A DNA stretch of 64,000 nucleotides from Balneola sp. (GTDB taxonomy: Bacteria; Bacteroidota; Rhodothermia; Balneolales; Balneolaceae). This document shows positions 1 to 64,000 of this stretch, in pieces; positions within the stretch are counted from its first letter, which is position 1; every line of letters begins with the position of its first letter. A model generated the notes under the pieces. It ran no database searches and had not been told where the DNA came from. It worked only from the letters and a program-made list of their open reading frames with translations. A program made the translations under genes and the position numbers. The stretch is taken from positions 186,001 through 250,000 of the forward strand of contig NZQV01000010.1 of assembly GCA_002696035.1 (NCBI GenBank). Reading direction: 5' to 3'.

Positions 1-159
1 ATCGGTTGAGTAAGATTGGGAGATGTCCACGAGCTTTTATTTCAAGTATGGACATGGCATTCAAGGAGTTGGAAGGTATGTATGCTCAGAAATTGTTTGT
101 TCCTCAACATCTTAAGAAAACCTCTTTTACAGCCGATAAAAAGAGAAACGTTGAAAATA

Positions 160-732
160 ATGGGCAAACTGAAAGGCATTTTATCATTGGGCTTAATAGT
201 CATCCTTCCCGGGATGTTGCTTGTGGCAATGTCGTATCTGGGTGCGAGTCATCCGCTGGAAAATACATTCGTGAAAAAAGAATGGGCTTTTCTTCAGAGT
301 TCTGAGAATAGTGTTGAGGTTTTATTCTTTGGCTACGCCGGGTGTTCCTTTATCTGTCCGAATGCACTGATAAAATTAGGAAATGCCATTGATGAACTAC
401 AGACAGAGGAGAATGTGGAAGATATCGGAGGTTTTTTCATAGACGTGAATGCAGCTTTACAGCTAGACAGAGCACAGGAATACGCGCAATTCTTTTCACC
501 AAATATACAAGGGATAAATACCACTGAAGAATCTCTGGGGAGACTTCAACGTGAATTTAAAATTCGAATTCGGGAAGACAATGAGGTCGAGGGCGCTCTT
601 TTTCATACAGATCATTTCTTTGTTCTTAAGAAGATGGATGGTCGGTGGGAGATAGCACGGGTATTGGCTAACGATACTCCAAAACAAGAAGTAAAAAAGA
701 TACTGTTGGAAACCTTAAAAAATCAGCAATGA
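160..732 (+). CDS. SCO1/SenC-like thioredoxin-fold protein
   Basis: This 190-residue protein has one N-terminal membrane anchor (about residues 7-27) and a thioredoxin-like domain facing the periplasm. It carries a CSFIC motif (Cys62 and Cys66) and a downstream histidine near residue 152. These match the CxxxC plus His copper site of SCO1/SenC proteins, which help deliver copper to cytochrome c oxidase. I chose the ATG at 160 because it gives a clean anchor; the frame is open back to a TTG at 16, but that extension has no recognisable content. The stop codon overlaps the start of the chemotaxis receptor gene by four bases, so the two are probably co-transcribed. Substrate and partner are inferred from the family. 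No oxidase gene is in the window. Confidence 0.75.
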
Positions 733-2228
733 ACCATATTCTACCGATTTCGAGCACCCTTTCCCTGAAAGATAAATTGTTCCCTGCTTACGATCCCAAT
801 CTATCAGATGGTGTAAAGCATAAACTTCACTCCGCTTTTGTTGAAACAGACCGATACATGCTGAAACTGTTGCTGATCCACTGGGCGGTTGCATCCACCG
901 TCACTGCTTTTAGCTACAGCACGTATATTTTTGGATTTGTTGGAGGCGGACTGATCTACGGTATTGCTCATTTTGCCGTTTCTTCGAACCCGGGTTCAGC
1001 CTGGAGCAGAAGTGTCATAGGAGCCTCATTCATGGCTTTTTCCATGATCTTTATTCAACAGCATCTGGGTAGAATTGAGATGCATTTTCATATTTTTGTA
1101 TCCATAGCTTTTCTTGTTCGCTATAAGGATATCCTTCCGGTAGTTGTGGCCGCTGTAACCGTTGCCTTACATCATGTGGTCTTTAATTTTGCGCAAACCT
1201 ACGAACTGGCACTTGCCGGAACACCGATCATGATATTTGATTACGGCTGCGGCTGGGATATCGTAGCTCTGCATGCTGTTTTTGTAGTGGTAGAAGCGAT
1301 CACATTTTCGAGTATCATCCTGAACCTTTCAAACGAATATTTAGATAACGCAGAGGTGTTCAGCATCATTAATGATCTGGAAGATTCAGCAGAGTACACC
1401 ACTCAAGCAGCGAACTCGATCTCAGATTCGGGACAGAAGCTGGCTATAAATGTTCAGGAGAATAAAAATTCCGTGGATAATTCTAACTCCGCTATTCTTC
1501 GGATGAATGAAAATATCAGCGTATTGAACGATCAAACTGCTACGGTGCAGCAGAAAATGGATGCTTTATCCGATGATGCCGTATCTATGAGCCGATCGAT
1601 GCTGGAGTTGAAAGAATCGAGCCACAAGATCTCAACTATAACTGAAGTGATCGATTCCATAGCCTCACAAACAAACTTGCTGGCCCTGAACGCAGCTATC
1701 GAAGCCGCACGGGCAGGAGAAGCAGGAGCAGGTTTTGCGGTGGTTACGGAAGAGGTGAGAGTATTGGCAAAGAAAACAGCCGATGCCGCCACTGAAATAG
1801 AAACCATGCTTGAAGAAAATGTAGCCAAAGCCATGATGGGGTCTAAGGCATCTGAAAAGATCAAAGAGGAGATATCGGGACTCGCAGAGTGGATCAAAGA
1901 GGTAAATGAATCGAGTAGTGAACAGGCTGAACATCTGGAGTTGCTTAAAAGTACGATCCGGAAAATATCAGACAGTACAGACAGCACGGCAAGTATGGCC
2001 GAAAATAACGCTGCCACAGCCGAGGAGTTACACAGTCAGATCCAGATCTTGCAGCAGTCAATTGCGCAGATAAATAATAAGGTGAATAAAGGAACACAGG
2101 TATTAAACACTCTTCAGCAAAAAGTACAAGACGAGCACCGGGTATATACGGCTCGGCATTCAGGCCAGAATGGGAATCACTTTCAGGATGAGATTAAAGA
2201 TGATGAACTGTTATTCTCCGATTTTTAG
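729..2228 (+). CDS. Methyl-accepting chemotaxis protein with multi-helix membrane sensor
   Basis: The first 200 residues hold about six hydrophobic segments and the stretch [15 protein letters not shown] (residues 115-129), a His-rich membrane sensor type seen in some chemotaxis receptors. There is no large periplasmic ligand domain. Residues 205-480 form a long coiled-coil signalling domain whose conserved hairpin tip lies near residues 311-350 ([18 protein letters not shown] followed by [10 protein letters not shown]). This tip is where CheA and CheW bind. No CheR/CheB-docking pentapeptide is evident at the C terminus. The gene overlaps the SCO1-like gene by four bases (ATGA), which suggests a redox or respiratory signal, though this is only inference. 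No other che gene is present in the window. A motility machine candidate lies at the far end of the window. Confidence 0.9.
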
Positions 2229-2409
2229 GAATGTTGAGAAATGGAGTAAAAGTCAGTGTTCAAGCCTGACGGTTCAAATTCATATAAAATCTATGCAGGA
2301 TGTATAATTTTATTAAAAAAGAAGCTGAAATTACCTAAGCCAAAGGCAAAAACAGTAACTTGAAGATCAATTTTTAGAACAGCTTTAGGTAAAAGCCAGT
2401 AATTCATTT

Positions 2410-3714
2410 ATGAAGTTTCAAAGATCTATTTTAATGGTCATCGGGCTGATGATATCGATGCCCATTCTTACACTACACAGCGTGAATGCCCAAGACTCCG
2501 TTGAGGTGGAAACTGCAGATAGTATTCGTACCACACCACAGGTAAATCGTGCTCCATATGTGTTTATTGATTGTTCATTTTGTGATTTCAATCATATCCG
2601 CAATGAGATTCCCTTTGTGAATTATGTACGTGACCCCAAGCAAGCAGATATTCATGTCTTCATAACCCGAACTAGGTTGAGCAGAGGCGGAGCAGAATAT
2701 GAGTTTTCATTTATCGGGCTTGGTGAATTTAATACAATCAGTTTTGATCTTGGTTACACAGCCAATAGAAATGATACGTGGAGTGAAACGAGAGATGCGC
2801 TCAATCAGATCCTGGAATCTGCATTTATGCCCTACATTTCTCAAACAGTACTTGCTTCAGTGACCAATGTGGAAATGGATTTAGATGATTTTGAATTAGA
2901 GGAATCGGCCGAGGTTGATGATCCATGGAATTATTGGGTATTTGAAGCCTATGTTGGATCCGTTAACCTTGGTTTAGAATCCAAAAAGAAAGATTTCAAT
3001 TCCCGCTGGGGCATATTTGCTGACAGGGTTACCGAAGAATGGAAGTTGCGCTTCAGGCCATATTTTAATTATTCGTATGTAGAGATAGAGCGAGAAGGTA
3101 AAGAATCGGTAGAAAGCACAGTTGAACGCCATGGACTTGAATCATATGCCATCAAAAGTATCAATGATCATTGGTCTGTCGGTCTATTTGCAAACTATGA
3201 AACCCGGAATGATCGTAATATCAAAAACAGGGTACAGGTAAATCCGGGAGTTGAGTTTAGTCTGCTGCCTTACGAGGTGGCAACAAGAAAGGCGATCAAT
3301 TTTCGCTATCAGCTGGGATACACGTACGCCGATTATTTTAAAGAAACCATTTTTGGTGTCACTCAGGAAAACCTGTTAAGTCATCAGTTAAGAGCATCGG
3401 TAGATATAGAACAGCCCTGGGGGTCGGTATCTGGAGGTGCAGAGGCATCGCATTACTTCCATGACGCCGAACTTAGAAGAACGGAGGTCTTTGGCAGTGT
3501 TTCTGTGAGAATTATAGAGGGGTTGGCATTAAGCTTTTATGCAAATTATCAAAAAATTCAAGATCAGCTGACACTCCCCGCCGGCGATGCTTCCCTTGAA
3601 GATATCTTACTTCAGAGACGAGAGCTGGCTACAGATTTCTCATTCTATGGTTCTGTTGCACTCACCTATACGTTTGGATCAAATTTCGCAAATATTGTAA
3701 ACACAAGATTTTGA
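2410..3714 (+). CDS. Outer-membrane beta-barrel protein of unknown function
   Basis: The 434-residue product starts with a signal peptide ending near HSVNAQD (residue 28). A small N-terminal domain follows (about residues 50-155) with a paired-cysteine stretch, FIDCSFCDF. The rest, from about residue 170, consists of alternating aromatic and polar strands typical of an outer-membrane barrel. It ends in a terminal phenylalanine, as expected for BAM-inserted proteins. Similar two-part proteins occur in Bacteroidota-type genomes without a known role, and I cannot name a function. It stands alone, with 181 bases upstream and 163 bases downstream without a gene. The upstream gap contains TTACCTAAG and CTTTAGGTAA segments that could pair across a loop of about 47 bases, which may be chance. 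Confidence 0.75.
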   Translation: MKFQRSILMVIGLMISMPILTLHSVNAQDSVEVETADSIRTTPQVNRAPYVFIDCSFCDFNHIRNEIPFVNYVRDPKQADIHVFITRTRLSRGGAEYEFSFIGLGEFNTISFDLGYTANRNDTWSETRDALNQILESAFMPYISQTVLASVTNVEMDLDDFELEESAEVDDPWNYWVFEAYVGSVNLGLESKKKDFNSRWGIFADRVTEEWKLRFRPYFNYSYVEIEREGKESVESTVERHGLESYAIKSINDHWSVGLFANYETRNDRNIKNRVQVNPGVEFSLLPYEVATRKAINFRYQLGYTYADYFKETIFGVTQENLLSHQLRASVDIEQPWGSVSGGAEASHYFHDAELRRTEVFGSVSVRIIEGLALSFYANYQKIQDQLTLPAGDASLEDILLQRRELATDFSFYGSVALTYTFGSNFANIVNTRF

Positions 3715-3877
3715 TCACCAATTAAAGCAGATACTTTTGGGGAACGGTATTCAGATCAAGTAGAAAATACTTTTGCAGTATGACGGTACAAATCTGTTAA
3801 TTTGAATTTGGAATTTCCTTATCCGGTTGTATGTTAACGGCTGTAATAAATGAACGTTAACCTTTGTAATTATAAGT

Positions 3878-4264
3878 ATGAATTTTACACCATCCGGAAT
3901 AAACCACATTACAATTCGTGTAAATCGAATTGATGCTTCCAAAGAATTCTATGGGGATATCTTAGACCTTGAGCTGGTGAAGACCATGGGACAAAGTATG
4001 GCCGTTTACAGGATCGGGGAGAAAGACACCCTTGTAATTGTAGAAGCCGAAACCAGTTACGATCCCACTTCCCGGGATTTTCGGGTTGACCATTTTGGTT
4101 TTTATGTAGACTCACCAGAACAGGTAGACGAACTGGCCAAATACTTCCGCGAAAAAGAGGTGACCATTATGAGCGGGCCGGCAAACCGCAAAAAAGGACG
4201 ATTCCTTTTTGTATCCGATCCGGATGGCAATATGATCGAATATTTTTATGAGGAAGAAGAATGA
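3878..4264 (+). CDS. VOC-fold (glyoxalase/dioxygenase superfamily) protein
   Basis: This 128-residue protein has the two beta-alpha-beta-beta-beta modules of the vicinal oxygen chelate fold. Candidate metal ligands are His10 (GINHIT), His72 (RVDHFGF) and Glu121 (DGNMIEYFY), the usual positions in single-domain members. The DPDGN stretch before the last strand is also characteristic. Members range from glyoxalase I to extradiol dioxygenases and antibiotic-binding proteins, and the sequence alone does not fix the substrate. The last 17 bases overlap the start of the next gene, a small membrane protein, so translation of the two is probably coupled. Confidence 0.8.
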   Translation: MNFTPSGINHITIRVNRIDASKEFYGDILDLELVKTMGQSMAVYRIGEKDTLVIVEAETSYDPTSRDFRVDHFGFYVDSPEQVDELAKYFREKEVTIMSGPANRKKGRFLFVSDPDGNMIEYFYEEEE

Positions 4265-4598
4265 CATAGAGACTGAGCTGGATCAAAAGGAATTCGAGAA
4301 CGAAATTAATCGGGATCTAAGCCATCAGTACAACAAAATTGAGGTAAAGGAGAAATTAACAGAAGGAAAAAACCCATACGTATTAGGGGGCATGAACTTC
4401 TTTGTGACTCTTGTCATCCTCGAGATCTTCTATTGGGTGGTAAAAGCTAACGTCAATTTTTTCACCCTCGGTTTTTCCCTAGAGTTTTTCGGAACCCTGG
4501 ATCCTTTCATACATATAGCCATATTGGTGTTATGCGTGAACTCAGTTATCCAAAAAAGATCCGTTCTGGATTCCATCATCGATAGGTGGCCTTTTTGA
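4248..4598 (+). CDS. Small membrane protein, unknown function
   Basis: The product is 116 residues long. A charged N terminus (residues 1-40, rich in Lys and Glu) is followed by two hydrophobic segments at about residues 48-66 and 85-102. I do not recognise a family. The ATG at 4248 lies inside the end of the VOC gene, giving a 17-base overlap in another frame. No later start would retain the charged N-terminal region. The next gene, an esterase, begins 44 bases downstream on the same strand, so the three genes may form a short operon. Confidence 0.6.
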   Translation: MRKKNDIETELDQKEFENEINRDLSHQYNKIEVKEKLTEGKNPYVLGGMNFFVTLVILEIFYWVVKANVNFFTLGFSLEFFGTLDPFIHIAILVLCVNSVIQKRSVLDSIIDRWPF

Positions 4599-4642
4599 AG
4601 ATTTATATTGTAAGCTCATCCTGTTAAAATCACTGAAATTTT

Positions 4643-5344
4643 ATGCCTGAAGTTGTAAGAACATCCACCTCCGGTTTCAGTATTGAAGTCCCATTCAAAC
4701 TCATTGAAACCGGGGAGAGTGCAGGGGAGAAGCCCATGATCCTGTATCTTCACGGCTTCAACCAAAACATAGCATACTTTGAGAAAAAAGTGGAACCCAT
4801 GCTTAAGCTGGATGCTTACCATCTCTTCATTCAGGGACCTTATCCCATTTATGATACTACCCGCAAAAAAGAACTTTCAAAATGGGGACGAGCCTGGTAT
4901 TTGTATGATGGAGGACAAGAGCAGTTCATCCATTCACTTGAAAAAGCCTCGGAATTCATACAACACATTCTGGATGAAATTAGTGAGGAGATCAGCTACA
5001 GCCGGCTTTGTGTTTTTGGGTACTCTATGGGAGGCTACCTGGGAGGATATTTTGCCCTGTCACGGCCTCCGTATGTTCGTGAGCTGATTGTGGCTGGAGG
5101 GCGTATCAAAACCGAGGCTTTTGATGGAAAAAGAGAAAAAGCCACTCATATAAATATATTAGCGTTACATGGAGATCAGGATACAAGTGTGTATCCTGAA
5201 CCACAAAAGAAATGTATTGACCTATTGAAAACAGAAGGCTACAATGCTACATTCAAGCTGTTGAACGCTAAACATAAACTCACCAAAACGTATTTAACAG
5301 AAGGTAAAAAGTGGCTGATTGAAATGGGCTATGTTGAATCCTGA
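4643..5344 (+). CDS. Alpha/beta-hydrolase, carboxylesterase/phospholipase-like
   Basis: The 233-residue protein has the elements of a serine hydrolase. An oxyanion-region HGFNQN lies after the first central strand (residues 37-42). The nucleophile elbow GYSMGG places the catalytic serine at residue 128. An acidic residue in LHGDQD (Asp178 or Asp180) and His211 (NAKHKL) complete the triad. The size and arrangement fit the phospholipase/carboxylesterase group of the alpha/beta-hydrolases. There is no signal peptide, so it should be cytoplasmic. The true substrate is unknown. It is the last gene before a promoter-like site that precedes the response regulator. Confidence 0.8.
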   Translation: MPEVVRTSTSGFSIEVPFKLIETGESAGEKPMILYLHGFNQNIAYFEKKVEPMLKLDAYHLFIQGPYPIYDTTRKKELSKWGRAWYLYDGGQEQFIHSLEKASEFIQHILDEISEEISYSRLCVFGYSMGGYLGGYFALSRPPYVRELIVAGGRIKTEAFDGKREKATHINILALHGDQDTSVYPEPQKKCIDLLKTEGYNATFKLLNAKHKLTKTYLTEGKKWLIEMGYVES

Positions 5345-5364
5345 AAAATTAAGTTATACTTTTG
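5334..5364 (+). promoter_or_regulatory. Candidate Bacteroidota-type promoter for the response regulator
   Basis: A TTG at 5334-5336 is followed after 20 bases by TACTTTTG at 5357-5364. This matches the TTG / TAnnTTTG arrangement used by the primary sigma factor of Bacteroidota. It overlaps the last codons of the esterase gene and would leave a 5' leader of about 95 bases before the regulator. The match is by eye only. Confidence 0.45.
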
Positions 5365-5464
5365 ACTCTAATGTTTGTTAAGTTATTTTAATCCCTGATT
5401 TACAATGCAGTTCGAAAATAATTCGACCCAATAAAACAGAGCTACTATTAAACTGGCATAGAAG

Positions 5465-6136
5465 ATGAATATACTTGTTATTGAAGATGATCCTTCCGTT
5501 CGTACCCTTGTAAAGGCTGTTCTGGAACATAATGGCAATGATGTTTCAACCGCTGATAATGCAACCGATGGAGAGTCTACCGCAATAAATGATGATTACG
5601 ATATGATCATCCTGGATCTCGGTTTACCAGACGGTGACGGCTACGAAGTTTGCAAGAATATCCGAGGTAAAAATGTGACCACTCCGGTACTTATTTTGTC
5701 GGGTGAGCAGGAAACCGATGTAAAGGTAAAATGCCTTAAAGTTGGAGCCGATGATTACCTCACCAAGCCCTTCAATACAGAAGAACTTATTGCCCGGATG
5801 GATGCCATTAAACGCCGTTCAGAAGCTTCGGGCGACCAGCAGCTAGTTTGCGGGGAATTGAAAGTAGATATGTTGAAGCGGGAAGTGACTGTAAATGGGG
5901 AGAAAACTCAGTTGACCAATAATGAGTTTAACCTGTTGGTGTATTTCATGAAGAATAGAAACCGGGTGATCTCTCAGGAAGAATTGGCAGAAAAAGTCTG
6001 GGATATCCACTTTGACACACAAACAAATTATATCAACGTATATATCAGTTATCTGCGCAAAAAGATCCGCGAGCATACGGATGTAGATTATGTTGAGACT
6101 ATACGTAAAAAAGGATTTTTATTTCGATGTGATTAG
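5465..6136 (+). CDS. OmpR/PhoB-family response regulator (orphan)
   Basis: This 223-residue regulator has a receiver domain (residues 1-118). Its acidic pocket is in VIEDD, the phosphoacceptor is Asp51 in LDLGLPD, and the switch lysine is in LTKPF. A winged-helix DNA-binding domain follows (about residues 128-222), with the usual LTNNEFNLL and the recognition region ending in ETIRKKGFLF. No histidine kinase gene adjoins it, so its partner must be encoded elsewhere. The only kinase in the window, at 44199-45698, belongs to a different output class and need not be its partner. A hairpin terminator follows directly. Confidence 0.9.
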   Translation: MNILVIEDDPSVRTLVKAVLEHNGNDVSTADNATDGESTAINDDYDMIILDLGLPDGDGYEVCKNIRGKNVTTPVLILSGEQETDVKVKCLKVGADDYLTKPFNTEELIARMDAIKRRSEASGDQQLVCGELKVDMLKREVTVNGEKTQLTNNEFNLLVYFMKNRNRVISQEELAEKVWDIHFDTQTNYINVYISYLRKKIREHTDVDYVETIRKKGFLFRCD

Positions 6137-6156
6137 TAATGTAAAACCACTTTCGA

Positions 6157-6191
6157 GCCTCGTACACCATTAAGTTGTACGAGGCTTTTTT
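6157..6191 (+). terminator. Rho-independent terminator abutting the trmH start codon
   Basis: A perfect 10-bp stem, GCCTCGTACA paired with TGTACGAGGC, encloses a 9-base loop and is followed by six T residues (6186-6191). It closes the response-regulator transcript. The trmH start codon at 6197 is only five bases after the T run, which leaves no room for a separate promoter or ribosome-binding site. Confidence 0.85.
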
Positions 6192-6196
6192 ATTTT

Positions 6197-6877
6197 ATGG
6201 ATCCACAAATTAGACAAGATCTGATAACCTACCTGCGTGAATTCTCAACAGAGTCGCGTTGGGAGCGAATTCAGGAAATAGTACAGAAGCGAACCCGTCA
6301 TCTTACCGTGGTGGTGGAGGATATCTACCAGCCTCACAATGCCAGCGCTGTTCTTAGAAGTTGTGATGGCTTTGGTATTCAGGATGTGCATATCATCGAG
6401 AATAAAAATGAATTTGAGCCCTCCAGCCAGGTTACCATTGGGGCTGATCAGTGGTTAACTATACACCGTTACAATCAACCCAAAGTGGACAACACTGAGC
6501 TCTGCTTCAATACGCTGAAAGAACAGGGCTATAAGGTCATTGCCACTACTCCACACAAGGAAGATACCAACCTGAATGCGCTCGATATTTCAGGGAAAAC
6601 AGCATTGGTTTTTGGTTCAGAGATCGATGGCATCAGCGATAGGGCCATGGAATTAGCCGATGGCTTTATGAAGATCCCTATGTTTGGGTTTAGTGAAAGT
6701 TTCAACATCTCGGTAAGTGCAGCTGTGTGTTTGTATAATCTTACGCGACGTCTTCGTACTTCAGAAATTCCCTGGCCTCTTGACACCGAAGAGATGGAAG
6801 AACTAAAACTGAAATGGCTGCGCCAGTCTATCCGGGCCGGAGAAGAGCTTGAAAAAGCTTTTTTTGAAGGTAATTAG
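6197..6877 (+). CDS. trmH: tRNA (guanosine-2'-O-)-methyltransferase, SpoU/TrmH family
   Basis: The 226-residue protein carries the three SPOUT knot motifs. These are HNASAVLRSCDGFG near residue 48, ALVFGSEIDGIS near residue 135, and the terminal knot IPMFGFSESFNISVSAA near residues 156-172. The family transfers a methyl group from S-adenosylmethionine to a ribose 2'-OH, typically G18 of tRNA. The helical N-terminal extension and total length fit TrmH rather than the longer rRNA enzymes such as RlmB. The ATG at 6197 is the only reasonable start, because the next methionine lies beyond motif 1. A strong terminator ends five bases upstream, so expression may depend on read-through. It converges with the M28 peptidase gene, 20 bases away. 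Confidence 0.85.
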   Translation: MDPQIRQDLITYLREFSTESRWERIQEIVQKRTRHLTVVVEDIYQPHNASAVLRSCDGFGIQDVHIIENKNEFEPSSQVTIGADQWLTIHRYNQPKVDNTELCFNTLKEQGYKVIATTPHKEDTNLNALDISGKTALVFGSEIDGISDRAMELADGFMKIPMFGFSESFNISVSAAVCLYNLTRRLRTSEIPWPLDTEEMEELKLKWLRQSIRAGEELEKAFFEGN

Positions 6878-6897
6878 GTAATAATAGAATCCATTCT

Positions 6898-8271
6898 TTA
6901 TCTCGGTAATCGCTCTTCAAGATCCGCAACAGCATAAGCGAAAACAGCCATGGTTGCCACGCATTCGTTGAAATCTTCTTTATCCAGTTTGTCCATGGTA
7001 TCAGCGGCCGTATGGTGATACCAGAAATATCGCGAGCCATCCACAACCAGACCCATGCCGGGCACTCCATCACGCATCAGCGGACCAATATCAGCACCAC
7101 CACCGCCTTTGGAAACTTTTCCGGATTCAATGGACTGAAGCATAATACCGATCTCAGAAAGTATATTATAAGCTTTATCGCTCCCTGAAAATCCAAAACC
7201 AATTGGATCAAAAACACCGGCATCTGATTCCATAGCCAGTACATGGTTGTCCAGCGAGCGTTCTTCTTCTTTTACCCATCGGTGATATTCGTTTCCGCCT
7301 TGTATGCCCACTTCTTCACTTGTCCATAGTACTACACGAATTGTTCTCTTGGGTTTAATGCCAAGCTCGTTCATCAATCGCACAGCTTCCCAGGCTGCGA
7401 TGCTGCCTCCTCCGTCATCCATCACACCTTCACCAACATCCCAGGAATCTATATGTCCGCCCAGAACTATGATCTCATCAGGAAAGTCCGTTCCTTCAAT
7501 TTCAGCTATAATATTTCGAGACTCCGCATCCGGCAATGTTTCTGCATTCATCTCTAAATGGACTTCAATTGTTTCTCCCCGGTCGTAAAGTCGCTGTATC
7601 AGCATGGCGTCTTCAATTGTAATGGCTGCATGAGGGATCTTCTTTACTTCATCATCATAGTACATCACTCCGGTGTGTGGTGTTTGCATAGAGTAGGGCG
7701 TAACAGAGCGGATCAAACTTGCTACTGCACCGTGCTTTGCAGCTTCGATCGCTCCGTTGGTTCGGTACTGAACGGTACGGCCGTAGGAGGTGAATTCTGC
7801 GTTAAACAGCACGATCTTACCAGCCACCTGATCACTCTTCTGTTTAAGTTCCTCGAAGTTTTTAACCACGATCACTTCTGCCGCTATTCCTTCCCCGGGA
7901 GTGCCCACGCTACCACCAAGGCCCAGCATCGGCAGGTCTTTTTTTCGGGGTGAAAGGAGGGTTGCTGATTCTTCATTCCGTTTCCAATTGGGTACCATTA
8001 CGGGTTGTGTCCAGATACGGTCAAAGCCATCTTCTTCCATCGTTTCCACGATCCAGTCGATAGACCGCTCCAGGTTTTCTGTTCCAGGAAATCGGGGACC
8101 ATAGGTGTCCGCCATGTAGGTCAAACGATCCCAGGCAAGGTCACTTTCCATGGCAAGTTCGATAAGTTGGCGGGCCTTTTCTCGGTGGTCGTTGGTAAGA
8201 ACAGATTGGGATTGGATGGGGGCATTCAATAATAACAAGAATGCAAAAATTAAGAATAGCAGATATTTCAT
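6898..8271 (-). CDS. M28-family zinc peptidase, secreted (carboxypeptidase Q-like)
   Basis: The product has 457 residues and starts with a signal peptide (residues 1-21, ending PIQSQ). The catalytic domain shows the co-catalytic zinc ligands of M28 peptidases. These lie in GGHIDSWDVGEG (His and Asp), VMDDGGG, TSEEVG (the general-base and zinc-binding Glu pair), MESDAG and YHHTAADT. An inserted PA-type domain lies around residues 115-215. Order and length resemble carboxypeptidase Q (plasma glutamate carboxypeptidase) and bacterial secreted aminopeptidases. It probably digests peptides in the periplasm or outside the cell; the substrate is unknown. It is transcribed away from the M23 peptidase gene region, with a terminator hairpin in the 98-base gap between them. 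Confidence 0.88.
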   Translation of the reverse strand: MKYLLFLIFAFLLLLNAPIQSQSVLTNDHREKARQLIELAMESDLAWDRLTYMADTYGPRFPGTENLERSIDWIVETMEEDGFDRIWTQPVMVPNWKRNEESATLLSPRKKDLPMLGLGGSVGTPGEGIAAEVIVVKNFEELKQKSDQVAGKIVLFNAEFTSYGRTVQYRTNGAIEAAKHGAVASLIRSVTPYSMQTPHTGVMYYDDEVKKIPHAAITIEDAMLIQRLYDRGETIEVHLEMNAETLPDAESRNIIAEIEGTDFPDEIIVLGGHIDSWDVGEGVMDDGGGSIAAWEAVRLMNELGIKPKRTIRVVLWTSEEVGIQGGNEYHRWVKEEERSLDNHVLAMESDAGVFDPIGFGFSGSDKAYNILSEIGIMLQSIESGKVSKGGGGADIGPLMRDGVPGMGLVVDGSRYFWYHHTAADTMDKLDKEDFNECVATMAVFAYAVADLEERLPR

Positions 8272-8336
8272 AGTAGCCGGAGCTTAGTTGATCTTGAAGT
8301 TCCACAAAGAAAGGGAAAAGCCCGGATTGATTCCAT

Positions 8337-8360
8337 AAAAAAGCCACCTAAATTGGTGGC
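8337..8360 (-). terminator. Rho-independent terminator downstream of the M23 peptidase
   Basis: Read on the minus strand, a 6-bp perfect stem (GCCACC with GGTGGC) and a 6-base loop are followed by six T residues. It lies ten bases after the stop codon of the M23 peptidase gene and upstream of the M28 gene, so the two peptidases are probably separate transcription units. Confidence 0.75.
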
Positions 8361-8369
8361 TTGAAAAGC

Positions 8370-9344
8370 TTAGTCGAGTGCGTTTTGGTTTGTTTCCGAG
8401 ATCTCTTTGAAAAGTGCATACTCTTCAGGCGAGGTATTGGCAAACAGGTAATATAGTGGATCTACCGGCTGCCCTTTATAGTGAACTTCATAATGAAGGT
8501 GAGGCCCTTCCGATAATCCTGAATCTCCGGCCATGGCAATTTGCTGCCCTCGGGTGACACGAGTTCCTTTTTTAATGCCTTTTGCGAACCCTGAAAGGTG
8601 AGCATACATGGTTTCGTAGCCATGTCCATGATCTAATATAACAACCAGACCGAGCGTACTTTGCCGTCCGGCGAATTTAACGACTGCATCTCCGGTAGAA
8701 AGGACTTCATCTCCAACATCAGCACGAAAATCTAATCCGTTATGTGGACGAGGATATCCCAGAATAGGGTGGTTTCTCATTCCAAAACCGCTCAACAAAA
8801 TACCTGATGTTGGCTTGATGGCAGGTATGTTGCTCATCCTTTCTTTGTTATTATTATACTGGTGTTTGATCTCTTCAAAACTCAATTTCTGAATCCCGAT
8901 CTTACGTTCCAGGTTATCGATCTTGGATGCAGTCCACTTCAATAGTTCGGAGGTGGATTCACTATACACATCAAATTCTCTGTAAGGGTCAGTGCCTCCA
9001 ATACCGGCCTGACGTTCATCATAGGAAAGCTTTTCCATGCCAAGTACTGAACGATAGAGTTCATTGTCTTTTTGGGCAATTTCATCGATCTGAGAATCTA
9101 AAGAAACGAGAGAGCTTTGGGTTTCTTCAAGCTGAGCTGAGAGTGCTTCATTTTCAGCTTTCAGGGCAAGCTCAGCCGGTGTTCCAATATAAGTAGAGAG
9201 TAGTATGATCCCGATCCCTGTAAGTACGACTCCGGATAAGATCCAGATAGAGAGATTATAAACTACTTGCTCTACACGGTTGTACTCAATAGGTACAAAA
9301 TCGCACTTTGATTCGTCGTAGTAATAGTGATTCTTTATAGACAT
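8370..9344 (-). CDS. Membrane-anchored M23 (LytM-type) peptidase
   Basis: The 324-residue protein has a short cytoplasmic N terminus, one transmembrane helix (about residues 31-52) and a coiled-coil stretch (about 60-100). The C-terminal M23 domain spans about 185-300. The zinc ligands of this family are visible in PHNGLDFRADVG (His and Asp) and GPHLHYEVH (HxH), with the conserved HGHGYETMYAHL between them. These enzymes cut peptide cross-bridges of peptidoglycan and often act in cell division or elongation. The coiled coil suggests regulation by a partner. The catalytic residues are intact, so it should be an active hydrolase rather than an activator. Confidence 0.88.
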   Translation of the reverse strand: MSIKNHYYYDESKCDFVPIEYNRVEQVVYNLSIWILSGVVLTGIGIILLSTYIGTPAELALKAENEALSAQLEETQSSLVSLDSQIDEIAQKDNELYRSVLGMEKLSYDERQAGIGGTDPYREFDVYSESTSELLKWTASKIDNLERKIGIQKLSFEEIKHQYNNNKERMSNIPAIKPTSGILLSGFGMRNHPILGYPRPHNGLDFRADVGDEVLSTGDAVVKFAGRQSTLGLVVILDHGHGYETMYAHLSGFAKGIKKGTRVTRGQQIAMAGDSGLSEGPHLHYEVHYKGQPVDPLYYLFANTSPEEYALFKEISETNQNALD

Positions 9345-9429
9345 ATACTAGCTTGATTCGAAAAACTTGTTAAAGATAGGAAGCTGAGCTTCACATTCAA
9401 AGAGTAGCGAGAAACTCTAATGTTACAAA

Positions 9430-10461
9430 TTATTCGATATCGCCTTCAAAATATTCGATGGCTCGCCTTGGTGTCATTTCCCGGCCTTTCGTTTTTACGC
9501 CAATACTCGACTTTATCCGTTCCTGAAAAGCTTTGGCAGGATCGTACCCATAATGCTTAAGTAGATAATTCATTGCAATGACCTCGGCAATTACGGTAAT
9601 ATTTTTTCCCGGGGTGATGGGTAAGTGGATGAGGGGAATATCAAGCCCTAAAATGTTTACCGAATCGTTGTTGAGTCCGGTACGTTCAACGTCTCGCGTT
9701 TCATCCCATAAAGTAAGTTCAAGGACCACTTCCATACGCTTTTGATAACGAATTGAGCGAATCCCGAACATGGACATCACATCAACAATGCCAAGCCCGC
9801 GTATTTCCATGAAATGTTTACTCATTTCGGTGGCAGAGGACATCAATACATTGTTCTTTTTGGTGAGCATGACCACATCATCGGCTACCAGGCGGTGGCC
9901 GCGTTCTACAAGGTCGAGGGCTACTTCACTTTTCCCGATCCCGGATTTCCCGGCAACTAAGATCCCAATTCCATATACATCCACCATAGAACCATGCACC
10001 ATGGTCTGAATGGCAAACTGATCTTCCATGAAATCCCGCAGAACATACATAAAACGGGTAGTTTCGAGTGGGGTAGAGTAGATGGGGATCCCGGCTTCTT
10101 TGGCTATCGTAAGCAAATATTCGGGCAATTTATTGTTGTCGGTTAAAAAAATAACCGGAAGTTCGAACTGGGTGATATTCCGGAAGGCTTCTTTCTGTTT
10201 ATCTTCACCCATATGGTCAAGAAACTGAGTTTCAGTATTCCCGATGATCTGAATTCGTTGATGGGTAAAAAGTTCGATATAGCCTGCAAGGGCCAATCCC
10301 GGTCGGTGCAGATCAGCTTCAACCACATGACGGTCGCCACTGCAGTTTTGAGCCACACACGATTCAATTTTGATATTCACTCGTTCCCTTAGTTTATCAA
10401 CCAGGTATTCAACGGTGATCTTTTCTTTTCTGGGGATTGGCTCCTGAGGCGAAAATGGCAT
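9430..10461 (-). CDS. hprK: HPr kinase/phosphorylase
   Basis: This 343-residue protein has the N-terminal HprK domain and a catalytic domain with Walker A GKSGIGKS (residues 171-178). The preceding VHGSMVDVYGIG includes the conserved His156, and VADDVV and the signature EIRGLGIVDV follow. The loop PITPGKN corresponds to the family's PxxPGRN segment. HprK phosphorylates and dephosphorylates a serine of HPr using ATP or pyrophosphate. No PTS gene is in the window, so its substrate here may be an HPr-like regulator of carbon or nitrogen status. The gene starts 18 bases after hpf, which probably makes xerC-hpf-hprK one transcript. Confidence 0.92.
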   Translation of the reverse strand: MPFSPQEPIPRKEKITVEYLVDKLRERVNIKIESCVAQNCSGDRHVVEADLHRPGLALAGYIELFTHQRIQIIGNTETQFLDHMGEDKQKEAFRNITQFELPVIFLTDNNKLPEYLLTIAKEAGIPIYSTPLETTRFMYVLRDFMEDQFAIQTMVHGSMVDVYGIGILVAGKSGIGKSEVALDLVERGHRLVADDVVMLTKKNNVLMSSATEMSKHFMEIRGLGIVDVMSMFGIRSIRYQKRMEVVLELTLWDETRDVERTGLNNDSVNILGLDIPLIHLPITPGKNITVIAEVIAMNYLLKHYGYDPAKAFQERIKSSIGVKTKGREMTPRRAIEYFEGDIE

Positions 10462-10479
10462 TCTTTTTTTTATTAGAGA

Positions 10480-10779
10480 TTAATTAGTTGCGTGCATTTT
10501 TTCTTTATAACGCTTCAGCTGACGGCTAATAATGTCAATGGCGTTATGGATAGCTTGCTCATACGAAGTGCCCGCTTCTTTAACTGTGAGTACTTTACGG
10601 GGTACTTTTACGATCAGTTCAGCTTGTTGCGGAGCATCATCGTCGGGAACAGGTTCTAGAATTATATCACACATTACGATTCGGTCATAGAATTGCTCGA
10701 GTTTCTCTACACTGTCTCTGCAATATTGCTGAAGGTCTGCGCTTGCTTCAAAATGGCGTGCTGTGAATGTAGTTTTCAT
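10480..10779 (-). CDS. hpf: Ribosome hibernation-promoting factor, short form
   Basis: The 99-residue product has the beta-alpha-beta-beta-beta-alpha pattern of HPF/YfiA, from KTTFTARHFEAS through the second helix ISRQLKRYKEK. It lacks the C-terminal extension of long HPF. Such factors bind the decoding region of the 30S subunit and promote inactive dimers in stationary phase. The start codon is preceded by an exceptionally good Shine-Dalgarno site for this genome, which implies high translation. It lies between xerC (44 bases upstream) and hprK (18 bases downstream). The hpf-hprK pair is also known from proteobacterial rpoN clusters, although rpoN is 44 kb away here. Confidence 0.9.
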   Translation of the reverse strand: MKTTFTARHFEASADLQQYCRDSVEKLEQFYDRIVMCDIILEPVPDDDAPQQAELIVKVPRKVLTVKEAGTSYEQAIHNAIDIISRQLKRYKEKMHATN

Positions 10780-10786
10780 TATGATA

Positions 10787-10792
10787 CTCCTT
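10787..10792 (-). promoter_or_regulatory. Strong Shine-Dalgarno site of hpf
   Basis: On the minus strand AAGGAG lies seven bases before the hpf ATG at 10779. Most genes in this window have no recognisable Shine-Dalgarno sequence, so this one stands out. Confidence 0.8.
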
Positions 10793-10823
10793 AATAGTTA
10801 GGGTTTATGTAATGATAAATTAA

Positions 10824-11741
10824 TTATGTTTTTGCTCTGGGATGGGCTTGCTCGTACACGTTCTTCAGCCTCTCGATGCTGGTATGCGTGTATACCTGCG
10901 TTGCCGCAAGGTTGGCATGGCCCAGGAATTCTTTGATCACCCGGATGTCGGCTCCGTTGTCCAGCATATGTGTTGCAAAACTGTGCCGTAGTACATGCGG
11001 GCTTTTCTGAGTAACCTCACTGGTTTGCTTTAAATATTTCTTCACGATGCGTTGCACGGCTTTATCATAGATCCGTTGTCCGTTTTCTGCAAGAAAAAGA
11101 GACTGCTTGGCATCACGGTCGGTTCTGTTTCCATATAATTCTGATCTCCTTGCCATAAAATCCTTCAGGATAGTTACAACGGTTTTACCCAATGGAATAA
11201 TTCGCTGCTTATTTCCTTTTCCATGTACGCTAACCTGATTTTGCCTGAGATTTATATCGGTCTTATTCAACCCGGTAAGCTCACTGAGCCGCATCCCGGT
11301 TCCATAAAACAACTCAAGGATGGCCCGGTTTTGAAGACCCCGCGTTGTCTGTATATCCACAGCATCCATCATACGTTCAATGTCTTCTTTGGTAGCCGTT
11401 TTCGGTAGCGACTGATCTGTTTTGGGTACCACTAATAAGTGTGCCGGGTTTTTATCTATGTATCCTCGTTTAAAGCAGTATTTAAAAAAAGAACGAAGTG
11501 CAGCTACTTTTCGTGCGATGGAGCTTTTTGCCAATCCCTGTTCAGAGAGGTCACCCAGCCACAGTCGAATAGATAATCTGGAGATCAGGGTAACATCAAT
11601 ATTTTCCGGATCTTCCTGTTCTGTTTGTGCCGTAAAACTGAGAAACGACGAAAGGTCGTTTTTATATGACGTGATAGTATGCTTAGAAGCATTGCGTTCC
11701 ACAGACAAATATTTCAGGTATTTTTCGATCAATGCTTTCAT
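10824..11741 (-). CDS. xerC: Tyrosine recombinase XerC/XerD
   Basis: The 305-residue protein has an N-terminal SAM-like DNA-binding domain (residues 1-95) and a C-terminal catalytic domain with the full tyrosine-recombinase set. This comprises Arg in GTGMRLSELTG, Lys in HGKGNKQR, HxxR in HVLRHSF, His in LGHANL and the nucleophilic Tyr in TQVYTH. Length and order fit XerC/XerD, which resolve chromosome dimers at dif. I chose the ATG at 11741 because the usual N terminus (MKALIEKYLKYLSVERNAS) begins there; the frame is open 39 bases further. No dif site was recognised. It is the likely first gene of the xerC-hpf-hprK group. Confidence 0.88.
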   Translation of the reverse strand: MKALIEKYLKYLSVERNASKHTITSYKNDLSSFLSFTAQTEQEDPENIDVTLISRLSIRLWLGDLSEQGLAKSSIARKVAALRSFFKYCFKRGYIDKNPAHLLVVPKTDQSLPKTATKEDIERMMDAVDIQTTRGLQNRAILELFYGTGMRLSELTGLNKTDINLRQNQVSVHGKGNKQRIIPLGKTVVTILKDFMARRSELYGNRTDRDAKQSLFLAENGQRIYDKAVQRIVKKYLKQTSEVTQKSPHVLRHSFATHMLDNGADIRVIKEFLGHANLAATQVYTHTSIERLKNVYEQAHPRAKT

Positions 11742-11808
11742 TGCCCAAATATGTCTATCAATACGCAGAAAAGAAAACAAATAATGCTGAAAGGGAGATG
11801 AATTTTAT

Positions 11809-12960
11809 TTAGACATCCCGACCTTTCCATGTGGCTTTTTTACCGGTATAATGATCCCATACACAGCGAATTCCGAGAACCTCATACCATAGAATAGTTA
11901 CAGGTTGGAGCAGGCTGATGAAAGGGTTCCATTTGAACTTGAGATCCAAAAGCCAGCGCTGCATTAAGAAAATGGCGATGAGAATTCCAGCTATCATTTT
12001 TTCTTGGGGTGAACCGATTGCAAGTGCCACAAAGGGAATCACAAAAACGATGATCTGCATAGCGGCCATAAAAAGAAAGAGGGGGAGGTTGCGCCCAAAA
12101 CCGACAAAGAAATTCTTTCTCAGCCCCTCGAACAGTTCGTGGTGATTGTGATACATCCGGCAGTTTACGGTATCCACTCCGTCGTACATGGTCAGGGTAA
12201 GTCCGTTTATTTTTATTTGCCGGGCCAGTTCCACATCCTCAACAATTTCTTGCCGCACCGAAGCGTGTCCTCCGATCGTATCATAAGCTTCGCGATTGAA
12301 TGCAATAAACTGACCACAGGCCGCAGCAAAAGCAGGAGCAAATTTCTGCCGGAGTGACCTGGGTAACCAAAAGGGATGTTGCGCTACATACTTGGCCGGC
12401 AGCAATGTATACAGACCAAGGTATATCATGGGAATGATCATCTTTTCCCAAAAGGTAACTACGCGTTGTTTGGGCCATACAGTTATAGTATCTGATTGTC
12501 TTAAACTGTTGACAGCCTTTGCAATAGCTTCTTCTTCCAGCCAGACATCAGCATCTATGAAAACAAGAAACTCACCTTTGGCGTGTTCACTCAGCTGATG
12601 GCAGGCCCAGGGCTTCCCCAGCCAGTCGCCGGGTTTTTCTTTACCTGAAATGGTATGTACATTATGAATGATCTCTGACAGATCTTTTAAGATTTCCGTA
12701 GTCTTGTCAGTGGAATTATCATCCAGAACCAAAACTTCAAAATTGGGGTATGTTTGTTTCAGGGCCGATGTAACACAGCGTTCAATTACGGCTTCTTCGT
12801 TTCTGGCGGGTATGCAAATACTTACCAATGGCATCGCTTCTTCAGTGGTACTCACAGATGGTTTTTGATGCCGCAACGAACGAAATTCTAACCAGTTACG
12901 GATGAACACAAAAAGCGTGAACAGTATGTAGGAAGTGGCAATGTATAGTAATAGGTCCAT
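11809..12960 (-). CDS. GT2 glycosyltransferase, possible carotenoid glycosyltransferase (CruC-like)
   Basis: The product has 383 residues, with an N-terminal membrane helix (3-22) and a GT-A domain. The domain begins with VSICIPARNEE and contains the nucleotide-sugar site VLDDNSTD, the DAD-type metal motif FIDADVW, and a later EDVELARQI acid region. Two to three C-terminal membrane helices follow (about 290-365). This layout is shared by membrane GT2 enzymes acting on lipids or carotenoids. The neighbours are a CrtC-like hydratase, divergently transcribed 54 bases away, and an acyltransferase. In Chlorobium the equivalent trio CrtC, CruC and CruD makes acylated carotenoid glucosides. I therefore infer a carotenoid acceptor; the sequence alone does not prove it. 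Confidence 0.72.
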   Translation of the reverse strand: MDLLLYIATSYILFTLFVFIRNWLEFRSLRHQKPSVSTTEEAMPLVSICIPARNEEAVIERCVTSALKQTYPNFEVLVLDDNSTDKTTEILKDLSEIIHNVHTISGKEKPGDWLGKPWACHQLSEHAKGEFLVFIDADVWLEEEAIAKAVNSLRQSDTITVWPKQRVVTFWEKMIIPMIYLGLYTLLPAKYVAQHPFWLPRSLRQKFAPAFAAACGQFIAFNREAYDTIGGHASVRQEIVEDVELARQIKINGLTLTMYDGVDTVNCRMYHNHHELFEGLRKNFFVGFGRNLPLFLFMAAMQIIVFVIPFVALAIGSPQEKMIAGILIAIFLMQRWLLDLKFKWNPFISLLQPVTILWYEVLGIRCVWDHYTGKKATWKGRDV

Positions 12961-13014
12961 CGAACGAATACGAATGCGTTAGGCGTTGCCTACCAAAAGG
13001 CTAACTTATTTTTC

Positions 13015-14079
13015 ATGAATATAACAACAGATTTTAAACACAGTTCACCGTCAAAGAGTTTATCTGAGGGAGGCTATGAATGGTGGTATTTTGATGGCCA
13101 AAGCAGGGAGGGTGACTTCCATTTTGTGATCATATTTTATAAGTCTAATCCATTTTCTACCAAATATATAGAGAATTTAACTGATGGTATTGTTGATGTT
13201 CTGCATCCTGCCATAAGCGTATCTGTTTACCATAAAGGAAAACCGGTGTACTATAGTTTCCTGGAATTTGGAGAGCCTGACTTTAGCTGGGATGAGCAGG
13301 AAATGGAGCTTAAAGTTGGCGGAGATCTGTTTAACTACCGGCCCAAAGAGAACAAGTTGTTGATCAATATTGAGCTGGATCAAAAACTAGCATCGGGACA
13401 TGGTATTCAGGGCACGCTAAAGGGAGAAGGGCGCTGGTCAAATCCCCGGTTAATTCATTCCGAGAGCAATGACCGTCATGCCTGGAATCTTCTTTTACCA
13501 CACATGGACTGGGAAGTTGATCTTGCTGTGGAAGGGAAGAAGGGAAGTCAGAATATAAATTTTTTGGGCATTGGGTATCATGATCACAATACGGGACAAG
13601 AACCCATGAAGGAAAGTTTCCGGGATTGGTATTGGGGGCGCTATCATTTTAAGGATTTTACGCTGGTCTATTATCTGATGCAAAAGCATGGCGAGGAACA
13701 GATGGAGGCGTGGCTCATCGATCAGAATAATAAAACGGTGTTGGAGTATTTAACCGATTCAGAATTGTCTGATTTTGGGAGAAATTTATTTGGGTTGAGA
13801 TCGGCACGTAAAATTGAGCTAAAATCAAATCAAGCTACTGTAAATATTCAATATAGAAATAAGATTGATGATGGTCCTTTTTACCAGCGATTTATTGGTG
13901 ATTCAATAATTAAGTATAAAGACCAAGTATTTGCAGCTCATGGAGTTTCAGAGTATATATATCCCAAAAATATCTATAATGAAATGTTTTGGCCATTAGT
14001 CCACATGCGCTTGAGGTTCATGAAAAAGAAGCCACACTGGGTTCAAAAGTCGCCTTTAATGTATCCATGGACGTGGTAG
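13015..14079 (+). CDS. CrtC-like carotenoid 1,2-hydratase (lipocalin-type)
   Basis: The 354-residue protein shows hallmarks of the CrtC family: an EWWYFDG motif near residue 22, GIGYHDHNTG near residue 185, and DWYWGRYHF near residue 203. CrtC adds water to the psi-end double bond of acyclic carotenoid ends, giving a tertiary hydroxyl that can later be glycosylated. No signal peptide is seen. It lies between a GT2 glycosyltransferase (divergent, 54-base gap holding both promoters) and a PlsC-type acyltransferase (convergent, 14 bases). This neighbourhood supports a role in tailoring a carotenoid to an acyl glycoside. Broader CrtC-domain proteins with other roles exist, so function is probable rather than certain. 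Confidence 0.75.
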   Translation: MNITTDFKHSSPSKSLSEGGYEWWYFDGQSREGDFHFVIIFYKSNPFSTKYIENLTDGIVDVLHPAISVSVYHKGKPVYYSFLEFGEPDFSWDEQEMELKVGGDLFNYRPKENKLLINIELDQKLASGHGIQGTLKGEGRWSNPRLIHSESNDRHAWNLLLPHMDWEVDLAVEGKKGSQNINFLGIGYHDHNTGQEPMKESFRDWYWGRYHFKDFTLVYYLMQKHGEEQMEAWLIDQNNKTVLEYLTDSELSDFGRNLFGLRSARKIELKSNQATVNIQYRNKIDDGPFYQRFIGDSIIKYKDQVFAAHGVSEYIYPKNIYNEMFWPLVHMRLRFMKKKPHWVQKSPLMYPWTW

Positions 14080-14093
14080 AGTCTGATTTTGGC

Positions 14094-14762
14094 CTAAAAC
14101 TGTGGTTCAAATTCCTTGTCACTAAATCCTGATTTGTTTCTCAGGTCAGTCAAAACGTGGTGTATATCTCTTTCAAAAAGATCTGTTAATTCATTTCTGC
14201 TTAATGATTTATCATGATCAACTGAATTTCCTATAGCCATATGGAGCTCGGGTTTGCTGCTTCGGATGAAATGCGCATAAATTCCAACCGGCACAAAATC
14301 TACATCACTCCCAAGCTGCTGATAAATCCACGCCAATCCCTGTTTGAATTCCGGCTTTTTCTCTGAGGCCGGAGTGATGATTCCCTCCGGATAGATGAAC
14401 AGGCAAGAGTGTTCACGGTGCATAGATTCAACGGCATAACGAAGTGAACGTAATGCCGATCTTGGATCGTCAAGGTTGATGGAAAAGGCGCCGATCTTAC
14501 TAAAGAATGAATACTGCCACATCTGTTTATCTTCCATCAGAGCACGGGCGTTTTGCCGGAAGAAATGCCGGTTTAAGTACAAGGGGATGAGTCCGTCCCA
14601 CCACATGTTATGGTTCAGGAAATAAACGGTTTTAGAATCTGATGCGGGGGCATAATCTTGTTTTACCCAGATCTGCTTAAATCTGCGTTTCAGAGACCAT
14701 TCGGTATATCGTTCAAAAAACCAGGTAAAAAAGCGGGATTCGTTGGCAGGAATGAAGTTCAA
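14094..14762 (-). CDS. PlsC-type acyltransferase, possible CruD-like carotenoid glycoside acyltransferase
   Basis: The protein has the glycerolipid acyltransferase motifs NHNMWWDGL (the NHxxxxD catalytic pair) and FIYPEGI (the substrate-binding EG). The frame remains open to 14909, but that would overlap the divergent methyltransferase start at 14817. I prefer the TTG at 14762, which gives 222 residues and a 54-base divergent promoter region; a GTG at 14828 is an alternative. Family members transfer acyl groups to lysophospholipids or, as CruD in Chlorobium, to carotenoid glycosides. Proximity to the CrtC-like and GT2 genes favours the latter. The protein could still be an ordinary phospholipid enzyme. 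Confidence 0.7.
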   Translation of the reverse strand: MNFIPANESRFFTWFFERYTEWSLKRRFKQIWVKQDYAPASDSKTVYFLNHNMWWDGLIPLYLNRHFFRQNARALMEDKQMWQYSFFSKIGAFSINLDDPRSALRSLRYAVESMHREHSCLFIYPEGIITPASEKKPEFKQGLAWIYQQLGSDVDFVPVGIYAHFIRSSKPELHMAIGNSVDHDKSLSRNELTDLFERDIHHVLTDLRNKSGFSDKEFEPQF

Positions 14763-14816
14763 TGCTTTAATAATTTTGGTGGAGAAAATAGGGTCTTGAG
14801 CCTTATCTTTGAATCT

Positions 14817-15476
14817 ATGAAAAAGCACAGAGGAAAACCTATCGTTCAAATTACAGATCCTGAGATCGAGAAGTATGCCCTTGAAATGACTACATCTGAA
14901 TCTGAGCACCTCAGACAGCTTGTTAAGTCATCTGAAGAGGAGCTTGATTACGTGGATATGCTTTGTGGTAACCTGGTGGGACAGCTGCTGAAAATGCTGA
15001 TCAAAATAAGTGGTGCCAGGCGGGTGCTTGAGATCGGGACATTTACAGGGTATTCGGCATTGATGATGGCAGGGGCGCTTCCTGAAAAGGGTGAGATCAT
15101 TACCATTGAGATGAATTTGCTGTACCAGGAATTATGTGAAAAGCATTTTGCGAAGTATGATCTTGAGCAAAAGATACAGTTGATAAAAGGCAATGCCAGG
15201 GAAGAGCTTCCAATGCTGAGTGGAAATTTTGATCTCATTTTTCTGGATGCCGACAAGATCGGATATCCTGTTTATTATGAAGAATCTTTAAAGAAGTTAG
15301 CCCCCGGTGGATTGCTGGTGGTTGATAATGTTCTGTGGGATGGAAGCGTACTTCAACCTCAGGATCAGAAGGCTGAAGCACTGCATGAATTCAATAAAAG
15401 AGTCACAGAAGATGAGCGGGTTGAAAATGTACTGCTCCCTGTGAGAGATGGGGTTACAGTAATTAGGAAAAAATAG
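14817..15476 (+). CDS. SAM-dependent O-methyltransferase (caffeoyl-CoA OMT-like)
   Basis: This 219-residue class I methyltransferase has motif I in VLEIGTFTGYSAL (about residue 65), the acidic ribose-binding residue in ITIEMN, and LIFLDADK and VVDNVLWDG, which contribute the metal-binding Asp and Asn. These are features of the cation-dependent catechol O-methyltransferase group (COMT and caffeoyl-CoA type). It methylates a hydroxyl of a small aromatic or similar acceptor that cannot be named here. I chose the ATG at 14817, which begins the recognisable N-terminal helix. The frame is open upstream into the opposing acyltransferase gene. Confidence 0.85.
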   Translation: MKKHRGKPIVQITDPEIEKYALEMTTSESEHLRQLVKSSEEELDYVDMLCGNLVGQLLKMLIKISGARRVLEIGTFTGYSALMMAGALPEKGEIITIEMNLLYQELCEKHFAKYDLEQKIQLIKGNAREELPMLSGNFDLIFLDADKIGYPVYYEESLKKLAPGGLLVVDNVLWDGSVLQPQDQKAEALHEFNKRVTEDERVENVLLPVRDGVTVIRKK

Positions 15477-15569
15477 AATGAAGGGTATAATTGCCCGATG
15501 GATCTTATAGGCATTCATCGGAAAAAGAGGTATACTTTTTATCACAAAAAAACAAAATGAGGGCCGGGT

Positions 15570-16442
15570 ATGAGTTACGTTAAAATTTTTTCTTTATCAG
15601 TATTACTATTGATGAGTTTCCAATATTCATTAGCTCAGGATGGCAACCAGGAGTACCTGAAAGTGGAGATGCATAATGGCAGTGTGTATATCGGTGTGGT
15701 TGTTTCTGAGGATGATACCACTTTGGTTTTACGTACCGATGATATTGGTGAAATTAGCCTCGATAAAAGTAAGATCAAGCGCAGGGAGTCTATAGATCAT
15801 GACCGAATAAAGAATGGCGAAGTATGGTTCGAGAATCCACATTCAACGCGCTATCTGTTTTCAACGAACGGAATTGGATTGAAGAAAGGGGAAGGCTATT
15901 ATCAAAACACCTGGATCTTTTTTAATAACGTAAATTATGGTATCACTCATAATTTTTCGCTGGGTGGTGGACTGATCCCAACCTTTCTTTTTGGCACTAC
16001 AGCGGTTCCAATTTGGATCATGCCTAAAGCATCTATCCCTTTGGTGAAAGATAATTTACACGCAGCAGTTGGCGGATTATTTGGGGGAGTTGTTGGAGGT
16101 GGAGAGAGTTTCGGCTTAGGTTTGGCTTATGGAGTATTGACCTACGGCAACACGGACAATAATCTTACTTTTGGAATGGGGTACGGGTATGCGGATGGTA
16201 CCTGGGCTGATATCCCCATTTTTACCCTTAGTGGAATGGTTCGCATCAAAGAGAAACTATACCTGATCTCCGAGAATTATTTCGTTTCAGCCGATGGCTC
16301 TGGAATTGGTTTACTTTCTGCTGCTTTGAGATGGTCACCCGACAACTTTGCCGTAGATTTTGGCTTGATCCGTCCTACGGATATTGGTGGAGAATTTATC
16401 GGAGCTCCGTGGCTTGGTATAAGCATCCCTTTTGGGAGATAA
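15570..16442 (+). CDS. Exported beta-rich protein, unknown function
   Basis: The 290-residue product begins with a signal peptide (residues 1-22, ending SLAQD). A short domain of about 50 residues, LKVEMHNGSVYIGVVV onward, resembles small Sm/SH3-like barrels. From about residue 75 glycine- and aromatic-rich strands suggest a small outer-membrane barrel ending in FGR. I do not recognise a named family. It lies 93 bases after the O-methyltransferase and 46 bases before the GT4 gene on the same strand. Confidence 0.65.
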   Translation: MSYVKIFSLSVLLLMSFQYSLAQDGNQEYLKVEMHNGSVYIGVVVSEDDTTLVLRTDDIGEISLDKSKIKRRESIDHDRIKNGEVWFENPHSTRYLFSTNGIGLKKGEGYYQNTWIFFNNVNYGITHNFSLGGGLIPTFLFGTTAVPIWIMPKASIPLVKDNLHAAVGGLFGGVVGGGESFGLGLAYGVLTYGNTDNNLTFGMGYGYADGTWADIPIFTLSGMVRIKEKLYLISENYFVSADGSGIGLLSAALRWSPDNFAVDFGLIRPTDIGGEFIGAPWLGISIPFGR

Positions 16443-16488
16443 TCGGACTTATCTTTTGGGGGAATTTGTGTAGTTTCACGCAAAAAGA

Positions 16489-17727
16489 ATGGCTTCTTCT
16501 GATATTAAAATCCTGATTCTTGGGAAAGTTTGGCCGGAACCGAATTCCTCAGCAGCCGGCTCCCGGATGATGCAGCTTATCGAGTGTTTCCTGGGACAGG
16601 GGTGGAATGTCACCTTTGCATCTTCTGCTTCTAAAAGTGGCCACGAAACTGATCTCAAGACGCTGGGGATTTTTGAGGAGTTCATCAAGCTCAATAGCTC
16701 ATCTTTTGAGGATCTTGTTGATTCACTTCAGCCGGATATTGTTTTGTTCGATCGTTTTATGACTGAAGAGCAGTTTGGCTGGCGTGTGGCTGAGCGCTGT
16801 CCTGATGCCGTCAGGATCTTGGATACTGAAGACCTGCATTGTCTGCGGAAAGCCCGATACCAATCCTGGAAAACCGGTGAGGAAGTGGATGTAAGAAGTA
16901 TTGACGTAGCCAAAAGAGAGATCGCCAGTATTCTTAGAAGTGACCTTTCCCTGATCATTTCTGCCTATGAAATGAAGCTCCTGAAAAAGGTTTTCAAAAT
17001 AGATGAGTCACTTCTGTTACACCTTCCGTTTATGTTAGAAGCCCTTAAGGAGGAATCGGTAAACAACTGGCTGTCTTTTGATAACAGAGATCACTTTATA
17101 AGTATTGGAAACTTCCTTCATGAGCCAAACTGGAATGCAGTGTTATATTTGAAGCAAGAGCTATGGCCTGCTATTCGAGAGCAATTGCCACAAACCGAAC
17201 TGCATATTTATGGAGCGTATCCATCCCAAAAAGTGGAACAGCTTCACAATCCAGGAGAAGGATTTTTGGTGAAGGGAAGAGCGGGAAATGCAAAAGAAGT
17301 AGTTGGAAAAGCACGAGTATTGTTGGCTCCAATCAGGTTCGGGGCTGGACTCAAAGGCAAGCTCATCGAAGCCATGCAGTGCGGAACGCCATCAGTCACT
17401 ACAACAATCGGAGCTGAAGCTATGCACGGAAGTTTACCCTGGCCCGGTGGAATCAAAGACGATCCTAAAGAATTTGCTGAAGCCGCGGTTCAACTTTATC
17501 AGGATGAGCAGAAATGGATGGAAGCCCAACAAGCCGGTATCCCGGTCATAAATTCTTTGTATGATAAAACGGAGTTGGGGGATAAGCTGATCAAAAGCAT
17601 CAATGAGTTGCTATCAATCCTGGAAGCTCACAGAAAGCAGAACTTTTTGGGTGCAATGCTGCAACATCACACCGCGGCAAGCACCAAATTTATGAGTAAG
17701 TGGATAGAGTTAAAAAATGATCGGTGA
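16489..17727 (+). CDS. GT4-type (GT-B fold) glycosyltransferase
   Basis: The 412-residue protein has a GT-B layout. The N-terminal Rossmann domain begins ILILGKVWPEPNSSAAGSR, and the C-terminal domain contains SIGNFLHEPN, HIYGAYPS and the donor-binding stretch APIRFGAGLKGKLIEAMQCG (about residues 280-299). The Lys and Glu there contact the nucleotide sugar in GT4 enzymes. It probably adds a sugar to a cell-surface glycan or lipid; donor and acceptor are unknown. No signal peptide is present. Its TGA stop lies within a GGTGATA stretch that leads straight into an intergenic hairpin, beyond which the convergent RlmL-like gene ends. Confidence 0.8.
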   Translation: MASSDIKILILGKVWPEPNSSAAGSRMMQLIECFLGQGWNVTFASSASKSGHETDLKTLGIFEEFIKLNSSSFEDLVDSLQPDIVLFDRFMTEEQFGWRVAERCPDAVRILDTEDLHCLRKARYQSWKTGEEVDVRSIDVAKREIASILRSDLSLIISAYEMKLLKKVFKIDESLLLHLPFMLEALKEESVNNWLSFDNRDHFISIGNFLHEPNWNAVLYLKQELWPAIREQLPQTELHIYGAYPSQKVEQLHNPGEGFLVKGRAGNAKEVVGKARVLLAPIRFGAGLKGKLIEAMQCGTPSVTTTIGAEAMHGSLPWPGGIKDDPKEFAEAAVQLYQDEQKWMEAQQAGIPVINSLYDKTELGDKLIKSINELLSILEAHRKQNFLGAMLQHHTAASTKFMSKWIELKNDR

Positions 17728-17731
17728 TACG

Positions 17732-17767
17732 TTGATTACACAGATTCTGTAAAATCTGTGCAATCAA
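17732..17767. repeat. Intergenic hairpin repeat between convergent genes
   Basis: TTGATT, one mismatched base, CACAGATT, a 6-base loop, AATCTGTG, one mismatched base and AATCAA form a 15-position stem with a single mismatch. A further AATCTGTG lies just downstream (about 17771-17778). There is no T run, so it looks more like a palindromic repeat unit than a terminator. It fills the 52-base gap between the GT4 and RlmL-like genes. Confidence 0.7.
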
Positions 17768-17779
17768 ACTAATCTGTGA

Positions 17780-18925
17780 TCAATAAAGCTCATACTCCAG
17801 CAAACGTGCATCAATTGTAGAATTATAAAACTCGATGCGTTGATTGGTCCTCAGTCCGATCTTCTTAGCCAGGTCAAAATTCCCGGTAAACACATAGCCC
17901 CACCAGCCGGTTGCTTCCTGCTTAAAGAAATCACCGATGCCTTCATAGGTGGGCTCCAGTTCCTTTTCATTCCCAATACGATCTCCGTAAGGCGGATTCA
18001 GCATGATCACCCCGGTGTTATCACTGGGAATTTCAGTCTCTGAAAAATCACATTTCTTTGTTTCAATGAGATGTTCAACGCCAGCTGTACGCGCATTCTT
18101 TCTTGTGGCACTCACTGCCCTCAGATCGTGATCGGTAGCGATGATACGGCCTTCAAAATCCTTATTGGTCTTATTATTCAAATCCGATCGCAGATCACTC
18201 CAGCGCTCCTCATCAAACCCGAGAATATGCTTGATACCATAATTGGGCCTTAGTAACCCAGGGGCTTTATTGAGGGCTTGCAGAGCCGCTTCAATTGCAA
18301 TGGTCCCGGTTCCACACATGGGATTCACAAAATGTTGTCCCGGTTTCCATTTACTGGCTAAAATGATGGAAGCGGCCAGGGTTTCCTGCATGGGAGCTGT
18401 GTGACTTTCGGTGCGATAGCCACGGCGTGAAATAGACTCACCTGAGGTATCGAGATAGATCTGGGCCCGGTCGTTTTTCCAGAACACAAACACGACTGAT
18501 TTATTCAAATTGGGGCCAGAATCAGGCCGGGTGCCTGTTTTATCACGGATGCGATCCACGATGGCATCTTTCACCTTCATATTCGCAAACTGCGAGTTTG
18601 TTACCGTTTTATTGTTGATGAAAGAAGTCACGCTTACATACCCGTGCTTGTCGATGTAATCTTCCCAAGGAATTTTTTTCAGCTCATCATACAACTCTTC
18701 GGCATTTTTAGGTCGGCAATCCTTCAGACGAAAGTGAACACGGTGTGCCGTCCGCAAACTCAGGTTCAGCAGCATACAATCATTCAGGGAGCCTTTGGTT
18801 TCAATACCTGCGTAACGAACTTTCAAGATGGGAAACCCAAGGTCTTCCAGTTCTTTTTTCAGATAAGGGGTGATCCGCTTGGGACAGGTAATGGAAATGG
18901 TGCTTTGTTGGGAAAAATCAGCCAT
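17780..18925 (-). CDS. rlmL: THUMP-domain 23S rRNA m2G methyltransferase, RlmL-like
   Basis: This 381-residue protein has an N-terminal THUMP RNA-binding domain (about residues 55-165) and a Rossmann methyltransferase domain with motif I in FVNPMCGTGTIAIEAAL and the catalytic NPPYGDRIG (motif IV). The family makes N2-methylguanosine in RNA; RlmL modifies G2445 of 23S rRNA. In E. coli RlmL is fused to RlmK, whereas here only the RlmL half is present, which is the common form outside Gammaproteobacteria. No signal or membrane segment is seen. Its stop codon falls in the hairpin repeat shared with the convergent glycosyltransferase gene. Confidence 0.8.
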   Translation of the reverse strand: MADFSQQSTISITCPKRITPYLKKELEDLGFPILKVRYAGIETKGSLNDCMLLNLSLRTAHRVHFRLKDCRPKNAEELYDELKKIPWEDYIDKHGYVSVTSFINNKTVTNSQFANMKVKDAIVDRIRDKTGTRPDSGPNLNKSVVFVFWKNDRAQIYLDTSGESISRRGYRTESHTAPMQETLAASIILASKWKPGQHFVNPMCGTGTIAIEAALQALNKAPGLLRPNYGIKHILGFDEERWSDLRSDLNNKTNKDFEGRIIATDHDLRAVSATRKNARTAGVEHLIETKKCDFSETEIPSDNTGVIMLNPPYGDRIGNEKELEPTYEGIGDFFKQEATGWWGYVFTGNFDLAKKIGLRTNQRIEFYNSTIDARLLEYELY

Positions 18926-18951
18926 GGAATTATTTAAAAAAGGTTACCCCA

Positions 18952-19107
18952 GGTTGTCATCCTGAGCGCGCAAAAGTCTGCATGGGATTGGGGTGTATTA
19001 CGCGAAGGATCTCAAAAGTTGAATAAGCAAGTTGTATCAAACTTTGAGATCCCTCGTGTTCCACATTGAATCCCTTACGAAAAATAGAAGCACTGGGGAT
19101 GACAACC
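18952..19107. repeat. Nested inverted repeat of the GTCATCCTGAGCG type
   Basis: Perfect 11-bp ends, GGTTGTCATCC (18952-18962) and GGATGACAACC (19097-19107), enclose an inner pair GGATCTCAAA (19007-19016) and TTTGAGATCC (19043-19052). The overall sequence resembles the dispersed extragenic palindromes with cores like CATCCTGAGCG and GAAGGATCTC seen in many genomes. It fills most of the 258-base gap upstream of the RlmL-like gene and downstream of the FKBP gene. No ORF lies inside. Confidence 0.75.
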
Positions 19108-19183
19108 AAGGAGAGATAAATGCATTATATAAAAAATGGAGTTCCTCTTTCGAAGAACTCCATTCAATTCATTGAAGAATGAA

Positions 19184-19615
19184 TCAGTTTACAATCTCGA
19201 TCAACTCAATGTCGAACGTCAGGTCTTTTCCAGCAAGTGGGTGATTAGCATCAATAATGATGTTTTCGTCTTCCACTTTAGTTACTTGAACTGGTACAGG
19301 CTGACCATTGGGTTGATTCAGCTGAAGTTGCATTCCAACCTGAGGCTCAATGTCTTCAGGCAGTTGCTCACGCTCAATAGTTACTTCAAGGTCATCTCTG
19401 CGATCGCCGTATGCATCAGCAGATTCGATACTTGCAGTGGTTTTATCTCCAACTTCTAAACCAACTACTGCATTCTCAAAACCGGGAATCAATTTTCCTT
19501 CTCCCAGTGTAACTTCAAGGGGATCGCGATCTGCAGAAGAATCAAAAACTGATCCGTCTTCTAATTTTCCTGTATAATGGACTTTTACGGTGTCACCGCT
19601 TTTAACTTTTGACAA
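19184..19615 (-). CDS. FKBP-type peptidyl-prolyl isomerase, SlyD-like
   Basis: The product is 143 residues long. It starts with the FKBP core GDTVKVHYTGKLEDGSVFDS, followed by PLEVTLGEGKLIPGFENAV. An inserted flap domain (about residues 65-125) follows, and the closing strand is LTFDIELIEI. This core-flap-core order is that of SlyD-type isomerases, which catalyse proline cis-trans isomerisation and act as chaperones. The metal-binding His/Cys-rich tail of E. coli SlyD is absent. I chose the TTG at 19615 because the conserved N terminus begins there (MSKVKSGD). The frame is open to 19729, but that would run into the divergent CoA-binding gene. Confidence 0.85.
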   Translation of the reverse strand: MSKVKSGDTVKVHYTGKLEDGSVFDSSADRDPLEVTLGEGKLIPGFENAVVGLEVGDKTTASIESADAYGDRRDDLEVTIEREQLPEDIEPQVGMQLQLNQPNGQPVPVQVTKVEDENIIIDANHPLAGKDLTFDIELIEIVN

Positions 19616-19699
19616 AATAAATATGTATTTAATTATGAATTTGTGTCCCTTAAGATATGTAATTTTAAGCACACATGAGGATTGTAAACACCTATTAAC

Positions 19700-20128
19700 A
19701 TGATTAACGATACCAAAGAGATACAACAAATATTAAAAGATGCTAAAACGGTAGCCATGATCGGCTGTTCGCCCAATGAGTATCGCACAAGCAACTATGC
19801 GGCGCGGTTTCTGCGTGAAAAAGGCTATCGAGTGATTCCCATAAATCCCGAAGCAGAAGAAATTGACGGTGAGAAAAGCTACAATAACCTCAGCGATCTC
19901 CCTGAAGATATTCAAATTGACATCGTAAATGTATTCCGCAACTCACGATATTCTGCAGATGCTACCCAGGATGTAGCCGACTGGAAAGCCGAAACCGGCC
20001 AGGACCCTGTTGTATGGACGCAACTTGATGTTTCCTCGCCCGATGCCGAAAAGATCGCCGAACAGAAAGAACTTCCCTATATCAAAAACCGCTGCATTAT
20101 GGTAGAATACGATAGGATGGTTGGGTGA
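19700..20128 (+). CDS. CoA-binding domain protein (YccU-like)
   Basis: The 142-residue protein is a single Rossmann-type CoA-binding domain. It has TVAMIGCSPNEYRTSNYAA near the N terminus, GYRVIPINPEAEEIDGEKSY, and the later DPVVWTQLDV and NRCIMVEY. Stand-alone members are widespread and lack a firmly established role; they resemble the CoA-binding part of succinyl-CoA synthetase. It is transcribed divergently from the FKBP gene, 84 bases apart. Its TGA stop codon (20126-20128) lies inside the first GGTGATTT unit of the repeat array that begins the four-helix-bundle element. Confidence 0.8.
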   Translation: MINDTKEIQQILKDAKTVAMIGCSPNEYRTSNYAARFLREKGYRVIPINPEAEEIDGEKSYNNLSDLPEDIQIDIVNVFRNSRYSADATQDVADWKAETGQDPVVWTQLDVSSPDAEKIAEQKELPYIKNRCIMVEYDRMVG

Positions 20129-20689
20129 TTTGGTGAAGGATGGTGTGGTGATTTAGTGATACGGTGATATAGTGATATGGTAAATTTGTTTTGAGATTTT
20201 TTGTAAGGAATTGCTTTTGAGTAGCTCTAACTATTGAATGACAATTTAAAAGCAATATCATGATGAATTTTGAACAATGGATTGAAATAATCCCTGTGGA
20301 TATTAAATCCGATACAATTTGGAAGATTGAGGCATATCAATTGGGGCTGTTTCTTTCTGATCTATGTTGGGAAGATTCAGAAAAAATTATAGCAGCTCAT
20401 AGATTCAGTTTGGCTGATCAACTTTATCGTTCTGCGGGCTCGATTAGTGCAAATATTGCTGAGGGATATTCGCGTTTGTCAAACAAAGAAAAAGCAAGAT
20501 ACTGTGAAATTTCTTTAGGGTCTGCTCGTGAGGCCTGAGACTGGTACTTCAAAAGCAGACATATATTGGGCAGGGATTTAGCTTACAAAAGAATTAAGAT
20601 GCTCACTTCTATCTCAAAGCTATTACAAAGTATGATCTCAAGCCATCGAGCAAGATCACACTAAATCACCAAATCACCGTATCACTCCA
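20121..20689. mobile_element. Candidate mobile element with GGTGAT-type inverted ends and a four-helix-bundle gene
   Basis: The left end (20121-20180) is a tandem array of short units such as GGTGATTTGGTGA, AGTGATACGGTGATAT and AGTGATATGG. The right end (20656-20689) contains the same units in inverted orientation, ACTAAATCACC, AAATCACCGTATCACT. Between them lies one four-helix-bundle gene, now interrupted. The stop codons of both flanking genes fall inside the terminal repeats. Smaller copies of the repeats occur at 21752-21890 and 29601-29631. The mobile nature is inferred from the structure; no transposase is present. Confidence 0.5.
20260..20664 (+). pseudogene. Four-helix-bundle protein (S23/IVP family), broken by an in-frame stop
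   Basis: The frame reads 92 residues from the ATG at 20260 to a TGA at 20536-20538, then continues without another stop to TAA at 20664 (135 codons in all). The first part has the typical SLADQLYRSAGSISANIAEGYSR and ISLGSAREA. The part after the stop continues as DWYFKSRHILG, the expected fourth helix. Relatives usually have Arg at the stop position, so a CGA to TGA change is the simple explanation. Members include proteins encoded in 23S rRNA intervening sequences and accessory proteins of diversity-generating retroelements. The last codons lie in the right-hand repeat. Confidence 0.8.
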
Positions 20690-21386
20690 TCTCCTCATAT
20701 TCATCGAACTCTTCTTTTTCCAGCCGCTCGGCAATTTTGCCGGAAAGGGTCTTCTCAATAAATATGGAATCGTCATCAGGAATCATGGTCTTGAAACTCC
20801 GGATCTTATCATCGAGCTTGAAATCAATTTCCAGCACTTCTTCAGAAAACCACGAATAGCTCAGGAAATCATCCCACTTTATCAGCCGATCCAAAAGTAT
20901 AATGCCTTTGGCTCGAAATTCCGGCACCAGCCGAACAGTAACACTGTATGCACCAATGGCCATAATAGAAAGGCCTGAAGTTACACGAATGGGGGTGAAG
21001 GGCAGGTCCGAGAACAGAGAAGTTCGCTGAATCCCAAACAGAATAATGCCAATGGCAACGATGTTGGGGAAAATATCTGTCCAGAACGAACGGTTCACAT
21101 AAATGATATCGCCGGCGTTCTTTTTTTGCTGAAATTGTTGAACAGCAGCCCCTGCAAAAAAACCGAAAGCGGAGGCATACGCATTGGCCATCACAGCACC
21201 TGCAATGGCTTCAGGGAAATAGCCAAGACGGTGCATCCACTGAAGGACCACCAGCAAAACTACAATGCCCAACAGAGTAATGGAAAGATTGCGTGGAGTG
21301 ATTTGATCGATGTAGAGCAGCCGTTTGTAACCGCCCCAAAAACTAAGGAGTGAAATCAGAATTGCCGAAACAACTATCCAAAGCAT
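20682..21386 (-). CDS. Membrane protein, unknown function
   Basis: The 234-residue product has four or five hydrophobic segments in its first 150 residues (about 2-20, 33-50, 60-82, 107-122 and 134-152). A soluble C-terminal domain follows, with WDDFLSYSWFSEEVLEIDFK and an acidic tail. I do not recognise a characterised family. The stop codon TGA (complement of 20682-20684) is part of the GGAGTGATACGG repeat at the right end of the four-helix-bundle element, so the last codons may have been changed by insertion. The gene is divergent from the DUF971 gene, 44 bases away. Confidence 0.6.
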   Translation of the reverse strand: MLWIVVSAILISLLSFWGGYKRLLYIDQITPRNLSITLLGIVVLLVVLQWMHRLGYFPEAIAGAVMANAYASAFGFFAGAAVQQFQQKKNAGDIIYVNRSFWTDIFPNIVAIGIILFGIQRTSLFSDLPFTPIRVTSGLSIMAIGAYSVTVRLVPEFRAKGIILLDRLIKWDDFLSYSWFSEEVLEIDFKLDDKIRSFKTMIPDDDSIFIEKTLSGKIAERLEKEEFDEYEEME

Positions 21387-21430
21387 TGGTTAATTTTAGT
21401 TGAAAAGTTAGAACTAATTATCATTTATAG

Positions 21431-21757
21431 ATGGATGAAACTACAACGCCCACCGGCATCGAAGTTAGCAATAAAGATCAGGTTCTGGAAATTTCGTGGC
21501 AAGATGGCCACACTTCCAAATTTCCACTGTATGGATTACGTGTGAATTGCCCGTGTGTAACCTGCCGCGGAGGACATGGAAGTATGGGCGATTTTGAGCC
21601 GGAAGCTTTTTTTGAGGAAAATCCCCCAAGAATTGAGATCAGGGATATTCAACAGGTTGGAAATCACGCCATCAAAATAACATGGGGAGATGGGCACAAT
21701 TCCGGCATGTATCAGTGGGAGACGTTGAGGTGGCTGGATCCGGAGAATGATAGGTGA
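21431..21757 (+). CDS. DUF971-family protein
   Basis: The 108-residue protein has the small DUF971 domain, also found at the N terminus of gamma-butyrobetaine hydroxylases. Landmarks are LEISWQDGHTSKFPLYGLR, CPCVTCRGGHG with three cysteines and a histidine likely to bind a metal, and ITWGDGHNSGMYQWETLR. Stand-alone proteins of this type are often near iron-sulfur genes. An iron-type solute-binding gene lies next here, but a direct link is not shown. The TGA stop at 21755-21757 is contained in the AGGTGATAT unit that starts the downstream repeat element. Confidence 0.82.
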   Translation: MDETTTPTGIEVSNKDQVLEISWQDGHTSKFPLYGLRVNCPCVTCRGGHGSMGDFEPEAFFEENPPRIEIRDIQQVGNHAIKITWGDGHNSGMYQWETLRWLDPENDR

Positions 21758-21890
21758 TATAGTGAAGGGTGATATAGTTTTCTTGCCATGAAAAGATCAG
21801 GTGGTGAATACAGCTTTTTATAGAGGTTGGTTTAATATTTCAGAAATGGATAAGTCACCAAATCACCATATCACCTTATCACTTCATCAT
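21752..21890. mobile_element. Small GGTGAT inverted-repeat element (MITE-like)
   Basis: Left units AGGTGATATAGTGAAGGG followed by TGATATAGT (21752-21778) face right units GTCACCAAATCACC followed by ATATCACCTTATCACTTCATCA (21855-21890) in opposite orientation. About 75 bases lie between and contain no gene. The ends match those of the four-helix-bundle element 1 kb upstream. It therefore looks like an internally deleted, non-coding relative. It sits between the DUF971 stop codon and the operator of the solute-binding gene. Confidence 0.5.
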
Positions 21891-21923
21891 CCCAAACCAA
21901 CTTTTACATTGTGCAAGACTTTA

Positions 21924-21942
21924 ATTTAGAATCTATCTAAAT
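21924..21942. promoter_or_regulatory. 19-bp palindromic operator, probably iron-responsive
   Basis: ATTTAGA, ATCTA, TCTAAAT is a perfect 7-5-7 palindrome of 19 bases, the length usual for Fur and DtxR-type operators. A half-like CATTCTAAATT follows at about 21960-21970. It lies eight bases before a TAGTTTTG -7-like element (21950-21957) and 56 bases before the gene for an iron-type solute-binding lipoprotein, so binding would block the promoter. A Fur-family regulator is encoded at 41505-42005. Which protein binds here is inference. Confidence 0.55.
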
Positions 21943-21949
21943 AAAATTG

Positions 21950-21957
21950 TAGTTTTG
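21950..21957 (+). promoter_or_regulatory. Candidate -7 element of the iron-binding protein gene
   Basis: TAGTTTTG matches the Bacteroidota -7 pattern TAnnTTTG. No clear TTG is found 19-21 bases upstream; that position is occupied by the palindrome at 21924-21942. The distance to the start codon is 41 bases. Confidence 0.4.
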
Positions 21958-21997
21958 ACTCATTCTAAATTGGAAACGTCAATAACAAACCAAACAA

Positions 21998-23017
21998 ATG
22001 AAATCTACTCTATTATCACTCATTGCAATGGCAATGGTTTTCGCTTCTTGTTCAAGTCAGGAAGAAGTAAACGTGTATTCAGCTCGTCACTACGACACAG
22101 ATCAGGCATTGTATGATCAATTCACCGAACAAACCGGAATTCAGGTTAACCTGATCGAAGGGGGCTCAGATGAACTCATAGAGCGGGTTAGAAGTGAAGG
22201 AATAAATTCTCCGGCTGATATTTTGGTAACGGTTGATGCAGGAAGATTATGGAGAGCGGAAGAAGCCGATATACTGCAACCTATTGAATCTGAAATTCTT
22301 GAAGATCGTATTCCTTCTTCATTTCGCCACCCGGATGGATTATGGGTAGGATTGTCGAAGCGAGTTCGTGGGATGGTTGTAAACCCCGAAGCTGTTGAAA
22401 ATTACGAAGAGCTGACCTATGAAGATCTGGCGGAGCCAAAGTTTGAGGGCCGCGTTTGCATTCGCTCTTCCAATAATATTTACAATCAGTCGCTGGTGGC
22501 CTCAATGATAGAAACGATCGGAGCAGAAGCTACCGAAGAGTGGGCAAACGGACTGGTAGAGAATATGGCCCGGGACCCACAAGGTGGCGACCGTGATCAA
22601 ATTCGCGGAGTTGCAGCAGGTGTCTGTGATGTGGCCGTGGTCAATCACTATTATCTTGCTATGATGATCAAAGGCGATGATGAAGCCGACCTGGAAGCAG
22701 CATCGAAAGTAGAATTTGTATTCCCGAATCAGGGTGAAGATGAAAGAGGTGCTCACGTAAATATCAGTGGGGCCGGTATCCTCAAGAACGCTCCCAATAA
22801 AGAGAATGCTGTCAAGTTTCTTGAATACCTGACCACTCCGGAAGCTCAGGAATATTATATCGGCGGCAACAATGAATATCCTATCAACGAAGAAGCAGAG
22901 TGGGCGGATGTACTTGAGGAATTTGGGCAATATAAAAGCGATGCCGTAAACGTATCTGCTTTAGGCCGGAATAACCCGGAAGCCATTCGCATTATGGATC
23001 GTGCCGGCTGGAAATAA
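21998..23017 (+). CDS. Iron(III) ABC-transporter substrate-binding lipoprotein (FutA/FbpA-like)
   Basis: The 339-residue product has a lipoprotein signal ending in FASCSS (Cys17), so it should be anchored in the outer leaflet of the inner membrane or in the outer membrane. The mature part begins VNVYSARHYDTD, the signature of FutA/FbpA-type ferric-ion binding proteins, with further VGLSKRVRGMVVNP and VVNHYY. The tyrosines in YSARHY and NHYY correspond to usual iron ligands. No permease or ATPase gene follows; instead a terminator comes within 35 bases, so the partner transporter is elsewhere. A 19-bp palindrome upstream suggests repression by iron. Confidence 0.85.
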   Translation: MKSTLLSLIAMAMVFASCSSQEEVNVYSARHYDTDQALYDQFTEQTGIQVNLIEGGSDELIERVRSEGINSPADILVTVDAGRLWRAEEADILQPIESEILEDRIPSSFRHPDGLWVGLSKRVRGMVVNPEAVENYEELTYEDLAEPKFEGRVCIRSSNNIYNQSLVASMIETIGAEATEEWANGLVENMARDPQGGDRDQIRGVAAGVCDVAVVNHYYLAMMIKGDDEADLEAASKVEFVFPNQGEDERGAHVNISGAGILKNAPNKENAVKFLEYLTTPEAQEYYIGGNNEYPINEEAEWADVLEEFGQYKSDAVNVSALGRNNPEAIRIMDRAGWK

Positions 23018-23048
23018 GTATAGATCAAAAACAGCTTAATTAAGTTTT

Positions 23049-23100
23049 AAGGAATATGGGATGACGTGGATGAGACCACGGATTCCGGTATTCCTTTTTT
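23049..23100 (+). terminator. Rho-independent terminator of the iron-binding protein gene
   Basis: AAGGAATA (23049-23056) pairs with TATTCCTT (23089-23096) around an inner CGTGG/CCACG stem. A run of T residues ends at 23100. It lies 32 bases after the stop codon. Confidence 0.75.
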
Positions 23101-23191
23101 ATTGATATTTGGTTTTTCAGAACAAGAAACCGAATGGAAAATTCACTTAGCACAAAGCACCTTTCACTGCACAATTAACCAAACAAACCCT

Positions 23192-23199
23192 TATCTTTG
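23192..23199 (+). promoter_or_regulatory. Candidate -7 element upstream of nusB
   Basis: TATCTTTG fits TAnnTTTG and lies 26 bases before the nusB ATG. The upstream -33 TTG is not evident, so this is a weak call. Confidence 0.3.
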
Positions 23200-23224
23200 A
23201 GGCTCACTCAACTTGTTATTTGGC

Positions 23225-23692
23225 ATGATTAATAGACGAAAAGTAAGAGAAACGGTTTTAAGAGCCCTTTACGCTCATCAACTGGGCAAAGATTCTACAC
23301 AGCATGTGGTAGATACTCTCATCAAAAAAGAAAAATTTTCAGAAGAAAAAGAACTCCGACGCTTCGCAGAAAAATTGTTTTTCCGGAGCCTGGATCATTC
23401 TGAAGAACTCGATGAAATTACTTCCAAGCACATCCGGAACTGGGATATAAACCGACTTGCCCTCATCGATCGGCTGATATTGAAAATGGCTCTTTGTGAA
23501 TTCGTCTATTTTGAAGAGATCCCTACCAAAGTGAGTATTAACGAAGCTATTGAAATGGCTAAGCGGTACTCAACAGCTAAATCAGGCCGGTTCATCAACG
23601 GTATTTTGGACGCCGCCCTCACTGATCTTGAAGAACAGGGAAAGATACAGAAGAAAGGACGTGGGCTCATCGAAAAAACATTGGGTAAATAA
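23225..23692 (+). CDS. nusB: Transcription antitermination factor NusB
   Basis: The product is 155 residues from the ATG at 23225; a TTG four codons earlier is also possible. It begins with the conserved RRKVRETVLRALYAH. It later shows NWDINRLALIDRLILKMALCE and IPTKVSINEAIEMAKRYST with FINGILD, which are NusB landmarks. NusB binds boxA RNA with ribosomal protein S10 and supports antitermination during rRNA transcription. The next gene, a phosphatase, starts five bases after its stop, and ychF follows it, so the three are probably co-transcribed. Confidence 0.92.
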   Translation: MINRRKVRETVLRALYAHQLGKDSTQHVVDTLIKKEKFSEEKELRRFAEKLFFRSLDHSEELDEITSKHIRNWDINRLALIDRLILKMALCEFVYFEEIPTKVSINEAIEMAKRYSTAKSGRFINGILDAALTDLEEQGKIQKKGRGLIEKTLGK

Positions 23693-23697
23693 TACAG

Positions 23698-24375
23698 ATG
23701 TCTGTCCAAACTGACATTATTGCTATCGGTGACATTCATGGTTGTAACACTACCTGCAGGTCACTATTGCGCCAGCTTGATGAGCAGTTTAATTCAGAGC
23801 CGACCTATGTTTTCTTGGGTGACTATACAGACCGAGGTCCTGATTCAAAAGATGTAGTGGATCAGTTACTTGAATTTGATGAAGAGCATGAATGTGTTTT
23901 CATTCGCGGCAATCATGATCAAATGCTGCTGGATGCCTATGAGAAAGGAGAATGGGAGCTTTGGATTGCCAATGGTGGAAATACAACGCTAAGAAACTAC
24001 GACTCAAGTCCCGGCAATTTTGATCTTCCTGAAGAGCATTATCAATTTTATTCTGAGACGGAATTGTACTTCGAAACGGATGACTATTTCTTTGTGCATG
24101 CGGGAATGAATCCCAGCCTCTCCATTAATGAGAATCTGGAACGAGAGGAAGAACGCCTGGATTTCATATGGCAACGCGGACACATTCACTCACCAAAAAC
24201 CAAGTGGGAGAAAACAGTGATTTTTGGTCACACCCCGGTTGAAGAGCCCATCGTTCGGGAAACTATGATCGGAATTGACACCGGGTGTGTATACGATCGT
24301 CCCGGACTTGGAAAACTGACTGCTGTGGTACTTCCCGAAAAGAAATTTATTCAACAAAAAAGTTTAGACGCTTAA
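23698..24375 (+). CDS. PPP-family metallophosphoesterase
   Basis: The 225-residue protein has all metal-binding and catalytic motifs of PPP-type phosphatases: GDIHGC (residues 12-17), GDYTDRGPDS (about 41-50), IRGNHDQM (about 70-77), HAG and FGHTPV. Bacterial members are either Ser/Thr protein phosphatases or diadenosine tetraphosphatases (ApaH/PrpE type). The length and GDYTDRGP form leave both open. It should be cytoplasmic and Mn-dependent. It follows nusB by five bases and precedes ychF by 18 bases. Confidence 0.82.
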   Translation: MSVQTDIIAIGDIHGCNTTCRSLLRQLDEQFNSEPTYVFLGDYTDRGPDSKDVVDQLLEFDEEHECVFIRGNHDQMLLDAYEKGEWELWIANGGNTTLRNYDSSPGNFDLPEEHYQFYSETELYFETDDYFFVHAGMNPSLSINENLEREEERLDFIWQRGHIHSPKTKWEKTVIFGHTPVEEPIVRETMIGIDTGCVYDRPGLGKLTAVVLPEKKFIQQKSLDA

Positions 24376-24393
24376 ACAACTAATTATTTATAC

Positions 24394-25488
24394 ATGAGCT
24401 TAAGATGCGGAATTGTTGGCTTGCCCAACGTTGGAAAATCAACCTTATTTAATGCACTCAGTAATGCCGGTGCAGAATCGGCAAACTTCCCTTTTTGTAC
24501 TATTGACCCCAACGTGGGAATGGTACCGGTGCCCGATGAACGACTTCATAAACTGGCCGACCTTGCCGAGTCTAAAAATGTACTGCCTGCAAGCATTGAG
24601 TTTGTAGATATTGCGGGATTGGTGAAGGGAGCTTCCGAAGGAAAAGGGAAGGGGAACGCGTTCTTGTCTCACATTCGCGAAGTAGATCTCATTCTGCATG
24701 TGGTTCGTTGTTTTGATGATGAGGATATCATTCATGTGGAAGGTAATGTTGACCCGGATCGGGATGTTGCCATTATTGAAGAAGAGCTGATCCTCAAAGA
24801 TCTTGAAAGCGTTGAAAAACGTGCCGATAAATTGAAGAAAGAAGCTAAAAGTGGCGACCGAAAGATCGTTGCTCAGCATGAAGTGGTACAGAGACTAGCT
24901 GATCACCTGGGTGAAGGAAACTCGGCTCGTACGTTTGAAGCTTCCAAAGAAGAAAAAGAAGCCTATAAAGATCTGTTTTTACTTTCTTCGAAGCCGGTAC
25001 TTTATGCCTGTAACGTGGGTGAATCTGATCTCGAAGGCGGAAACGAATATGTGGATGCAGTGAAAAAGATCGCCTCCCGTCACGATGATGAAGTGGTGAT
25101 GTTTTGCGCCAAGATCGAAGCGGAGATCGCTGAGCTGGATGAGGACGAAAAAGAGATGTTCCTCGATGAGCTGGGTGTTGAAAGTGCCGGACTGGATCGC
25201 CTGATAAAAGGGGCGTTTAAGGAATTGGGGCTGATCACGTATTTCACAGCCGGACCAAAAGAAGCCCGTGCCTGGACCATTAAAAAAGGAACTAAAGCGC
25301 CACAAGCTGCCGGCGTAATTCACACCGATTTTGAGAAAGGATTTATCCGTGCCGAAACCATCGCCTATTCCGATTATGAAGAATTAGGTTCGGAAAAAGC
25401 TGCCCGAGATGCTGGTAAAATGCGTCAGGAAGGGAAAGAATATATCGTGAAAGACGGTGATGTTTTGTTGTTCCGTTTTAATGTGTAG
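24394..25488 (+). CDS. ychF: Redox-regulated P-loop ATPase YchF/OLA1
   Basis: The 364-residue protein begins with LRCGIVGLPNVGKSTLFNAL (G1). It continues with DIAGLVKGASEGKGKGNAFL (G3), and the G4 position has NVGE-type residues instead of NKxD, as expected for the YchF group that prefers ATP. The C-terminal TGS-like domain ends with AGKMRQEGKEYIVKDGDVLL, which is diagnostic. YchF binds ribosomes and affects stress responses. It is the last gene of the nusB-phosphatase-ychF run and converges with add across a near-palindromic 60-base gap. Confidence 0.95.
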   Translation: MSLRCGIVGLPNVGKSTLFNALSNAGAESANFPFCTIDPNVGMVPVPDERLHKLADLAESKNVLPASIEFVDIAGLVKGASEGKGKGNAFLSHIREVDLILHVVRCFDDEDIIHVEGNVDPDRDVAIIEEELILKDLESVEKRADKLKKEAKSGDRKIVAQHEVVQRLADHLGEGNSARTFEASKEEKEAYKDLFLLSSKPVLYACNVGESDLEGGNEYVDAVKKIASRHDDEVVMFCAKIEAEIAELDEDEKEMFLDELGVESAGLDRLIKGAFKELGLITYFTAGPKEARAWTIKKGTKAPQAAGVIHTDFEKGFIRAETIAYSDYEELGSEKAARDAGKMRQEGKEYIVKDGDVLLFRFNV

Positions 25489-25493
25489 TTATA

Positions 25494-25546
25494 AAGTGAT
25501 GAGTAATAATGTAAGTTGATCGACCTACTTTATTACTTTTTCACTT
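25494..25546. repeat. Near-palindromic hairpin between ychF and add
   Basis: AAGTGATGAGTAATAA at the left and TTATTACTTTTTCACTT at the right pair imperfectly around the near-palindrome GTAAGTTGATCGACCTAC. It could serve as a bidirectional terminator for the two convergent genes. The stop codon of add (complement of 25549-25551) touches its right end. The AGTGAT units resemble those of the GGTGAT repeats elsewhere in the window. Confidence 0.55.
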
Positions 25547-25548
25547 CA

Positions 25549-26532
25549 TCATTTAAACCTTTTCAATAGTTTTTCACGAAGGCGATTTTTCGTTTTCTCA
25601 TCACAAAACGCTGCATCGAGGGCGAATGTGTTAACACGTTTGAATTGTTCTAACTGCCAGTCAAAATGCTGGTTTAACTTCTGATACTCTTCATTCAGCG
25701 ATACGTTAGATATAGCTCTTCCATCGGTGTTGACGCTTAGCGAATTACCGTTTTGGTAGATCTCATTGATGTGATGCTGAGCAACTTTATCATAAATGCC
25801 CGTCTGTACATTACTGGTTGGGCATACTTCCAGGTGAATATTCTTTTTCTTCAGATCATCCAGCAGTTCAGGGTCTTCGATGCTTCTCACTCCATGACCA
25901 ATTCTTGAGGGATGAAAATTTCCCATGATCTCCCGCACGCTTTCCGGTCCGCGTGCCTCACCACCGTGAGCGGTGCAATGGATTTCGTGGTCGCGTGCAT
26001 ATTCAAACGCTTTGATGTGATTGTCGATCGGGAGCGTTTCGTCAGCCGCGATATCAAAACCAACTACATTGGTGCCTTTGAATTGATCCACCAACTTCAC
26101 CGTATGCAAGCTTTCTTCTTCTGAAAAATGTCGAAGAGTACAAAGAATAACGCCTGCTTCAACACCGGTTTGTTTAATTCCTTTTGATGTTGCTTCATCC
26201 ACAATTCTGACAACATCTTCTGCAGTTAATCCCAGCTCTAAATGCTGCAGGGGAGCAAAACGAATCTCCGCATAGATCACATTATCTGCTTTCAGCTGTT
26301 CAAATAGATCGAGCGTTACCGCTTCCAGCTGCTCTTTGGTTTGCATGATGGAGATCGGTTCTTGCGCACATTTCAAATATTCATCGAGGCTGGCGCAGTT
26401 CTCAGGGGCAATGAAATCTCGCTCGTATTCCTCTCTTGATGTGCCCGGACGGAGTTGCGCCACCACCTCATAACTTAGTGAGCAATCGAGATGAAGATGC
26501 AATTCAATTTTTGGGAGACTGGGTATGTTCAT
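25549..26532 (-). CDS. add: Adenosine deaminase
   Basis: The 327-residue protein has the metal-dependent deaminase motifs: KIELHLHLDCSL (HxH zinc ligands), TAHGGEA (zinc His and catalytic Glu), IGHGVRS, and VNTDGRAIS with the Asp ligands. It hydrolyses adenosine or deoxyadenosine to inosine for purine salvage. The HLHLD form (rather than HxHLDG) and overall size fit bacterial adenosine deaminase-like proteins, some of which prefer adenine or modified nucleosides. The upstream gap to polA contains a cluster of palindromes and no other gene. Confidence 0.88.
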   Translation of the reverse strand: MNIPSLPKIELHLHLDCSLSYEVVAQLRPGTSREEYERDFIAPENCASLDEYLKCAQEPISIMQTKEQLEAVTLDLFEQLKADNVIYAEIRFAPLQHLELGLTAEDVVRIVDEATSKGIKQTGVEAGVILCTLRHFSEEESLHTVKLVDQFKGTNVVGFDIAADETLPIDNHIKAFEYARDHEIHCTAHGGEARGPESVREIMGNFHPSRIGHGVRSIEDPELLDDLKKKNIHLEVCPTSNVQTGIYDKVAQHHINEIYQNGNSLSVNTDGRAISNVSLNEEYQKLNQHFDWQLEQFKRVNTFALDAAFCDEKTKNRLREKLLKRFK

Positions 26533-26585
26533 AGATCGAGATACTACTTGAGAAATACATTTGAGCCCTTAGCTTTCCTCTCACT

Positions 26586-26734
26586 GATTTCCAGCAGAGC
26601 TGAAATCGGTCTCTCTCCAAAGAGAGATAAGTTCTTGCCACTGAGTACAATCTTGTTTGATGATCAAGATCTTGCCAAAACAAAGAACCTATGTCCCTCC
26701 GGGAGGGACAGAAATATCAGTTTACTGATATTTC
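26586..26734. repeat. Cluster of short palindromes in the add-polA gap
   Basis: The 314-base gap between divergent add and polA holds no convincing gene. It contains a series of inverted repeats. These are GATTTCCAGC/GCTGAAATC (26586-26607), TCTCTCT/AGAGAGA (26610-26627), CAAGATCTTG (26665-26674), GTCCCTCC/GGAGGGAC (26693-26709) and GAAATATCAGT/ACTGATATTTC (26711-26734). The last two are adjacent and are followed by GGGAGG, which can pair back to CCTCC. They look like dispersed extragenic palindromes. Confidence 0.65.
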
Positions 26735-26846
26735 AGGGAGGTCAGTCAACAAGAGAGCCAATAAAAGCCCAAAACTACATTCGTAATTACATTCAAAAAA
26801 AATTAGTTTCCATCTGGAAATTAAGGCTACAAACTTAACCAAATTC

Positions 26847-29600
26847 ATGTCGAAAAAACTCCTTTATTTACTTGATGGAATGGCACTTGCTTACCGTGCA
26901 CATTTCGCTTTCATAAACAGCAGATTGAAAAATTCCGAAGGCATTCCAACCGGACCGGTACTCGGTTTTGCGAATACGCTGGAGAAAATGCTGGAGGAAA
27001 AAGAACCCACCCATATTGCCGTTGCCTGGGATACGCACGCACCCACCTTCCGCCATGAGAAAGATGAAGACTACAAAGCCAATCGTCCGCCCCAGCCCGA
27101 GGAACTGAAGATCGGTATCCCGCTTATAAAAGAAATGGTAGAAGCCTGGGGCATCAAGAATGTGGAACAGGATGGCTATGAAGCAGATGACATCATCGGA
27201 ACCATTGCAAGCAGAGCAAATGCGGATGATGTGGATGTGATGATGGTGACACCGGATAAAGATTTCATGCAGCTGGTGCACGACCATATCCACATGATGA
27301 AGCCGGATAACAACAATGGCGGATTCAACATTATAGACCGGGAAGGCGTGAAGGATTACTTTGGCGTATATCCTGATCAGGTGATCGATGTGCTGGCGAT
27401 GATCGGGGATACTTCGGATAACATTCCGGGGGTACCGGGCATCGGGAAGAAGGGGGCTCCAAAGCTCATCAAGAAGTACGGTTCATTGGAAAAGGCCATC
27501 GAAGCAGCTCCGGATATTAAAGGAAAGCGTGCGCGAGAAGGATTGACAGAATATGGCGAACAAGCTCTTCACGCCAAATATATGGTCACCATAAAAACCG
27601 ACGTTCCCAATACGCTGGATTGGGAAGAGCTGGAATGGAATGAGCCTGATAAAAAAGAATTAGGCCTGTTTTTTAAACGGATGGAATTCCGCACGCTCAC
27701 AAAAAGGTATTTAGGGGAAGAAGGCCCGGTTGCCAATAAAGAAGGTGATCAGGTTGATCTGTTCGGTTCGTTCAAGGAAGAAGCACCAAAGCAGGAACTG
27801 GACGAGGAGAAGGTGAATTATGGCCTCATTGATACTATCGACAAGGTGAAAGGCTTGGTGGATGAGTATAAAGATGAAGAGCATTTTTGTTTTGATACGG
27901 AGACCGACAGTCCCGATCCGGTTACGGCTTCACTGGTTGGTATCTCACTTACAGCTACCGCCGGAACGGCTTACTACATTCCGGTGAATGTGGAAGACGG
28001 ATTAGATGAAAAGGAAGTTATAGAAGTTCTGCGACCGCTGTTTGAAGATTCGCACATCCTGAAGATCGCCCACAACTACAAGTTCGATTTCATGATGTTG
28101 AAGCGAGCCGGACTTGAAGTGAAGGGGAATGCTTTTGACACGATGATTGCGGCTTATCTCATTGATGCAAATCAGCGCCTGAAGATGGATGAGCTCTCGA
28201 AAAGCCTGCTGAATTATAAGCCGGTTCCGATCGAAGAGCTGATCGGGAAAGGGAAGAAGCAGAAGTCAATGGCCGATCTGGCAGTGGATGATGTGTATCT
28301 TTATGCTTGCGAAGATGCGGATATCACTTTGCGTTTGTACGAGATCTTGAGCGAAAGACTGGAAGATGATGAGCTTTTGGAAATTGCCTATAAGGTAGAT
28401 TTCCCACTAATGGAAGTGTTGGCCGAGATGGAGTTGAAAGGCATTAAGTTAGATGTTGAGATGCTTTCTGTTTTTTCTGAAGAGCTGGATGAAGATCTGA
28501 AAAAGCTGGAAGCTGAGATCTATGATAAAGCTGGAGAAGAATTCAATATCAATTCACCCCAGCAATTGGGTACCATTCTTTTTGATAAAATGGGATTACC
28601 GGCTGGCAAGAAGACCAAAACCGGTCAATATTCCACGGCTGAATCAGTGCTTACAAAGCTAGCTCCGAAATACGAAATGCCGAGCCTGATCCTGGATTAT
28701 CGTCAGCTTACCAAACTGAAGTCTACCTATGTGGATGCTTTGCCTGATCTGGTCGTAGAGGAAACAGGTCGTGTTCACACCGAATTCAACCAAAGCGTGG
28801 CGGCTACGGGTCGACTCAGTTCTTCCAATCCCAATCTTCAGAACATTCCCATTCGAACAAAGAGAGGCCGGGAAATCCGGAAGGCTTTTGTGGCTGAAGA
28901 AGGATTCAAGCTTATGTCTGCCGACTACTCTCAGGTTGAATTGCGGGTAATAGCTCACATTGCTAAAGATGAAGCCATGATGGAGGCGTTTAAAAATGAC
29001 GAAGACATTCACGCCAGAACCGCCAAAGAGATCTTTGGACTGGATTCAATAGAAGACGTGGATGCAGATCAGCGCAGAAAAGCGAAAGAAGTAAACTTTG
29101 GGATTCCTTATGGCGTGAGTGCTTATGGTTTAGCATCTCGACTAGGCATAGATAATGAGGAAGGGAAGGAGATGATCGATCAATATTTCGAGCGATTTCC
29201 CAATATCCTGAACTACATAAATGAGACCAAAGAATATGCCCGTGAACATGGCTATGTGAAAACGATGCTGGGTCGTCGGCGCTATATCCCGGACATAAAA
29301 GCAAGCAACTGGAACGTGCGCGGCTTTGCAGAACGAACCGCTATCAACATGCCGATTCAGGGAACAGCCGCCGATATCATCAAACTCGCCATGATCGAGA
29401 TCCACCACTGGCTTATCGATGAGAATAAGAAAAGCAAAATGCTGCTACAGGTGCATGATGAACTCATCTTTGAGATCCATGAAAGTGAAATGGATGAAGT
29501 ACCGGCTAAGATCAATGAGCTGATGGAAAATGCGGTTGAACTGGATGTACCTCTGAAGGTGGAGGCGGGAGTGGCTGGGAATTGGCTGGAAGCGCATTAG
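26847..29600 (+). CDS. polA: DNA polymerase I
   Basis: The 917-residue protein has three domains. The first is a 5'-nuclease (residues 1-290), with DGMALAYRAHFAF, GYEADDIIG and GIGKKGAPKLI. The second is a 3'-5' exonuclease (about 320-510), whose FDTETDS, HNYKFDFMML and YACEDADITL retain the metal-binding acids, so proofreading should be active. The third is the family A polymerase domain (about 540-917), with SADYSQVELRVIAHI (motif A), RRKAKEVNFGIPYG (motif B) and LLQVHDELIFE (motif C). It fills gaps and removes primers in replication and repair. A TAG stop is followed at once by a GGTGATATGG repeat array. Confidence 0.97.
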   Translation: MSKKLLYLLDGMALAYRAHFAFINSRLKNSEGIPTGPVLGFANTLEKMLEEKEPTHIAVAWDTHAPTFRHEKDEDYKANRPPQPEELKIGIPLIKEMVEAWGIKNVEQDGYEADDIIGTIASRANADDVDVMMVTPDKDFMQLVHDHIHMMKPDNNNGGFNIIDREGVKDYFGVYPDQVIDVLAMIGDTSDNIPGVPGIGKKGAPKLIKKYGSLEKAIEAAPDIKGKRAREGLTEYGEQALHAKYMVTIKTDVPNTLDWEELEWNEPDKKELGLFFKRMEFRTLTKRYLGEEGPVANKEGDQVDLFGSFKEEAPKQELDEEKVNYGLIDTIDKVKGLVDEYKDEEHFCFDTETDSPDPVTASLVGISLTATAGTAYYIPVNVEDGLDEKEVIEVLRPLFEDSHILKIAHNYKFDFMMLKRAGLEVKGNAFDTMIAAYLIDANQRLKMDELSKSLLNYKPVPIEELIGKGKKQKSMADLAVDDVYLYACEDADITLRLYEILSERLEDDELLEIAYKVDFPLMEVLAEMELKGIKLDVEMLSVFSEELDEDLKKLEAEIYDKAGEEFNINSPQQLGTILFDKMGLPAGKKTKTGQYSTAESVLTKLAPKYEMPSLILDYRQLTKLKSTYVDALPDLVVEETGRVHTEFNQSVAATGRLSSSNPNLQNIPIRTKRGREIRKAFVAEEGFKLMSADYSQVELRVIAHIAKDEAMMEAFKNDEDIHARTAKEIFGLDSIEDVDADQRRKAKEVNFGIPYGVSAYGLASRLGIDNEEGKEMIDQYFERFPNILNYINETKEYAREHGYVKTMLGRRRYIPDIKASNWNVRGFAERTAINMPIQGTAADIIKLAMIEIHHWLIDENKKSKMLLQVHDELIFEIHESEMDEVPAKINELMENAVELDVPLKVEAGVAGNWLEAH

Positions 29601-29631
29601 GGTGGTTTGGTGATATGGTGATATGGTGACT
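29601..29631 (+). repeat. GGTGATATGG direct repeat array after polA
   Basis: GGTGGTTTGGTGATATGG and a further GGTGATATGGTGAC begin immediately after the polA stop codon. The units match the ends of the element at 20121-20689 and at 21752-21890. No clear inverted partner is found nearby; a weak AAGTCACTCAACC occurs at 30045-30057, over the stop codon of the pentapeptide-repeat gene. Confidence 0.65.
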
Positions 29632-29687
29632 TGGGCTTATCCATCATTTCGTTTCCAGTGATTTGATTTCGTAAGTATTATAGATGA

Positions 29688-29968
29688 GAAACGGGGTGAC
29701 GTAATCCCGTTTCGGGCAGAAATCGAAGGGGCTAAATCCCGAAGGGATGACAACATGAATAGCCCCGGGATTCATCCCGGGGAATAAGGATTGACCAACA
29801 AAAAACCTCCGCCCGGATATCTTTAAAGTTGATGAGGGGTATCGGAGGTTGGGCAATGTTGTTTTTAAAGAGAAGTAAGGAAAGTATGAGGCAGAGCCTA
29901 GATAGGGCATTCCGGAGCGGAGCACCGGAACGAGTTTGTCTCGTTCCCACCAGCCTTGTTGGGAATGC
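29688..29968. repeat. Array of unrelated palindromic repeats between polA and the pentapeptide gene
   Basis: The 449-base gap has no gene. In order it holds GAAACGGG/CCCGTTTC (29688-29713), a TCCCGAAGGGA segment (29736-29746), CCCCGGGA/TCCCGGGG around TTCA (29763-29782), and AACCTCCG/CGGAGGTT (29804-29850). The last is GCATTCC/GGAATGC (29907-29968), which encloses AACGAG/CTCGTT. The AATCCCGAAGGGATGAC and CCGGAACGAG type sequences resemble dispersed repeats common in Bacteroidota genomes. Several families appear stacked in one place. Confidence 0.65.
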
Positions 29969-30049
29969 TATGGCGGACCACCCGGTCCAAATAGAAAACA
30001 TATTCCAAACCTTAGCCTTGCGAAGTCCGAAAAATGGATTTTTATAAAG

Positions 30050-30625
30050 TCACTCAACCACAATTCCATACTTATCTAACAAACCCGGCAGGCCCTGGAG
30101 AGAGAATTTAGCTCCCCGGATTTGATTGAGTTCAGGATCGATGGAGTAGTTGTATGAAGTGGATAGATCTGCTTTTTGGAGTAGCGTGGCAGAGAAGGTG
30201 GCTCTGGCAAGATCACAGTTTTCGAAGAGGCTTTCTTTTAACTGAGTTTGTGTGAAATCCACTTCCTGCAGGGTGCAATCTTTGAATTTGCCATGGTTCA
30301 ATTTCACCCCAAAAAAAGAAGAGAGGTTGAGGTTACTGGATTTAAATTCGGCGGAGAAAGAGAAATCGTTGCAGCTGTCAAACTGGAGTCCGATCAACTT
30401 ACATTCAAGAAATCGGCAATCCCGGATGGTGACTCCATACAATTTGGCCATGCTGAGATCACATCCCTCAAATTCACATTCAATGAAGCCAAATTCGGAC
30501 AGGTCGGCCTTGGGAAATTTGCAATTCAGGAATCGGCAGTTTTCGTAATCAGCCTTGACCGGTTCTTGAACTGTAAAGTCGATACCTGAAAATTCTTCGT
30601 CGGAAAAGTAAGATTTACTCGTCAT
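30050..30625 (-). CDS. Pentapeptide-repeat protein, Qnr/McbG-like
   Basis: The 191-residue protein is a run of A(D/N)LxF-like units over residues 10-160, for example CRFLNCKFPKADL, CEFEGCDLSMAKL and FENCDLARATF, forming a right-handed quadrilateral beta-helix. A break near residues 85-95 and the C-terminal segment YSIDPELNQIRGAKFSL with LLDKYGIVV strongly recall Qnr proteins. Those mimic DNA and protect gyrase from quinolones. Qnr is about 218 residues, so this is a shorter relative. The start codon overlaps the stop of an upstream membrane-protein gene (ATGA), so the two are coupled. Gyrase protection is inference. Confidence 0.78.
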   Translation of the reverse strand: MTSKSYFSDEEFSGIDFTVQEPVKADYENCRFLNCKFPKADLSEFGFIECEFEGCDLSMAKLYGVTIRDCRFLECKLIGLQFDSCNDFSFSAEFKSSNLNLSSFFGVKLNHGKFKDCTLQEVDFTQTQLKESLFENCDLARATFSATLLQKADLSTSYNYSIDPELNQIRGAKFSLQGLPGLLDKYGIVVE

Positions 30626-31035
30626 TCAGTAATAGGGTGTAATTCAAGCCAGCGGTCTTTGCCGAAGGTCAGAGTCCAGAGAATAAACAGTACTAAACTC
30701 CCAAGCAGGCCGGTCATGATGGTACTTAGCAAACTGTTCTCAAACATAAAGATCGCCAATAACGGTATTAGACATGTTAAGAGAGGCAATTTTGAATTAT
30801 AGAATTTGTTGGGCTTGATCTCAATTTGAATGTTATCCTTCATGGTTTTGAGATCAATTTTTCTACTGCTGCACCACATAAGTTTTGCAGATAATTGTTT
30901 GGAGCTCTCATCAACTTCGATCTGTTCAGAGTCCCCGTTTTTCAGGGTTGTAACCTGCTCCCCATCAACAATAATATTGTAGTCCGCATACTTATTAATG
31001 TGTTCTTCTGGTCTGTAAATAGTAATCGTTTTCAT
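30622..31035 (-). CDS. Small membrane protein, unknown function
   Basis: The product has 137 residues. A beta-rich soluble part (residues 1-75, starting MKTITIYRPEEH) contains a DGEQVTTLKNGDSEQI stretch typical of small extracytoplasmic or cytoplasmic beta-sandwich modules. Two adjacent hydrophobic segments follow at about 82-98 and 103-122. I do not recognise a named family. Its stop codon overlaps the start of the Qnr-like gene by four bases, so it is the first gene of a two-gene operon. The 135-base gap upstream separates it from the KAS III gene on the same strand. Confidence 0.6.
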   Translation of the reverse strand: MKTITIYRPEEHINKYADYNIIVDGEQVTTLKNGDSEQIEVDESSKQLSAKLMWCSSRKIDLKTMKDNIQIEIKPNKFYNSKLPLLTCLIPLLAIFMFENSLLSTIMTGLLGSLVLFILWTLTFGKDRWLELHPITE

Positions 31036-31170
31036 GTCATTTTAGTTTTATAGACCGAAAGTAAAAGAAGTCAGGTATATTTCAAATACAGGTATTAATA
31101 CCTTCTTTTCACGTTCTGTACCGTAATGAGACGAGAATCACAATACATCACAAACATAAAAAAATCACAG

Positions 31171-32274
31171 TCACATTTTGTAGGTAACCGCATTGATGTT
31201 CATTCCAGCGCCCACCGAAGCAAAGACCAAAGTGCCTTCTTTTTTGATATCATAATCCTTGAGTTCGTCTTTCATCATAAGATCCAGCAAAGTAGGGATG
31301 GTGGCTACGGATGAATTTCCGAGCCAGGAGATGATCATAGGCATCACATCTTTGGGGTATTCTTCTTTCCCGTAAAGCTTGTACAGCCGTTCAATGATGG
31401 CATCATCCATTTTGCCATTGGCCTGATGAATGAGAATATGGCTGACATCTTCAATGGAAATAGAACTTTTATCAAGGGCTCCTTTTATGGCTTTGGGGAC
31501 GTTTGTGAGCGCATATTGGTAGAGTTTACGCCCGTGCATTTTTAGAAAAATATCACCTTTTTCTTTTAATGCAGGATTGTAGGATGTATCCATATACAAC
31601 ATCTTGGCAAACACTTTGGTGTCTGAGCGGACATTATGTGAGAGAATACCGGACGGAGTTTCACTTTCCCGGGCTTCCAGGATGGTAGCACCTGCGCCAT
31701 CGGCATAGATCATACTGTCGCGGTCGTGCGGGTCTGAAACACGTGACAAGGTTTCGGCTCCAATTACCATGATCTTTTTGGCATCACCGGATTTTATATA
31801 ATAATCGGCCTGTATGACAGCCTGCAGCCATCCCGGACATCCAAAAGGAAGATCGTAGGCAACGGTTCCCGGGTTTTCAATTTCCAGTTTGTGCTTCACA
31901 CGGGCCGCAAGGCTGGGGACCATATCGGAGCGGTTAGTGCCATGTTTTACATCTCCAAAATTATGCGCCACGATGATGTGATCCAGTTCTTCTTTATCGA
32001 TCCCAGCCGATTTGATCGCCTCTTCGGCCGCGAGGTGAGCAATATCTGAAGCAACAAGATCGTCGGTTACGTAGCGCCTTTCCTTAATTTCGGTGATCTC
32101 GGCAAACTTTTGAATGATCTCTTCGTTTGATTTTTTGAGCCGGTTACCGCTATCATCAAAGAACTCATTCTCCAGGAAAGCGTCGTTTTTAATACGCCGG
32201 GTAGGTATGTAGCTGCCAGTTCCGGTGATGATGGTATTGACTGAATTTTCGTTTCGTGTTGGGGAATCAGTCAC
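31171..32274 (-). CDS. 3-oxoacyl-ACP synthase III family protein (FabH-like)
   Basis: The thiolase-fold protein has the full KAS III triad: Cys in DLPFGCPGWL, His in LIHQANGKMDD and Asn in SWLGNSSVAT. It starts TIITGTGSYIPTRRIKNDAF and ends VFASVGAGMNINAV. Such enzymes condense an acyl-CoA with malonyl-ACP to start fatty acids, and related ones make beta-keto acids or hydrocarbons. The HQANGKMDD form and the insertion around residues 40-60 differ from housekeeping FabH, so it may use an unusual primer. I chose the GTG at 32274 (367 residues); a TTG at 32352 would add 26 residues of no clear content. Both starts are uncertain. Confidence 0.82.
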   Translation of the reverse strand: MTDSPTRNENSVNTIITGTGSYIPTRRIKNDAFLENEFFDDSGNRLKKSNEEIIQKFAEITEIKERRYVTDDLVASDIAHLAAEEAIKSAGIDKEELDHIIVAHNFGDVKHGTNRSDMVPSLAARVKHKLEIENPGTVAYDLPFGCPGWLQAVIQADYYIKSGDAKKIMVIGAETLSRVSDPHDRDSMIYADGAGATILEARESETPSGILSHNVRSDTKVFAKMLYMDTSYNPALKEKGDIFLKMHGRKLYQYALTNVPKAIKGALDKSSISIEDVSHILIHQANGKMDDAIIERLYKLYGKEEYPKDVMPMIISWLGNSSVATIPTLLDLMMKDELKDYDIKKEGTLVFASVGAGMNINAVTYKM

Positions 32275-32507
32275 AGTATTCTGTTTTTTTGTTATAAGAT
32301 TCAGGACGTTTGAGCAATTTACTAATCTTATCTTTTCTATATCAGATTTCAAAATAGATTATGCTCTTAGTTAAAATATTAAAGAGCAGATTGATAATCC
32401 CATCAATATTAATGAGACCAAGAAAAGTGGAGGTATTTATCGTCTGTTAAATAAACGGTAAGGAATTAATTCAATAATGACGCCTAAACATTGGGTGCGA
32501 AGATCTG

Positions 32508-33950
32508 CTAAAGTGCTGTTGCTAAGGAGATAACTTGTACAACATAATCGTTTGAGAACAAAAAGATCAGCAACCCTATAAAGACCAAAGAATGCAATCC
32601 AATTGTGATCATTAAATACATAAACCGATCTGCTCCCATAGCTTTTGAAGCATCGAAGGCTGAAATAATGAATGAAGCGAACCAGATCAAAACAAAAACT
32701 ACAGCCAGGGAAATAGTTAGCAGCGGCCAGGTATTGGTGAGGTAGAGGGTTACAATGATGGTGACGAGGACAAAATCGAGGTAGGTCAGTCCTGCATATA
32801 AATTGAGAGTCTGGCTGAAATGTGCCAGGTTTTTAGCGGGCAGATGTAACCAGAGTAGAGCGACCAGTTCTGTAAGAAGAATGACAATGGTGGCTGTAAG
32901 GAATAAGGAAATATAATTACTTCCGGCAACTGCCAAATAAGGAAAGTGGTTGAAAAAGGCTTGCAGACCCATTTCATTGATCAGGAGTTTAGCGGCTACG
33001 TAGGCAGTCATTCCCCCAAATATTGCGTGCGCTATTAACATCAGGATGCTTCCGGTGGCTAATCTTTCGCGGTAGTGGATGATATCATCTGCAAAAAAGC
33101 GGTGGGCCAGAAAATAACGAATGATCATAGGACGAATGTAGGGCAGGTATCGCATTTGTATAGCCAATCCGGCCCAAAGCAGGATTAATAAAACAACCAG
33201 AAAATTGGTAGAGCCGGAAGGCTGTTCAGGATCGGGAAGTGGAAGTAACCACTTGCCTGTTTTATTGAATTCAGTCAGACTGTGTGAAAACTGAGGGTAA
33301 GCCCCGAGGGTTGTCGAGAACCATTCAATATCTAAAAAAACGATCAGGGAGGGATCATTTATTGCCGTCTGCTGAAAAAGGGAGTCAAAATGTTGAATGG
33401 AGTTAATGGTGTGATCGCTGTCATCGAAATAGATAGCAAAAGGATCTGTTGGACGCTGAAATGTAAACCACTCCCGGCTGTTCATATAATAAAAAGTGGT
33501 TTCCGACTGCCCGGAAATTTGATTCAGAATGGGGGTGAAAGCTGAAGTGAAATTCTCGTCAAAACTCATACTGTTCGAGTAGAGACCGATTCCTCCAATA
33601 TTCGGATATGATGTAAACTGCTGAGTTAGTTCCTGCAGGGATGCTTGAATATCCTGCCTGTTCTCTTTCAATGTGGAAGTGATAAGGTATTGTTGTTCTG
33701 AGCGAATAAGAACGGAGATATTATGCCCCGAAAGGGTAAGCATGAGATCCCGGGTCGCTAAATCAGCATTCAACTCTATATAACGTATACCCAATCCATC
33801 AAGAGAGTCTAATTTTTGAGTAAGTAATTCAGTATCACTTTGCTCATCAATGACCAGTCCCATATAGGGTTGAGCCCATAGTGATCCGCTTAATCCGAAG
33901 ATCCCAAAAAAGAGAATCAGGACTAACAGATATGTCTTCTTCGCAATCAC
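32508..33950 (-). CDS. Exported multi-helix membrane protein with a periplasmic domain
   Basis: The 480-residue product has a signal peptide (residues 1-27, ending LWAQP), a soluble domain to about residue 245, and six or seven membrane helices to the C terminus. The soluble part contains alternating strands and helices, with GIRYIELNADLATRDLML, GGIGLYSNS and SLIVFLDIEWFSTT, which recall a TIM-barrel glycosidase-like fold. I cannot assign catalytic residues, and no named family was recognised. Its GTG start follows the miaB stop codon directly, so it is probably translated from the miaB transcript. Confidence 0.6.
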   Translation of the reverse strand: MIAKKTYLLVLILFFGIFGLSGSLWAQPYMGLVIDEQSDTELLTQKLDSLDGLGIRYIELNADLATRDLMLTLSGHNISVLIRSEQQYLITSTLKENRQDIQASLQELTQQFTSYPNIGGIGLYSNSMSFDENFTSAFTPILNQISGQSETTFYYMNSREWFTFQRPTDPFAIYFDDSDHTINSIQHFDSLFQQTAINDPSLIVFLDIEWFSTTLGAYPQFSHSLTEFNKTGKWLLPLPDPEQPSGSTNFLVVLLILLWAGLAIQMRYLPYIRPMIIRYFLAHRFFADDIIHYRERLATGSILMLIAHAIFGGMTAYVAAKLLINEMGLQAFFNHFPYLAVAGSNYISLFLTATIVILLTELVALLWLHLPAKNLAHFSQTLNLYAGLTYLDFVLVTIIVTLYLTNTWPLLTISLAVVFVLIWFASFIISAFDASKAMGADRFMYLMITIGLHSLVFIGLLIFLFSNDYVVQVISLATAL

Positions 33951-35309
33951 TCAGGCCAAAACCTCAGCTCCATAATATTCAGTCAGTGTAGTTTTCCGGA
34001 TCGGGCGGGCAATGAGTGTTGCGGAGGTCGAATCGGTTACTTCAACTTCCACATAATCGCCGGGCTCAAAATCCTTGCGATCAAATACACACATCTTGTT
34101 GGTGTCAGTTCGTCCGCTAAGCTGATCATCAGATTTTTTACTGGTACTTTCAACAAGCACCAAATATCGATTTCCGATCTCTTCTTTATTACGGCGTTCC
34201 TGAATTTCACGCTGCTGAGTTATGATCTCCGTCAGACGACGTTTTTTGACTTCCTCAGGCACATTATCCTCAAATTTCCGGGCAGCCAGTGTTCTTTCTC
34301 GTTCAGAATAGGCAAACATATAAGCCAGGTCATATTCCACTTCGGCCATCAATGATAGCGTTTGCTGGTGTTCCTCTTCGGTCTCATCACAAAAACCGGT
34401 AATGATATCTGTAGAAAGTGAAACGCCGGGAATTATGGCTTTCATTTTTTGAATGAGTTCCAGATAGCCTTCTCGCGTGTAAGGTCGACGCATACGCTCC
34501 AGCATAGAATCACTGCCGGCTTGTGCGGGAATGTGAATGTAATTACAGAGATTGGGTCGCTCGGCGATCAGGTGCAACAGATCGTCTGGGAAATCCTTGG
34601 GATGAGGGGAGGAGAAGCGGAAACGAATTTCGGGATCCACTTTACTTGATTCATCCATTAATTTAGTGAAAGTGTTCTCACCATCAAGGTAGGAATTCAC
34701 ATTTTGACCCAGCAGTGTGATCTCTTTGTATCCTTCATCGGAAAGTTGTTTGATCTCCTTAAGGATGGATTCCATTGGGCGGCTGCGTTCACGTCCACGG
34801 GTGAAAGGCACCACGCAAAATGCGCACATGTTGTCGCAACCTCGCATAATAGAAACAAAGGCATTGATGCCGTTTCCGGTGGTTCGAACCGGGGCAATAT
34901 CAGCGTAGGTCTCTTCGAGAGAAAGGAGTACGTTTACGGCTTTGCGTCCGTCATCCACTTCTTGAAGTAGGTTTGGGATATCCCGGTAGGCATCTGGGCC
35001 AACCACGATATCAACAAGGTGTTCTTGCTCAAGGATCTTGTCTTTGATGCGCTCGGCCATGCAGCCAAGAACACCTACGGTCATTTCACCTTTTTCTTCT
35101 TTAATTGAGCGAAGTTCTTTCAGGCGGTTCCAGACTCTTGTTTCTGCATTTTCGCGAATGGAACAGGTGTTTACCAAAACCACGTCAGCACTTTCGGCAT
35201 CGTGGACGGGTTTCATGCCTTCTTCCAGCAAAATGGAGTTTACGATCTCCGAATCTGCGAAGTTCATCTGGCAACCGTAAGTTTCTATGTAAAATTTCTT
35301 GTCAGTCAC
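33951..35309 (-). CDS. miaB: tRNA-2-methylthio-N6-dimethylallyladenosine synthase
   Basis: The 452-residue radical-SAM methylthiotransferase has an N-terminal domain with three auxiliary-cluster cysteines (YGCQMN, NTCSI, LGCMAE). The radical-SAM cluster [12 protein letters not shown] follows, and a C-terminal TRAM domain lies at about 385-450. It converts i6A37 of tRNA to ms2i6A using two iron-sulfur clusters and S-adenosylmethionine. Length and motif order match MiaB rather than RimO or MtaB. The start is GTG at 35309. A membrane-protein gene follows without any gap. Confidence 0.94.
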
Positions 35310-35350
35310 TGCACTAATTTTTTGTGTGAAATAAAGTATAAATGTACGAA

Positions 35351-36007
35351 TTATTGCTCTTCGGGAGCGTCAGGCCAAACATCCGGATGATCTCTCCAGC
35401 TTGAAAGTAAGTCCAAGTCATCGCAGTCGATCATGCCTTTTTCGATAGCTACATTTACCAAGGTGTTATAGTCGGTAAGGGTATAGATTGGTACATCGGT
35501 ATCCTGAAAACGGTTGTTGGCTTTATCGAAGCCATAGGTGAAAATGGAAAGAACGGCCTCTACATTGGCTCCAACAAACTTGAGCGCTTCCACTACCGAT
35601 ATGGCCGAGCCACCTGTTGAAATAAGATCTTCAATAATAACTGTTGACTCTCCTTTTCGAACACCACCTTCGATCTGATTTCCCATTCCATGTGCTTTTG
35701 CTTTTGCACGAACGTAGGCCATGGGCTTGTTCAAATTTGCAGCTACCCAGGCAGCATGTGGAATTCCTGCTGTTGCCGTTCCGGTGATGACATCCGTATC
35801 AGGGAATTTTTCTTGAATGATATTCGTGAATTCGTTCTCAATTTTATTACGAATTTCAGGAAACCGAAGTGTAAGCCGGTTATCACAGTAAATGGGGGAG
35901 TTCCAGCCTGAAGTCCATACAAAAGGATCGTTCGGGCGGAGAACCACGGCGTTAATATCAAGCAAATGAGCTGCTAACTCACGGGCAAAAGAAGTATTGA
36001 GTATCAT
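35351..36007 (-). CDS. pyrE: Orotate phosphoribosyltransferase
   Basis: The 218-residue protein shows the PRPP-binding loop [22 protein letters not shown] (around residues 120-140) and the N-terminal [16 protein letters not shown] for orotate. It also has [15 protein letters not shown] and [17 protein letters not shown], including the catalytic-loop lysines and histidine. It makes orotidine monophosphate from orotate and PRPP in pyrimidine synthesis. Other pyr genes are not nearby. Genes for tRNA modification and phospholipid synthesis flank it on the same strand. Confidence 0.93.
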
Positions 36008-36056
36008 AAGTTTATAAAAATTCTATTTGTAGTACCGCTGCGAAGAGTGGCTTTTT

Positions 36057-36542
36057 TTAAACCATCCCAAAAACAGATGGGCCGACAAAAATAAGGCTTT
36101 TTAAGCAGATTAGCGCAAACAATCCTGCCAATAAATCATCCGTTAAAATTCCCCATTTTCCTCCAATATCCTGCACTTTTTTAATGCCCAGTGGTTTCAG
36201 TATATCAAAGAAACGGAACAGGAGAAAACCAGCTGCAAGAAGAGTGAGATCGGTTTGGAGGTCGCCAGAGAAGGATATTCCAATAAATACAAGACTTTGA
36301 CCTGCCCATTCATCCATGACCAAACAACCGGGATCTTTGCCAAATGTGTCTTCAAAATAACCGGAAACCCAAAGAGAAATGAGGGATGCAAGGATAAGCA
36401 GAATGAGAATGGCTCCGTAAATTTGTGCCTGGATCAACCCAAAAATGAGCGCTGTAACAGCGAGGCTGCCAAAGGTTCCCGGAGCTTTTGGAAGTGCACC
36501 CGAATACAATCCGGTTCCCAAAAAATATTTCAGGTGATCCAT
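36057..36542 (-). CDS. pgpA: Phosphatidylglycerophosphatase A
   Basis: The product is 161 residues from the ATG at 36542. It starts LGTGLYSGALPKAPGTFGSLA and includes DPGCLVMDEWAGQSLVF and GFLLFRFFDILKP with GGKWGILTDDLLAG, the acidic motifs of PgpA. Three or four membrane helices are visible. It dephosphorylates phosphatidylglycerol phosphate to phosphatidylglycerol, the step after PgsA. Its gene starts two bases after the pgsA stop, so the two consecutive enzymes are coupled. An in-frame upstream start at 36584 would overlap pgsA and adds residues not typical of the family. Confidence 0.9.
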   Translation of the reverse strand: MDHLKYFLGTGLYSGALPKAPGTFGSLAVTALIFGLIQAQIYGAILILLILASLISLWVSGYFEDTFGKDPGCLVMDEWAGQSLVFIGISFSGDLQTDLTLLAAGFLLFRFFDILKPLGIKKVQDIGGKWGILTDDLLAGLFALICLKSLIFVGPSVFGMV

Positions 36543-36544
36543 TT

Positions 36545-37132
36545 TTAGTCTTTTTGATTTCCTAAAACATCTTTGTTCACCCACAGATATTCGATCCCGG
36601 AGTATACTGTAAGAGCGGTAACAAACATCATGGCGTAGTATAAGATACCAGTGTTGAAGAATTGAACAGCGAGATCAGCGAATTCAATATCGGCTTGCTT
36701 AAAAACCCCGATCAGGATCACGGCATACAAAAAGATCATCTGCACCATGGTTTTGGCTTTGGCTGTAAACCGGGTTTCCAGGGTAATGTTTTTCCGATTG
36801 GTATACAGCCGTAGTAACGTAACCCCAACGTCTCTGATCACAATAAGTGAAACAGCCCACCAGGGAAATTGTTCAGGATCGAGAAAGGGAAGGCAGAGAA
36901 AACCGGCAAAGGTCAGGAATTTATCAGCAAGAGGATCTAAGAAGATCCCCAGCTTACTTTCGAGATTATAGCGGCGGGCAATTTTACCGTCAAAGAAATC
37001 GGTGACAGCAGCCGTGGCAAAAACGGCAATACTGAGCGAGCGCCAGATCAATTCATCCTGCACATACATAAATAGGAATATGGGGGCAAGGATGATCCGA
37101 AGGGAACTGAGTATGTTGGGTACGTGCTTCAT
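36545..37132 (-). CDS. pgsA: CDP-diacylglycerol-glycerol-3-phosphate 3-phosphatidyltransferase
   Basis: The 195-residue integral membrane protein has the CDP-alcohol phosphatidyltransferase signature. DFFDGKIARRYN followed by GIFLDPLADK fits D-G-x2-A-R-x8-G-x3-D-x3-D. Five or six membrane helices are visible. It forms phosphatidylglycerol phosphate from CDP-diacylglycerol and glycerol 3-phosphate. The start N-terminus MKHVPNILSSLRI is typical. Together with pgpA immediately downstream it gives the two-step route to phosphatidylglycerol. Confidence 0.93.
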   Translation of the reverse strand: MKHVPNILSSLRIILAPIFLFMYVQDELIWRSLSIAVFATAAVTDFFDGKIARRYNLESKLGIFLDPLADKFLTFAGFLCLPFLDPEQFPWWAVSLIVIRDVGVTLLRLYTNRKNITLETRFTAKAKTMVQMIFLYAVILIGVFKQADIEFADLAVQFFNTGILYYAMMFVTALTVYSGIEYLWVNKDVLGNQKD

Positions 37133-37214
37133 TCGTAGATTTTGTTGAGACTTAAACTTACGGATGAATTCATTTCATAACACAAGGATTTTTTATTCAG
37201 TGAGCAAGGGCTAA

Positions 37215-37260
37215 GGTGCATGGTTCAAGTTATATAAAATATCAACTTGAACCTTGCGCC
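37215..37260. repeat. Inverted repeat upstream of cinA
   Basis: GGTGCATGGTTCAAGTT (37215-37231) and AACTTGAACCTTGCGCC (37244-37260) pair at 15 of 17 positions around a 12-base AT-rich loop. It lies between the divergent pgsA and cinA genes, about 65 bases before cinA. No T run follows. It could be a dispersed palindrome or a leader structure. Confidence 0.6.
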
Positions 37261-37325
37261 TCAAAACTTGTGCCTGCAACAAATACCTGTGGAAATTGGG
37301 CGGCTTTATGTGGAATTTAGGCCCT

Positions 37326-38615
37326 ATGAAAGCACAGATCATCTCTATTGGCAATGAACTTCTTATTGGTGATACCGTTAATACCAACGCTTCCTGGATG
37401 GGAAAGTTTTTGACGGGAATAGGCTTTGAGGTTACTCAGGTTCATACTATTTCGGATGAGCTCGATCTCATCAAAAAAACTATCCGTCGCTCTATGGAGG
37501 AATCGGACCTTGTTATCTCCACTGGAGGACTTGGCCCTACACACGACGACATGACCAAGAAAGCCGTGGCTGATCTGTTTGATGTGGGCTACAAATTGGA
37601 TGAGGAAACGCTGGAATACATTAAAGCTATCTTTAAGGAGCGAAATATTCCCTTCTCAGAATCGAATCATGCGCAGGCTGAAGTTCCTGAAAATGCAAAG
37701 GTCCTGTTCAACAAAACGGGAACAGCTCCAGGAATGTGGTTTCATGAAAATAACACGTACCTGGCTGTTCTTCCCGGTGTGCCCAGTGAAATGAAATACC
37801 TGATGAAGAAAAGAGTAGCCTCGAAATTACGGGAAAGCTTTGGGCAACTTGGATATTTGTACTCTCACTACATTAAGACAGCCGGAATTGGAGAAAGCAC
37901 GCTGAGCGATGAGATCCTGGGAGATCTGTCCGATTATTTTGAGAATGGAATCAGCATGGCCTATCTGCCGGCTCCGGGAGGTGTTACATTGCGGTTGAAT
38001 GGAAGCGGGGCTACCAAAGAAGAAGCACAGGATAATCTGGAGAAATTGCGGGAAGCGATTTTTCAAAAAGCGGGAAAGTATATCTACGGGGAAGGAAAAG
38101 ACTTTACGATAAGCGAAGCAGTTGGGGAATTACTCATGAAAAACAGCTGGCGGATATCGGTGGCTGAAAGCTGTAGCGGTGGATTGATATCGAATACTTT
38201 TACCGACGTGCCCGGCAGCAGTGATTATTTTGATGGTGGAATTATTTCCTACGCAAATCATGTGAAGGTGAAGCAGCTTGGTGTTTTGCAGGATGATCTG
38301 GAATCGGTGGGGGCGGTCAGTAAAGAAGTTGCACTTCAGATGGCAAAAGGGGTAGCAGATAGACTTGGAACGGAAGTTGGTATTTCCACTACGGGAGTTG
38401 CAGGTCCCGGCGGAGGCACAGAGGAGAAACCGGTAGGAACCGTTTGGATGGGATTCTATCAAAAAGGAGGGGAACATTTTGCCATCAGGGCGATGTTCAC
38501 CAAAGACCGGCTCATCAACAAGGAGCGTACAAAAATGGTGCTGCTTGAGCTAACCCGACGCGTGTTGAAAGGAATTGAGCCTATGCCATACGATCTCAAA
38601 AAGCAGTTTTCTTGA
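37326..38615 (+). CDS. cinA: CinA-family protein (MoaB-like domain plus nicotinamide-nucleotide amidase)
   Basis: The product is 429 residues from the ATG at 37326. The N-terminal MoCF/MoaB-like domain starts AQIISIGNELLIGDTVNTNA and contains STGGLGPTHDDMTK. The C-terminal PncC-type amidase domain (about residues 265-420) contains VAESCSGGLISN with the catalytic serine and GVAGPGGGTEEKPVGTVW. CinA proteins hydrolyse ADP-ribose-type compounds and deamidate nicotinamide mononucleotide in pyridine-nucleotide salvage; the competence link is historical. Its stop codon overlaps the TTG start of the next gene by four bases. Confidence 0.9.
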   Translation: MKAQIISIGNELLIGDTVNTNASWMGKFLTGIGFEVTQVHTISDELDLIKKTIRRSMEESDLVISTGGLGPTHDDMTKKAVADLFDVGYKLDEETLEYIKAIFKERNIPFSESNHAQAEVPENAKVLFNKTGTAPGMWFHENNTYLAVLPGVPSEMKYLMKKRVASKLRESFGQLGYLYSHYIKTAGIGESTLSDEILGDLSDYFENGISMAYLPAPGGVTLRLNGSGATKEEAQDNLEKLREAIFQKAGKYIYGEGKDFTISEAVGELLMKNSWRISVAESCSGGLISNTFTDVPGSSDYFDGGIISYANHVKVKQLGVLQDDLESVGAVSKEVALQMAKGVADRLGTEVGISTTGVAGPGGGTEEKPVGTVWMGFYQKGGEHFAIRAMFTKDRLINKERTKMVLLELTRRVLKGIEPMPYDLKKQFS

Positions 38616-40585
38616 AGAAGATCTTTGGTCTACATATCATTTTTGTGGTGATAACTTTCCCGCTGTTTGCTCAGGTAGCCGATTCTGCAGCTGTGGATAC
38701 GAGTCGCACACAGATGATAGAAGAACCTGCTGAAAGTTCACTTCGAGAATCTTCCATTTCAACCCAAAAAGAAGAAGAACCTGACCCCGGCAAGATAACC
38801 CCGTGGACCGAGCAGATAGAGATCGGTTCAACCCAAATTACAAACGACAGTCTTTTGCGCTGGCAGATCTGGCCAAACTGGGGTGATTTTTATGCCTACC
38901 GAAAGGATGCTATCTCTTTTCGGCAAGGAACCATCGGGCGGGTTGATGCTTATCATATCAGCGGCTATGAACCGCAGGAGCAGCATGTGAAACTGGAGGG
39001 TCTTACCCTGAATCATCCTTTAACCGGAATTCCGAATTACAATCTGGTTCCGCATCGCAAACTTGGACGGGTTTCGGAATCGTATGCAGGGAATCTGTCT
39101 ACGGAACTAAAGATCAGAGATTTTTATATCACCAAACCCGTTAGTTACCTTATTTATGATGAGGCAAAAGGAGATTACCGGAACCTGGAGTTTTTGGTAT
39201 CGCAGAATTTTTCGGAGGCCACCAATGTGGAGATCTCGTTTTGGGATCGGAAAGGCGGTGCGTATTATCCGAATAATTCGGTAGCGGGAAGTCAGGCTTT
39301 TGCGAGAGTGTATCATCACCTGAATGATCGGTTGATGGTTCGCACTATGTACCTCCGAAATCAACTGGAGCGGGATGAACCTTTTGGCTATGCGGTGGGC
39401 GATCCGCTGGCTTTTACTTTTGATGAATTCAGCTCTATTCCCAATAACAGTACCGCAAACTCAGAGTATACCCGTTGGGATCTTATCACCGGAATTTATC
39501 AGCGAAAAGATTCATCATTAGCTGAGAATGGTGGGGTGGAGCTGTCCATCTCCAAAAATAAACAGAACTTATTTTTTGCACCTGATACCTTGAATCAGCA
39601 TCTCAGGAGTTTGAATGTTCGGGGATTTAAACGATTGGAATTCGGGAAATTTGAACTGAAGGGAGATGTGCAGTTATCGCAACATGCAGCACTTGAAAAC
39701 ACTCCAATATCCAAAAACAACTGGCTTGAATTTAGCGGAGAAACAAAAGCCGGCTATCATTTCACACCCGATATTTTACTTTATGCAAATGGGAATATTC
39801 AAACGAGAAACGATTCTCGGTCCGCCTACGAAACCGTAGTGGGATTGAAGGCTCTTTTATATAATAGGTTGAAATTACAAACCTCTGCAGCCTTATACAG
39901 TCAAATTCCGACGATGCAATCTTTGTATTGGAATGCAGGAAATTATTCCGGGAATGAGGAACTGGAAAATGAAGCAGGTCTTTCACTTTCAGGTAATCTT
40001 GATTTCGAACTGACGCCCACGATCACAATCGGAGCTTCGGGCAGAATGAAATCGGGTGAGAACAGCTCATTTATAACACCGGATAGTTCGTTTATCAATA
40101 GTGGTTCTTTCTTGAGGGGGAATGCGTCAGGCTATTTACGATTTCAAAATCATCGGTTTGAAATTGAGACTTCCGGGGTGATACAGCAGACGCAATTTGA
40201 GAATGAGACACCCGAAGTAGCCGCACTAAATCATCAGGACCAGATCATTTGGTTACGAAATTCAGGGTTTGTTAAAGGGTATGTTTTTGATCGGGCGGCT
40301 TATTTAAAAATGGGAGTTCGTACTTTATTTTCGCCGTTTTACTATTCTGCGCGCATGTTCAATACCGAATTGGGCTATTGGCAGGGCAGTAGCAGCTATC
40401 AGGAAATACCACCATTTTTCCGTTTAGATGCGGAACTTTCAGCCCGCGTTCGGGGAATAATGGTTGTAATGAGATGGGAAAATGCCCTTGACGGATTAGG
40501 TCAGGCAGGCTACTTTGAGGCGGCTGGATTTCCCATGCCGCCACGACGTTTAATTATTGGAATACGAGCACAATTCAGAAATTAA
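38612..40585 (+). CDS. Large outer-membrane beta-barrel (TonB-dependent-receptor-like)
   Basis: The 657-residue product has a signal peptide (residues 1-20, ending FAQVA), a Ser/Glu-rich linker and a plug-like section. The linker covers about residues 25-65. The plug-like section contains DAYHISGYEPQEQHVKLEG and ISFRQGTIGRV. Many amphipathic strands follow to the C-terminal IIGIRAQFRN. The layout resembles the barrel half of TonB-dependent receptors, but no TonB box or full plug is evident. Substrate is unknown. The TTG start overlaps the cinA stop (TTGA), and ftsX starts one base after its stop, so cinA, the barrel and ftsX appear to be one operon. Confidence 0.68.
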   Translation: MKKIFGLHIIFVVITFPLFAQVADSAAVDTSRTQMIEEPAESSLRESSISTQKEEEPDPGKITPWTEQIEIGSTQITNDSLLRWQIWPNWGDFYAYRKDAISFRQGTIGRVDAYHISGYEPQEQHVKLEGLTLNHPLTGIPNYNLVPHRKLGRVSESYAGNLSTELKIRDFYITKPVSYLIYDEAKGDYRNLEFLVSQNFSEATNVEISFWDRKGGAYYPNNSVAGSQAFARVYHHLNDRLMVRTMYLRNQLERDEPFGYAVGDPLAFTFDEFSSIPNNSTANSEYTRWDLITGIYQRKDSSLAENGGVELSISKNKQNLFFAPDTLNQHLRSLNVRGFKRLEFGKFELKGDVQLSQHAALENTPISKNNWLEFSGETKAGYHFTPDILLYANGNIQTRNDSRSAYETVVGLKALLYNRLKLQTSAALYSQIPTMQSLYWNAGNYSGNEELENEAGLSLSGNLDFELTPTITIGASGRMKSGENSSFITPDSSFINSGSFLRGNASGYLRFQNHRFEIETSGVIQQTQFENETPEVAALNHQDQIIWLRNSGFVKGYVFDRAAYLKMGVRTLFSPFYYSARMFNTELGYWQGSSSYQEIPPFFRLDAELSARVRGIMVVMRWENALDGLGQAGYFEAAGFPMPPRRLIIGIRAQFRN

Positions 40586-40586
40586 T

Positions 40587-41474
40587 ATGAGCATAAAATA
40601 CATTGTTAGAGAAGGATTTACCGGGATCAGACGCGCCAAACTGGCTGCTACCACTTCTATATTTTCATTGTTCATTGCGGTACTTCTGTTGGGGGTATTG
40701 TCTCGGGTAGGGTTCAATATTTATAGTCAGGCGATGTCTATCAAGGATATGATAGAGGTCGAGGTATTTTTATTTGATGTTGATGACCGGACCACCAACC
40801 AGATCAGGCAGCAGCTTGAGAACGAAGAGCTGGTTGAAGGGATCACTTATATTTCCAAAGACAGCGCATCGGCTGTCATGCGGCGTGAATTCGGATCTGG
40901 TGTTGAAGAACTGGCGGAGCTGAATTTCTTACCAGCCTCATATCGGCTGAACGTGAATACTGATGCCGGTGCTGATCAGGTAGAGAATATGGTATCCCGG
41001 TTAAGTAATATCCGCGGAGTTGACGAAGTAGAGTATAACGAAGCTTTGTTGAGAATGATGGAGTCGAACCTGAATACCTTTGCTATTTTAGGCGGTGGGC
41101 TGGGAATCCTGATCCTGCTGGCCGCGTTGATCCTGGTTTATAACACCATCCGGTTAACCATCTATGCCAAACGAGATCTGATCCGGGCGATGAAATTAGT
41201 GGGAGCTACCAACAAATTCATTCGAAGTCCCTTTATTGTAGAGGGATTGCTCCAGGGATTAATAGCCGGCGCACTTGCGGTGTTGAGTGTATTCCTGATC
41301 TTTGAATTCGCCATACCGTTTTACCTGGCCGATCTAGGCACTTTAAGCTGGCCTTTTGGAAGATGGTACTTCTTGGTAGGGTCCATGATGTTGCTTTCCA
41401 TTCTGATGGGCTGGTGGGGCAGTAGGTGGGCCGCACGGAGATTTATCAAGGAAACATACATATCTGCTGATTAG
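40587..41474 (+). CDS. ftsX: Cell-division protein FtsX
   Basis: The product is 295 residues from the ATG at 40587. It has four membrane helices (about 21-43, 163-190, 216-240 and 260-280) with a periplasmic domain between the first two. The periplasmic stretch VEVEVFLFD and the C-terminal permease-like half, with YNTIRLTIYAKRDLIRAMKLVGATNKFIRSPF written here in part as RAMKLVGATNKFIR, are FtsX landmarks. With the ATPase FtsE it activates peptidoglycan hydrolases during division. FtsE is not adjacent, which is common in Bacteroidota-type genomes. Confidence 0.9.
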   Translation: MSIKYIVREGFTGIRRAKLAATTSIFSLFIAVLLLGVLSRVGFNIYSQAMSIKDMIEVEVFLFDVDDRTTNQIRQQLENEELVEGITYISKDSASAVMRREFGSGVEELAELNFLPASYRLNVNTDAGADQVENMVSRLSNIRGVDEVEYNEALLRMMESNLNTFAILGGGLGILILLAALILVYNTIRLTIYAKRDLIRAMKLVGATNKFIRSPFIVEGLLQGLIAGALAVLSVFLIFEFAIPFYLADLGTLSWPFGRWYFLVGSMMLLSILMGWWGSRWAARRFIKETYISAD

Positions 41475-41504
41475 GCAGCTTAGCTCAAAATAAGGCGGCT
41501 GATG

Positions 41505-42005
41505 CTACTTGGCATCGGCTAATTTGCCATCACTTTTCTGGCGGAGTTCGCAAGCTTCCTTGTCGGTACAGGTTCCGAAAAAGTGGAGGGAGTGCCCGTC
41601 AATATCCATGTCATGAATTTCGGAAAGCATACGCTGGATCTCGCCGATTCTGGGATCACAAAATTCCAGAACGTGCCCACATTCACGGCAAATGATATGA
41701 TCGTGCTGCTGATACGCATAGGCGCGTTCGTAGTAATACTGGCTTTTCCCGAACTGCTGGCGCTGCACAAGTCCGCACTCAACCAAAAGGTCGAGCGTAT
41801 TATAAACCGTGGCCCGGGATACGCGAGTGCCGGCTTCTTTCATGTGAAAGAAGATATCATCGGCATCAAAATGGCCATCGGAAGTATAAATTTCTTCCAA
41901 TACCATAAAGCGCTCAGGGGTTTGACGCTGGTTTCGCTCCTTCAGGTACGAACGAAAAATTTCTTTAACTAAATGAACAGTTTCTTCGTGTGCTGGATGT
42001 GCCAT
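41505..42005 (-). CDS. fur: Fur-family metal-responsive repressor
   Basis: The 166-residue protein has the winged-helix N terminus with RNQRQTPERFMVLEEI and RVSRATVYNTLDLLVECGLV (recognition helix). A C-terminal dimerisation domain with DHIICRECGHVLEFCD and GTCTDKEAC supplies the structural zinc cysteines. The HxDxDD-like stretch FDADDIFFHM also fits. It could be Fur itself or a Zur/PerR relative; the sequence alone does not settle the metal. It is divergent from the acyl-CoA synthetase gene. The 19-bp palindrome at 21924-21942 is a candidate target. Confidence 0.88.
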   Translation of the reverse strand: MAHPAHEETVHLVKEIFRSYLKERNQRQTPERFMVLEEIYTSDGHFDADDIFFHMKEAGTRVSRATVYNTLDLLVECGLVQRQQFGKSQYYYERAYAYQQHDHIICRECGHVLEFCDPRIGEIQRMLSEIHDMDIDGHSLHFFGTCTDKEACELRQKSDGKLADAK

Positions 42006-42083
42006 AAATTCAATTAATTTCTGCCTATAATATACGAGATGTAAACTTGCTTATGAAACCCGTGTTTTTGATTTCAAGAATAT

Positions 42084-42091
42084 TATATTTG
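42084..42091 (+). promoter_or_regulatory. Candidate -7 element of the acyl-CoA synthetase gene
   Basis: TATATTTG fits TAnnTTTG and lies 32 bases before the start codon at 42124. No good TTG is placed 20 bases upstream, so the call is weak. Confidence 0.3.
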
Positions 42092-42123
42092 GGCGGAGTC
42101 ACAAAGGAACAAATCAGCTAATT

Positions 42124-44007
42124 ATGCCAACTATAGTCCCATTCGAAACGCTTACTGAACTTTTTCTCAATCTTTCGGAAAAACATAAAGGGAAAGATAA
42201 AAATCAGTTTTATTACAAACCCACACCCGATACTCCATATAAACCAATACAATGGGATCAGGTTACGGATGATGTTTCCTCTATAGCCTCATATCTGATA
42301 GAAAAAGGTGTTGAGAAGGGAGACCGCGTAGGAATTTTAAGTGAGAACCGATACGAATGGGCGGTCGTTGATCTTGCTATTCAGCTGGTAGGTGGTATAA
42401 ACGTGTCGCTTTATACTACGCTTCCTCCTCATCAAAGCGCATATATTTTACAGGATTCCGGCGTTAAGATCTTCTTTGTTTCTACAGGATTTCAGCTCAA
42501 AAAAGCGGTAGAGATCTTCGATGATTGTGAAGATCTGAGCGAAGTGATTGCTTTTGATGAACCCAAACTGGAGCATCTTCAGGAAGAAAATTATGTACGA
42601 ATGTTCGATGATGTTCTGCTTGACGGTGGCAAACACCTGCAGAAGAACTGGGATACCATCAAAAAAAGAACCCAGGAAGTTGAACCAGATGATGTCTGTA
42701 CACTAATTTATACTTCCGGGACTACAGGGAAACCCAAAGGAGCCATGCTTACTCATCATAATATTGTGAGTAACGTGAAGGCCGCAACCCAGCATATTTA
42801 TTGGGATCATACCGATCGCCTGCTTTCTTTTCTTCCGCTATGTCACTCGTTTGAACGTACAGCCGGCTATTATGCCATGATCTCCTCCGGGGTCGAGATC
42901 TATTACGCCGAAAGTGTGGATACCGTCTCAAAGAATATGCCTGAGGCCAAGCCCACCATTATGATCTCGGTGCCACGACTATTTGAAAAAATGTACAATT
43001 TGATCGTCAAAAGTGTGGAAGAAGGCAGTGATGCCAAGAAAGCTATTTTCAACTGGGCGGTCGAAACCGGACGCAAGTATTCTGAGGGCAAACGCGGATT
43101 GGTAACCCTTCAAAAGAAAATTGCTGACAAACTGGTGTTTGATAAATTGAAAGAACGCACCGGTGGCCATGTTCGATTATTCGTTTCTGGGGGGGCAGCT
43201 CTGCCACCCGATATCGATACGTTCTTTCAATGTGCAGGAATGAATATTTTGCAAGGATATGGACTTACCGAAACGTCTCCGGTTATGGCTGCCAATAAAC
43301 CTGGCCAGGAGAAGATTGGTGCTGTAGGAACCATCATACCCGGAGTTACGGTAGCTATACAGGGGCTTGAAAATGCAGAAATGCTGGGACAAATCAGTGG
43401 CGAAGATTATCCCACTAGTCTGAGTACCGGGGAAGGCGAAATTCTTTGTAAGGGACCAAATGTGATGAAGGGCTACTGGAAGAATGAAGAAGCTACCAAC
43501 GAGATGATAGACGATGACGGATGGCTGCATACCGGAGATGTTGGGAAATTTGACGATGGTTTTCTGAAGATCACTGACCGGATCAAGCATATGATCGTTA
43601 ATGCCGGTGGCAAAAATATATATCCCGGACCGATCGAAGATCTGTTCAAAACCAGTAAGTGGATCGATCAGATTGTAGTGGTTGGGGAAGGTCAAAATTA
43701 TATGGCGGCCATCATTGTACCCGATTTTGAGGCCGTAGGAAAATTCCTGAAAGATCAGGGAATCAAGTTTGCTGACAACAATGAACTGATTGCTTTAGAT
43801 GAAGTGAAAGACTTATTCAAAAAAGAGATACGAAGCTTTTCCAAAGAATTAGCTTCTCATGAGAAGATCCGTGACTTTCGGTTAGTGGCTGATGAATTCA
43901 CGGTTGAGACGGGAGAGATCACCCCTACACTTAAAGTGAAACGCAGAGTGATTGCCGATAAATACGGCCACCTTATTGACGATATATTTAACGAGGATAA
44001 GGACTAA
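42124..44007 (+). CDS. Long-chain acyl-CoA synthetase (AMP-forming)
   Basis: The 627-residue ANL-superfamily enzyme has the AMP-binding P-loop YTSGTTGKPKGAMLTHHN (about residues 196-213). It also has GYGLTETSPVMAANKPG, the hinge GDVGKFDDGFLKITDRIK and a C-terminal catalytic lysine region TPTLKVKRRVI. Length and the TLKVKRR ending fit the long-chain (FadD15/ACSL) branch. It activates fatty acids with ATP and CoA via an acyl-adenylate. No signal peptide is present. It stands alone between divergent fur and a histidine kinase gene on the same strand, 191 bases further. Confidence 0.9.
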   Translation: MPTIVPFETLTELFLNLSEKHKGKDKNQFYYKPTPDTPYKPIQWDQVTDDVSSIASYLIEKGVEKGDRVGILSENRYEWAVVDLAIQLVGGINVSLYTTLPPHQSAYILQDSGVKIFFVSTGFQLKKAVEIFDDCEDLSEVIAFDEPKLEHLQEENYVRMFDDVLLDGGKHLQKNWDTIKKRTQEVEPDDVCTLIYTSGTTGKPKGAMLTHHNIVSNVKAATQHIYWDHTDRLLSFLPLCHSFERTAGYYAMISSGVEIYYAESVDTVSKNMPEAKPTIMISVPRLFEKMYNLIVKSVEEGSDAKKAIFNWAVETGRKYSEGKRGLVTLQKKIADKLVFDKLKERTGGHVRLFVSGGAALPPDIDTFFQCAGMNILQGYGLTETSPVMAANKPGQEKIGAVGTIIPGVTVAIQGLENAEMLGQISGEDYPTSLSTGEGEILCKGPNVMKGYWKNEEATNEMIDDDGWLHTGDVGKFDDGFLKITDRIKHMIVNAGGKNIYPGPIEDLFKTSKWIDQIVVVGEGQNYMAAIIVPDFEAVGKFLKDQGIKFADNNELIALDEVKDLFKKEIRSFSKELASHEKIRDFRLVADEFTVETGEITPTLKVKRRVIADKYGHLIDDIFNEDKD

Positions 44008-44198
44008 GACCAAGAGAAAAATCTGAATGTAATACATCAGCTTTTCGTTTAAATAACTACACAGGCTTTAGATTTTAAACTACATAAAGATAACAAACTT
44101 ACCTTAGTACAGATTAGGGCTCATTTTGTGGTCCTTTGATATTTTGCTCTAACCTGTGCTTAGACAGATGACGAGCCAATATTAATCAATTTCAAACC

Positions 44199-45698
44199 AT
44201 GCAAATTCCACATGACTCGTTTGCTGAAAATGCAGGTAATAATATTCTAAGAGAGAATAATTTTCAAAATCTGGTAAGACTGGCTGCATTTATTTGCGAT
44301 ACAGATCATGCTATGATCAATCTTTTGGGAGATGATGGATTATCACTGAAGGCTTCATTTGGACTAGAGGAAAGTACCGGAGAACTGGCTGAAGGAAATC
44401 CGTTTTGTGAACGAGCAATTCAAGAAGATAAATACCTGCTGGTAGAGGATGTAGGATCTGATGATGATTTCAAGCCCTTTATCTTATCAGAGAAATCGGA
44501 GCAGATCAGGTTTTACCTCGGCTATAACATAAAATCCGAGGCAGGAAAAAATGTGGGCACAATCTCTGTTCTTGACACCAAGCCAAGAACAGTATGTGAA
44601 AAACAGATCGTTGCTTTAGAAAGCCTGGCGCAGGAAGTAGAGCAGAAATTGGAGAGCCTGAAAAGCCATAATAAGTTAAGAGAGAGAAATGTATTTTTGG
44701 CGGGTTCATCCGATCTGTCTTTTCGAATCAATGTAGATGATTGGTCTATAAAAGATATCCAGGGTAAGGTGAAAGAGTTAACTGGATTTGATGCCGCTGA
44801 TACTATTGGCAAAAACATCAGCTGGTTGATTGCAGATCAGGAGTTTATTTCTGCACTTGAAGAACTGGCTCAGCAAGAAGTGAATAGCAGTAAACAGCTG
44901 GAAACTTTTTTATTGCAGCGCTTGTGTTTTTTGGATGTAAGAATGCTGAAGGAAGAGGAAGAGATTTTTGTATCAGCAAGAGATATAACCAGCCAAAAAA
45001 TGTCGGAGAGAGGTCATAAAAAATCACTAAAAGAGAAAAAGGTGCTACTTGCTGAGATCCATCATCGGGTAAAAAATAATCTGGCTTTGATAAGTAGTCT
45101 TCTAATGATCGAAGAGTTCAATTCGAATAATAAACAGGTCATTGACATACTTGGTAAAAGTCAGAACAGAATTAAGTCTATGTCGTTGATACATGAGGTT
45201 TTGTACCAAGCTAATAGTCATGTTCATGTTCCGATAAAGCAATTTTTGGATGAGTATATAAAATCTATAGAACCACGGTTGAATACAGATGGGAAGAAGA
45301 TCAGTATGAGTAGTAAGATTTTTGCTGATGGATTAAACCTGAATCAGGCTGTGCCTTGCGCCTTGATCATTAACGAGCTGGTAACTAATGCATACGAACA
45401 TGCATTTAAAAATTCAGAAAAAGGCAACATTAACGTCGGGCTATATATTGAAGGGGAACAGTTTTACTTAACGGTTGAGGACAATGGCGTTGGATTTTCA
45501 GAGAAATGGGAAATCGACAAATTTGACACGGTGGGTTTTATGCTGATAAATACACTTGTTCAGCAACTGGGTGGAGAAATTAAATTCAAGAATGTACCAG
45601 GGCCAGGAACTAAGTTTGAGGTCAGCTTTAAAAAAGACTATAACAGAGGTTCTCAAAGCTCACTCTCCAACAATGAAATAGATAGCCTGATCGATTAG
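44199..45698 (+). CDS. Soluble GAF-PAS histidine kinase (HisKA_2 type)
   Basis: The 499-residue protein has no membrane segment. It starts with a GAF domain (about residues 15-150, with NPFCERAIQEDKYLLVEDV). A PAS-like domain follows (about 165-270), then the HisKA_2 phosphorylation helix EIHHRVKNNLALISSLL with the phosphoacceptor His in HHR. The C-terminal HATPase_c has NELVTNAYEHAF (N box) and VEDNGVGF (G1). HisKA_2 kinases often signal to response regulators without DNA-binding domains. No regulator gene is adjacent. A palindromic terminator follows 32 bases after the stop. Confidence 0.87.
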   Translation: MQIPHDSFAENAGNNILRENNFQNLVRLAAFICDTDHAMINLLGDDGLSLKASFGLEESTGELAEGNPFCERAIQEDKYLLVEDVGSDDDFKPFILSEKSEQIRFYLGYNIKSEAGKNVGTISVLDTKPRTVCEKQIVALESLAQEVEQKLESLKSHNKLRERNVFLAGSSDLSFRINVDDWSIKDIQGKVKELTGFDAADTIGKNISWLIADQEFISALEELAQQEVNSSKQLETFLLQRLCFLDVRMLKEEEEIFVSARDITSQKMSERGHKKSLKEKKVLLAEIHHRVKNNLALISSLLMIEEFNSNNKQVIDILGKSQNRIKSMSLIHEVLYQANSHVHVPIKQFLDEYIKSIEPRLNTDGKKISMSSKIFADGLNLNQAVPCALIINELVTNAYEHAFKNSEKGNINVGLYIEGEQFYLTVEDNGVGFSEKWEIDKFDTVGFMLINTLVQQLGGEIKFKNVPGPGTKFEVSFKKDYNRGSQSSLSNNEIDSLID

Positions 45699-45723
45699 CA
45701 GAAAGGATCAAAATGTGTGGAAT

Positions 45724-45750
45724 AAAAAAAGGCCTCAATTGAGGCCTTTT
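45724..45750. terminator. Bidirectional terminator between convergent genes
   Basis: GGCCTCAATTGAGGCC (45731-45746) is a perfect 16-base palindrome. It is flanked by seven A residues on the left and four T residues on the right, so it can end both the histidine-kinase transcript and, more strongly, the S41 protease transcript from the minus strand. Confidence 0.8.
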
Positions 45751-45799
45751 ATATTCGTAGAAAATATCTTTGTTTGTAAAAAGAGTCTGGCCGTGCCTA

Positions 45800-47692
45800 C
45801 TACTTCTCAATAGTGAAGGCCTCTGCTTTACCGTTTGCCAGCGCTTCAAGCCGGGCAACTGCATCCCATAAAGTCACGGCCTCTTTAAGAGTGGTGTCAA
45901 AAACATCGTTGATTATAGGGTAGAAGTATTTCATTCCCCAAACCTGACGGGCTACTTCTGCTTTCATTCGACCTTCCAATAACCATGAAACTTCTGCAAA
46001 ATGTCCCACAGGAACAAATAGAGAATCGTTGGAAAAGGTGGGAGCATCAACGGTATCTGTGACTACCATACCACGTTTCAGCATCAGGTCTTTTACTTCA
46101 CTCATATGTTTGTCCGTCCACTTATAGTCATTACGGAAGCGTTCAAAATCACTTTCCCATTCGGCACGAAAGGTTTCTCCGTTTTCATCTAAAAAGGAGC
46201 GTACATAATCGAATGAAACCTGATTTCGGATCGCAAAATTAAATACGTAAGCAGAAGTAGTGGTATCGTCCGGTACAATATAATCGGGTACAATTCCACC
46301 GCCACCATAAACGGTGCGGCCATTATCGGTCGTGTATTTCAGTGAGTCAGGTACATCTTCGATGAATTCATTTGCATCGCTTGCAGCATTTTCTCTCCGG
46401 TAAATTTCGTAAGCATATTGCTCGCCACCTTCTACAAATGGTTTCTGAATAAGCCGGCCAGAAGGGGTGTAATACCTGGAAATAGTAACCCTCACACTGC
46501 TCTCATCTATCAGTTCATACTGCTGTTGCACCAAACCTTTTCCGAATGTTCGTTTGCCTACCACCAATCCTCGATCATGATCCTGAATGGCTCCACTTAC
46601 AATTTCACTGGCTGAAGCAGATCCTTCATTCACCAAAACGATAACGGGTTTGTCTTTGAATGCACCGTCTTTACGAGAATAATATTCGCCATTAAAACGC
46701 TGGTGCTTGCTCTTGGTTGAAACCAATTCAGTACCGCGAGGGAAAAATTCCTCTGCGATGGCAATGGCCTGACTTAAATACCCGCCTGGATTATCCCGAA
46801 GGTCCAACACAAGCTTAGACATTCCTTCTTCCTTAAGCTGCTTTACGGCCTCCATAAACTCATCATGAGTAGTGGCTGCAAACCGGTTTATCTTGATATA
46901 GCCGGTCTCCTCGTCCAGCATGTAAGAAGCGTCGAGGGTATACAGGGGGATATCATCGCGTGTGATGTTAAAGTTGATCGGCTCTGATACATGCGGACGT
47001 TTTACCGTGACTTTAACTTTAGTGCCTTTTTCGCCGCGAAGTCTGCGGACTACCATTTCATTTGTAAATCCAACTGCAGTCGAATCTTCAATCTTGATGA
47101 TGCGATCTCCGGAACGTATTCCAAGTTGCTCACTGGGACCGCCTGAAATGGCTGAGATAACCGTTATGGTATCTTCGATGATCTGAAACTGAACACCAAT
47201 ACCCTGAAATTTCCCTGCAAAATTTTCCTGAATTTGTTCATTGTCCTCCGGCTCTATATAAATAGAATGCGGATCTAAGGTGGAAAACATGCCCCTTATA
47301 GCTTCTTCAGTAAGCCGCTTCATGTTCTCATCGGGACTGTTATTCGTTATGTACAAATATGCCTTTTCAAAGTTTGAGAACGACTCCCGAATGTTGCTGA
47401 TTTTTAGGTTCGTAAAGCTGGTATCAACAGGGGTACCATCAATTTTCAGGGTAGAGTCTTTAACGCTCTTTACCATTCTTAGGATGCTGCTTTTATACAT
47501 CTCATTCAGATCCGGCTCTCCAAAATAGTTAGCTACGATACTTCGCTGTGCCTGATGGTACTTGGTAAGATTCTGTGTATCATCATTGCCCGATTGTAGT
47601 ACAGGATCTATCCCGGTAAAACGAAGAGCAGCAAGGACTAATAATATTAATACGTTCGGGTAAATGATTTTTTTAAGATGCATATAAAACAT
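45800..47692 (-). CDS. C-terminal processing peptidase (S41, Ctp/Tsp-like)
   Basis: The 630-residue protein has an N-terminal anchor or signal (residues 8-27) and a helical region. A PDZ domain (about 150-235, with FQGIGVQFQIIEDTITV and GGPSEQLGIRSGDRI) and the S41 protease core follow. The core contains KLVLDLRDNPGGYLSQAI, VNEGSASASEIVSGAI (catalytic Ser) and GKRTFGKGLVQQQ (catalytic Lys). A C-terminal extension of about 170 residues includes KDLMLKRGMVV. Such proteases degrade or process periplasmic proteins by recognising C termini. A second ATG at 47683 is an equally good start. Confidence 0.9.
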   Translation of the reverse strand: MFYMHLKKIIYPNVLILLVLAALRFTGIDPVLQSGNDDTQNLTKYHQAQRSIVANYFGEPDLNEMYKSSILRMVKSVKDSTLKIDGTPVDTSFTNLKISNIRESFSNFEKAYLYITNNSPDENMKRLTEEAIRGMFSTLDPHSIYIEPEDNEQIQENFAGKFQGIGVQFQIIEDTITVISAISGGPSEQLGIRSGDRIIKIEDSTAVGFTNEMVVRRLRGEKGTKVKVTVKRPHVSEPINFNITRDDIPLYTLDASYMLDEETGYIKINRFAATTHDEFMEAVKQLKEEGMSKLVLDLRDNPGGYLSQAIAIAEEFFPRGTELVSTKSKHQRFNGEYYSRKDGAFKDKPVIVLVNEGSASASEIVSGAIQDHDRGLVVGKRTFGKGLVQQQYELIDESSVRVTISRYYTPSGRLIQKPFVEGGEQYAYEIYRRENAASDANEFIEDVPDSLKYTTDNGRTVYGGGGIVPDYIVPDDTTTSAYVFNFAIRNQVSFDYVRSFLDENGETFRAEWESDFERFRNDYKWTDKHMSEVKDLMLKRGMVVTDTVDAPTFSNDSLFVPVGHFAEVSWLLEGRMKAEVARQVWGMKYFYPIINDVFDTTLKEAVTLWDAVARLEALANGKAEAFTIEK

Positions 47693-47798
47693 ATTCGCTA
47701 AAGTCTTTCAAAAAAAATAATGTTGAGCGTTCATTGTGCGTAACGATTGTAACAAATAAAGTAGTATTGTACAATGTGTGCTTTAGAACTTCATTTTA

Positions 47799-47833
47799 TT
47801 AAAAAAGAAAAGGAGCAAATTAGTGCCCCTTTT
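47799..47833 (-). terminator. Terminator downstream of hslU
   Basis: On the minus strand AAAAGGGGC (complement of 47825-47833) pairs with GCTCCTTTT (complement of 47808-47816) around an 8-base loop, with one G-T pair. A run of T residues follows. It starts ten bases after the hslU stop and closes the hslV-hslU transcript. Confidence 0.7.
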
Positions 47834-47843
47834 CCTTCTCCTT

Positions 47844-49253
47844 TTACAAGATATAATGACTGAGATCCTTGTCTTTAACAATCCCGGCAAGTTGTTTGTC
47901 GACGTATGCTTTGTCGATGGTGATCTTGCCTGAGTTGATATCATCAGGAACTGCAAAAAGGAGCTCATCAAACAGGGAAGACATGATGGTGTGAAGTCTT
48001 CTTGCTCCGATATTTTCAACCGATGCATTTACCTCAGCGGCGATCCGGGCTATTTCGCGGATAGCCTCTTCATCAAATTCGATCTCGACGCCTTCAGACT
48101 CAAGCATGGCAATATATTGCTTTGTGAGTGCATTTTTAGGCTTGGAAAGAATGTCCACAAAGTCATCTTCAGTCAGTGAATTCAGTTCTACACGAATAGG
48201 GAAGCGTCCCTGAAGCTCAGGAATCATATCCGATGGTTTGGAAACATGAAAAGCTCCCGAACCAATGAACAGAATGTGATCCGTTTTAACAATGCCGTGC
48301 TTCGTATTTACCGCACTTCCTTCTACAATGGGGAGGAGGTCGCGCTGCACGCCTTGCCGACTTACATCTGGTCCGCCTTTACCGCCACTACCTGAGGATG
48401 ATTCAGCGATCTTGTCAATTTCATCCACAAAAACGATACCCTGCTTTTGAACGCGTTCCAAGGCCTCTTGTACGGCCGCTTCATGATCGATCAGCTTTTC
48501 GGCTTCTTCTTCAGTCAGAAGTTCACGAGCTTCGCTGATAGGGAGTTTACGTTTTGTCTTCTTTCCGCCTTTGCCGAGGTTTCCGAGCATGTCTTGTAGA
48601 TTGATGCCCATTTCTTCCATTCCTTGCGGACCAAAGACCTGCATCATAGGGCTGCCTTTGCTGGCTTTTACTTCGATCTCAATTTCACGATCCTCGAGTT
48701 CTCCATTACGAAGTTTTTCCCTGAATCGCTCGCGTGTGCGTTCATTTAATTCTGAATCGCTGGCTTTCTGGGGATCAAAATCGTCCGAATTGGAAGATTT
48801 GAAGCCGGCTCCGGTTTTCTTCACAGGAGGAATGAGGATGTCTAAAATTCGTTCCTCAGCTTTTTCGGCTGCTTTGCCTTTCACACGATCCTGCATTTCC
48901 TGTTTCACCATATTAATGGCTACATCGGTGAGGTCCCGGATCATGGATTCCACATCGCGACCTACATATCCCACTTCGGTAAATTTCGAAGCTTCCACTT
49001 TCATAAAAGGGGCGTGGGCTAAACGGGCAAGCCGTCGGGCAATTTCAGTTTTACCAACGCCGGTAGGTCCAATGAGAAGGATGTTATTCGGAATGATCTC
49101 TTCGCGGATCTCTTCATTTGCATTCAGTCGTCGCCAGCGGTTTCGCAAAGCAATAGACACAGAACGCTTGGCTGATTTTTGCCCGACAATGTATTTGTCG
49201 AGTTCAGCCACAATTTGTTGTGGGGTTAAATTCTTTTCTTCAATAGCTAACAT
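47844..49253 (-). CDS. hslU: ATP-dependent protease ATPase subunit HslU
   Basis: The 469-residue AAA+ unfoldase has [17 protein letters not shown] at the N terminus and Walker [18 protein letters not shown]. An I-domain (about residues 110-240) follows with [17 protein letters not shown]. Walker B is [12 protein letters not shown], and the end is DKDLSHYIL, whose C terminus inserts into HslV. I chose the ATG at 49253, one base after the hslV stop; an in-frame TTG at 49265 overlaps hslV. HslUV unfolds and degrades proteins in the cytoplasm. Confidence 0.95.
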
Positions 49254-49254
49254 A

Positions 49255-49803
49255 TCAGTTATCAATTTCTAAAATCGTAAGGTTGTGATTGGTGTAGATG
49301 TCGATATCGGCCGCAATGTGCAGCGATTTTTCTACGATCTCCTTTGCTGTGAGCTCCGGAGCATGATCCATCATGGCGCGGGCTGCGGCAAGGGCATAAG
49401 AGCCGCCGCTTCCAATAGTTGCAATAGAATGATCGGGCTCGATCACATCACCCTGACCGGAAATAACCAATGATTTTTCATCATTCATCACAATGAGAAG
49501 AGCCTGTAGTTTCTGAAGGAATTTATCCTTGCGCCATTCTTTGGCAAGTTCTACAGCTGCACGTTCCATGTTGCCGTTGTACTCGTTGAGCTTTTCCTCA
49601 TATTTCTCGAAAAGGGTGAAAGCGTCAGCAGTAGAACCGGCGAAACCCGCTAATATTTTACCGTCATAAAGTTTTCGGACTTTTTTGACGGTGCTTTTCA
49701 TTACGGTTTTGTCCATGGTGGCCTGGCCGTCACTACCTATAGCCGCCTTACCATTATGGATAACACCCACAACCGTTGTGGCATGTAATTCAAATGCATT
49801 CAT
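49255..49803 (-). CDS. hslV: ATP-dependent protease peptidase subunit HslV
   Basis: The 182-residue protein is the proteasome-like peptidase. After a short N-terminal peptide it has [19 protein letters not shown], in which the first or second Thr becomes the catalytic N-terminal residue after processing. [21 protein letters not shown], written here as [15 protein letters not shown], and [15 protein letters not shown] are further landmarks. It directly precedes hslU, the usual order for this two-gene operon. Confidence 0.95.
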
Positions 49804-49857
49804 GTTTTAAAATTCGTTTAAAGGTTGACTGAAGTGGTACAAAAACCAAGCCAAGCC

Positions 49858-51603
49858 TTAATTGGAAGACTTATAGTACTTTGATTTTCCTCTTCCATTC
49901 GAATTGTCATTACGGTCTGACGTTCTGTTACTCTTACGTCTCTCTTTTTTTGATATGTCAAGATTTTCCTTACTTCCTTTTCCGCTGTCTAGCTCCAGAA
50001 GTTCTCCTTCACGTTCCAGTACATCTTCAATAGATTCGTCAAGCATTACGATCTCGGTGATATCAATATCGGAACCGACTAGTGTGGCACGGAATTCATT
50101 CATGGAAACCGTCTCATCCCCAATAAGGGAGATCTTGATACGATACTTCATCATCCATTTCCAGTGCGTGCTCATCAGACCTTTTGTCAGAACAGATTTG
50201 AGGTATGGGTTTACATACAGGTCAACTGCACGATAATTGGTGTTATGCTTGAATTTACTGAGCCATGTCTCCAGGTCGGTGATGATCGTATCTTCGGTAA
50301 CTACATTTCCTGACCCACCACAAACCGGGCATACTTTGGAAACGGAATTAACCACGCTAGGGCGAATACGCTGGCGGGTGATCTGAACCAGCCCGAAATC
50401 ACTCATACCAATTACGTTGGTCTTGGCAGGATCCTTCACAAATTCTTTCTTCAGTTCGTCGTAGATCTTTTTACGGTTTTTGTCATCACGAAGATCAATG
50501 AAGTCTACTACAATGATTCCACCGATATCACGCAGGCGGAGCTGTTTAGCAATTTCTCTGGCAGCTTCCAGGTTGGTTTTAAGGGAATTGTCTTCCTGTC
50601 GCTGTTTGGCGGCGTAAGGGCCGGAGTTCACATCTACCACATACATGGCTTCGGTTTGCTCAAAGATCAGGTAACCGCCCGATTTCATGCGCACCCGAGG
50701 ACTGAAAATAGAATTCACGTCATGGGCGATCTTCATGTAATCAAAGATGTGCTCTTTGCCTTTATACATTTCCACATTCGGAACCATTTTCGGTGCGATC
50801 TGACTTACATACGATTTGATCTGACGATACATTTCCGGATCATCGATCAGCACACGATCATAATTCTTGGCAAAGAGATCCCGAATTAAGCTTTCCGTCA
50901 TATTCAGGTCGCGGTAGAGCAGGGAAGGGGGCTTAGCGTCTTCGAGTTTGTCTACGATCTTTTCCCATTTCATCAGCACATTTCGCAAGTCATCTTCCAG
51001 CGATTCCTTATCCTGACCTTGGGCAACCGTTCGCACGATCACGCCAAATCCATCGGGCACCATGTTATTGAGTACCCCTTTAAGACGACGGCGCTCTTTG
51101 TAATTGTTGATCTTCTTGGAAACAGCGATGTAATCACCCATGGGTATCAGCACCAGAAAACGTCCTGCAATCGTAATATCCGTGGAAATACGTGGGCCTT
51201 TGGATCCAATAGGTTCCTTCACGATCTGAACCAATAACTTCTGTCCGGTTCGTAACATTTTGCCGGCAAGAATTTGCTTCTCTACATTGGAAAGCTTGTC
51301 TTTATTTTCGACATCTTTTTTGGCGTGATTTGGAATAGCATCTTTACCATTCAGTTGGGTGATGTATTCATCCAAATGGTCTCCTGCATCGGAGAAGTGA
51401 AGGAAAGCGTCCTTAGGAGTCCCCATATCTATAAAAGCGGCTCGGATACCGCTCAGCACTTTATGAACCCGTGCTACATAAATATTACCAACAGTACGCT
51501 GGTTTTCTTCCGTTTCTATAAAAAGCTGCGCTAACTCGTTGTTTTCCAATAGCGCAATTCGGGTCTGATTGCCCGAAGAGTGAATAATAATTTGATTCTT
51601 CAT
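49858..51603 (-). CDS. rng: Ribonuclease G/E
   Basis: The product is 581 residues from the ATG at 51603. An S1 domain (about residues 35-125, with VGNIYVARVHKVLSGIRAAF) is followed by the RNase H-like and 5'-sensor region. The catalytic DNase I-like part has the magnesium-binding acids in YVVDVNSGPY and IVVDFIDLRD. The zinc-link CPVCGGSG comes after. A short basic, Ser/Asn-rich tail replaces the long degradosome scaffold of E. coli RNase E. It cleaves single-stranded AU-rich RNA in rRNA and mRNA processing. The upstream 574-base gap has no clear gene. Confidence 0.93.
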   Translation of the reverse strand: MKNQIIIHSSGNQTRIALLENNELAQLFIETEENQRTVGNIYVARVHKVLSGIRAAFIDMGTPKDAFLHFSDAGDHLDEYITQLNGKDAIPNHAKKDVENKDKLSNVEKQILAGKMLRTGQKLLVQIVKEPIGSKGPRISTDITIAGRFLVLIPMGDYIAVSKKINNYKERRRLKGVLNNMVPDGFGVIVRTVAQGQDKESLEDDLRNVLMKWEKIVDKLEDAKPPSLLYRDLNMTESLIRDLFAKNYDRVLIDDPEMYRQIKSYVSQIAPKMVPNVEMYKGKEHIFDYMKIAHDVNSIFSPRVRMKSGGYLIFEQTEAMYVVDVNSGPYAAKQRQEDNSLKTNLEAAREIAKQLRLRDIGGIIVVDFIDLRDDKNRKKIYDELKKEFVKDPAKTNVIGMSDFGLVQITRQRIRPSVVNSVSKVCPVCGGSGNVVTEDTIITDLETWLSKFKHNTNYRAVDLYVNPYLKSVLTKGLMSTHWKWMMKYRIKISLIGDETVSMNEFRATLVGSDIDITEIVMLDESIEDVLEREGELLELDSGKGSKENLDISKKERRKSNRTSDRNDNSNGRGKSKYYKSSN

Positions 51604-52177
51604 GTGTAAAATTCTTCCTTTCCCGAAAACCACTAAAGCCTCTGCAAACAAACCATCTCAATAATTTATGGTGCAAATTGAGTACGTTCTCGTGTTGTAG
51701 AGAGGGGATTGAAGCAAACGGACGAGCGGCTGCTTCGGGAGTAATATCTGTTAAAATTGTTTTTTGGGGTGATTCCGTTTTGGAATCAGAAAAGAGATTC
51801 TGCGTTAAGGCTGTAAGTAGTAATCCGCAGAATAAGAAAAAATCGATGAGGGCATCGGTGCAAAGCATATTCAATGATGCCGGTAAAGTTTGTTTTTGAT
51901 ATGTATTCTGTGCTTTACGCAATAGAAAATTATGTTAAAAAGCTTGTTTAAGTCGATTTCTTCTTCAATGAATATAACTGTGAAAGCTCATTAATGTAAA
52001 CGCTTTTTGGGATTATTTTATTGGGGAGAGAAGCGGGGCAAAAGATACGCTCCCACGCTGAGCGTTAGGTACAAGGATATATAACTGAGGGTGTCCAGAT
52101 ATACAAGGGTTAGAAGCGGGGACATTTCTTAGGAGCCATCGATCTCTTGAGTCTCAGATCTTACTTACTCACCTTAT
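51604..52177. other. Gene-poor interval between rng and murA
   Basis: I see no convincing gene, RNA or strong hairpin in this 574-base stretch, which lies upstream of rng and downstream of murA. Short open frames exist on both strands over 51678-51922; the minus-strand one would run into rng. A CGCTCCCACGCTGAGCGT segment near 52049-52066 looks like a remnant of a dispersed GCTCCCACGC-type repeat. The rng promoter should lie near its left end. Confidence 0.5.
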
Positions 52178-53449
52178 TCAATCATCCTCATCCACTCGCT
52201 TTATGTTGGCACCAACTGCGCGCAGTTTACTCTCAAGATCTTCATAACCACGATCAAGATGGTAAATGCGCAGTACATCGGAGTGGTTCTGGGCAACAAG
52301 CGCGGCTAATACCAAGCTTACGCTGGCGCGCAGATCGGTACTCATCACAGATGCTCCCAACAAAGGAGTTTTGCCTGAAATGTTTACGGTGTTCTTTTCA
52401 ACCTCCATATCACCACCAAGGCGTGTTAGTTCAGGTACATAGCTAAACCGGTCGAAATAAACCGTATCAGTGACTTTGGACTCTCCCTCAGCCTGTGTCA
52501 TCATGGTGGCCCATTGAGCTTGAAGATCAGTTGGAAATCCCGGGTAAATAGCCGTTTTAATGGAAACCGGTTTTAAGGAATCCGGTGCCTTTACTTTAAT
52601 GGTCGTGCCATCAACTTCAACATCAGTTCCGGTCTTTTTAAGCTGTTTAGTGAAACTGCCCAGATGCTCGGGCTTGCAACCGGTAAGTGTGAGTTCTGAA
52701 TCAGGGATCATAGCTCCGGCGATCATAAACGTACCAAGCTCAATTCGGTCCGGATCATTGGAAACTTCAATGCCCAGCAGCTCATCTACAGCTTTTACAG
52801 TCAGAGTATCGGTGCCAATGCCTTCAATATCAGCACCCATTTCAACAAGATGATTGCAAAGCTGAACGACATCCGGCTCTTTGGCTGCATTTTCTATGGT
52901 GAATTTTTTTGCATTCAATACCGATGCCAGCAACAAATTCACCGTAGCACCAACCGAACTAGGTTCAAGCCGAAACGAACCGCCTTCAATTTTATCATCT
53001 GCTTTGGCGATCACATATCCTTTCTCCAGCGAAATATCGATGCCCATGGCTTCCATACCTTTTAGGTGAAGGTCAACGGGACGAGGTCCCCACGCACAAC
53101 CACCCGGTAATGAAACTTTCGCATAGCCATGTTTCCCAACCAACGCTCCCAGCATGTAGAACGATGCCCTCATTTTCCGAACAAGATCATATGGGGCTTC
53201 CAGGTGATTTACTTGAGTAGGATCGATCACCAGCTTGTTTTTATCTTCAAAAAAATCAACCTGCGCACCCACTACACGAATTACGTTGTTGAAGGTGTAG
53301 ATGTCTTTTAATCGGGGAATGTTGTGAAGGGTAGAAGCAGAGTTTCCGAGAAGTGAGGCTGCCATCAGGGGCAATGCTGCATTTTTTGAGCCGCTTATGG
53401 GTATAGTTCCTTTTAATGGATGGCCGCCTTCAATTACAAATTTATCCAA
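52178..53449 (-). CDS. murA: UDP-N-acetylglucosamine 1-carboxyvinyltransferase
   Basis: The 423-residue EPSP-synthase-fold enzyme begins DKFVIEGGHPLKGTIPISGS and has KNAALPLMAA. The loop SLPGGCAWGPRPVDLHL contains the catalytic Cys118, which is also the fosfomycin target; Cys rather than Asp predicts normal sensitivity. Later landmarks are TDLQAQWATMMTQAEG and DLRASVSLVLAAL. It transfers enolpyruvate to UDP-GlcNAc in the first committed step of peptidoglycan synthesis. The TTG start at 53449 overlaps the end of the biotin-carrier gene by eight bases. Confidence 0.95.
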   Translation of the reverse strand: MDKFVIEGGHPLKGTIPISGSKNAALPLMAASLLGNSASTLHNIPRLKDIYTFNNVIRVVGAQVDFFEDKNKLVIDPTQVNHLEAPYDLVRKMRASFYMLGALVGKHGYAKVSLPGGCAWGPRPVDLHLKGMEAMGIDISLEKGYVIAKADDKIEGGSFRLEPSSVGATVNLLLASVLNAKKFTIENAAKEPDVVQLCNHLVEMGADIEGIGTDTLTVKAVDELLGIEVSNDPDRIELGTFMIAGAMIPDSELTLTGCKPEHLGSFTKQLKKTGTDVEVDGTTIKVKAPDSLKPVSIKTAIYPGFPTDLQAQWATMMTQAEGESKVTDTVYFDRFSYVPELTRLGGDMEVEKNTVNISGKTPLLGASVMSTDLRASVSLVLAALVAQNHSDVLRIYHLDRGYEDLESKLRAVGANIKRVDEDD

Positions 53450-53948
53450 TGGTTTCGATCTCCAGTATAGGTGAATTTTTTTCTAATGATGCTCCGACTT
53501 CCGCCGAAATACTTGCAATGGTTCCGCTGACCGGTGCCTTCAATTCATTCTCCATCTTCATGGCTTCAAGGATAACGAGCGGCTGATCTTTTTCAACTTC
53601 ATCGCCTTCAGCTACCATGATCTCCAGAATTTTACCCGGCATAGGCGCATTCAGAATTCCTTCACCAACTGCAGCTCCGGTTTTGAAGCCAAGTCGGTCG
53701 AGCAATAATTCCTGTTCATCTTTTACCTGAACCGTGTGCCAAACGCCATTCATTGAAAACTCAATGCTGGAACCTTCTTTAGATACGTTATCAATCTTAT
53801 AGGTTTTTGTTCCCGTTCGCAGAATGTAACGGTCGTTCACAAACTCAAAAGAATAGCTTCCCGAAGCATCACCGGATACAAAAGTTCCTTCTTCGGGGAG
53901 AAGTTCTACATCGTGTTCGTTTTCGCCAATGGTTGCCTGAAATTTCAT
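53442..53948 (-). CDS. Biotin carboxyl carrier-like protein
   Basis: The 168-residue protein has a 90-residue N-terminal domain of beta strands. A C-terminal biotinyl/lipoyl domain (about residues 98-168) follows, with APMPGKILEI and the biotinylation motif EAMKMEN (Lys131). The N-terminal part resembles the segment preceding the biotin domain in acyl-CoA or pyruvate/propionyl carboxylase subunits rather than AccB of acetyl-CoA carboxylase. No carboxylase subunit gene is adjacent. The gene overlaps its upstream neighbour by four bases and murA by eight bases. Confidence 0.82.
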   Translation of the reverse strand: MKFQATIGENEHDVELLPEEGTFVSGDASGSYSFEFVNDRYILRTGTKTYKIDNVSKEGSSIEFSMNGVWHTVQVKDEQELLLDRLGFKTGAAVGEGILNAPMPGKILEIMVAEGDEVEKDQPLVILEAMKMENELKAPVSGTIASISAEVGASLEKNSPILEIETIG

Positions 53949-54214
53949 CTTTTCACCTGTTTCATATGTTTGATTCCGGATTTAGTGATACGGTAAGTAG
54001 ACTCTTTAATATTGTCTGAATCGAACCACTGAATACTGTTTTTAGGAGATTGTTCTGATTCCACAACTTCAATGAGCCGGGAATTCATGAGGTTGATGAT
54101 GTCGTCGCGGAGTTCACCATAAGCCAGTTCGGTTTCCTCCTGTATAACATCAAACGACTCCGGAAAAATGAGCCGATCTAAAATACTTCGCTCTGAGGGG
54201 GTTAATTTTCTCAT
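53945..54214 (-). CDS. Small winged-helix-like protein, unknown function
   Basis: The 89-residue product starts RKLTPSERSILDRLIFPE and contains a helix-helix-strand pattern ending with YRITKSGIKHMKQVK, which resembles the wing of small winged-helix proteins. It has no membrane segment or signal. No named family was recognised. It is the first gene of the run leading to the biotin-carrier gene (ATGA overlap) and murA. Confidence 0.6.
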   Translation of the reverse strand: MRKLTPSERSILDRLIFPESFDVIQEETELAYGELRDDIINLMNSRLIEVVESEQSPKNSIQWFDSDNIKESTYRITKSGIKHMKQVKR

Positions 54215-54350
54215 ATGCCTGAAGATAGAGCCGATGCCAAATTATCACAAATAAATACGGAGTTAATTTCCTGCAATTTGTGAACTGTAAAGATTTAAAA
54301 TTCCTTTTCAGTTTCATCGAAAAGTGTTCTATTGATTAGTATCTTGGTTT

Positions 54351-54929
54351 ATGTTCAAAGTAGAAAATACCATACTGTCTGATGATATCGCCACGGCTAA
54401 ATTCACGTGCGACCTTCCCCGCTGCAAAGGTGCCTGTTGTGTAGTAGGAGATGCCGGAGCACCCGTCTCGAAATCTGAGATCCCAGTACTTCACAAAGCC
54501 TATCGCTTGTTGAAAGATGAATTAATGAAGGACTCTGTGGAGGTTGCTGAACGTGAAGGCGTCGTCATTGGTTCTGAAAGCAAAGGCTTCGAAATATCAA
54601 CGGTAGGGGGTAATGAGTGCATTTTCGTTAAGTATGATGAAAGCGGGGTAGCTTTTTGTGCTATCCAAAAAGCATTTTTTGAAGGACGTTTTAACTGGGA
54701 AAAACCTCTCAGTTGCCATTTATTTCCGGTACGGTTAAAACATATTGCTGGCTTTGATTACGCCAATTATGAATACGTCCCTAAACTATGTTCAGCCGCT
54801 TGTGAAAAAGGTGAGCAGGAAGATTCATATTTGGCAGAATTCCTTAAAAAACCGTTAGTTAGGCGATATGGAGAAAAGTGGTATCAAACATTTTTGAGCG
54901 CTTGCAAAGAGATTCGCAGTAAAGAGTAG
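54351..54929 (+). CDS. DUF3109-family cysteine-rich protein
   Basis: The 192-residue protein has a cysteine pattern typical of DUF3109/YkgJ-like proteins. CDLPRCKGACCVVGDAG lies near residues 24-40, then FCAIQKAFFEGRFNWEKP, LSCHLFPVR and PKLCSAACEKG. These probably bind zinc or an iron-sulfur cluster. The biochemical role of the family is not established. It lies one base before rpoN on the same strand, and this tight spacing suggests co-transcription with the sigma factor. Confidence 0.82.
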   Translation: MFKVENTILSDDIATAKFTCDLPRCKGACCVVGDAGAPVSKSEIPVLHKAYRLLKDELMKDSVEVAEREGVVIGSESKGFEISTVGGNECIFVKYDESGVAFCAIQKAFFEGRFNWEKPLSCHLFPVRLKHIAGFDYANYEYVPKLCSAACEKGEQEDSYLAEFLKKPLVRRYGEKWYQTFLSACKEIRSKE

Positions 54930-54930
54930 T

Positions 54931-56439
54931 ATGCTACGTAACCAACAAAATTTAAATCAAAAACAGCAGCAGAGTTTACAGCAAAAACTCTCACCCCAAC
55001 AGCTTCAGTATATCAAATTACTGCAGCTGCCTACCATTGGTCTGGAGCAACGGATCAAAGAAGAGATAGAAGCGAATCCTGTGCTGGAGGAAGTGGATCC
55101 GGGAGAGTATGAAACCGTTAGTCTTTCCGAGGTTGAAGAAGAGCCAAAAGAAGAAAAGGAAGAAGCCCTCGAAAGCCTGGAAGAGCACGAAGTAGACTGG
55201 GATGAATTTGATAACAATACCGAATATGACGGTGAGCAATTTGGTAACTCATATAATCCCGATATTGAAGAGTGGAAGGAGCTGCCAAACCCATATCAGG
55301 CTTCTTTTTTGGAGGAGTTGGAAGAACAGGTAAGCCTGCTGGATCTGTCTGACGAGGAAATTCTTATTGCCGAACAAATTCTGGGTTCCCTGGATGAAGA
55401 CGGTTATTTCCGCCGCGAACTTGAAGCCGTTGTAGATAATATTGCCTTTAATCAGGGCGTGTTAGTGGATGAGGAAAAGGTGGAAAAAGTTCGAAAAGAA
55501 ATACAACAGCTTGAGCCGATCGGCGTGGCTTCGCGTGATCTTCAGGATTGTTTGCTGGTTCAGCTGGAAGCTTCCGAAAAAGACCTTCCCCGTTTAGACC
55601 TTGCTAAGAAGATTGTTCGTGATGAATGGAAGGCCTTCGAGAAAAAACATTTTTCTAAACTTCTGAAAAAATTCAATGTAGATCGTGAAGAATTGAATGA
55701 GGCTTTTGATGCTATCAAGCAGATGGACCCCCGGCCGGGTTCTGTATCAAGCGGACTGGAGGAAACACAAAATTATATAGAGCCTGATTTTGAAGTGTAC
55801 TGGAAAGGAACCGGAGAAGGAGAAAGTGAACGCGGTGAATTCGTGATCAACTTGAATCAGCGGAATGCGCCTTCCCTGCGCATTTCTCCTGAGTACAAAC
55901 AGATGTGGGAGGAGATCAAAGCCAAAAAGGATAAAAAGGCCAATAACGATGCCAAGAATTTCATGAAGAGTAAGATCGATTCAGCCAGCTGGTTTATTGA
56001 GTCGATCCGTCAGCGCCAGAATACGTTGATGAACATCATGAAAACGATCGTGGCGCTGCAGGAAGATTTCTTCAAGTATGGCGAGGGACTCAGGCCCATG
56101 ATCCTCAAAGATGTAGCGGAACGCATTGGAATGGATATATCAACCGTTTCGCGAGTGGTGAATGGCAAGTATGTACAAACTCATTTTGGGGTGTACGAAT
56201 TAAAATATTTCTTCAATGAAGGGCTGGAAACCGAAAGCGGGGAAGAGGTATCAAATCGGGAAGTAAAGAACATCCTACAAAATCTTATCGACAAGGAAGA
56301 CAAACAAAAGCCTTACAGCGATCAACAGCTCACCGATATGCTGAATGAGAAAGGATATAAAGTGGCTCGCCGAACCGTAAGCAAATACCGGGAACAGCTC
56401 AATCAACCCGTGGCAAGGATGCGCAAGCAGGTTATTTGA
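54931..56439 (+). CDS. rpoN: RNA polymerase sigma-54 factor
   Basis: The 502-residue protein has the Gln-rich region I (QQQSLQQKLSPQQLQYIKLL) needed for response to AAA+ activators and an acidic region II. It also has the core-binding domain and the DNA-binding part, with MDISTVSRVVNGKYVQTHFG (helix-turn-helix). The diagnostic RpoN box ARRTVSKYREQL lies near the C terminus (about residue 484). It directs transcription from -24/-12 promoters with enhancer-binding activators. No activator gene is in the window. Its stop lies two bases from the stop of the convergent MotB-like gene. Confidence 0.95.
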   Translation: MLRNQQNLNQKQQQSLQQKLSPQQLQYIKLLQLPTIGLEQRIKEEIEANPVLEEVDPGEYETVSLSEVEEEPKEEKEEALESLEEHEVDWDEFDNNTEYDGEQFGNSYNPDIEEWKELPNPYQASFLEELEEQVSLLDLSDEEILIAEQILGSLDEDGYFRRELEAVVDNIAFNQGVLVDEEKVEKVRKEIQQLEPIGVASRDLQDCLLVQLEASEKDLPRLDLAKKIVRDEWKAFEKKHFSKLLKKFNVDREELNEAFDAIKQMDPRPGSVSSGLEETQNYIEPDFEVYWKGTGEGESERGEFVINLNQRNAPSLRISPEYKQMWEEIKAKKDKKANNDAKNFMKSKIDSASWFIESIRQRQNTLMNIMKTIVALQEDFFKYGEGLRPMILKDVAERIGMDISTVSRVVNGKYVQTHFGVYELKYFFNEGLETESGEEVSNREVKNILQNLIDKEDKQKPYSDQQLTDMLNEKGYKVARRTVSKYREQLNQPVARMRKQVI

Positions 56440-56441
56440 AA

Positions 56442-57956
56442 TTATCCCGGAAGTTCTAAAAGATAGAGAACCGGTTTCAGATCATAGCTGGTATAGGAAA
56501 GATCGGAATAGAGTTGCTGAATGTGATCCCAATTTCCTGTTTTATATGAGGTCAGGGCAAAATCACCGTTTTCAAGCTGTTTTATGGATGTGGAAATAGC
56601 CATCAGCGTTGAGATCTTTTTGGCAAGGTCTTTTGCGTCTGTTTCATCATCAAATAAAGCCAACTGAACCTGGAATTCAAATTGATAGGGTGAGCTATTC
56701 AGATCAGCAAAACCGATAAAGTTCTTACTGCCCAGTTCTTCGGATAAGACATCAGCTTGCTCCAAGGTCTCCTTTAAACTGCTTCCGGGCTTAGAAACCA
56801 CCCTGTAAAGTCCGCTAGATGTATTAATGATATCTGTGGTTATGTTGAACCGTTCCTGCAGTGAGGAGGCAAGTGAGCCTGCATTTTGCTGGCTGCCAAA
56901 AGCACCCAGTTGAATTTGAAATTCTACAGGCTCCGGTCGGTTTGCAGAATTGTTATAGCATTGGTGAATGAGTCCCAAATTTGATGCTCCCGATCGGTTT
57001 GAAAGCGCGCTGTGATGGGATAGCGTTGCAGGTAAGTTATTATTTGGTGCCGTACGGACTGAAAACAACCGGCCGTTGTAGGTAATATTGAAATCCAGGT
57101 CTGAATTTCTGGTTGCAACTTTAGCTCTGTTCAAAGCATTTGAAAAAGATTCAAAACCACCAAGTTGTACAGAAAACCGGCAATTCGTATCGATAGTCGC
57201 TATTGTTTCATTATCTGTATTGGTACTAGTTTCGGATTCATTGTTAGCCAGGGCTTCGGAGGTATCATAAAATAGACGCAGGGTAACCCGGCGGTTCTTA
57301 GCTCTGTTTTCGGGGATAGGATTCCCGGCCGCATCCACATTGGGGACAAGAGGGCGGGAGTCGGCATATCCGGAGGCTTTCAATCGTTCTTTGCTAATTC
57401 CCATTCCGCTGAGATATTTGACAAGATTGGTAGCACGTGCGGTAGAAAGCTCCCAGTTGGAGTCGTATGCCGGAGAATGAATGGGAACATCATCGGTGTG
57501 GCCTTCCACTTCAATGTTGAAATCGGTATAGGCATTGTTTTGGATAGCTTCAACGATCTCGTTGAGTAAACCCAGTGATTCGGAATTTATAGTGGCGCTT
57601 CCTGAAAGATATAATTCATCACTCTTTAGGCGGATCAAAAGGTCATTGAGGTCTCTTTCGATCTCAATTTTGTTATCACCAACCTCATCAAGAAGTGCAA
57701 TTTCTAACTGCCGCTCAATTTTATTGATGGGGGTGGAGATGTACTCGGCCTCTTCTGCATCAGATTTGAACAATCCGGAAACCGAGAAAACATCCCGGTC
57801 AGAAAAATGAGAAATGGAGAGTAAAATGATAAGGAATCCGAGTAAAATGGTGATAATATCTAAGTAGCTGATCTGCCAGCTATCCTCTTCAACCTCTTCA
57901 AGGTCTTGCTCGGGGTACATCGAATTGTTGGTATCGATATGCGGGTCTTTGCTCAC
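56442..57956 (-). CDS. MotB-like stator protein with OmpA domain and three SPOR-like repeats
   Basis: The 504-residue protein has one N-terminal membrane helix, SYLDIITILLGFLIILLSIS, in which Asp33 matches the proton-conducting Asp of MotB (Asp32 in E. coli). A periplasmic linker and an OmpA/MotB peptidoglycan-binding domain follow (about residues 115-235, with IEVEGHTDDVP, STARATNLVKYL and NRAKNRRVTLRL). Three SPOR-like units come next (about 258-340, 345-415 and 428-500): FSVQLGGFESFSNAL, FQIQLGAFGSQQNAG and FQVQLALFDDETDAK. SPOR domains bind denuded glycan strands. MotB normally ends after the OmpA domain, so this tail is unusual. It starts with GTG, 13 bases after the MotA-like gene. Confidence 0.83.
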   Translation of the reverse strand: MSKDPHIDTNNSMYPEQDLEEVEEDSWQISYLDIITILLGFLIILLSISHFSDRDVFSVSGLFKSDAEEAEYISTPINKIERQLEIALLDEVGDNKIEIERDLNDLLIRLKSDELYLSGSATINSESLGLLNEIVEAIQNNAYTDFNIEVEGHTDDVPIHSPAYDSNWELSTARATNLVKYLSGMGISKERLKASGYADSRPLVPNVDAAGNPIPENRAKNRRVTLRLFYDTSEALANNESETSTNTDNETIATIDTNCRFSVQLGGFESFSNALNRAKVATRNSDLDFNITYNGRLFSVRTAPNNNLPATLSHHSALSNRSGASNLGLIHQCYNNSANRPEPVEFQIQLGAFGSQQNAGSLASSLQERFNITTDIINTSSGLYRVVSKPGSSLKETLEQADVLSEELGSKNFIGFADLNSSPYQFEFQVQLALFDDETDAKDLAKKISTLMAISTSIKQLENGDFALTSYKTGNWDHIQQLYSDLSYTSYDLKPVLYLLELPG

Positions 57957-57969
57957 CTAACGTCCTTCT

Positions 57970-58764
57970 TTATAATAGTTTGTTTCTCTTAATGTGGGCC
58001 TGAAGTTTATCATAAATTTGAAGCGCCGTTTTTTCCTGCTCTATCAACAGAATGCCTTCCAGAATGAGTTTTTCTCTGAAGAAACGGGAGGAAGCAATGT
58101 CATTCATTTTACGGGACATAGGGTTGAAAATAAAATTCCCGATGATGATACCGTATAATGTAGTCATAAGGGCTGCGGCCAGTCCCGATAGCAAAGTTTC
58201 TATCTCATCAAAACCGGAGAGGATGACGATCAATCCAAACAGGGTTCCAAGCATCCCGAAAACAGGAGCAGATTTACCCATACTTGCTATGATATCATTG
58301 ATCTTTTTTTGGCGATGATAACTTTCCTGGATGTTGGCTTCTCCGAGTTCACGAAGTTCCTGGGTCGAATAGTTGGTATCAAGGATGGAAAACAGATATC
58401 CGGCAAATTCATTCTCGTATTCCTGGCTCAGCTCATTTATAGTGCCCATTCGGTCTTTTTTGATCTCCTTTTGCCATTGAATGACGGTGTCCACATCATC
58501 AGCTAACTGCTCATCATTGATCGAACTGTATGAAAATAGACGAAGGCTATCTCGCAGGGCACTTACCACGCTTCGGAATTCATAACTGATGAAAACGCTG
58601 GCAAAAATTCCTCCAAAAACGATAGCTAAACTTGGAACATTCAGGAAGTTGATCGATTCAGGAATTATATTGTAGCTGCTTACCCCTGTAACCAGTAATG
58701 CTCCCCAGATCATTATCACCAACGAAATCAGAAAACAAAGAATATTTAAGATATTACTACGCAT
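57970..58764 (-). CDS. MotA-like stator protein
   Basis: The 264-residue protein has four membrane helices (about residues 7-27, 43-62, 165-185 and 192-214). A cytoplasmic loop of about 100 residues lies between helices 2 and 3, with YSTQELRELGEANIQESYHR, the position of the rotor-contacting charges in MotA. SAPVFGMLGTLFGLIVIL and LAAALMTTLYGIIIGNFIFN carry Pro167 and Pro215, matching Pro173 and Pro222 of E. coli MotA. MotA and MotB form the ion channel that drives flagellar rotation. This fits MotA better than TolQ or ExbB because of the loop and the MotB-type partner 13 bases downstream. Confidence 0.8.
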   Translation of the reverse strand: MRSNILNILCFLISLVIMIWGALLVTGVSSYNIIPESINFLNVPSLAIVFGGIFASVFISYEFRSVVSALRDSLRLFSYSSINDEQLADDVDTVIQWQKEIKKDRMGTINELSQEYENEFAGYLFSILDTNYSTQELRELGEANIQESYHRQKKINDIIASMGKSAPVFGMLGTLFGLIVILSGFDEIETLLSGLAAALMTTLYGIIIGNFIFNPMSRKMNDIASSRFFREKLILEGILLIEQEKTALQIYDKLQAHIKRNKLL

Positions 58765-58770
58765 GTACCA

Positions 58771-59316
58771 CTAATTTCCCGCATTATAATTTTCACTGAT
58801 CAATCCTTCTTGCTTCAATTGTCTTACCAAATAAGGGATGTTTGGAATAGGGACATTCTCGTCCATCTCCAGGGCCAAACGCCATTGTTCAGTAAATTTT
58901 TCCTGATTGCCAAGACCTAAATAGATAGATCCTCTAAGTGCCAGAATATCGGCTGTTTCCTTGATATCTGCTGCTTTATTAATATGATATAATGCACTTT
59001 GGTATCTCCCCATATAAAAGAATCGTTGGGCCGATATGTAATAAGTAGTGAGCCCATTTGCCCGCCCCTGATATTGTTCAGTCAGTTCTTTTTTGTACTC
59101 TGCTTTAAGCTCTTCTCGTCGCTGTTGTGCTTCAATTTGTTCTTGAGTGAGTTGTGTTGAATCGGCTTGAACAGAATCGGCCTGAGCTTCCGTAATTTCT
59201 GAATCATCGATATCAAGTGTATTTGATGAACCACAGCCAAAGGTATGAAACCCCAAAAAGGCTATCAGAATAAATAGCATTGCCCTTGATATGTTATATA
59301 CAGATTTAATAATCAC
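58771..59316 (-). CDS. TPR-type lipoprotein of the motor-like operon
   Basis: The 181-residue product has a lipoprotein signal with FGCGSS (Cys28), an acidic/Gln-rich linker (about 35-75) and a compact tetratricopeptide-like domain (about 90-175). The domain reads YYISAQRFFYMGRYQSAL, then ALRGSIYLGLGNQEK, then IPNIPYLVRQL. The same pattern, including AQ-x-x-FY, ETA, AL-x-GS-x-YL and IPN-x-x-YL, recurs at the C terminus of the usher-like protein encoded upstream, so the two domains are homologous. It probably sits in the outer or inner membrane facing the periplasm. The start is GTG, and the MotA-like gene follows after six bases. Confidence 0.72.
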   Translation of the reverse strand: MIIKSVYNISRAMLFILIAFLGFHTFGCGSSNTLDIDDSEITEAQADSVQADSTQLTQEQIEAQQRREELKAEYKKELTEQYQGRANGLTTYYISAQRFFYMGRYQSALYHINKAADIKETADILALRGSIYLGLGNQEKFTEQWRLALEMDENVPIPNIPYLVRQLKQEGLISENYNAGN

Positions 59317-59355
59317 CTACTGAACTACTTTTTAAGAAACCTAAAACCAATGAGT

Positions 59356-61239
59356 CTATGCAATTTCACGAATAGCCTTCATTATCTGAAGTTTTGCCTG
59401 TTCGCTTTTCTCATCTTTTATGTACTCCATTTGTTGAAGTTCCATCCGAATCAATCTTTGTTCCCTTTTTGGCCGCACTGAAAGAAGTTTATTGGTAATA
59501 GATTCGCTTAGATCTGAAACTGCTTCCAGTAAAACTTCCGTAGAGATAGGGGCGAGGGCCTCTTTAAGCATAAGGTCGTTCAACCGGGGAATTTGTTCTA
59601 AGGTGATGAATTTATTTGCTATTACATCAGCAACCGGAGAACCTGTGGCTTTGAGCTGTTCGATGTATTTATTTTGATCTTCAAGAGGAAGCTGATCAAG
59701 GATCCGGAGGATATTTTTTGCTCCTTGCTTGAGCTCTTTATCAACTTCAAGAATATCCATGGCCTTTGAGAACAGGCGGGATGAAATTTCTTTGTGGTCA
59801 TTATAGGATAGTTCATGCAGGTTAGACATTCCTATCATGATCTCCGTAACCCGGCTTTTGTCTAACCAGTCTATAACGCGAGCCGTTTTTTGCTCGGGTA
59901 AATAATCAAATAGCAGAGCACATGTGTTGCGATCCTCACCATAAAGTAGCTGTTTGATATGATGAGCATCAAGATGGTCCAGAAACTGGAACAACCCTAA
60001 CTGTTGATGTTTAAGGTTGGGATCATGGGAATGCAGATCCTGCTCTAAGGCATTCACAAACTCGGAAGCTATTTTTTTCTTCTGACTTAAAGAAAGATCT
60101 CCAGTCTTATCTAATTGCACTTTAATAGCTGAGTAGGATTCTGAACTTAAGTCTCTTTTAAGAGCTTTCAGAAGGTGAGAATCGATGGTTTTAACCGATC
60201 TAGCAGCTTTTTTGGCACCTTCATTCTCATCTTCTTCCATCCAGAATTCAAACAGTAATGCCACTTCTTTGGAGTTATTCAGGAACTGATCTGTGATGGT
60301 AGCAAAGTCTGATGAAGTTGCCGGCTTAGGCTTCTCAGGTGCAGCGATATTTTTCTCCCAACTCGGATTGTTTTGTTTGAAAGCAGGAAGATCGTCTTGG
60401 TGCCGGTTTTGCTTAAGTTCATCCCGGGTAAAATGAGGATGCTCTGATCTATCTTTCGATTTCTTCTGTGAAGGGGAATTTGTTAACCGTCCCACCAAAA
60501 GGGTTAATCCCAATAGCATGAGCAAAACAAAACCGGGTACATAATCTTTAATGGATCCAAGTATGGTTTCTTCAGATGCCAAACTTTCTTCAGCTCTGGC
60601 TGGCGGAAGTTCATCAATACCAAAATCAGGCATGTTCAGGAGTCGCACATTTACAACATCACCTCTTGACTCACTGATCTTGGCTGCAATTCCAGCCATT
60701 AAACGCATAAATTCAACTTGCTCGGGGGTGAAGGAGGAATCGGCATACACATTTACGCGAAGTCCTAATATTTGGAGTCGCTTTACCGTTTGTTCATTGA
60801 TTACAGTTTGGGTGGTTTGACTGCTGCTTCCCTGGATCTCTCTGGGTCGCATGTTTTCCTCCGGGATGAAGGGCAGACCCGGCATTAATACATTTTCCGG
60901 CTGATTTTGCTGACCACCAAGGATCGTTTGATTTTCCGTGGTTCGGTAGGTTTCATCAACAAACTGCGCATCGATACTGATATCAACAAAAAACTTACGG
61001 CTGTCGAAATAGTTGGAAAGCACATTGAGTACCTGGGCATCAAACTGCTGTTCGAGTGTTATCACCTTAAGCTCCAGTGATTCCGCTTCATTGATTTGAG
61101 CTGAGGCCGAGGTGGCAGATAGAAGAAAAAGCAGTGAAAAGGTTAAAAAGAATATACATCGGTGGCAAAATGTAGCTATGGTATCACAATATGCTCTAAC
61201 TACTGATGCGCCTGTGGATGTATAAGTCATAAAATTCAT
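59356..61239 (-). CDS. FliF-FliG-like fusion: ring and rotor domains in one membrane protein
   Basis: The 627-residue protein has a signal or membrane segment (28-48) and a periplasmic domain (about 60-205). Its FVDISIDAQFVDETYRT, LGLRVNVYADSSFTPEQVE and RGDVVNVRLLNMP resemble the C-terminal periplasmic region of FliF. A second helix (about 233-252) and a cytoplasmic part follow. Residues 415-490 (LLYGEDRNTCALLFDYLP) resemble the FliG middle domain, and 545-627 the FliG C-terminal torque domain. Aligned by eye to E. coli FliG, Arg281, Asp289 and Arg297 correspond to Arg592, Glu600 and Lys608; Asp288 corresponds to Met599. The start overlaps the usher-like stop (ATGA). Confidence 0.7.
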   Translation of the reverse strand: MNFMTYTSTGASVVRAYCDTIATFCHRCIFFLTFSLLFLLSATSASAQINEAESLELKVITLEQQFDAQVLNVLSNYFDSRKFFVDISIDAQFVDETYRTTENQTILGGQQNQPENVLMPGLPFIPEENMRPREIQGSSSQTTQTVINEQTVKRLQILGLRVNVYADSSFTPEQVEFMRLMAGIAAKISESRGDVVNVRLLNMPDFGIDELPPARAEESLASEETILGSIKDYVPGFVLLMLLGLTLLVGRLTNSPSQKKSKDRSEHPHFTRDELKQNRHQDDLPAFKQNNPSWEKNIAAPEKPKPATSSDFATITDQFLNNSKEVALLFEFWMEEDENEGAKKAARSVKTIDSHLLKALKRDLSSESYSAIKVQLDKTGDLSLSQKKKIASEFVNALEQDLHSHDPNLKHQQLGLFQFLDHLDAHHIKQLLYGEDRNTCALLFDYLPEQKTARVIDWLDKSRVTEIMIGMSNLHELSYNDHKEISSRLFSKAMDILEVDKELKQGAKNILRILDQLPLEDQNKYIEQLKATGSPVADVIANKFITLEQIPRLNDLMLKEALAPISTEVLLEAVSDLSESITNKLLSVRPKREQRLIRMELQQMEYIKDEKSEQAKLQIMKAIREIA

Positions 61240-64000
61240 TTGGGTGAATTTAGGGGTTCCGAAACAATCATTTGGTCTAAGTACTCTTCGTTAGGAATGT
61301 AAATATCCGGATCGTACTTTTTAGCCAGGTTCCAATACTTTCGGGCATTTTCTTTATCATTTCTCAGATAGCTTAAGCTTCCTTTCAGGGCATAAGCTTG
61401 TGCCGTTTCAAAGATATCAAGTGATTGGTCTACAAGATCCATTGCGCGGCTGATATTTTTATTATAGAAGGCATTTTGAGCCTCTATGATCAACCGCAGC
61501 ACATCATTAACACCTTCACTGAGTTCTGTTTCTAAAGCCAACATTTCTTCATCTGTTTTTATGGACGAGGGGATAGCTTCCATCGTAATCGGGGAGACTT
61601 CTTCTTCCGGTTCTTCATAATCTAAAGGAACCAGTAACAAAGAAAGACCTTCAACGAAATCACCTTCCGGAACAGCCTTAACTTCAAATTCAAGCTTCTC
61701 AGGAATTGATTTTGAGTTTAGCTGCTGAAGGTTTCCTGCGTCCACCTGTAACTCGTAAGTACCCGGTGGAACTTCCCATTCATAAAAACTTCCGTCACTG
61801 AATGTTCTTAATTCTTTAGCAAAATCTCCGTTAGAATCTGATAATCTTAGTTTTAATCCCCCAATACCAGTTTTACTGCTATCGCCTCGTAAACGCTGTA
61901 CAGTTCCGTCGATCACACCCGACATATAGAAGGGTATTTCCACCTTCTTAAAGCGGTTAGGATCGGTAATAAGGCCAAATTTCTCGAATTCAGGAACAAG
62001 CATGGGGTTTTTAATGGCGCTTTTATTCATCTCCATGTTGTAATAGTAGTAGGGCTGCATTTGGGTAAGATATAGAACTCCATTCTTTAAAGTACTATTT
62101 GCACCCGAGCGTAAGACCCTTACCGCTTTCTCTTCAATAATTTCATCTTCCTCATCAAATGCGCCATTTACGTTACTATCTACATATAATTGAATGGCAG
62201 TAGCGGCTCTTCCTACCTGATCTCTGTTTGTAAAGATGAAGTTGTTGTAATTAGGGTCATATCCCACAGACCCTCTGATATTTTGGGTTACATTACTACT
62301 ACCTCTAATGCTGTTAAAAGTAGTACTACTTCGGACTTTACTGCCCAAGTCAAATATCAGACTAAATCTAAGGGTATTGAAATTACCTATAAAGTTTTTA
62401 CCTGCTGAAAGCTGTAAACGGCCAGTCTTTAAAATATTTTTTGAGATCAATACTTCAGCAGTCTCAAACTGTTTACTTGTGGGGCGATATCCCATAGCGG
62501 CTCTAAGAAATACTCCCCGCAGAAAGGATGGTAAATACCTGTTTCTTGAAAAATTATATGTCAAAGAAGATTGAATAGTTGATGTCGATGACATATCCAA
62601 AGGATTGAAGGTATCAACTAATCGATCCCTGTAGCCTATGCGAAGATTTATATTACTAATTCGTGTGTTTACATCTGTTCTGAATGTTGTGACTGTGGTG
62701 GATGCTCTGAATCTTGAAAAACCAGAAACCCTAATGTTAAAAGGTACACCAAAGAAATTGAACGGATAAAATGCACTGGCAACTACGCGTTGGTCATCAT
62801 TAGTATTGTTATAGATGGAAGAAGAGGAGATGAAATTGGTATAGTCAAAATTTATACTGGCAGAATTAGGGTAAATGACATTTAAGTTTCCTCGATAGTA
62901 AACATTGTTTGCTGCTTCTAAGGTTACGATATAGTTATTTAAGATCCTTGAAGAGAGTGAAGAAGTAAATGTTGGAAGTGATGTATGATACCCTTGATAA
63001 TATTCAACTCCAGTTTTAGCTGTAAGCCAATCGGTAATACCATAGGAGCCATGTGCCTGAGCAGTATATTTTTGGCTTGTTTCTCCAATTACAGCATTAT
63101 CTAAACGTCCGGCATTAGCACTATAATTAAATTTACCTTTAGGCTGGAATGTAAATGGAACTTGTATACGCTCAGATCGTTGTATGATTTGTCCAGTAGG
63201 TCCATAAATTCTTAGATCAAGTTGCGTTGAACCATAAGTTATGGGTGCTAAAAACCGATAATTACCAAGTTCATTTGCAGTTGCAAAATCTATTAAAGAA
63301 TTATTTAAATATAACTCTACTTCCGATTGAGGAATAGTACTTCCCTGAATTTCATACTCATCAAAAAGCCGTCTGGGTTCAATGGGTTCGTTAGAAATGC
63401 GAATCCCTGTGTATCTGTTCTGGGTGAAACCGTCTGTGGTGGTTTGCCCGATTTGAAGTTTAGTTAACCATTCCTGATCGCGAAACATATATCGCCATCT
63501 TAGATTGTTAGTGGCAAGGTTGCTAAATCCATCAGAATAATTACCAAAAACTTGTCCCTGAAGATCCCCACCGTAAACCTGTAATCCTAAATTGGCGTTG
63601 TAATTAAAACCGTAATTATTCTGATTAAGATTAGCTGATAAGTTATAATCAAAAAAACCACCATCTATAAAAGGCTTTTCTCTGTCGTAGCGTAGCTCGT
63701 ACTTTTGGTCTTGAAACCTGTTTGTATTGGCTAATTGCCTTCTTTGACTGCGAATAGCCTGCTGAATAGCCGGCAATTCTCTTTCTGTAACTAATTTAAG
63801 CGAGAGATTATTGAAATCAATAGAAAAATCAAGATCAAATACTTCGTAAAAAAGATCAGATCTAAGGTAAGAATCTAATTCCTTTATCAGATAATCATTG
63901 GGGGTAAGGGTAGTGGTCTGATCCCCGAATTTTATGATATTTTTTTTAAAATCAATTGTATACGGAGTCTGTTCTACACCAAAATCACCACTAATTATCA
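61236..64000 (-). CDS. Usher-like outer-membrane barrel with C-terminal TPR domain (N terminus outside window)
   Basis: The frame is open to the window edge, so over 915 residues are visible and the N terminus is missing. The visible part starts with a periplasmic domain (ISGDFGVEQTPYTIDF). A large barrel follows, with an usher-type plug segment: VELYLNNSLIDFATANELG and LDLRIYGPTGQIIQ, like the FimD/CS1 sequences that follow YxNG and precede the second half-barrel. After about residue 610 a carboxypeptidase-regulatory-like domain (LKLRLSDSNGDFAKELRTFS) and a TPR-like domain (AQNAFYNKNISRAMDLVDQ) come last. Ushers export pilus subunits. Here the partner is a motor-like operon, so the role is open. 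The stop overlaps the FliF-FliG-like start. Confidence 0.7.
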   Translation of the reverse strand, partial: IISGDFGVEQTPYTIDFKKNIIKFGDQTTTLTPNDYLIKELDSYLRSDLFYEVFDLDFSIDFNNLSLKLVTERELPAIQQAIRSQRRQLANTNRFQDQKYELRYDREKPFIDGGFFDYNLSANLNQNNYGFNYNANLGLQVYGGDLQGQVFGNYSDGFSNLATNNLRWRYMFRDQEWLTKLQIGQTTTDGFTQNRYTGIRISNEPIEPRRLFDEYEIQGSTIPQSEVELYLNNSLIDFATANELGNYRFLAPITYGSTQLDLRIYGPTGQIIQRSERIQVPFTFQPKGKFNYSANAGRLDNAVIGETSQKYTAQAHGSYGITDWLTAKTGVEYYQGYHTSLPTFTSSLSSRILNNYIVTLEAANNVYYRGNLNVIYPNSASINFDYTNFISSSSIYNNTNDDQRVVASAFYPFNFFGVPFNIRVSGFSRFRASTTVTTFRTDVNTRISNINLRIGYRDRLVDTFNPLDMSSTSTIQSSLTYNFSRNRYLPSFLRGVFLRAAMGYRPTSKQFETAEVLISKNILKTGRLQLSAGKNFIGNFNTLRFSLIFDLGSKVRSSTTFNSIRGSSNVTQNIRGSVGYDPNYNNFIFTNRDQVGRAATAIQLYVDSNVNGAFDEEDEIIEEKAVRVLRSGANSTLKNGVLYLTQMQPYYYYNMEMNKSAIKNPMLVPEFEKFGLITDPNRFKKVEIPFYMSGVIDGTVQRLRGDSSKTGIGGLKLRLSDSNGDFAKELRTFSDGSFYEWEVPPGTYELQVDAGNLQQLNSKSIPEKLEFEVKAVPEGDFVEGLSLLLVPLDYEEPEEEVSPITMEAIPSSIKTDEEMLALETELSEGVNDVLRLIIEAQNAFYNKNISRAMDLVDQSLDIFETAQAYALKGSLSYLRNDKENARKYWNLAKKYDPDIYIPNEEYLDQMIVSEPLNSPK

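Follow-up and report, generated by a model that had tools for sequence, protein, structure and literature searches.

A chaperone-usher pilus operon of Balneolaceae encoding a predicted FliF-FliG rotor and a MotA/MotB stator: a candidate ion-driven pilus motor

Introduction

The flagellar motor works by a MotA/MotB stator that pushes on FliG and, to our knowledge, FliG has so far been described only in flagella. Chaperone-usher pili have been seen as passive fibres whose assembly takes no energy from the inner membrane, and none that we know of has a motor there. Ion-driven inner-membrane stators that act on an outer-membrane machine are employed in type IX secretion (GldLM) and in other 5:2 motors (ExbBD, TolQR, AglRQS), none of which contains FliG or FliF. 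FliF and FliG have been joined in one chain by experimental fusion in flagella (e.g., PDB 8z4d), but such fusions keep the full FliF and belong to the flagellum.

Here we analyse an operon of Balneolaceae, a family of salt-loving marine bacteria, which combines features of all these systems. With the flagellar motor it shares the N, M and C domains of FliG, the RBM3/collar and TM2 part of FliF, most torque-interface charges, and a MotA/MotB pair with an ion-binding Asp and a peptidoglycan anchor. Unlike the flagellar motor, its rotor is one fused polypeptide without RBM1/RBM2, its locus lacks FliM/FliN, export gate, rod, hook and filament, and its load would be an outer-membrane usher or a small outer-membrane protein. 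With chaperone-usher pili of the type 1/P and alternative/archaic kinds it shares a FimD-like usher barrel, a PapD-like chaperone and a FimA-like major pilin, encoded in the order pilins-chaperone-usher, but the operon runs on into an inner-membrane rotor and stator and the usher has a TPR domain at its C-terminal end. The stator resembles GldLM and its counterparts in acting, as predicted, on an outer-membrane machine, whereas it is itself of MotA/PomA type and has a FliG partner; the FliF-FliG fusion, in turn, is natural and stands outside the flagellum. A search of open-licence PubMed Central papers gave no description of such a motor-pilus system, and the motor-linked chaperone-usher pilus appears to be undescribed, as the initial annotation of this DNA had supposed for the gene set.

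Results

Layout and conservation of the operon

The window, i.e., the whole 64,000-nucleotide stretch of Balneola sp. DNA that was analysed, contains at one end the five minus-strand open reading frames listed in Table 1. They are spaced as initially annotated, with an overlap of 4 bases followed by gaps of 39, 6 and 13 bases. The 82 N-terminal residues of the usher lie beyond the window, reaching G000:C14:250244.

Table 1. Genes of the motor-pilus operon located in the window
Product	Position	Strand	Length
Usher with C-terminal TPR domain	61236..64000, open at window edge	-	1002 aa in full
FliF(RBM3/collar)-TM-FliG(N+M+C) natural fusion, predicted rotor	59356..61239	-	627 aa
TPR lipoprotein	58771..59316	-	181 aa
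MotA-type stator subunit	57970..58764	-	264 aa
MotB-type stator subunit, OmpA peptidoglycan-binding domain and SPOR tail	56442..57956	-	504 aa

All five genes of the operon first proposed are present, but the operon does not start with the usher: it extends past the window into genes for a PapD-like chaperone and four pilin-like proteins (L006:8245-11580). We call such a pilus-linked motor locus type A, and a stand-alone motor operon type B. Ten genes keep an identical order and strand in all 14 type-A loci of Balneolaceae (14 genomes), so this arrangement is not due to chance and the conservation in relatives that had been suggested as a check is found; a close variant of the gene order occurs in another family. 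No rod, hook or filament gene was recognised among the open reading frames of the examined type-A, B and C loci, nor by Pfam in the operon of the window or in the part that runs on beyond it. The earlier reading that the locus has no export apparatus, rod, hook or filament agrees with these searches.

A natural FliF-FliG fusion

The product of the second gene reaches the Pfam cut-offs for FliG_C (42.9 bits) and FliG_M (27.1 bits). Compared with the PDB, its profile retrieved FliG at an E-value of 8.8e-27, no other family coming close, and the FliG_N domain of 5tdy at 2.8e-4. For the FliF part, the match to Pfam YscJ_FliF_C (E 0.025) is only suggestive and a second single-HMM comparison gave E 0.13; as neither is significant alone, the FliF identity was accepted only after a fold match and hhalign. 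In the model, residues about 47-204 superpose on FliF 228-438, the RBM3/collar (Z 13.2, rmsd 1.9 over 102), and residues 340-627 on FliG 5-316 (Z 15.5). All 31 matches with E below 0.001 in the fold search were FliF or FliG, and hhalign matched the protein to FliF at 95.3%, whereas ten control families reached 0.1-2.4%. By profile and by predicted fold, the gene product is a real FliF-FliG fusion, in line with the initial annotation. The Pfam scan also gave a weak MgtE_N match in the FliG region.

A membrane helix follows the RBM3/collar, giving the natural order RBM3-TM-FliG in one polypeptide; since RBM3 is periplasmic and a single membrane helix precedes FliG, the FliG part is cytoplasmic. 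Of FliF, only the RBM3/collar and the following helix are present, and residues 1-46 form a signal-like helix, which leaves no space for RBM1/RBM2. FliG Arg281 is retained in types A and B and is Lys in type C, and an acidic residue is retained at 289 (A/B) or 288 (C). The EHPQ motif with which FliG binds FliM is not conserved. In the FliG tree, with types assigned by locus, type A forms one clade (99/94), and the flagellar FliGs form a separate one (100/99).

The usher and its pilus system

Single-profile HMMER searches linked neither the chaperone nor the usher to known families, and the usher and TPR genes of the window fall below the Pfam cut-off; the usher call hence rests on structure and profile-profile comparison. 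The AlphaFold2 model (pLDDT 63) of a relative that is 46% identical matched FimD/PapC at E 1.9e-21, the next unrelated match being at 1.5e-5, and VIA-align placed it on FimD with Z about 20. With hhalign the usher matched E. coli ushers at 95.9%, the chaperone matched eight E. coli chaperones at 91.6% (other families at most 10.3%), and the major pilin, which also exceeds the DUF4402 cut-off, matched E. coli pilins at 87.8%; valid cross-controls for these three reached at most 12.4%. The three remaining pilin genes gave weaker matches. Judged from model and profiles, the outer-membrane gene encodes a true usher of FimD fold and the locus carries a PapD-like chaperone and four pilin-like genes, i.e., a whole chaperone-usher pilus system. 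The usher-like pore of the initial annotation is thus upheld as an usher, but it is not just a pore.

A MotA/PomA-type stator

The MotA-like protein scores 61.8 bits for Pfam MotA_ExbB, above the cut-off. Among NCBIfam models it matches MotP (E 8e-34), PomA (1.5e-28) and MotA (2e-27), whereas TolQ/ExbB reach only about 0.01; in a tree it is split from TolQ/ExbB, including the Balneola genome's own TolQ/ExbB proteins, at 100/100. The MotB-like protein exceeds the Pfam cut-offs for OmpA, SPOR and MotB_plug. GldL and GldM are not among the matches listed for the pair by Pfam and NCBIfam. These sequence comparisons identify the stator as MotA/PomA-type, not TolQ/ExbB, and the alternative placement with TolQR/ExbBD that could have overturned the annotated MotA/MotB assignment was not found.

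The MotA tree divides into A, B and C as the FliG tree does, and MotA is very strongly conserved. All three types conserve the ion-binding Asp32 of MotB and the prolines that are numbered 173 and 222 in E. coli MotA; the Arg90/Glu98 pair of MotA is retained only in part.

Exchange of TPR and SPOR modules

The usher's TPR tail (904-994) is homologous to the type-B TPR lipoprotein. The TPR lipoprotein of the window shows TPR at sub-threshold Pfam scores, has a cysteine after a hydrophobic N-terminus, as do its relatives, and aligns with both the usher tail and its TPR-lipoprotein counterparts in type-B and type-C operons. TPR-tailed ushers are found in exactly the 16 type-A genomes; those of 41 further genomes have no such tail. 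Where sister loci lack the motor, a SPOR tail is present on the usher instead (8/8, Pfam), and the MotB tail is homologous along its length to these SPOR tails in a comparison whose MotB set was free of SPOR-tailed ushers. Motorised loci have the SPOR tail on MotB and the TPR domain on the usher. We infer that the usher gave up its own cell-wall anchor, a homologue of which is now on the stator, as expected of a moving part.

Distribution and relation to the flagellum

A scan of the named genomes with one short pattern matched the fusion in Balneolota only. The stand-alone paralogue, found elsewhere in the Balneola genome and in 10 others, consists of the fusion, a small outer-membrane protein, a TPR lipoprotein and MotAB, without a pilin gene; in another class it is found in permuted form. 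Since the same genus has versions of the pilus locus that lack the motor yet keep pilins, chaperone and usher, assembly of the pilus as such does not require the motor. In another family, two genomes encode a FliF-like protein beside an usher, in one case without FliG (L041) and in the other with a shortened FliG (L040), neither with adjacent MotAB; the FliF-like protein at L039 likewise has no FliG or adjacent MotAB.

The Balneola genome also has an ordinary flagellum (FlhA, FliG and FliM/FliN on another contig, C9), as do seven others of the 22 fusion-bearing genomes. The remaining 14, each with a completeness of 98% or more, keep fusion and stator but have neither FlhA nor FliM/FliN nor another FliG, and for this reason the fusion-stator machine is not a flagellum. 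One of these flagellum-free genomes, matched to Balneola sp. EhC07, has both type-A and type-B operons. The absence of flhA that had been suggested as a check holds for these 14 but not for the flagellate Balneola genome itself.

Discussion

We consider it probable that the product of the operon is a chaperone-usher pilus system into which an ion-driven motor of flagellar type is built, and that this motor delivers torque to the pilus. The stator, anchored to peptidoglycan via its OmpA and SPOR domains, would push against the FliG domain in the manner of the flagellar stator. Its affinity to MotP/PomA suggests that the driving ion is probably Na+. The fusion proteins are assumed to form a ring turning in the inner membrane although RBM1/RBM2 are absent, and the collar would pass the motion across the periplasm by way of the TPR modules, so that it reaches the usher and the pilus held there. 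Most likely, the machine would exert torque on the pilus and so turn or twitch an adhesive fibre that serves on surfaces. Since a FliM-binding motif is absent and FliM/FliN are often missing altogether, it is probable that the motor does not reverse. The initial annotation had ion flow driving or gating an outer-membrane component; the parts and the conserved order support this, and the turning or gating is what we infer. We know of no good precedent for a barrel turning in the outer membrane, and pairing a ring with an usher would involve a symmetry mismatch. The motor-less pilus loci, the lack of a full FliG at L040 and L041 and the partly kept Arg90/Glu98 pair of MotA also speak against a pilus motor.

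The same molecular evidence would fit a motor that acts on the usher without spinning the pilus, the motion of the fusion ring opening, gating or ratcheting the usher for energy-dependent pilin assembly, retraction or secretion. The periplasmic TPR modules sit where chaperone-pilin complexes dock, and the type-B motor has a small outer-membrane protein and no pilin gene, so the common element would be a motor on an outer-membrane protein rather than a pilus. Chaperone-usher assembly, however, is known to need no inner-membrane energy, motor-less loci retain the entire pilus set, and replacement of the wall anchor by TPR fits usher movement better; we regard such gating as rather unlikely. More doubtful still is a role of the fusion, the stator and the TPR proteins as a scaffold or load sensor spanning the envelope, which would position the usher or report surface contact with little or no torque. 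L039 and L041, which lack FliG and adjacent MotAB, and L040, with its short FliG-like part, indicate that RBM3 and an usher can be paired without a motor, but a pure scaffold would not need MotB Asp32, the MotA prolines and the FliG charged residues, which are retained across the deeply diverged types A, B and C, nor does it fit the very strong conservation of MotA.

Eight of the 22 fusion genomes, including that of Balneola, are flagellate, as might be expected if a spare FliG/MotAB of the ordinary flagellum had come to lie beside the pilus operon by chance. Given the 14 genomes without FlhA, FliM/FliN or another FliG, the separate clade of flagellar FliGs and the invariant gene order with the usher, such a remnant is very improbable and was rejected. 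We also rejected, as hardly credible, a TolQR/ExbBD-like energiser whose FliG similarity reflects a generic helical repeat: the weak MgtE_N match would suit it, but the FliG profile match, the uniform FliF/FliG fold matches and the 100/100 split of MotA from TolQ/ExbB do not.

More tentatively, and with slightly less than even confidence, we propose a rotary pilus, in which a chaperone-usher fibre is spun by a flagellum-type ion motor derived from an older stand-alone motor that works without flagella and would be a new class of envelope-spanning machine. A conserved operon uniting FliG with a chaperone-usher pilus would mean that the engine of the flagellum is a portable module, with which other machines can be driven. 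Whether a pilus can rotate, and what the motor was before or beside the flagellum, become testable questions, for which natural controls exist in sister genomes that do or do not carry the motor at this locus, and in flagellum-free genomes, including Balneola sp. EhC07, where any FliG/MotAB-dependent motion would have to stem from the motor-pilus machine. If true, the rotary pilus would be a second bacterial surface appendage running on the FliG/MotAB engine, and one built through a different export route.

Predicted rotor and stator

Pfam places both FliG_M and FliG_C above cut-off in the fusion, and a profile built from 16 fusions retrieved FliG from the PDB (E 8.8e-27) as well as the FliG_N part of the FliF-FliG co-crystal 5tdy (E 2.8e-4). 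With a single HMM the FliF match of the fusion stayed under significance; set by hhalign against a FliF profile of 22 flagellar sequences, its N-terminal part scored 95.3%, compared with 0.1-2.4% for ten unrelated families from the same loci. The AlphaFold2 model of the fusion, of moderate confidence overall (pLDDT 68, about 70-90 within domains), shows the RBM order helix-strand-strand-helix-strand and long strands like those of the FliF collar, and all 31 of its Foldseek matches with E <0.001 are FliF or FliG. In VIA-align superpositions, residues 48-204 fit FliF 228-438 (6sd3; Z 13.2, rmsd 1.9 over 102 residues), residues 340-627 fit FliG 5-316 (8wiw; Z 15.5, rmsd 11.7 over 272), where the large rmsd probably reflects a different domain placement, and FliG_C fits MotAB-bound FliG (8ucs; Z 11.6, rmsd 2.3 over 82). 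A membrane helix (231-253) followed by a Lys/Arg-rich stretch lies between the FliF and FliG parts; the collar is therefore predicted to be periplasmic and FliG cytoplasmic, which is the natural topology.

The stator is of the flagellar type. MotA scored best against the NCBIfam model of MotP (8e-34), then PomA and MotA, compared with 0.01 for TolQ, and a tree separates it from the TolQ/ExbB proteins of the same genome (100/100). That genome (G000) encodes five proteins of the MotA/TolQ/ExbB family, on contigs C3, C9, C15, C24 and C14: one flagellar, two TolQ/ExbB-like, one of a type-B motor and one of the type-A motor. In E. coli, MotB Asp32, MotA Pro173/Pro222, FliG Arg281 and the FliG acid at 288/289 are among the residues for ion carriage and torque transmission. 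The ion-binding Asp32 of MotB and both Pro173 and Pro222 of MotA are kept (E. coli numbering), and the affinity to MotP and PomA suggests that Na+ may be the coupling ion. In the FliG part of the fusion, Arg281 is retained (replaced by Lys in type C), and an acid stands at 289 in types A and B and at 288 in type C, while conservation of the MotA-side contact residues Arg90 and Glu98 is partial; MotA-FliG contacts pair R90 with D288-D289 and E98 with R281 (PMC12505986).

Usher, chaperone and pilin

In a profile-profile comparison with E. coli K-12 proteins, the usher, chaperone and major pilin scored 95.9%, 91.6% and 87.8%, with valid cross-controls at or below 12.4%. The usher modelled was that of locus L103, 46% identical to the window usher. 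This model, of moderate confidence overall (pLDDT 63), matched FimD at E 1.9e-21, with PapC second and the first unrelated barrel at 1.5e-5; its Z was about 20 against FimD and 14 against the best unrelated barrel.

Extent and conservation of the operon

The five genes that the initial annotation reported at the end of the window (G000:C14:186001-250000, in a genome of 3.97 Mb) are all present, with the boundaries and spacing it described. The operon extends past the window edge (locus L006), which brings the full-length usher to 1002 aa. Genes for secreted proteins precede it on that strand: one of 275 aa and four of 168-213 aa. Of these four, one passes the Pfam cut-off for DUF4402 and the other three match more weakly. 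The usher locus is flanked by rpoN and its DUF3109 neighbour in several genera.

Coordinates of features around the window operon and of the type-B operon in the same genome
Feature	Position	Strand	Remarks
rpoN (sigma-54)	window 54931-56439	+	Convergent with end of motB-like gene, 2-base gap
Three conserved pseudopilin-like genes	L006:11760-14066		Outside window; N-terminal hydrophobic helix; no Pfam match; before the pilins in many type-A loci
Surface protein near pilus operon	L006:14370-15374		Type IX secretion sorting domain (Pfam E 1.8e-10); 1395-aa ORF next upstream
Type-B operon (C24)	L028:11513-16563		Stand-alone; outer-membrane protein of 363 aa; no pilins or usher; directly upstream, two large proteins with type IX secretion cargo-like ends

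Three arrangements emerged when 394 genomes of the phylum were searched and the loci inspected.

Gene arrangements carrying the fusion and MotAB
Type	Gene order	Occurrence
A	pilin x4, chaperone, usher, fusion, TPR lipoprotein, MotA, MotB	Invariant across 14 genomes belonging to the window's family
B	fusion, ~365-aa predicted outer-membrane protein, TPR lipoprotein, MotA, MotB	11 genomes, including G000 (C24)
C	370-383-aa secreted protein, TPR protein, MotA, MotB, fusion	Four genomes from a different class

Type A also occurs in two genomes from another family of the same taxonomic order; in one the arrangement varies, and in the other a contig end truncates it. Every named relative of type A belongs to the Balneolota, among them Balneola sp. 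EhC07, a genome with an isolate name. The permuted type-C loci are L095, L096, L097 and L098; one of the four genomes has its locus on a short contig, and two are without a flagellum. In the FliG tree, the flagellar FliGs (100/99) and the full set of type-A fusions (99/94) each form a clade of their own; within the type-A clade, the other family (f4) is sister to the window's family. The MotA tree likewise resolves types A, B and C, with good support for B and C and weak support for A overall (49/31, one long branch); rotor and stator have therefore largely been inherited together. Three further usher loci have no adjacent MotAB and encode a FliF-like RBM3-TM protein, without FliG in L039 and L041 and with a short FliG-like part in L040; these are possible intermediates or decayed forms.

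The operon is not a flagellum. FlhA is absent from 14 of the 22 fusion-bearing genomes, and the same 14 also lack FliM/FliN and any FliG beyond the fusions. G000 has a separate flagellum on contig C9. In published taxonomy, Balneolaceae are non-motile or flagellated, gliding being not reported (PMC5167729).

Motorised and motor-less versions of the locus

At the same site beside rpoN, sister genomes within the genus carry a pilin-chaperone-usher operon that lacks the motor (L113). The usher of this operon is longer and ends in SPOR domains; Pfam finds such an end in all eight motor-less ushers tested. Loci of this kind are L113, L114, L115, L116, L117, L118, L119, L120 and L121, the L116 usher carrying two SPOR-type blocks. 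When a MotB-tail profile from 14 type-A loci was run against 958 ORFs from all loci, the non-MotB matches were solely SPOR-ended ushers (E 1e-42 to 1e-6), and for the majority of ushers from the window's family the match is collinear across nearly the whole tail. For example, the MotB of one genome (G004) aligns pairwise with the usher tail of another (G005) over 253 residues (28%, E 5e-22), and the usher barrels of the two are 78% identical. Ushers that end in the TPR module are confined to the 16 type-A genomes, each of which has one, and the ushers of 41 other genomes lack the module; it is the same one as in the type-B lipoprotein. Motorised loci have the cell-wall anchor on their stator, and their usher carries a coupling module. 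This swap of anchor and TPR module, the strongest non-experimental pointer, hints that the usher may be the driven part. The usher tree implies six or more changes of motor state, and the motor is thus a cassette repeatedly lost or exchanged.

Proposed mechanism

The FliM-binding EHPQ motif is lost in the fusion; because of this loss and the absence of FliM in 14 genomes, the analysis suggests a motor without direction switching. The parts are present and homologous to their counterparts, with predicted topology, co-inheritance and conservation of most motor residues established. In the mechanism we propose, fusion proteins would form a ring, ions would drive its rotation, TPR modules would pass the motion from ring to usher, and the pilus would move as a result.

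Follow-up and report, generated by a model that had tools for sequence, protein, structure and literature searches.

The window analysed here is a stretch of 64,000 nucleotides from Balneola sp. (contig NZQV01000010.1). On its minus strand lies an operon in which genes for flagellar-type rotor and stator proteins follow the gene of a predicted outer membrane (OM) usher. The first of them encodes a fusion of FliF-like and FliG-like parts, referred to here as FliFG, and its ATG overlaps the stop codon of the usher gene by 4 nt. The gaps between the genes for FliFG, a TPR lipoprotein, MotA and MotB are 39, 6 and 13 nt. The features of the locus are as follows.

61236..64000, minus strand: predicted usher, 1002 aa; the gene extends to about 64244, past the window, and the fold is taken from a 59%-identical orthologue
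61251..61574, minus strand: TPR tail at the usher C-terminus (residues 891-998), suggested motor adaptor
59356..61239, minus strand: FliFG, 627 aa, fusion of FliF RBM3/collar, transmembrane (TM) helix and FliG N-M-C; candidate rotor subunit
58771..59316, minus strand: TPR lipoprotein, 181 aa, GTG start; shares homology with the usher TPR tail
57970..58764, minus strand: MotA, 264 aa, flagellar-type stator A subunit
56442..57956, minus strand: MotB, 504 aa, GTG start; TM helix with Asp33, OmpA peptidoglycan-binding domain and SPOR tail
56445..57260, minus strand: MotB residues about 233-504, a SPOR tail with homology to the tails of motor-free ushers
56440..61640, minus strand: exchangeable motor cassette (approximate coordinates), comprising the usher TPR tail, FliFG, the TPR lipoprotein, MotA and MotB

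An open reading frame and translation check confirmed FliFG at 59356-61239 on the minus strand, with 627 aa and an ATG start. We divided the protein into the following segments.

61099..61239, minus strand: residues 1-47, hydrophobic N-terminal helix, probable signal peptide ending SASA|Q, as judged from the sequence
60628..61098, minus strand: residues 48-204, FliF RBM3 and collar hairpin, the periplasmic ring-building domain (6sd3_Q)
60481..60549, minus strand: residues 231-253, membrane helix (AlphaFold2 model and sequence)
60031..60315, minus strand: residues 309-403, FliG N-like helical domain (5tdy_B, 5tdy_D)
59359..59997, minus strand: residues 415-627, FliG M and C domains (Pfam, profile and structure matches)
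59437..59475, minus strand: residues 589-601, region of the torque helix, in which R589, R592 and E600 are invariant

These domain identities are established by sequence matches and by predicted structure. FliFG matched the Pfam families FliG_C (E 6.5e-11) and FliG_M (E 5.1e-6), both above the gathering score, and YscJ_FliF_C weakly (E 0.025). A profile built from 27 FliFG homologues aligned without gaps to the FliG of T. maritima (1lkv, E 3e-39) and also matched the FliG_N structure 5tdy_B (E 8.9e-5). The match to NCBIfam TIGR00207 reached 51.3 bits, below the equivalog cut-off of 226.7. The AlphaFold2 model of FliFG had a mean pLDDT of 68 and a pTM of 0.32, at which the individual domains can be trusted and their mutual arrangement cannot. 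In this model, residues 48-204 superimposed on the FliF RBM3/collar of 6sd3_Q (Z 13.2, rmsd 1.9, 102 aligned residues), and residues 340-627 on the whole FliG of 8wiw_3 (Z 15.5); FliG N-M-C as a whole was matched from about residue 336 to 627. The M and C domains gave Z 14-15 with solved FliG structures, and comparison with the MotAB-bound FliG_C of 8ucs_H gave Z 11.6 (rmsd 2.3). Residues 544-627, examined by themselves, were predicted to adopt the FliG_C fold (1qc7_B, Z 12.4, rmsd 2.3). The FliG N-like domain, which also matched 5tdy_D (rmsd 2.6), is assigned with moderate confidence.

A sequence-only reading of this DNA had described a two-helix membrane protein with a FliF-like periplasmic domain at one end, FliG-like middle and C-terminal domains at the other, and a FliF part shorter than normal and devoid of its first ring-building motifs. 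The structural matches bear out the assignment of both ends and add the N-like domain at about 309-403, which that reading had not listed. The short FliF part also agrees with the model, in which RBM1 and RBM2 are absent and about 185 residues with a single alpha-beta domain separate the signal helix from the TM helix; the flagellar FliF of the same genome has 546 aa. The two helices have to be revised. The second is clear as a TM helix, and the first resembles a signal peptide, so that the mature protein probably retains one TM helix after cleavage. FliFG is a natural FliF-FliG fusion, and its recurrence across many assemblies rules out an assembly artefact.

We surveyed 394 Bacteroidota genomes, in which full-length fusions scored at least 317 bits and flagellar FliG proteins at most 117 bits. 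Full-length fusions were found in 22 of the genomes, and carriers among the close relatives of the window's locus belong to Balneolaceae/Balneolales, including Balneola sp. EhC07. Four arrangements could be distinguished. Type A, to which the window belongs, has the cassette behind an usher (14 loci); type B has it with a predicted OM protein (11 loci); type C has it behind an usher in another family (2 loci, one cut by a contig end); and type D has another gene order and an OM protein related to that of type B (4 loci, one contig-cut). All four cassette genes were present at every locus that was not contig-cut. The OM proteins of types B and D are homologous to each other (hhalign E 3e-7), and neither type has an usher, indicating that the same motor can join another OM protein. 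The gene flhA was absent from 13 of the 18 fusion genomes tested, which argues that the cassette is not part of a flagellum. The window's own genome carries an ordinary flagellar cluster, in which FliF, FliG and MotAB are encoded separately, as well as a second motor copy of type B (26% identity) in the order FliFG, OM protein, TPR, MotA, MotB. This copy (L005, G000:C24:27000-46000, 8514-13564) is preceded by two T9SS-sorted proteins in which dockerin and cohesin domains occur. Genes upstream of type B were considered as conserved cargo and dismissed, as they differ by genome (RpoC, penicillin-binding protein, kinases, T9SS-sorted proteins). CsgG was likewise discarded as an identity for the type-B OM protein after that family gave no match. 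Type D (L059, L105, L106, L058) was seen in another family of the phylum as a five-gene module with a different gene order. In type C, the usher reading frame of L054 (2893-7494) has about 540 additional residues preceding the usher homology.

We then aligned FliFG to E. coli FliG. R281 corresponds to R592, D288 to M599, D289 to E600, R297 to K608 and K264 to S575, exactly the map that the sequence-only reading had drawn by eye for Arg592, Glu600, Lys608 and Met599 in place of Asp288. That reading took the charges of the torque helix to be partly retained. This holds for R592 and E600, which are invariant in the 27 homologues of types A to C and account for two of only 8 invariant columns among 245 in the FliG M-C region; R589, close to both, is invariant as well. 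It does not hold for K608. Within type A this position is occupied by H, S, T, P, K, Q, E or D, and the equivalent residue is Arg in only 6 of 11 flagellar FliG proteins of the phylum Bacteroidota; we therefore ruled it out as a conserved torque residue. Across types A to C the equivalents of K264, D288 and R297 are variable or lost, and at the 288 position the acid has given way to a hydrophobic residue or Ser. The four distant type-D fusions depart at the 592 and 600 equivalents, with K at 281, D/E at 288 and R/H at 289; in these loci the torque acid appears as though shifted by one place. The EHPQ motif for FliM binding was complete in none of 31 fusions, compared with 11 of 11 flagellar FliG proteins of the phylum.

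The stator genes are also of flagellar type. Against solved structures, the MotA family profile matched only flagellar MotA/PomA below E 1e-3, and the protein has the large cytoplasmic loop and the Pro and Thr residues of the pore. These pore residues and the ion-carrying membrane Asp of MotB are invariant. The charges of the MotA cytoplasmic loop match those of PomA only loosely; the proposed equivalence of R88/E96-E97 was dropped as support, since the base is mostly kept and the acid is shifted. MotB contains the OmpA peptidoglycan-binding domain (Pfam), and its SPOR tail in type A is collinear with the SPOR tail of ushers (BLASTP E 4e-16; Pfam).

The genes upstream of the type-A fusions encode small subunits of DUF4402 type, a protein resembling a chaperone and the large OM protein. 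The orthologue of the latter in Balneola EhC07, 59% identical to that of the window, has a predicted FimD/PapC fold (Foldseek E 3.4e-25, Z about 20), whereas porins gave Z of at most 14 against the same model. Pfam Usher matched 1 of 14 members (E 3e-4), and the profile of the family found no usher among PDB sequences, mostly weak TPR matches, so that the assignment depends on the predicted fold. On that fold, the OM protein behind the chaperone is an usher of the FimD/PapC type. The chaperone-like protein matched PapD_N in 1 of 13 members (weakly, E 6.7e-4), and its size and position fit a PapD-like chaperone; one subunit scored above the DUF4402 cut-off. The usher TPR tail is 35% identical to the type-B TPR lipoprotein and 29% to that of the window. 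It was present on all 16 motor-linked ushers and on one usher beside a FliF-like protein without FliG, and on none of 20 ushers lacking a FliF-like partner. Many motor-free ushers end instead in peptidoglycan-binding SPOR domains; of the two proteins, usher and MotB, one or the other bears the SPOR tail. Motor-free ushers of this family occur in the same genus, at the same locus and with the same downstream neighbors. The usher beside the FliG-less protein (L060, G112:C1:3615000-3632000, 5931-10966) accompanies a 343-aa FliF-like RBM3-TM protein and a TPR protein with an apparent SPOR-like tail; there is no MotAB at this locus, and the usher is divided between two frames of 160 and 825 aa. Two motor-free ushers, L129 (6086-10735) and L131 (6909-11228), have 1549 and 1439 aa, with long low-complexity-looking linkers from the barrel to the SPOR tail.

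The cassette is exchanged as a unit. Between a genome with the motor (G089) and one without (G187), the flanking DNA aligns at 74-79% on both sides, and 5.1 kb from the usher tail to the end of MotB in the former is replaced in the latter by 0.9 kb encoding a SPOR tail of the usher. Mapped onto the tree of usher bodies, the presence of the motor switches 8 times, and supported branches force 7 or more of these switches; the SPOR tails of MotB form one clade. Pairwise distances of FliFG, MotA, MotB, the TPR lipoprotein and the TPR tail of the usher show correlations of r 0.79-0.96 with one another (0.86-0.93 for the TPR tail with MotA, MotB and FliFG). Their correlations with the usher body and the chaperone are lower, 0.33-0.55, and the latter two reach 0.76 between themselves. 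This covariation and the exchange at the locus indicate that motor and usher adaptor travel together onto different usher operons. The count of TPR tails, 17 of 17 ushers with a FliF-like partner against 0 of 20 without, ignores relatedness; the honest strength of the association is given by a sign test on independent contrasts, in which motor and tail changed together in 6-7 of 7 (p 0.016-0.031).

On balance, these results lead us to think that FliFG probably serves as rotor subunit in a small rotary motor that is non-flagellar, driven by MotAB and integrated into a chaperone-usher pilus system. In favor of a motor we count the fold matches to FliF and FliG, the invariant R592 and E600 and the invariant stator residues; against it count the lost equivalents of D288, R297 and K264 and the loose match of the MotA loop charges to PomA. 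That the host has a flagellum with its own FliF, FliG and MotAB speaks for a motor outside the flagellum. Homology and the coupling of the motor to the usher are well supported; ring assembly, torque, the TPR contact and pilus rotation are what we infer. FliFG would form a ring through its FliF RBM3 in the periplasm, with the FliG domains in the cytoplasm. A MotA5MotB2 stator, anchored to peptidoglycan by the OmpA and SPOR domains of MotB, would push the torque helix of FliG_C (R592, E600) with ion flow. The TPR lipoprotein and the usher TPR tail would couple the turning ring to the usher in the OM, and usher and pilus would be turned or otherwise mechanically driven. In motor-free relatives the SPOR-tailed usher would be fixed to the wall, and the motor version carries this anchor on the stator, which is the arrangement that a rotating usher would need.

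More tentatively, we propose a rotating chaperone-usher pilus, in which a flagellar-type rotor and stator, without flagellum or export machine, turn the usher and its fiber and the cassette swaps with a wall-anchored, motor-free version; we regard this as quite possible rather than probable. The FimD/PapC fold of the usher, the linkage of its TPR tail, the either/or placement of SPOR and the covariation support coupling to the usher, and the symmetry mismatch of a ring with many members facing an usher that is single or paired counts against the mechanism. Types B and D pair the motor with another OM protein, so its output may be something other than a pilus. The same two types, together with the fact that the motor genes are joined to the usher itself, which bears the adaptor tail, are compatible with energized assembly or secretion, in which the motor would act on pilin export, extension or release at the usher by driving or gating it, as Ton and Tol motors do with their OM partners. 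However, motor-free relatives with the same usher, chaperone and subunits are common, so the motor is not generally needed for assembly, and a full FliF/FliG rotor exceeds what a push-pull motor needs. We consider this alternative unlikely, though it deserves serious weight.

Still less credible is a cassette that merely neighbors the usher and serves another OM target, the TPR tail being a by-product of insertion. The usher-free types and the exchange among loci would suit it, but the tail is conserved, covaries with the motor and is missing from all ushers without a FliF-like partner, and in the window the usher and FliFG genes overlap, stop with start. A scaffold or sensor with no net rotation, in which the usher would be held in place by the FliFG ring and MotAB and these would sense load or ion flow, would account for the partial retention of torque residues and for the extra wall-binding SPOR domains on MotB. 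It fits poorly with R592 and E600 standing among so few invariant columns and with invariant pore and ion-carrying residues, and we find it comparably improbable. Every motor part is of flagellar ancestry, as expected of a decayed flagellar remnant or accessory. Yet the genes remain intact and are conserved across genera, the fusion has lost the FliM site, most of the tested carriers lack flhA and the host has a separate, complete flagellar FliF-FliG-MotAB set; this explanation, by far the least probable, was rejected on its presence in flhA-less genomes.

In flagella, FliG and MotAB are surrounded by an export machine, rod, switch and filament. The present system shares with the flagellar MS-ring, C-ring and MotAB the FliF RBM3/collar, FliG N-M-C, R281, D289 (as E), the stator pore residues and the peptidoglycan-binding OmpA domain. 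It differs in that FliF and FliG are one chain, without RBM1/RBM2 or the FliM site; the cluster lacks genes for export apparatus, rod, hook and filament; MotB has a SPOR tail; and the operon includes an usher and a TPR lipoprotein. With classical chaperone-usher pili (FimD/PapC) it has in common the usher barrel fold, an upstream chaperone-like protein and small DUF4402-type subunits; here, however, the usher is TPR- or SPOR-tailed, motor genes stand in the operon, and the sequence is almost unrelated. AglRQS, GldLM/T9SS, TolQR, ExbBD and ZorAB are likewise ion-driven motors of MotA/ExbB type outside the flagellum, from which the present MotA is set apart by matching only flagellar structures. 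We know of no FliF/FliG rotor in any of them, and to our knowledge torque generation by FliG and MotAB is restricted to flagella.

A natural FliF-FliG fusion as such is not unprecedented. In Chlamydiaceae, a shortened FliF is fused to a FliG M-like part (about 330 aa); the hosts are thought to be non-flagellated, a link to the injectisome is possible, and the only flagellar genes given are those for FliF, FliL and FlhA (Bergeron 2016, PMC4768692). Unlike that fusion, the present one contains FliG N-M-C, torque helix included, and is accompanied by a dedicated MotAB and an usher. For Salmonella, engineered FliF-FliG fusions are reported to assemble and to show directionally biased rotation (PMC4768692), and those of Salmonella and Vibrio (8z4d; PMC11481574) have the same domain order but are man-made, flagellar and built with full-length FliF. 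A recent study of MotAB and its non-flagellar relatives makes no mention of FliF, pili or Bacteroidota groups in its main text (PMC12505986). In the open-access literature (preprints and subscription papers being outside this scope) we found no description of a FliF-FliG-MotAB motor outside the flagellum on an usher. Its novelty is thus likely, not certain, and lies in the system, since each part belongs to a known family and we found no known machine that combines them.

A compact motor of fused rotor and MotA/MotB stator among the pilus genes of marine Balneolaceae, some of them without a flagellum, suggests a motor-driven surface fiber. Here four genes make up the core rotor and stator, in non-flagellated bacteria and on another surface fiber or OM protein, which bears on whether rotor and stator can exist apart from the rest of the flagellum. 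As a minimal motor, it may help in probing what FliG and MotAB require for turning, and it shows how an envelope machine that already exists can gain or lose a motor. Within a single genus and at a single locus, versions with and without the motor form natural pairs, on which the idea that the motor drives the pilus can be tested directly.

Scans of the region for repeats, promoters and terminators gave nothing informative. Convergent with the operon, a sigma-54 (rpoN)-like gene (54931-56439, plus strand) ends 2 nt from the end of MotB; such a neighbor is also found beside motor-free usher loci in the genus. Past the window end (L004, G000:C14, 13761-16067), upstream of the DUF4402 subunits, three genes encode proteins with pilin-like hydrophobic N-termini (377, 199 and 182 aa). 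Relatives of these lie beside several type-A loci, and they are possibly minor pilins of a type IV pilus or type II secretion system.
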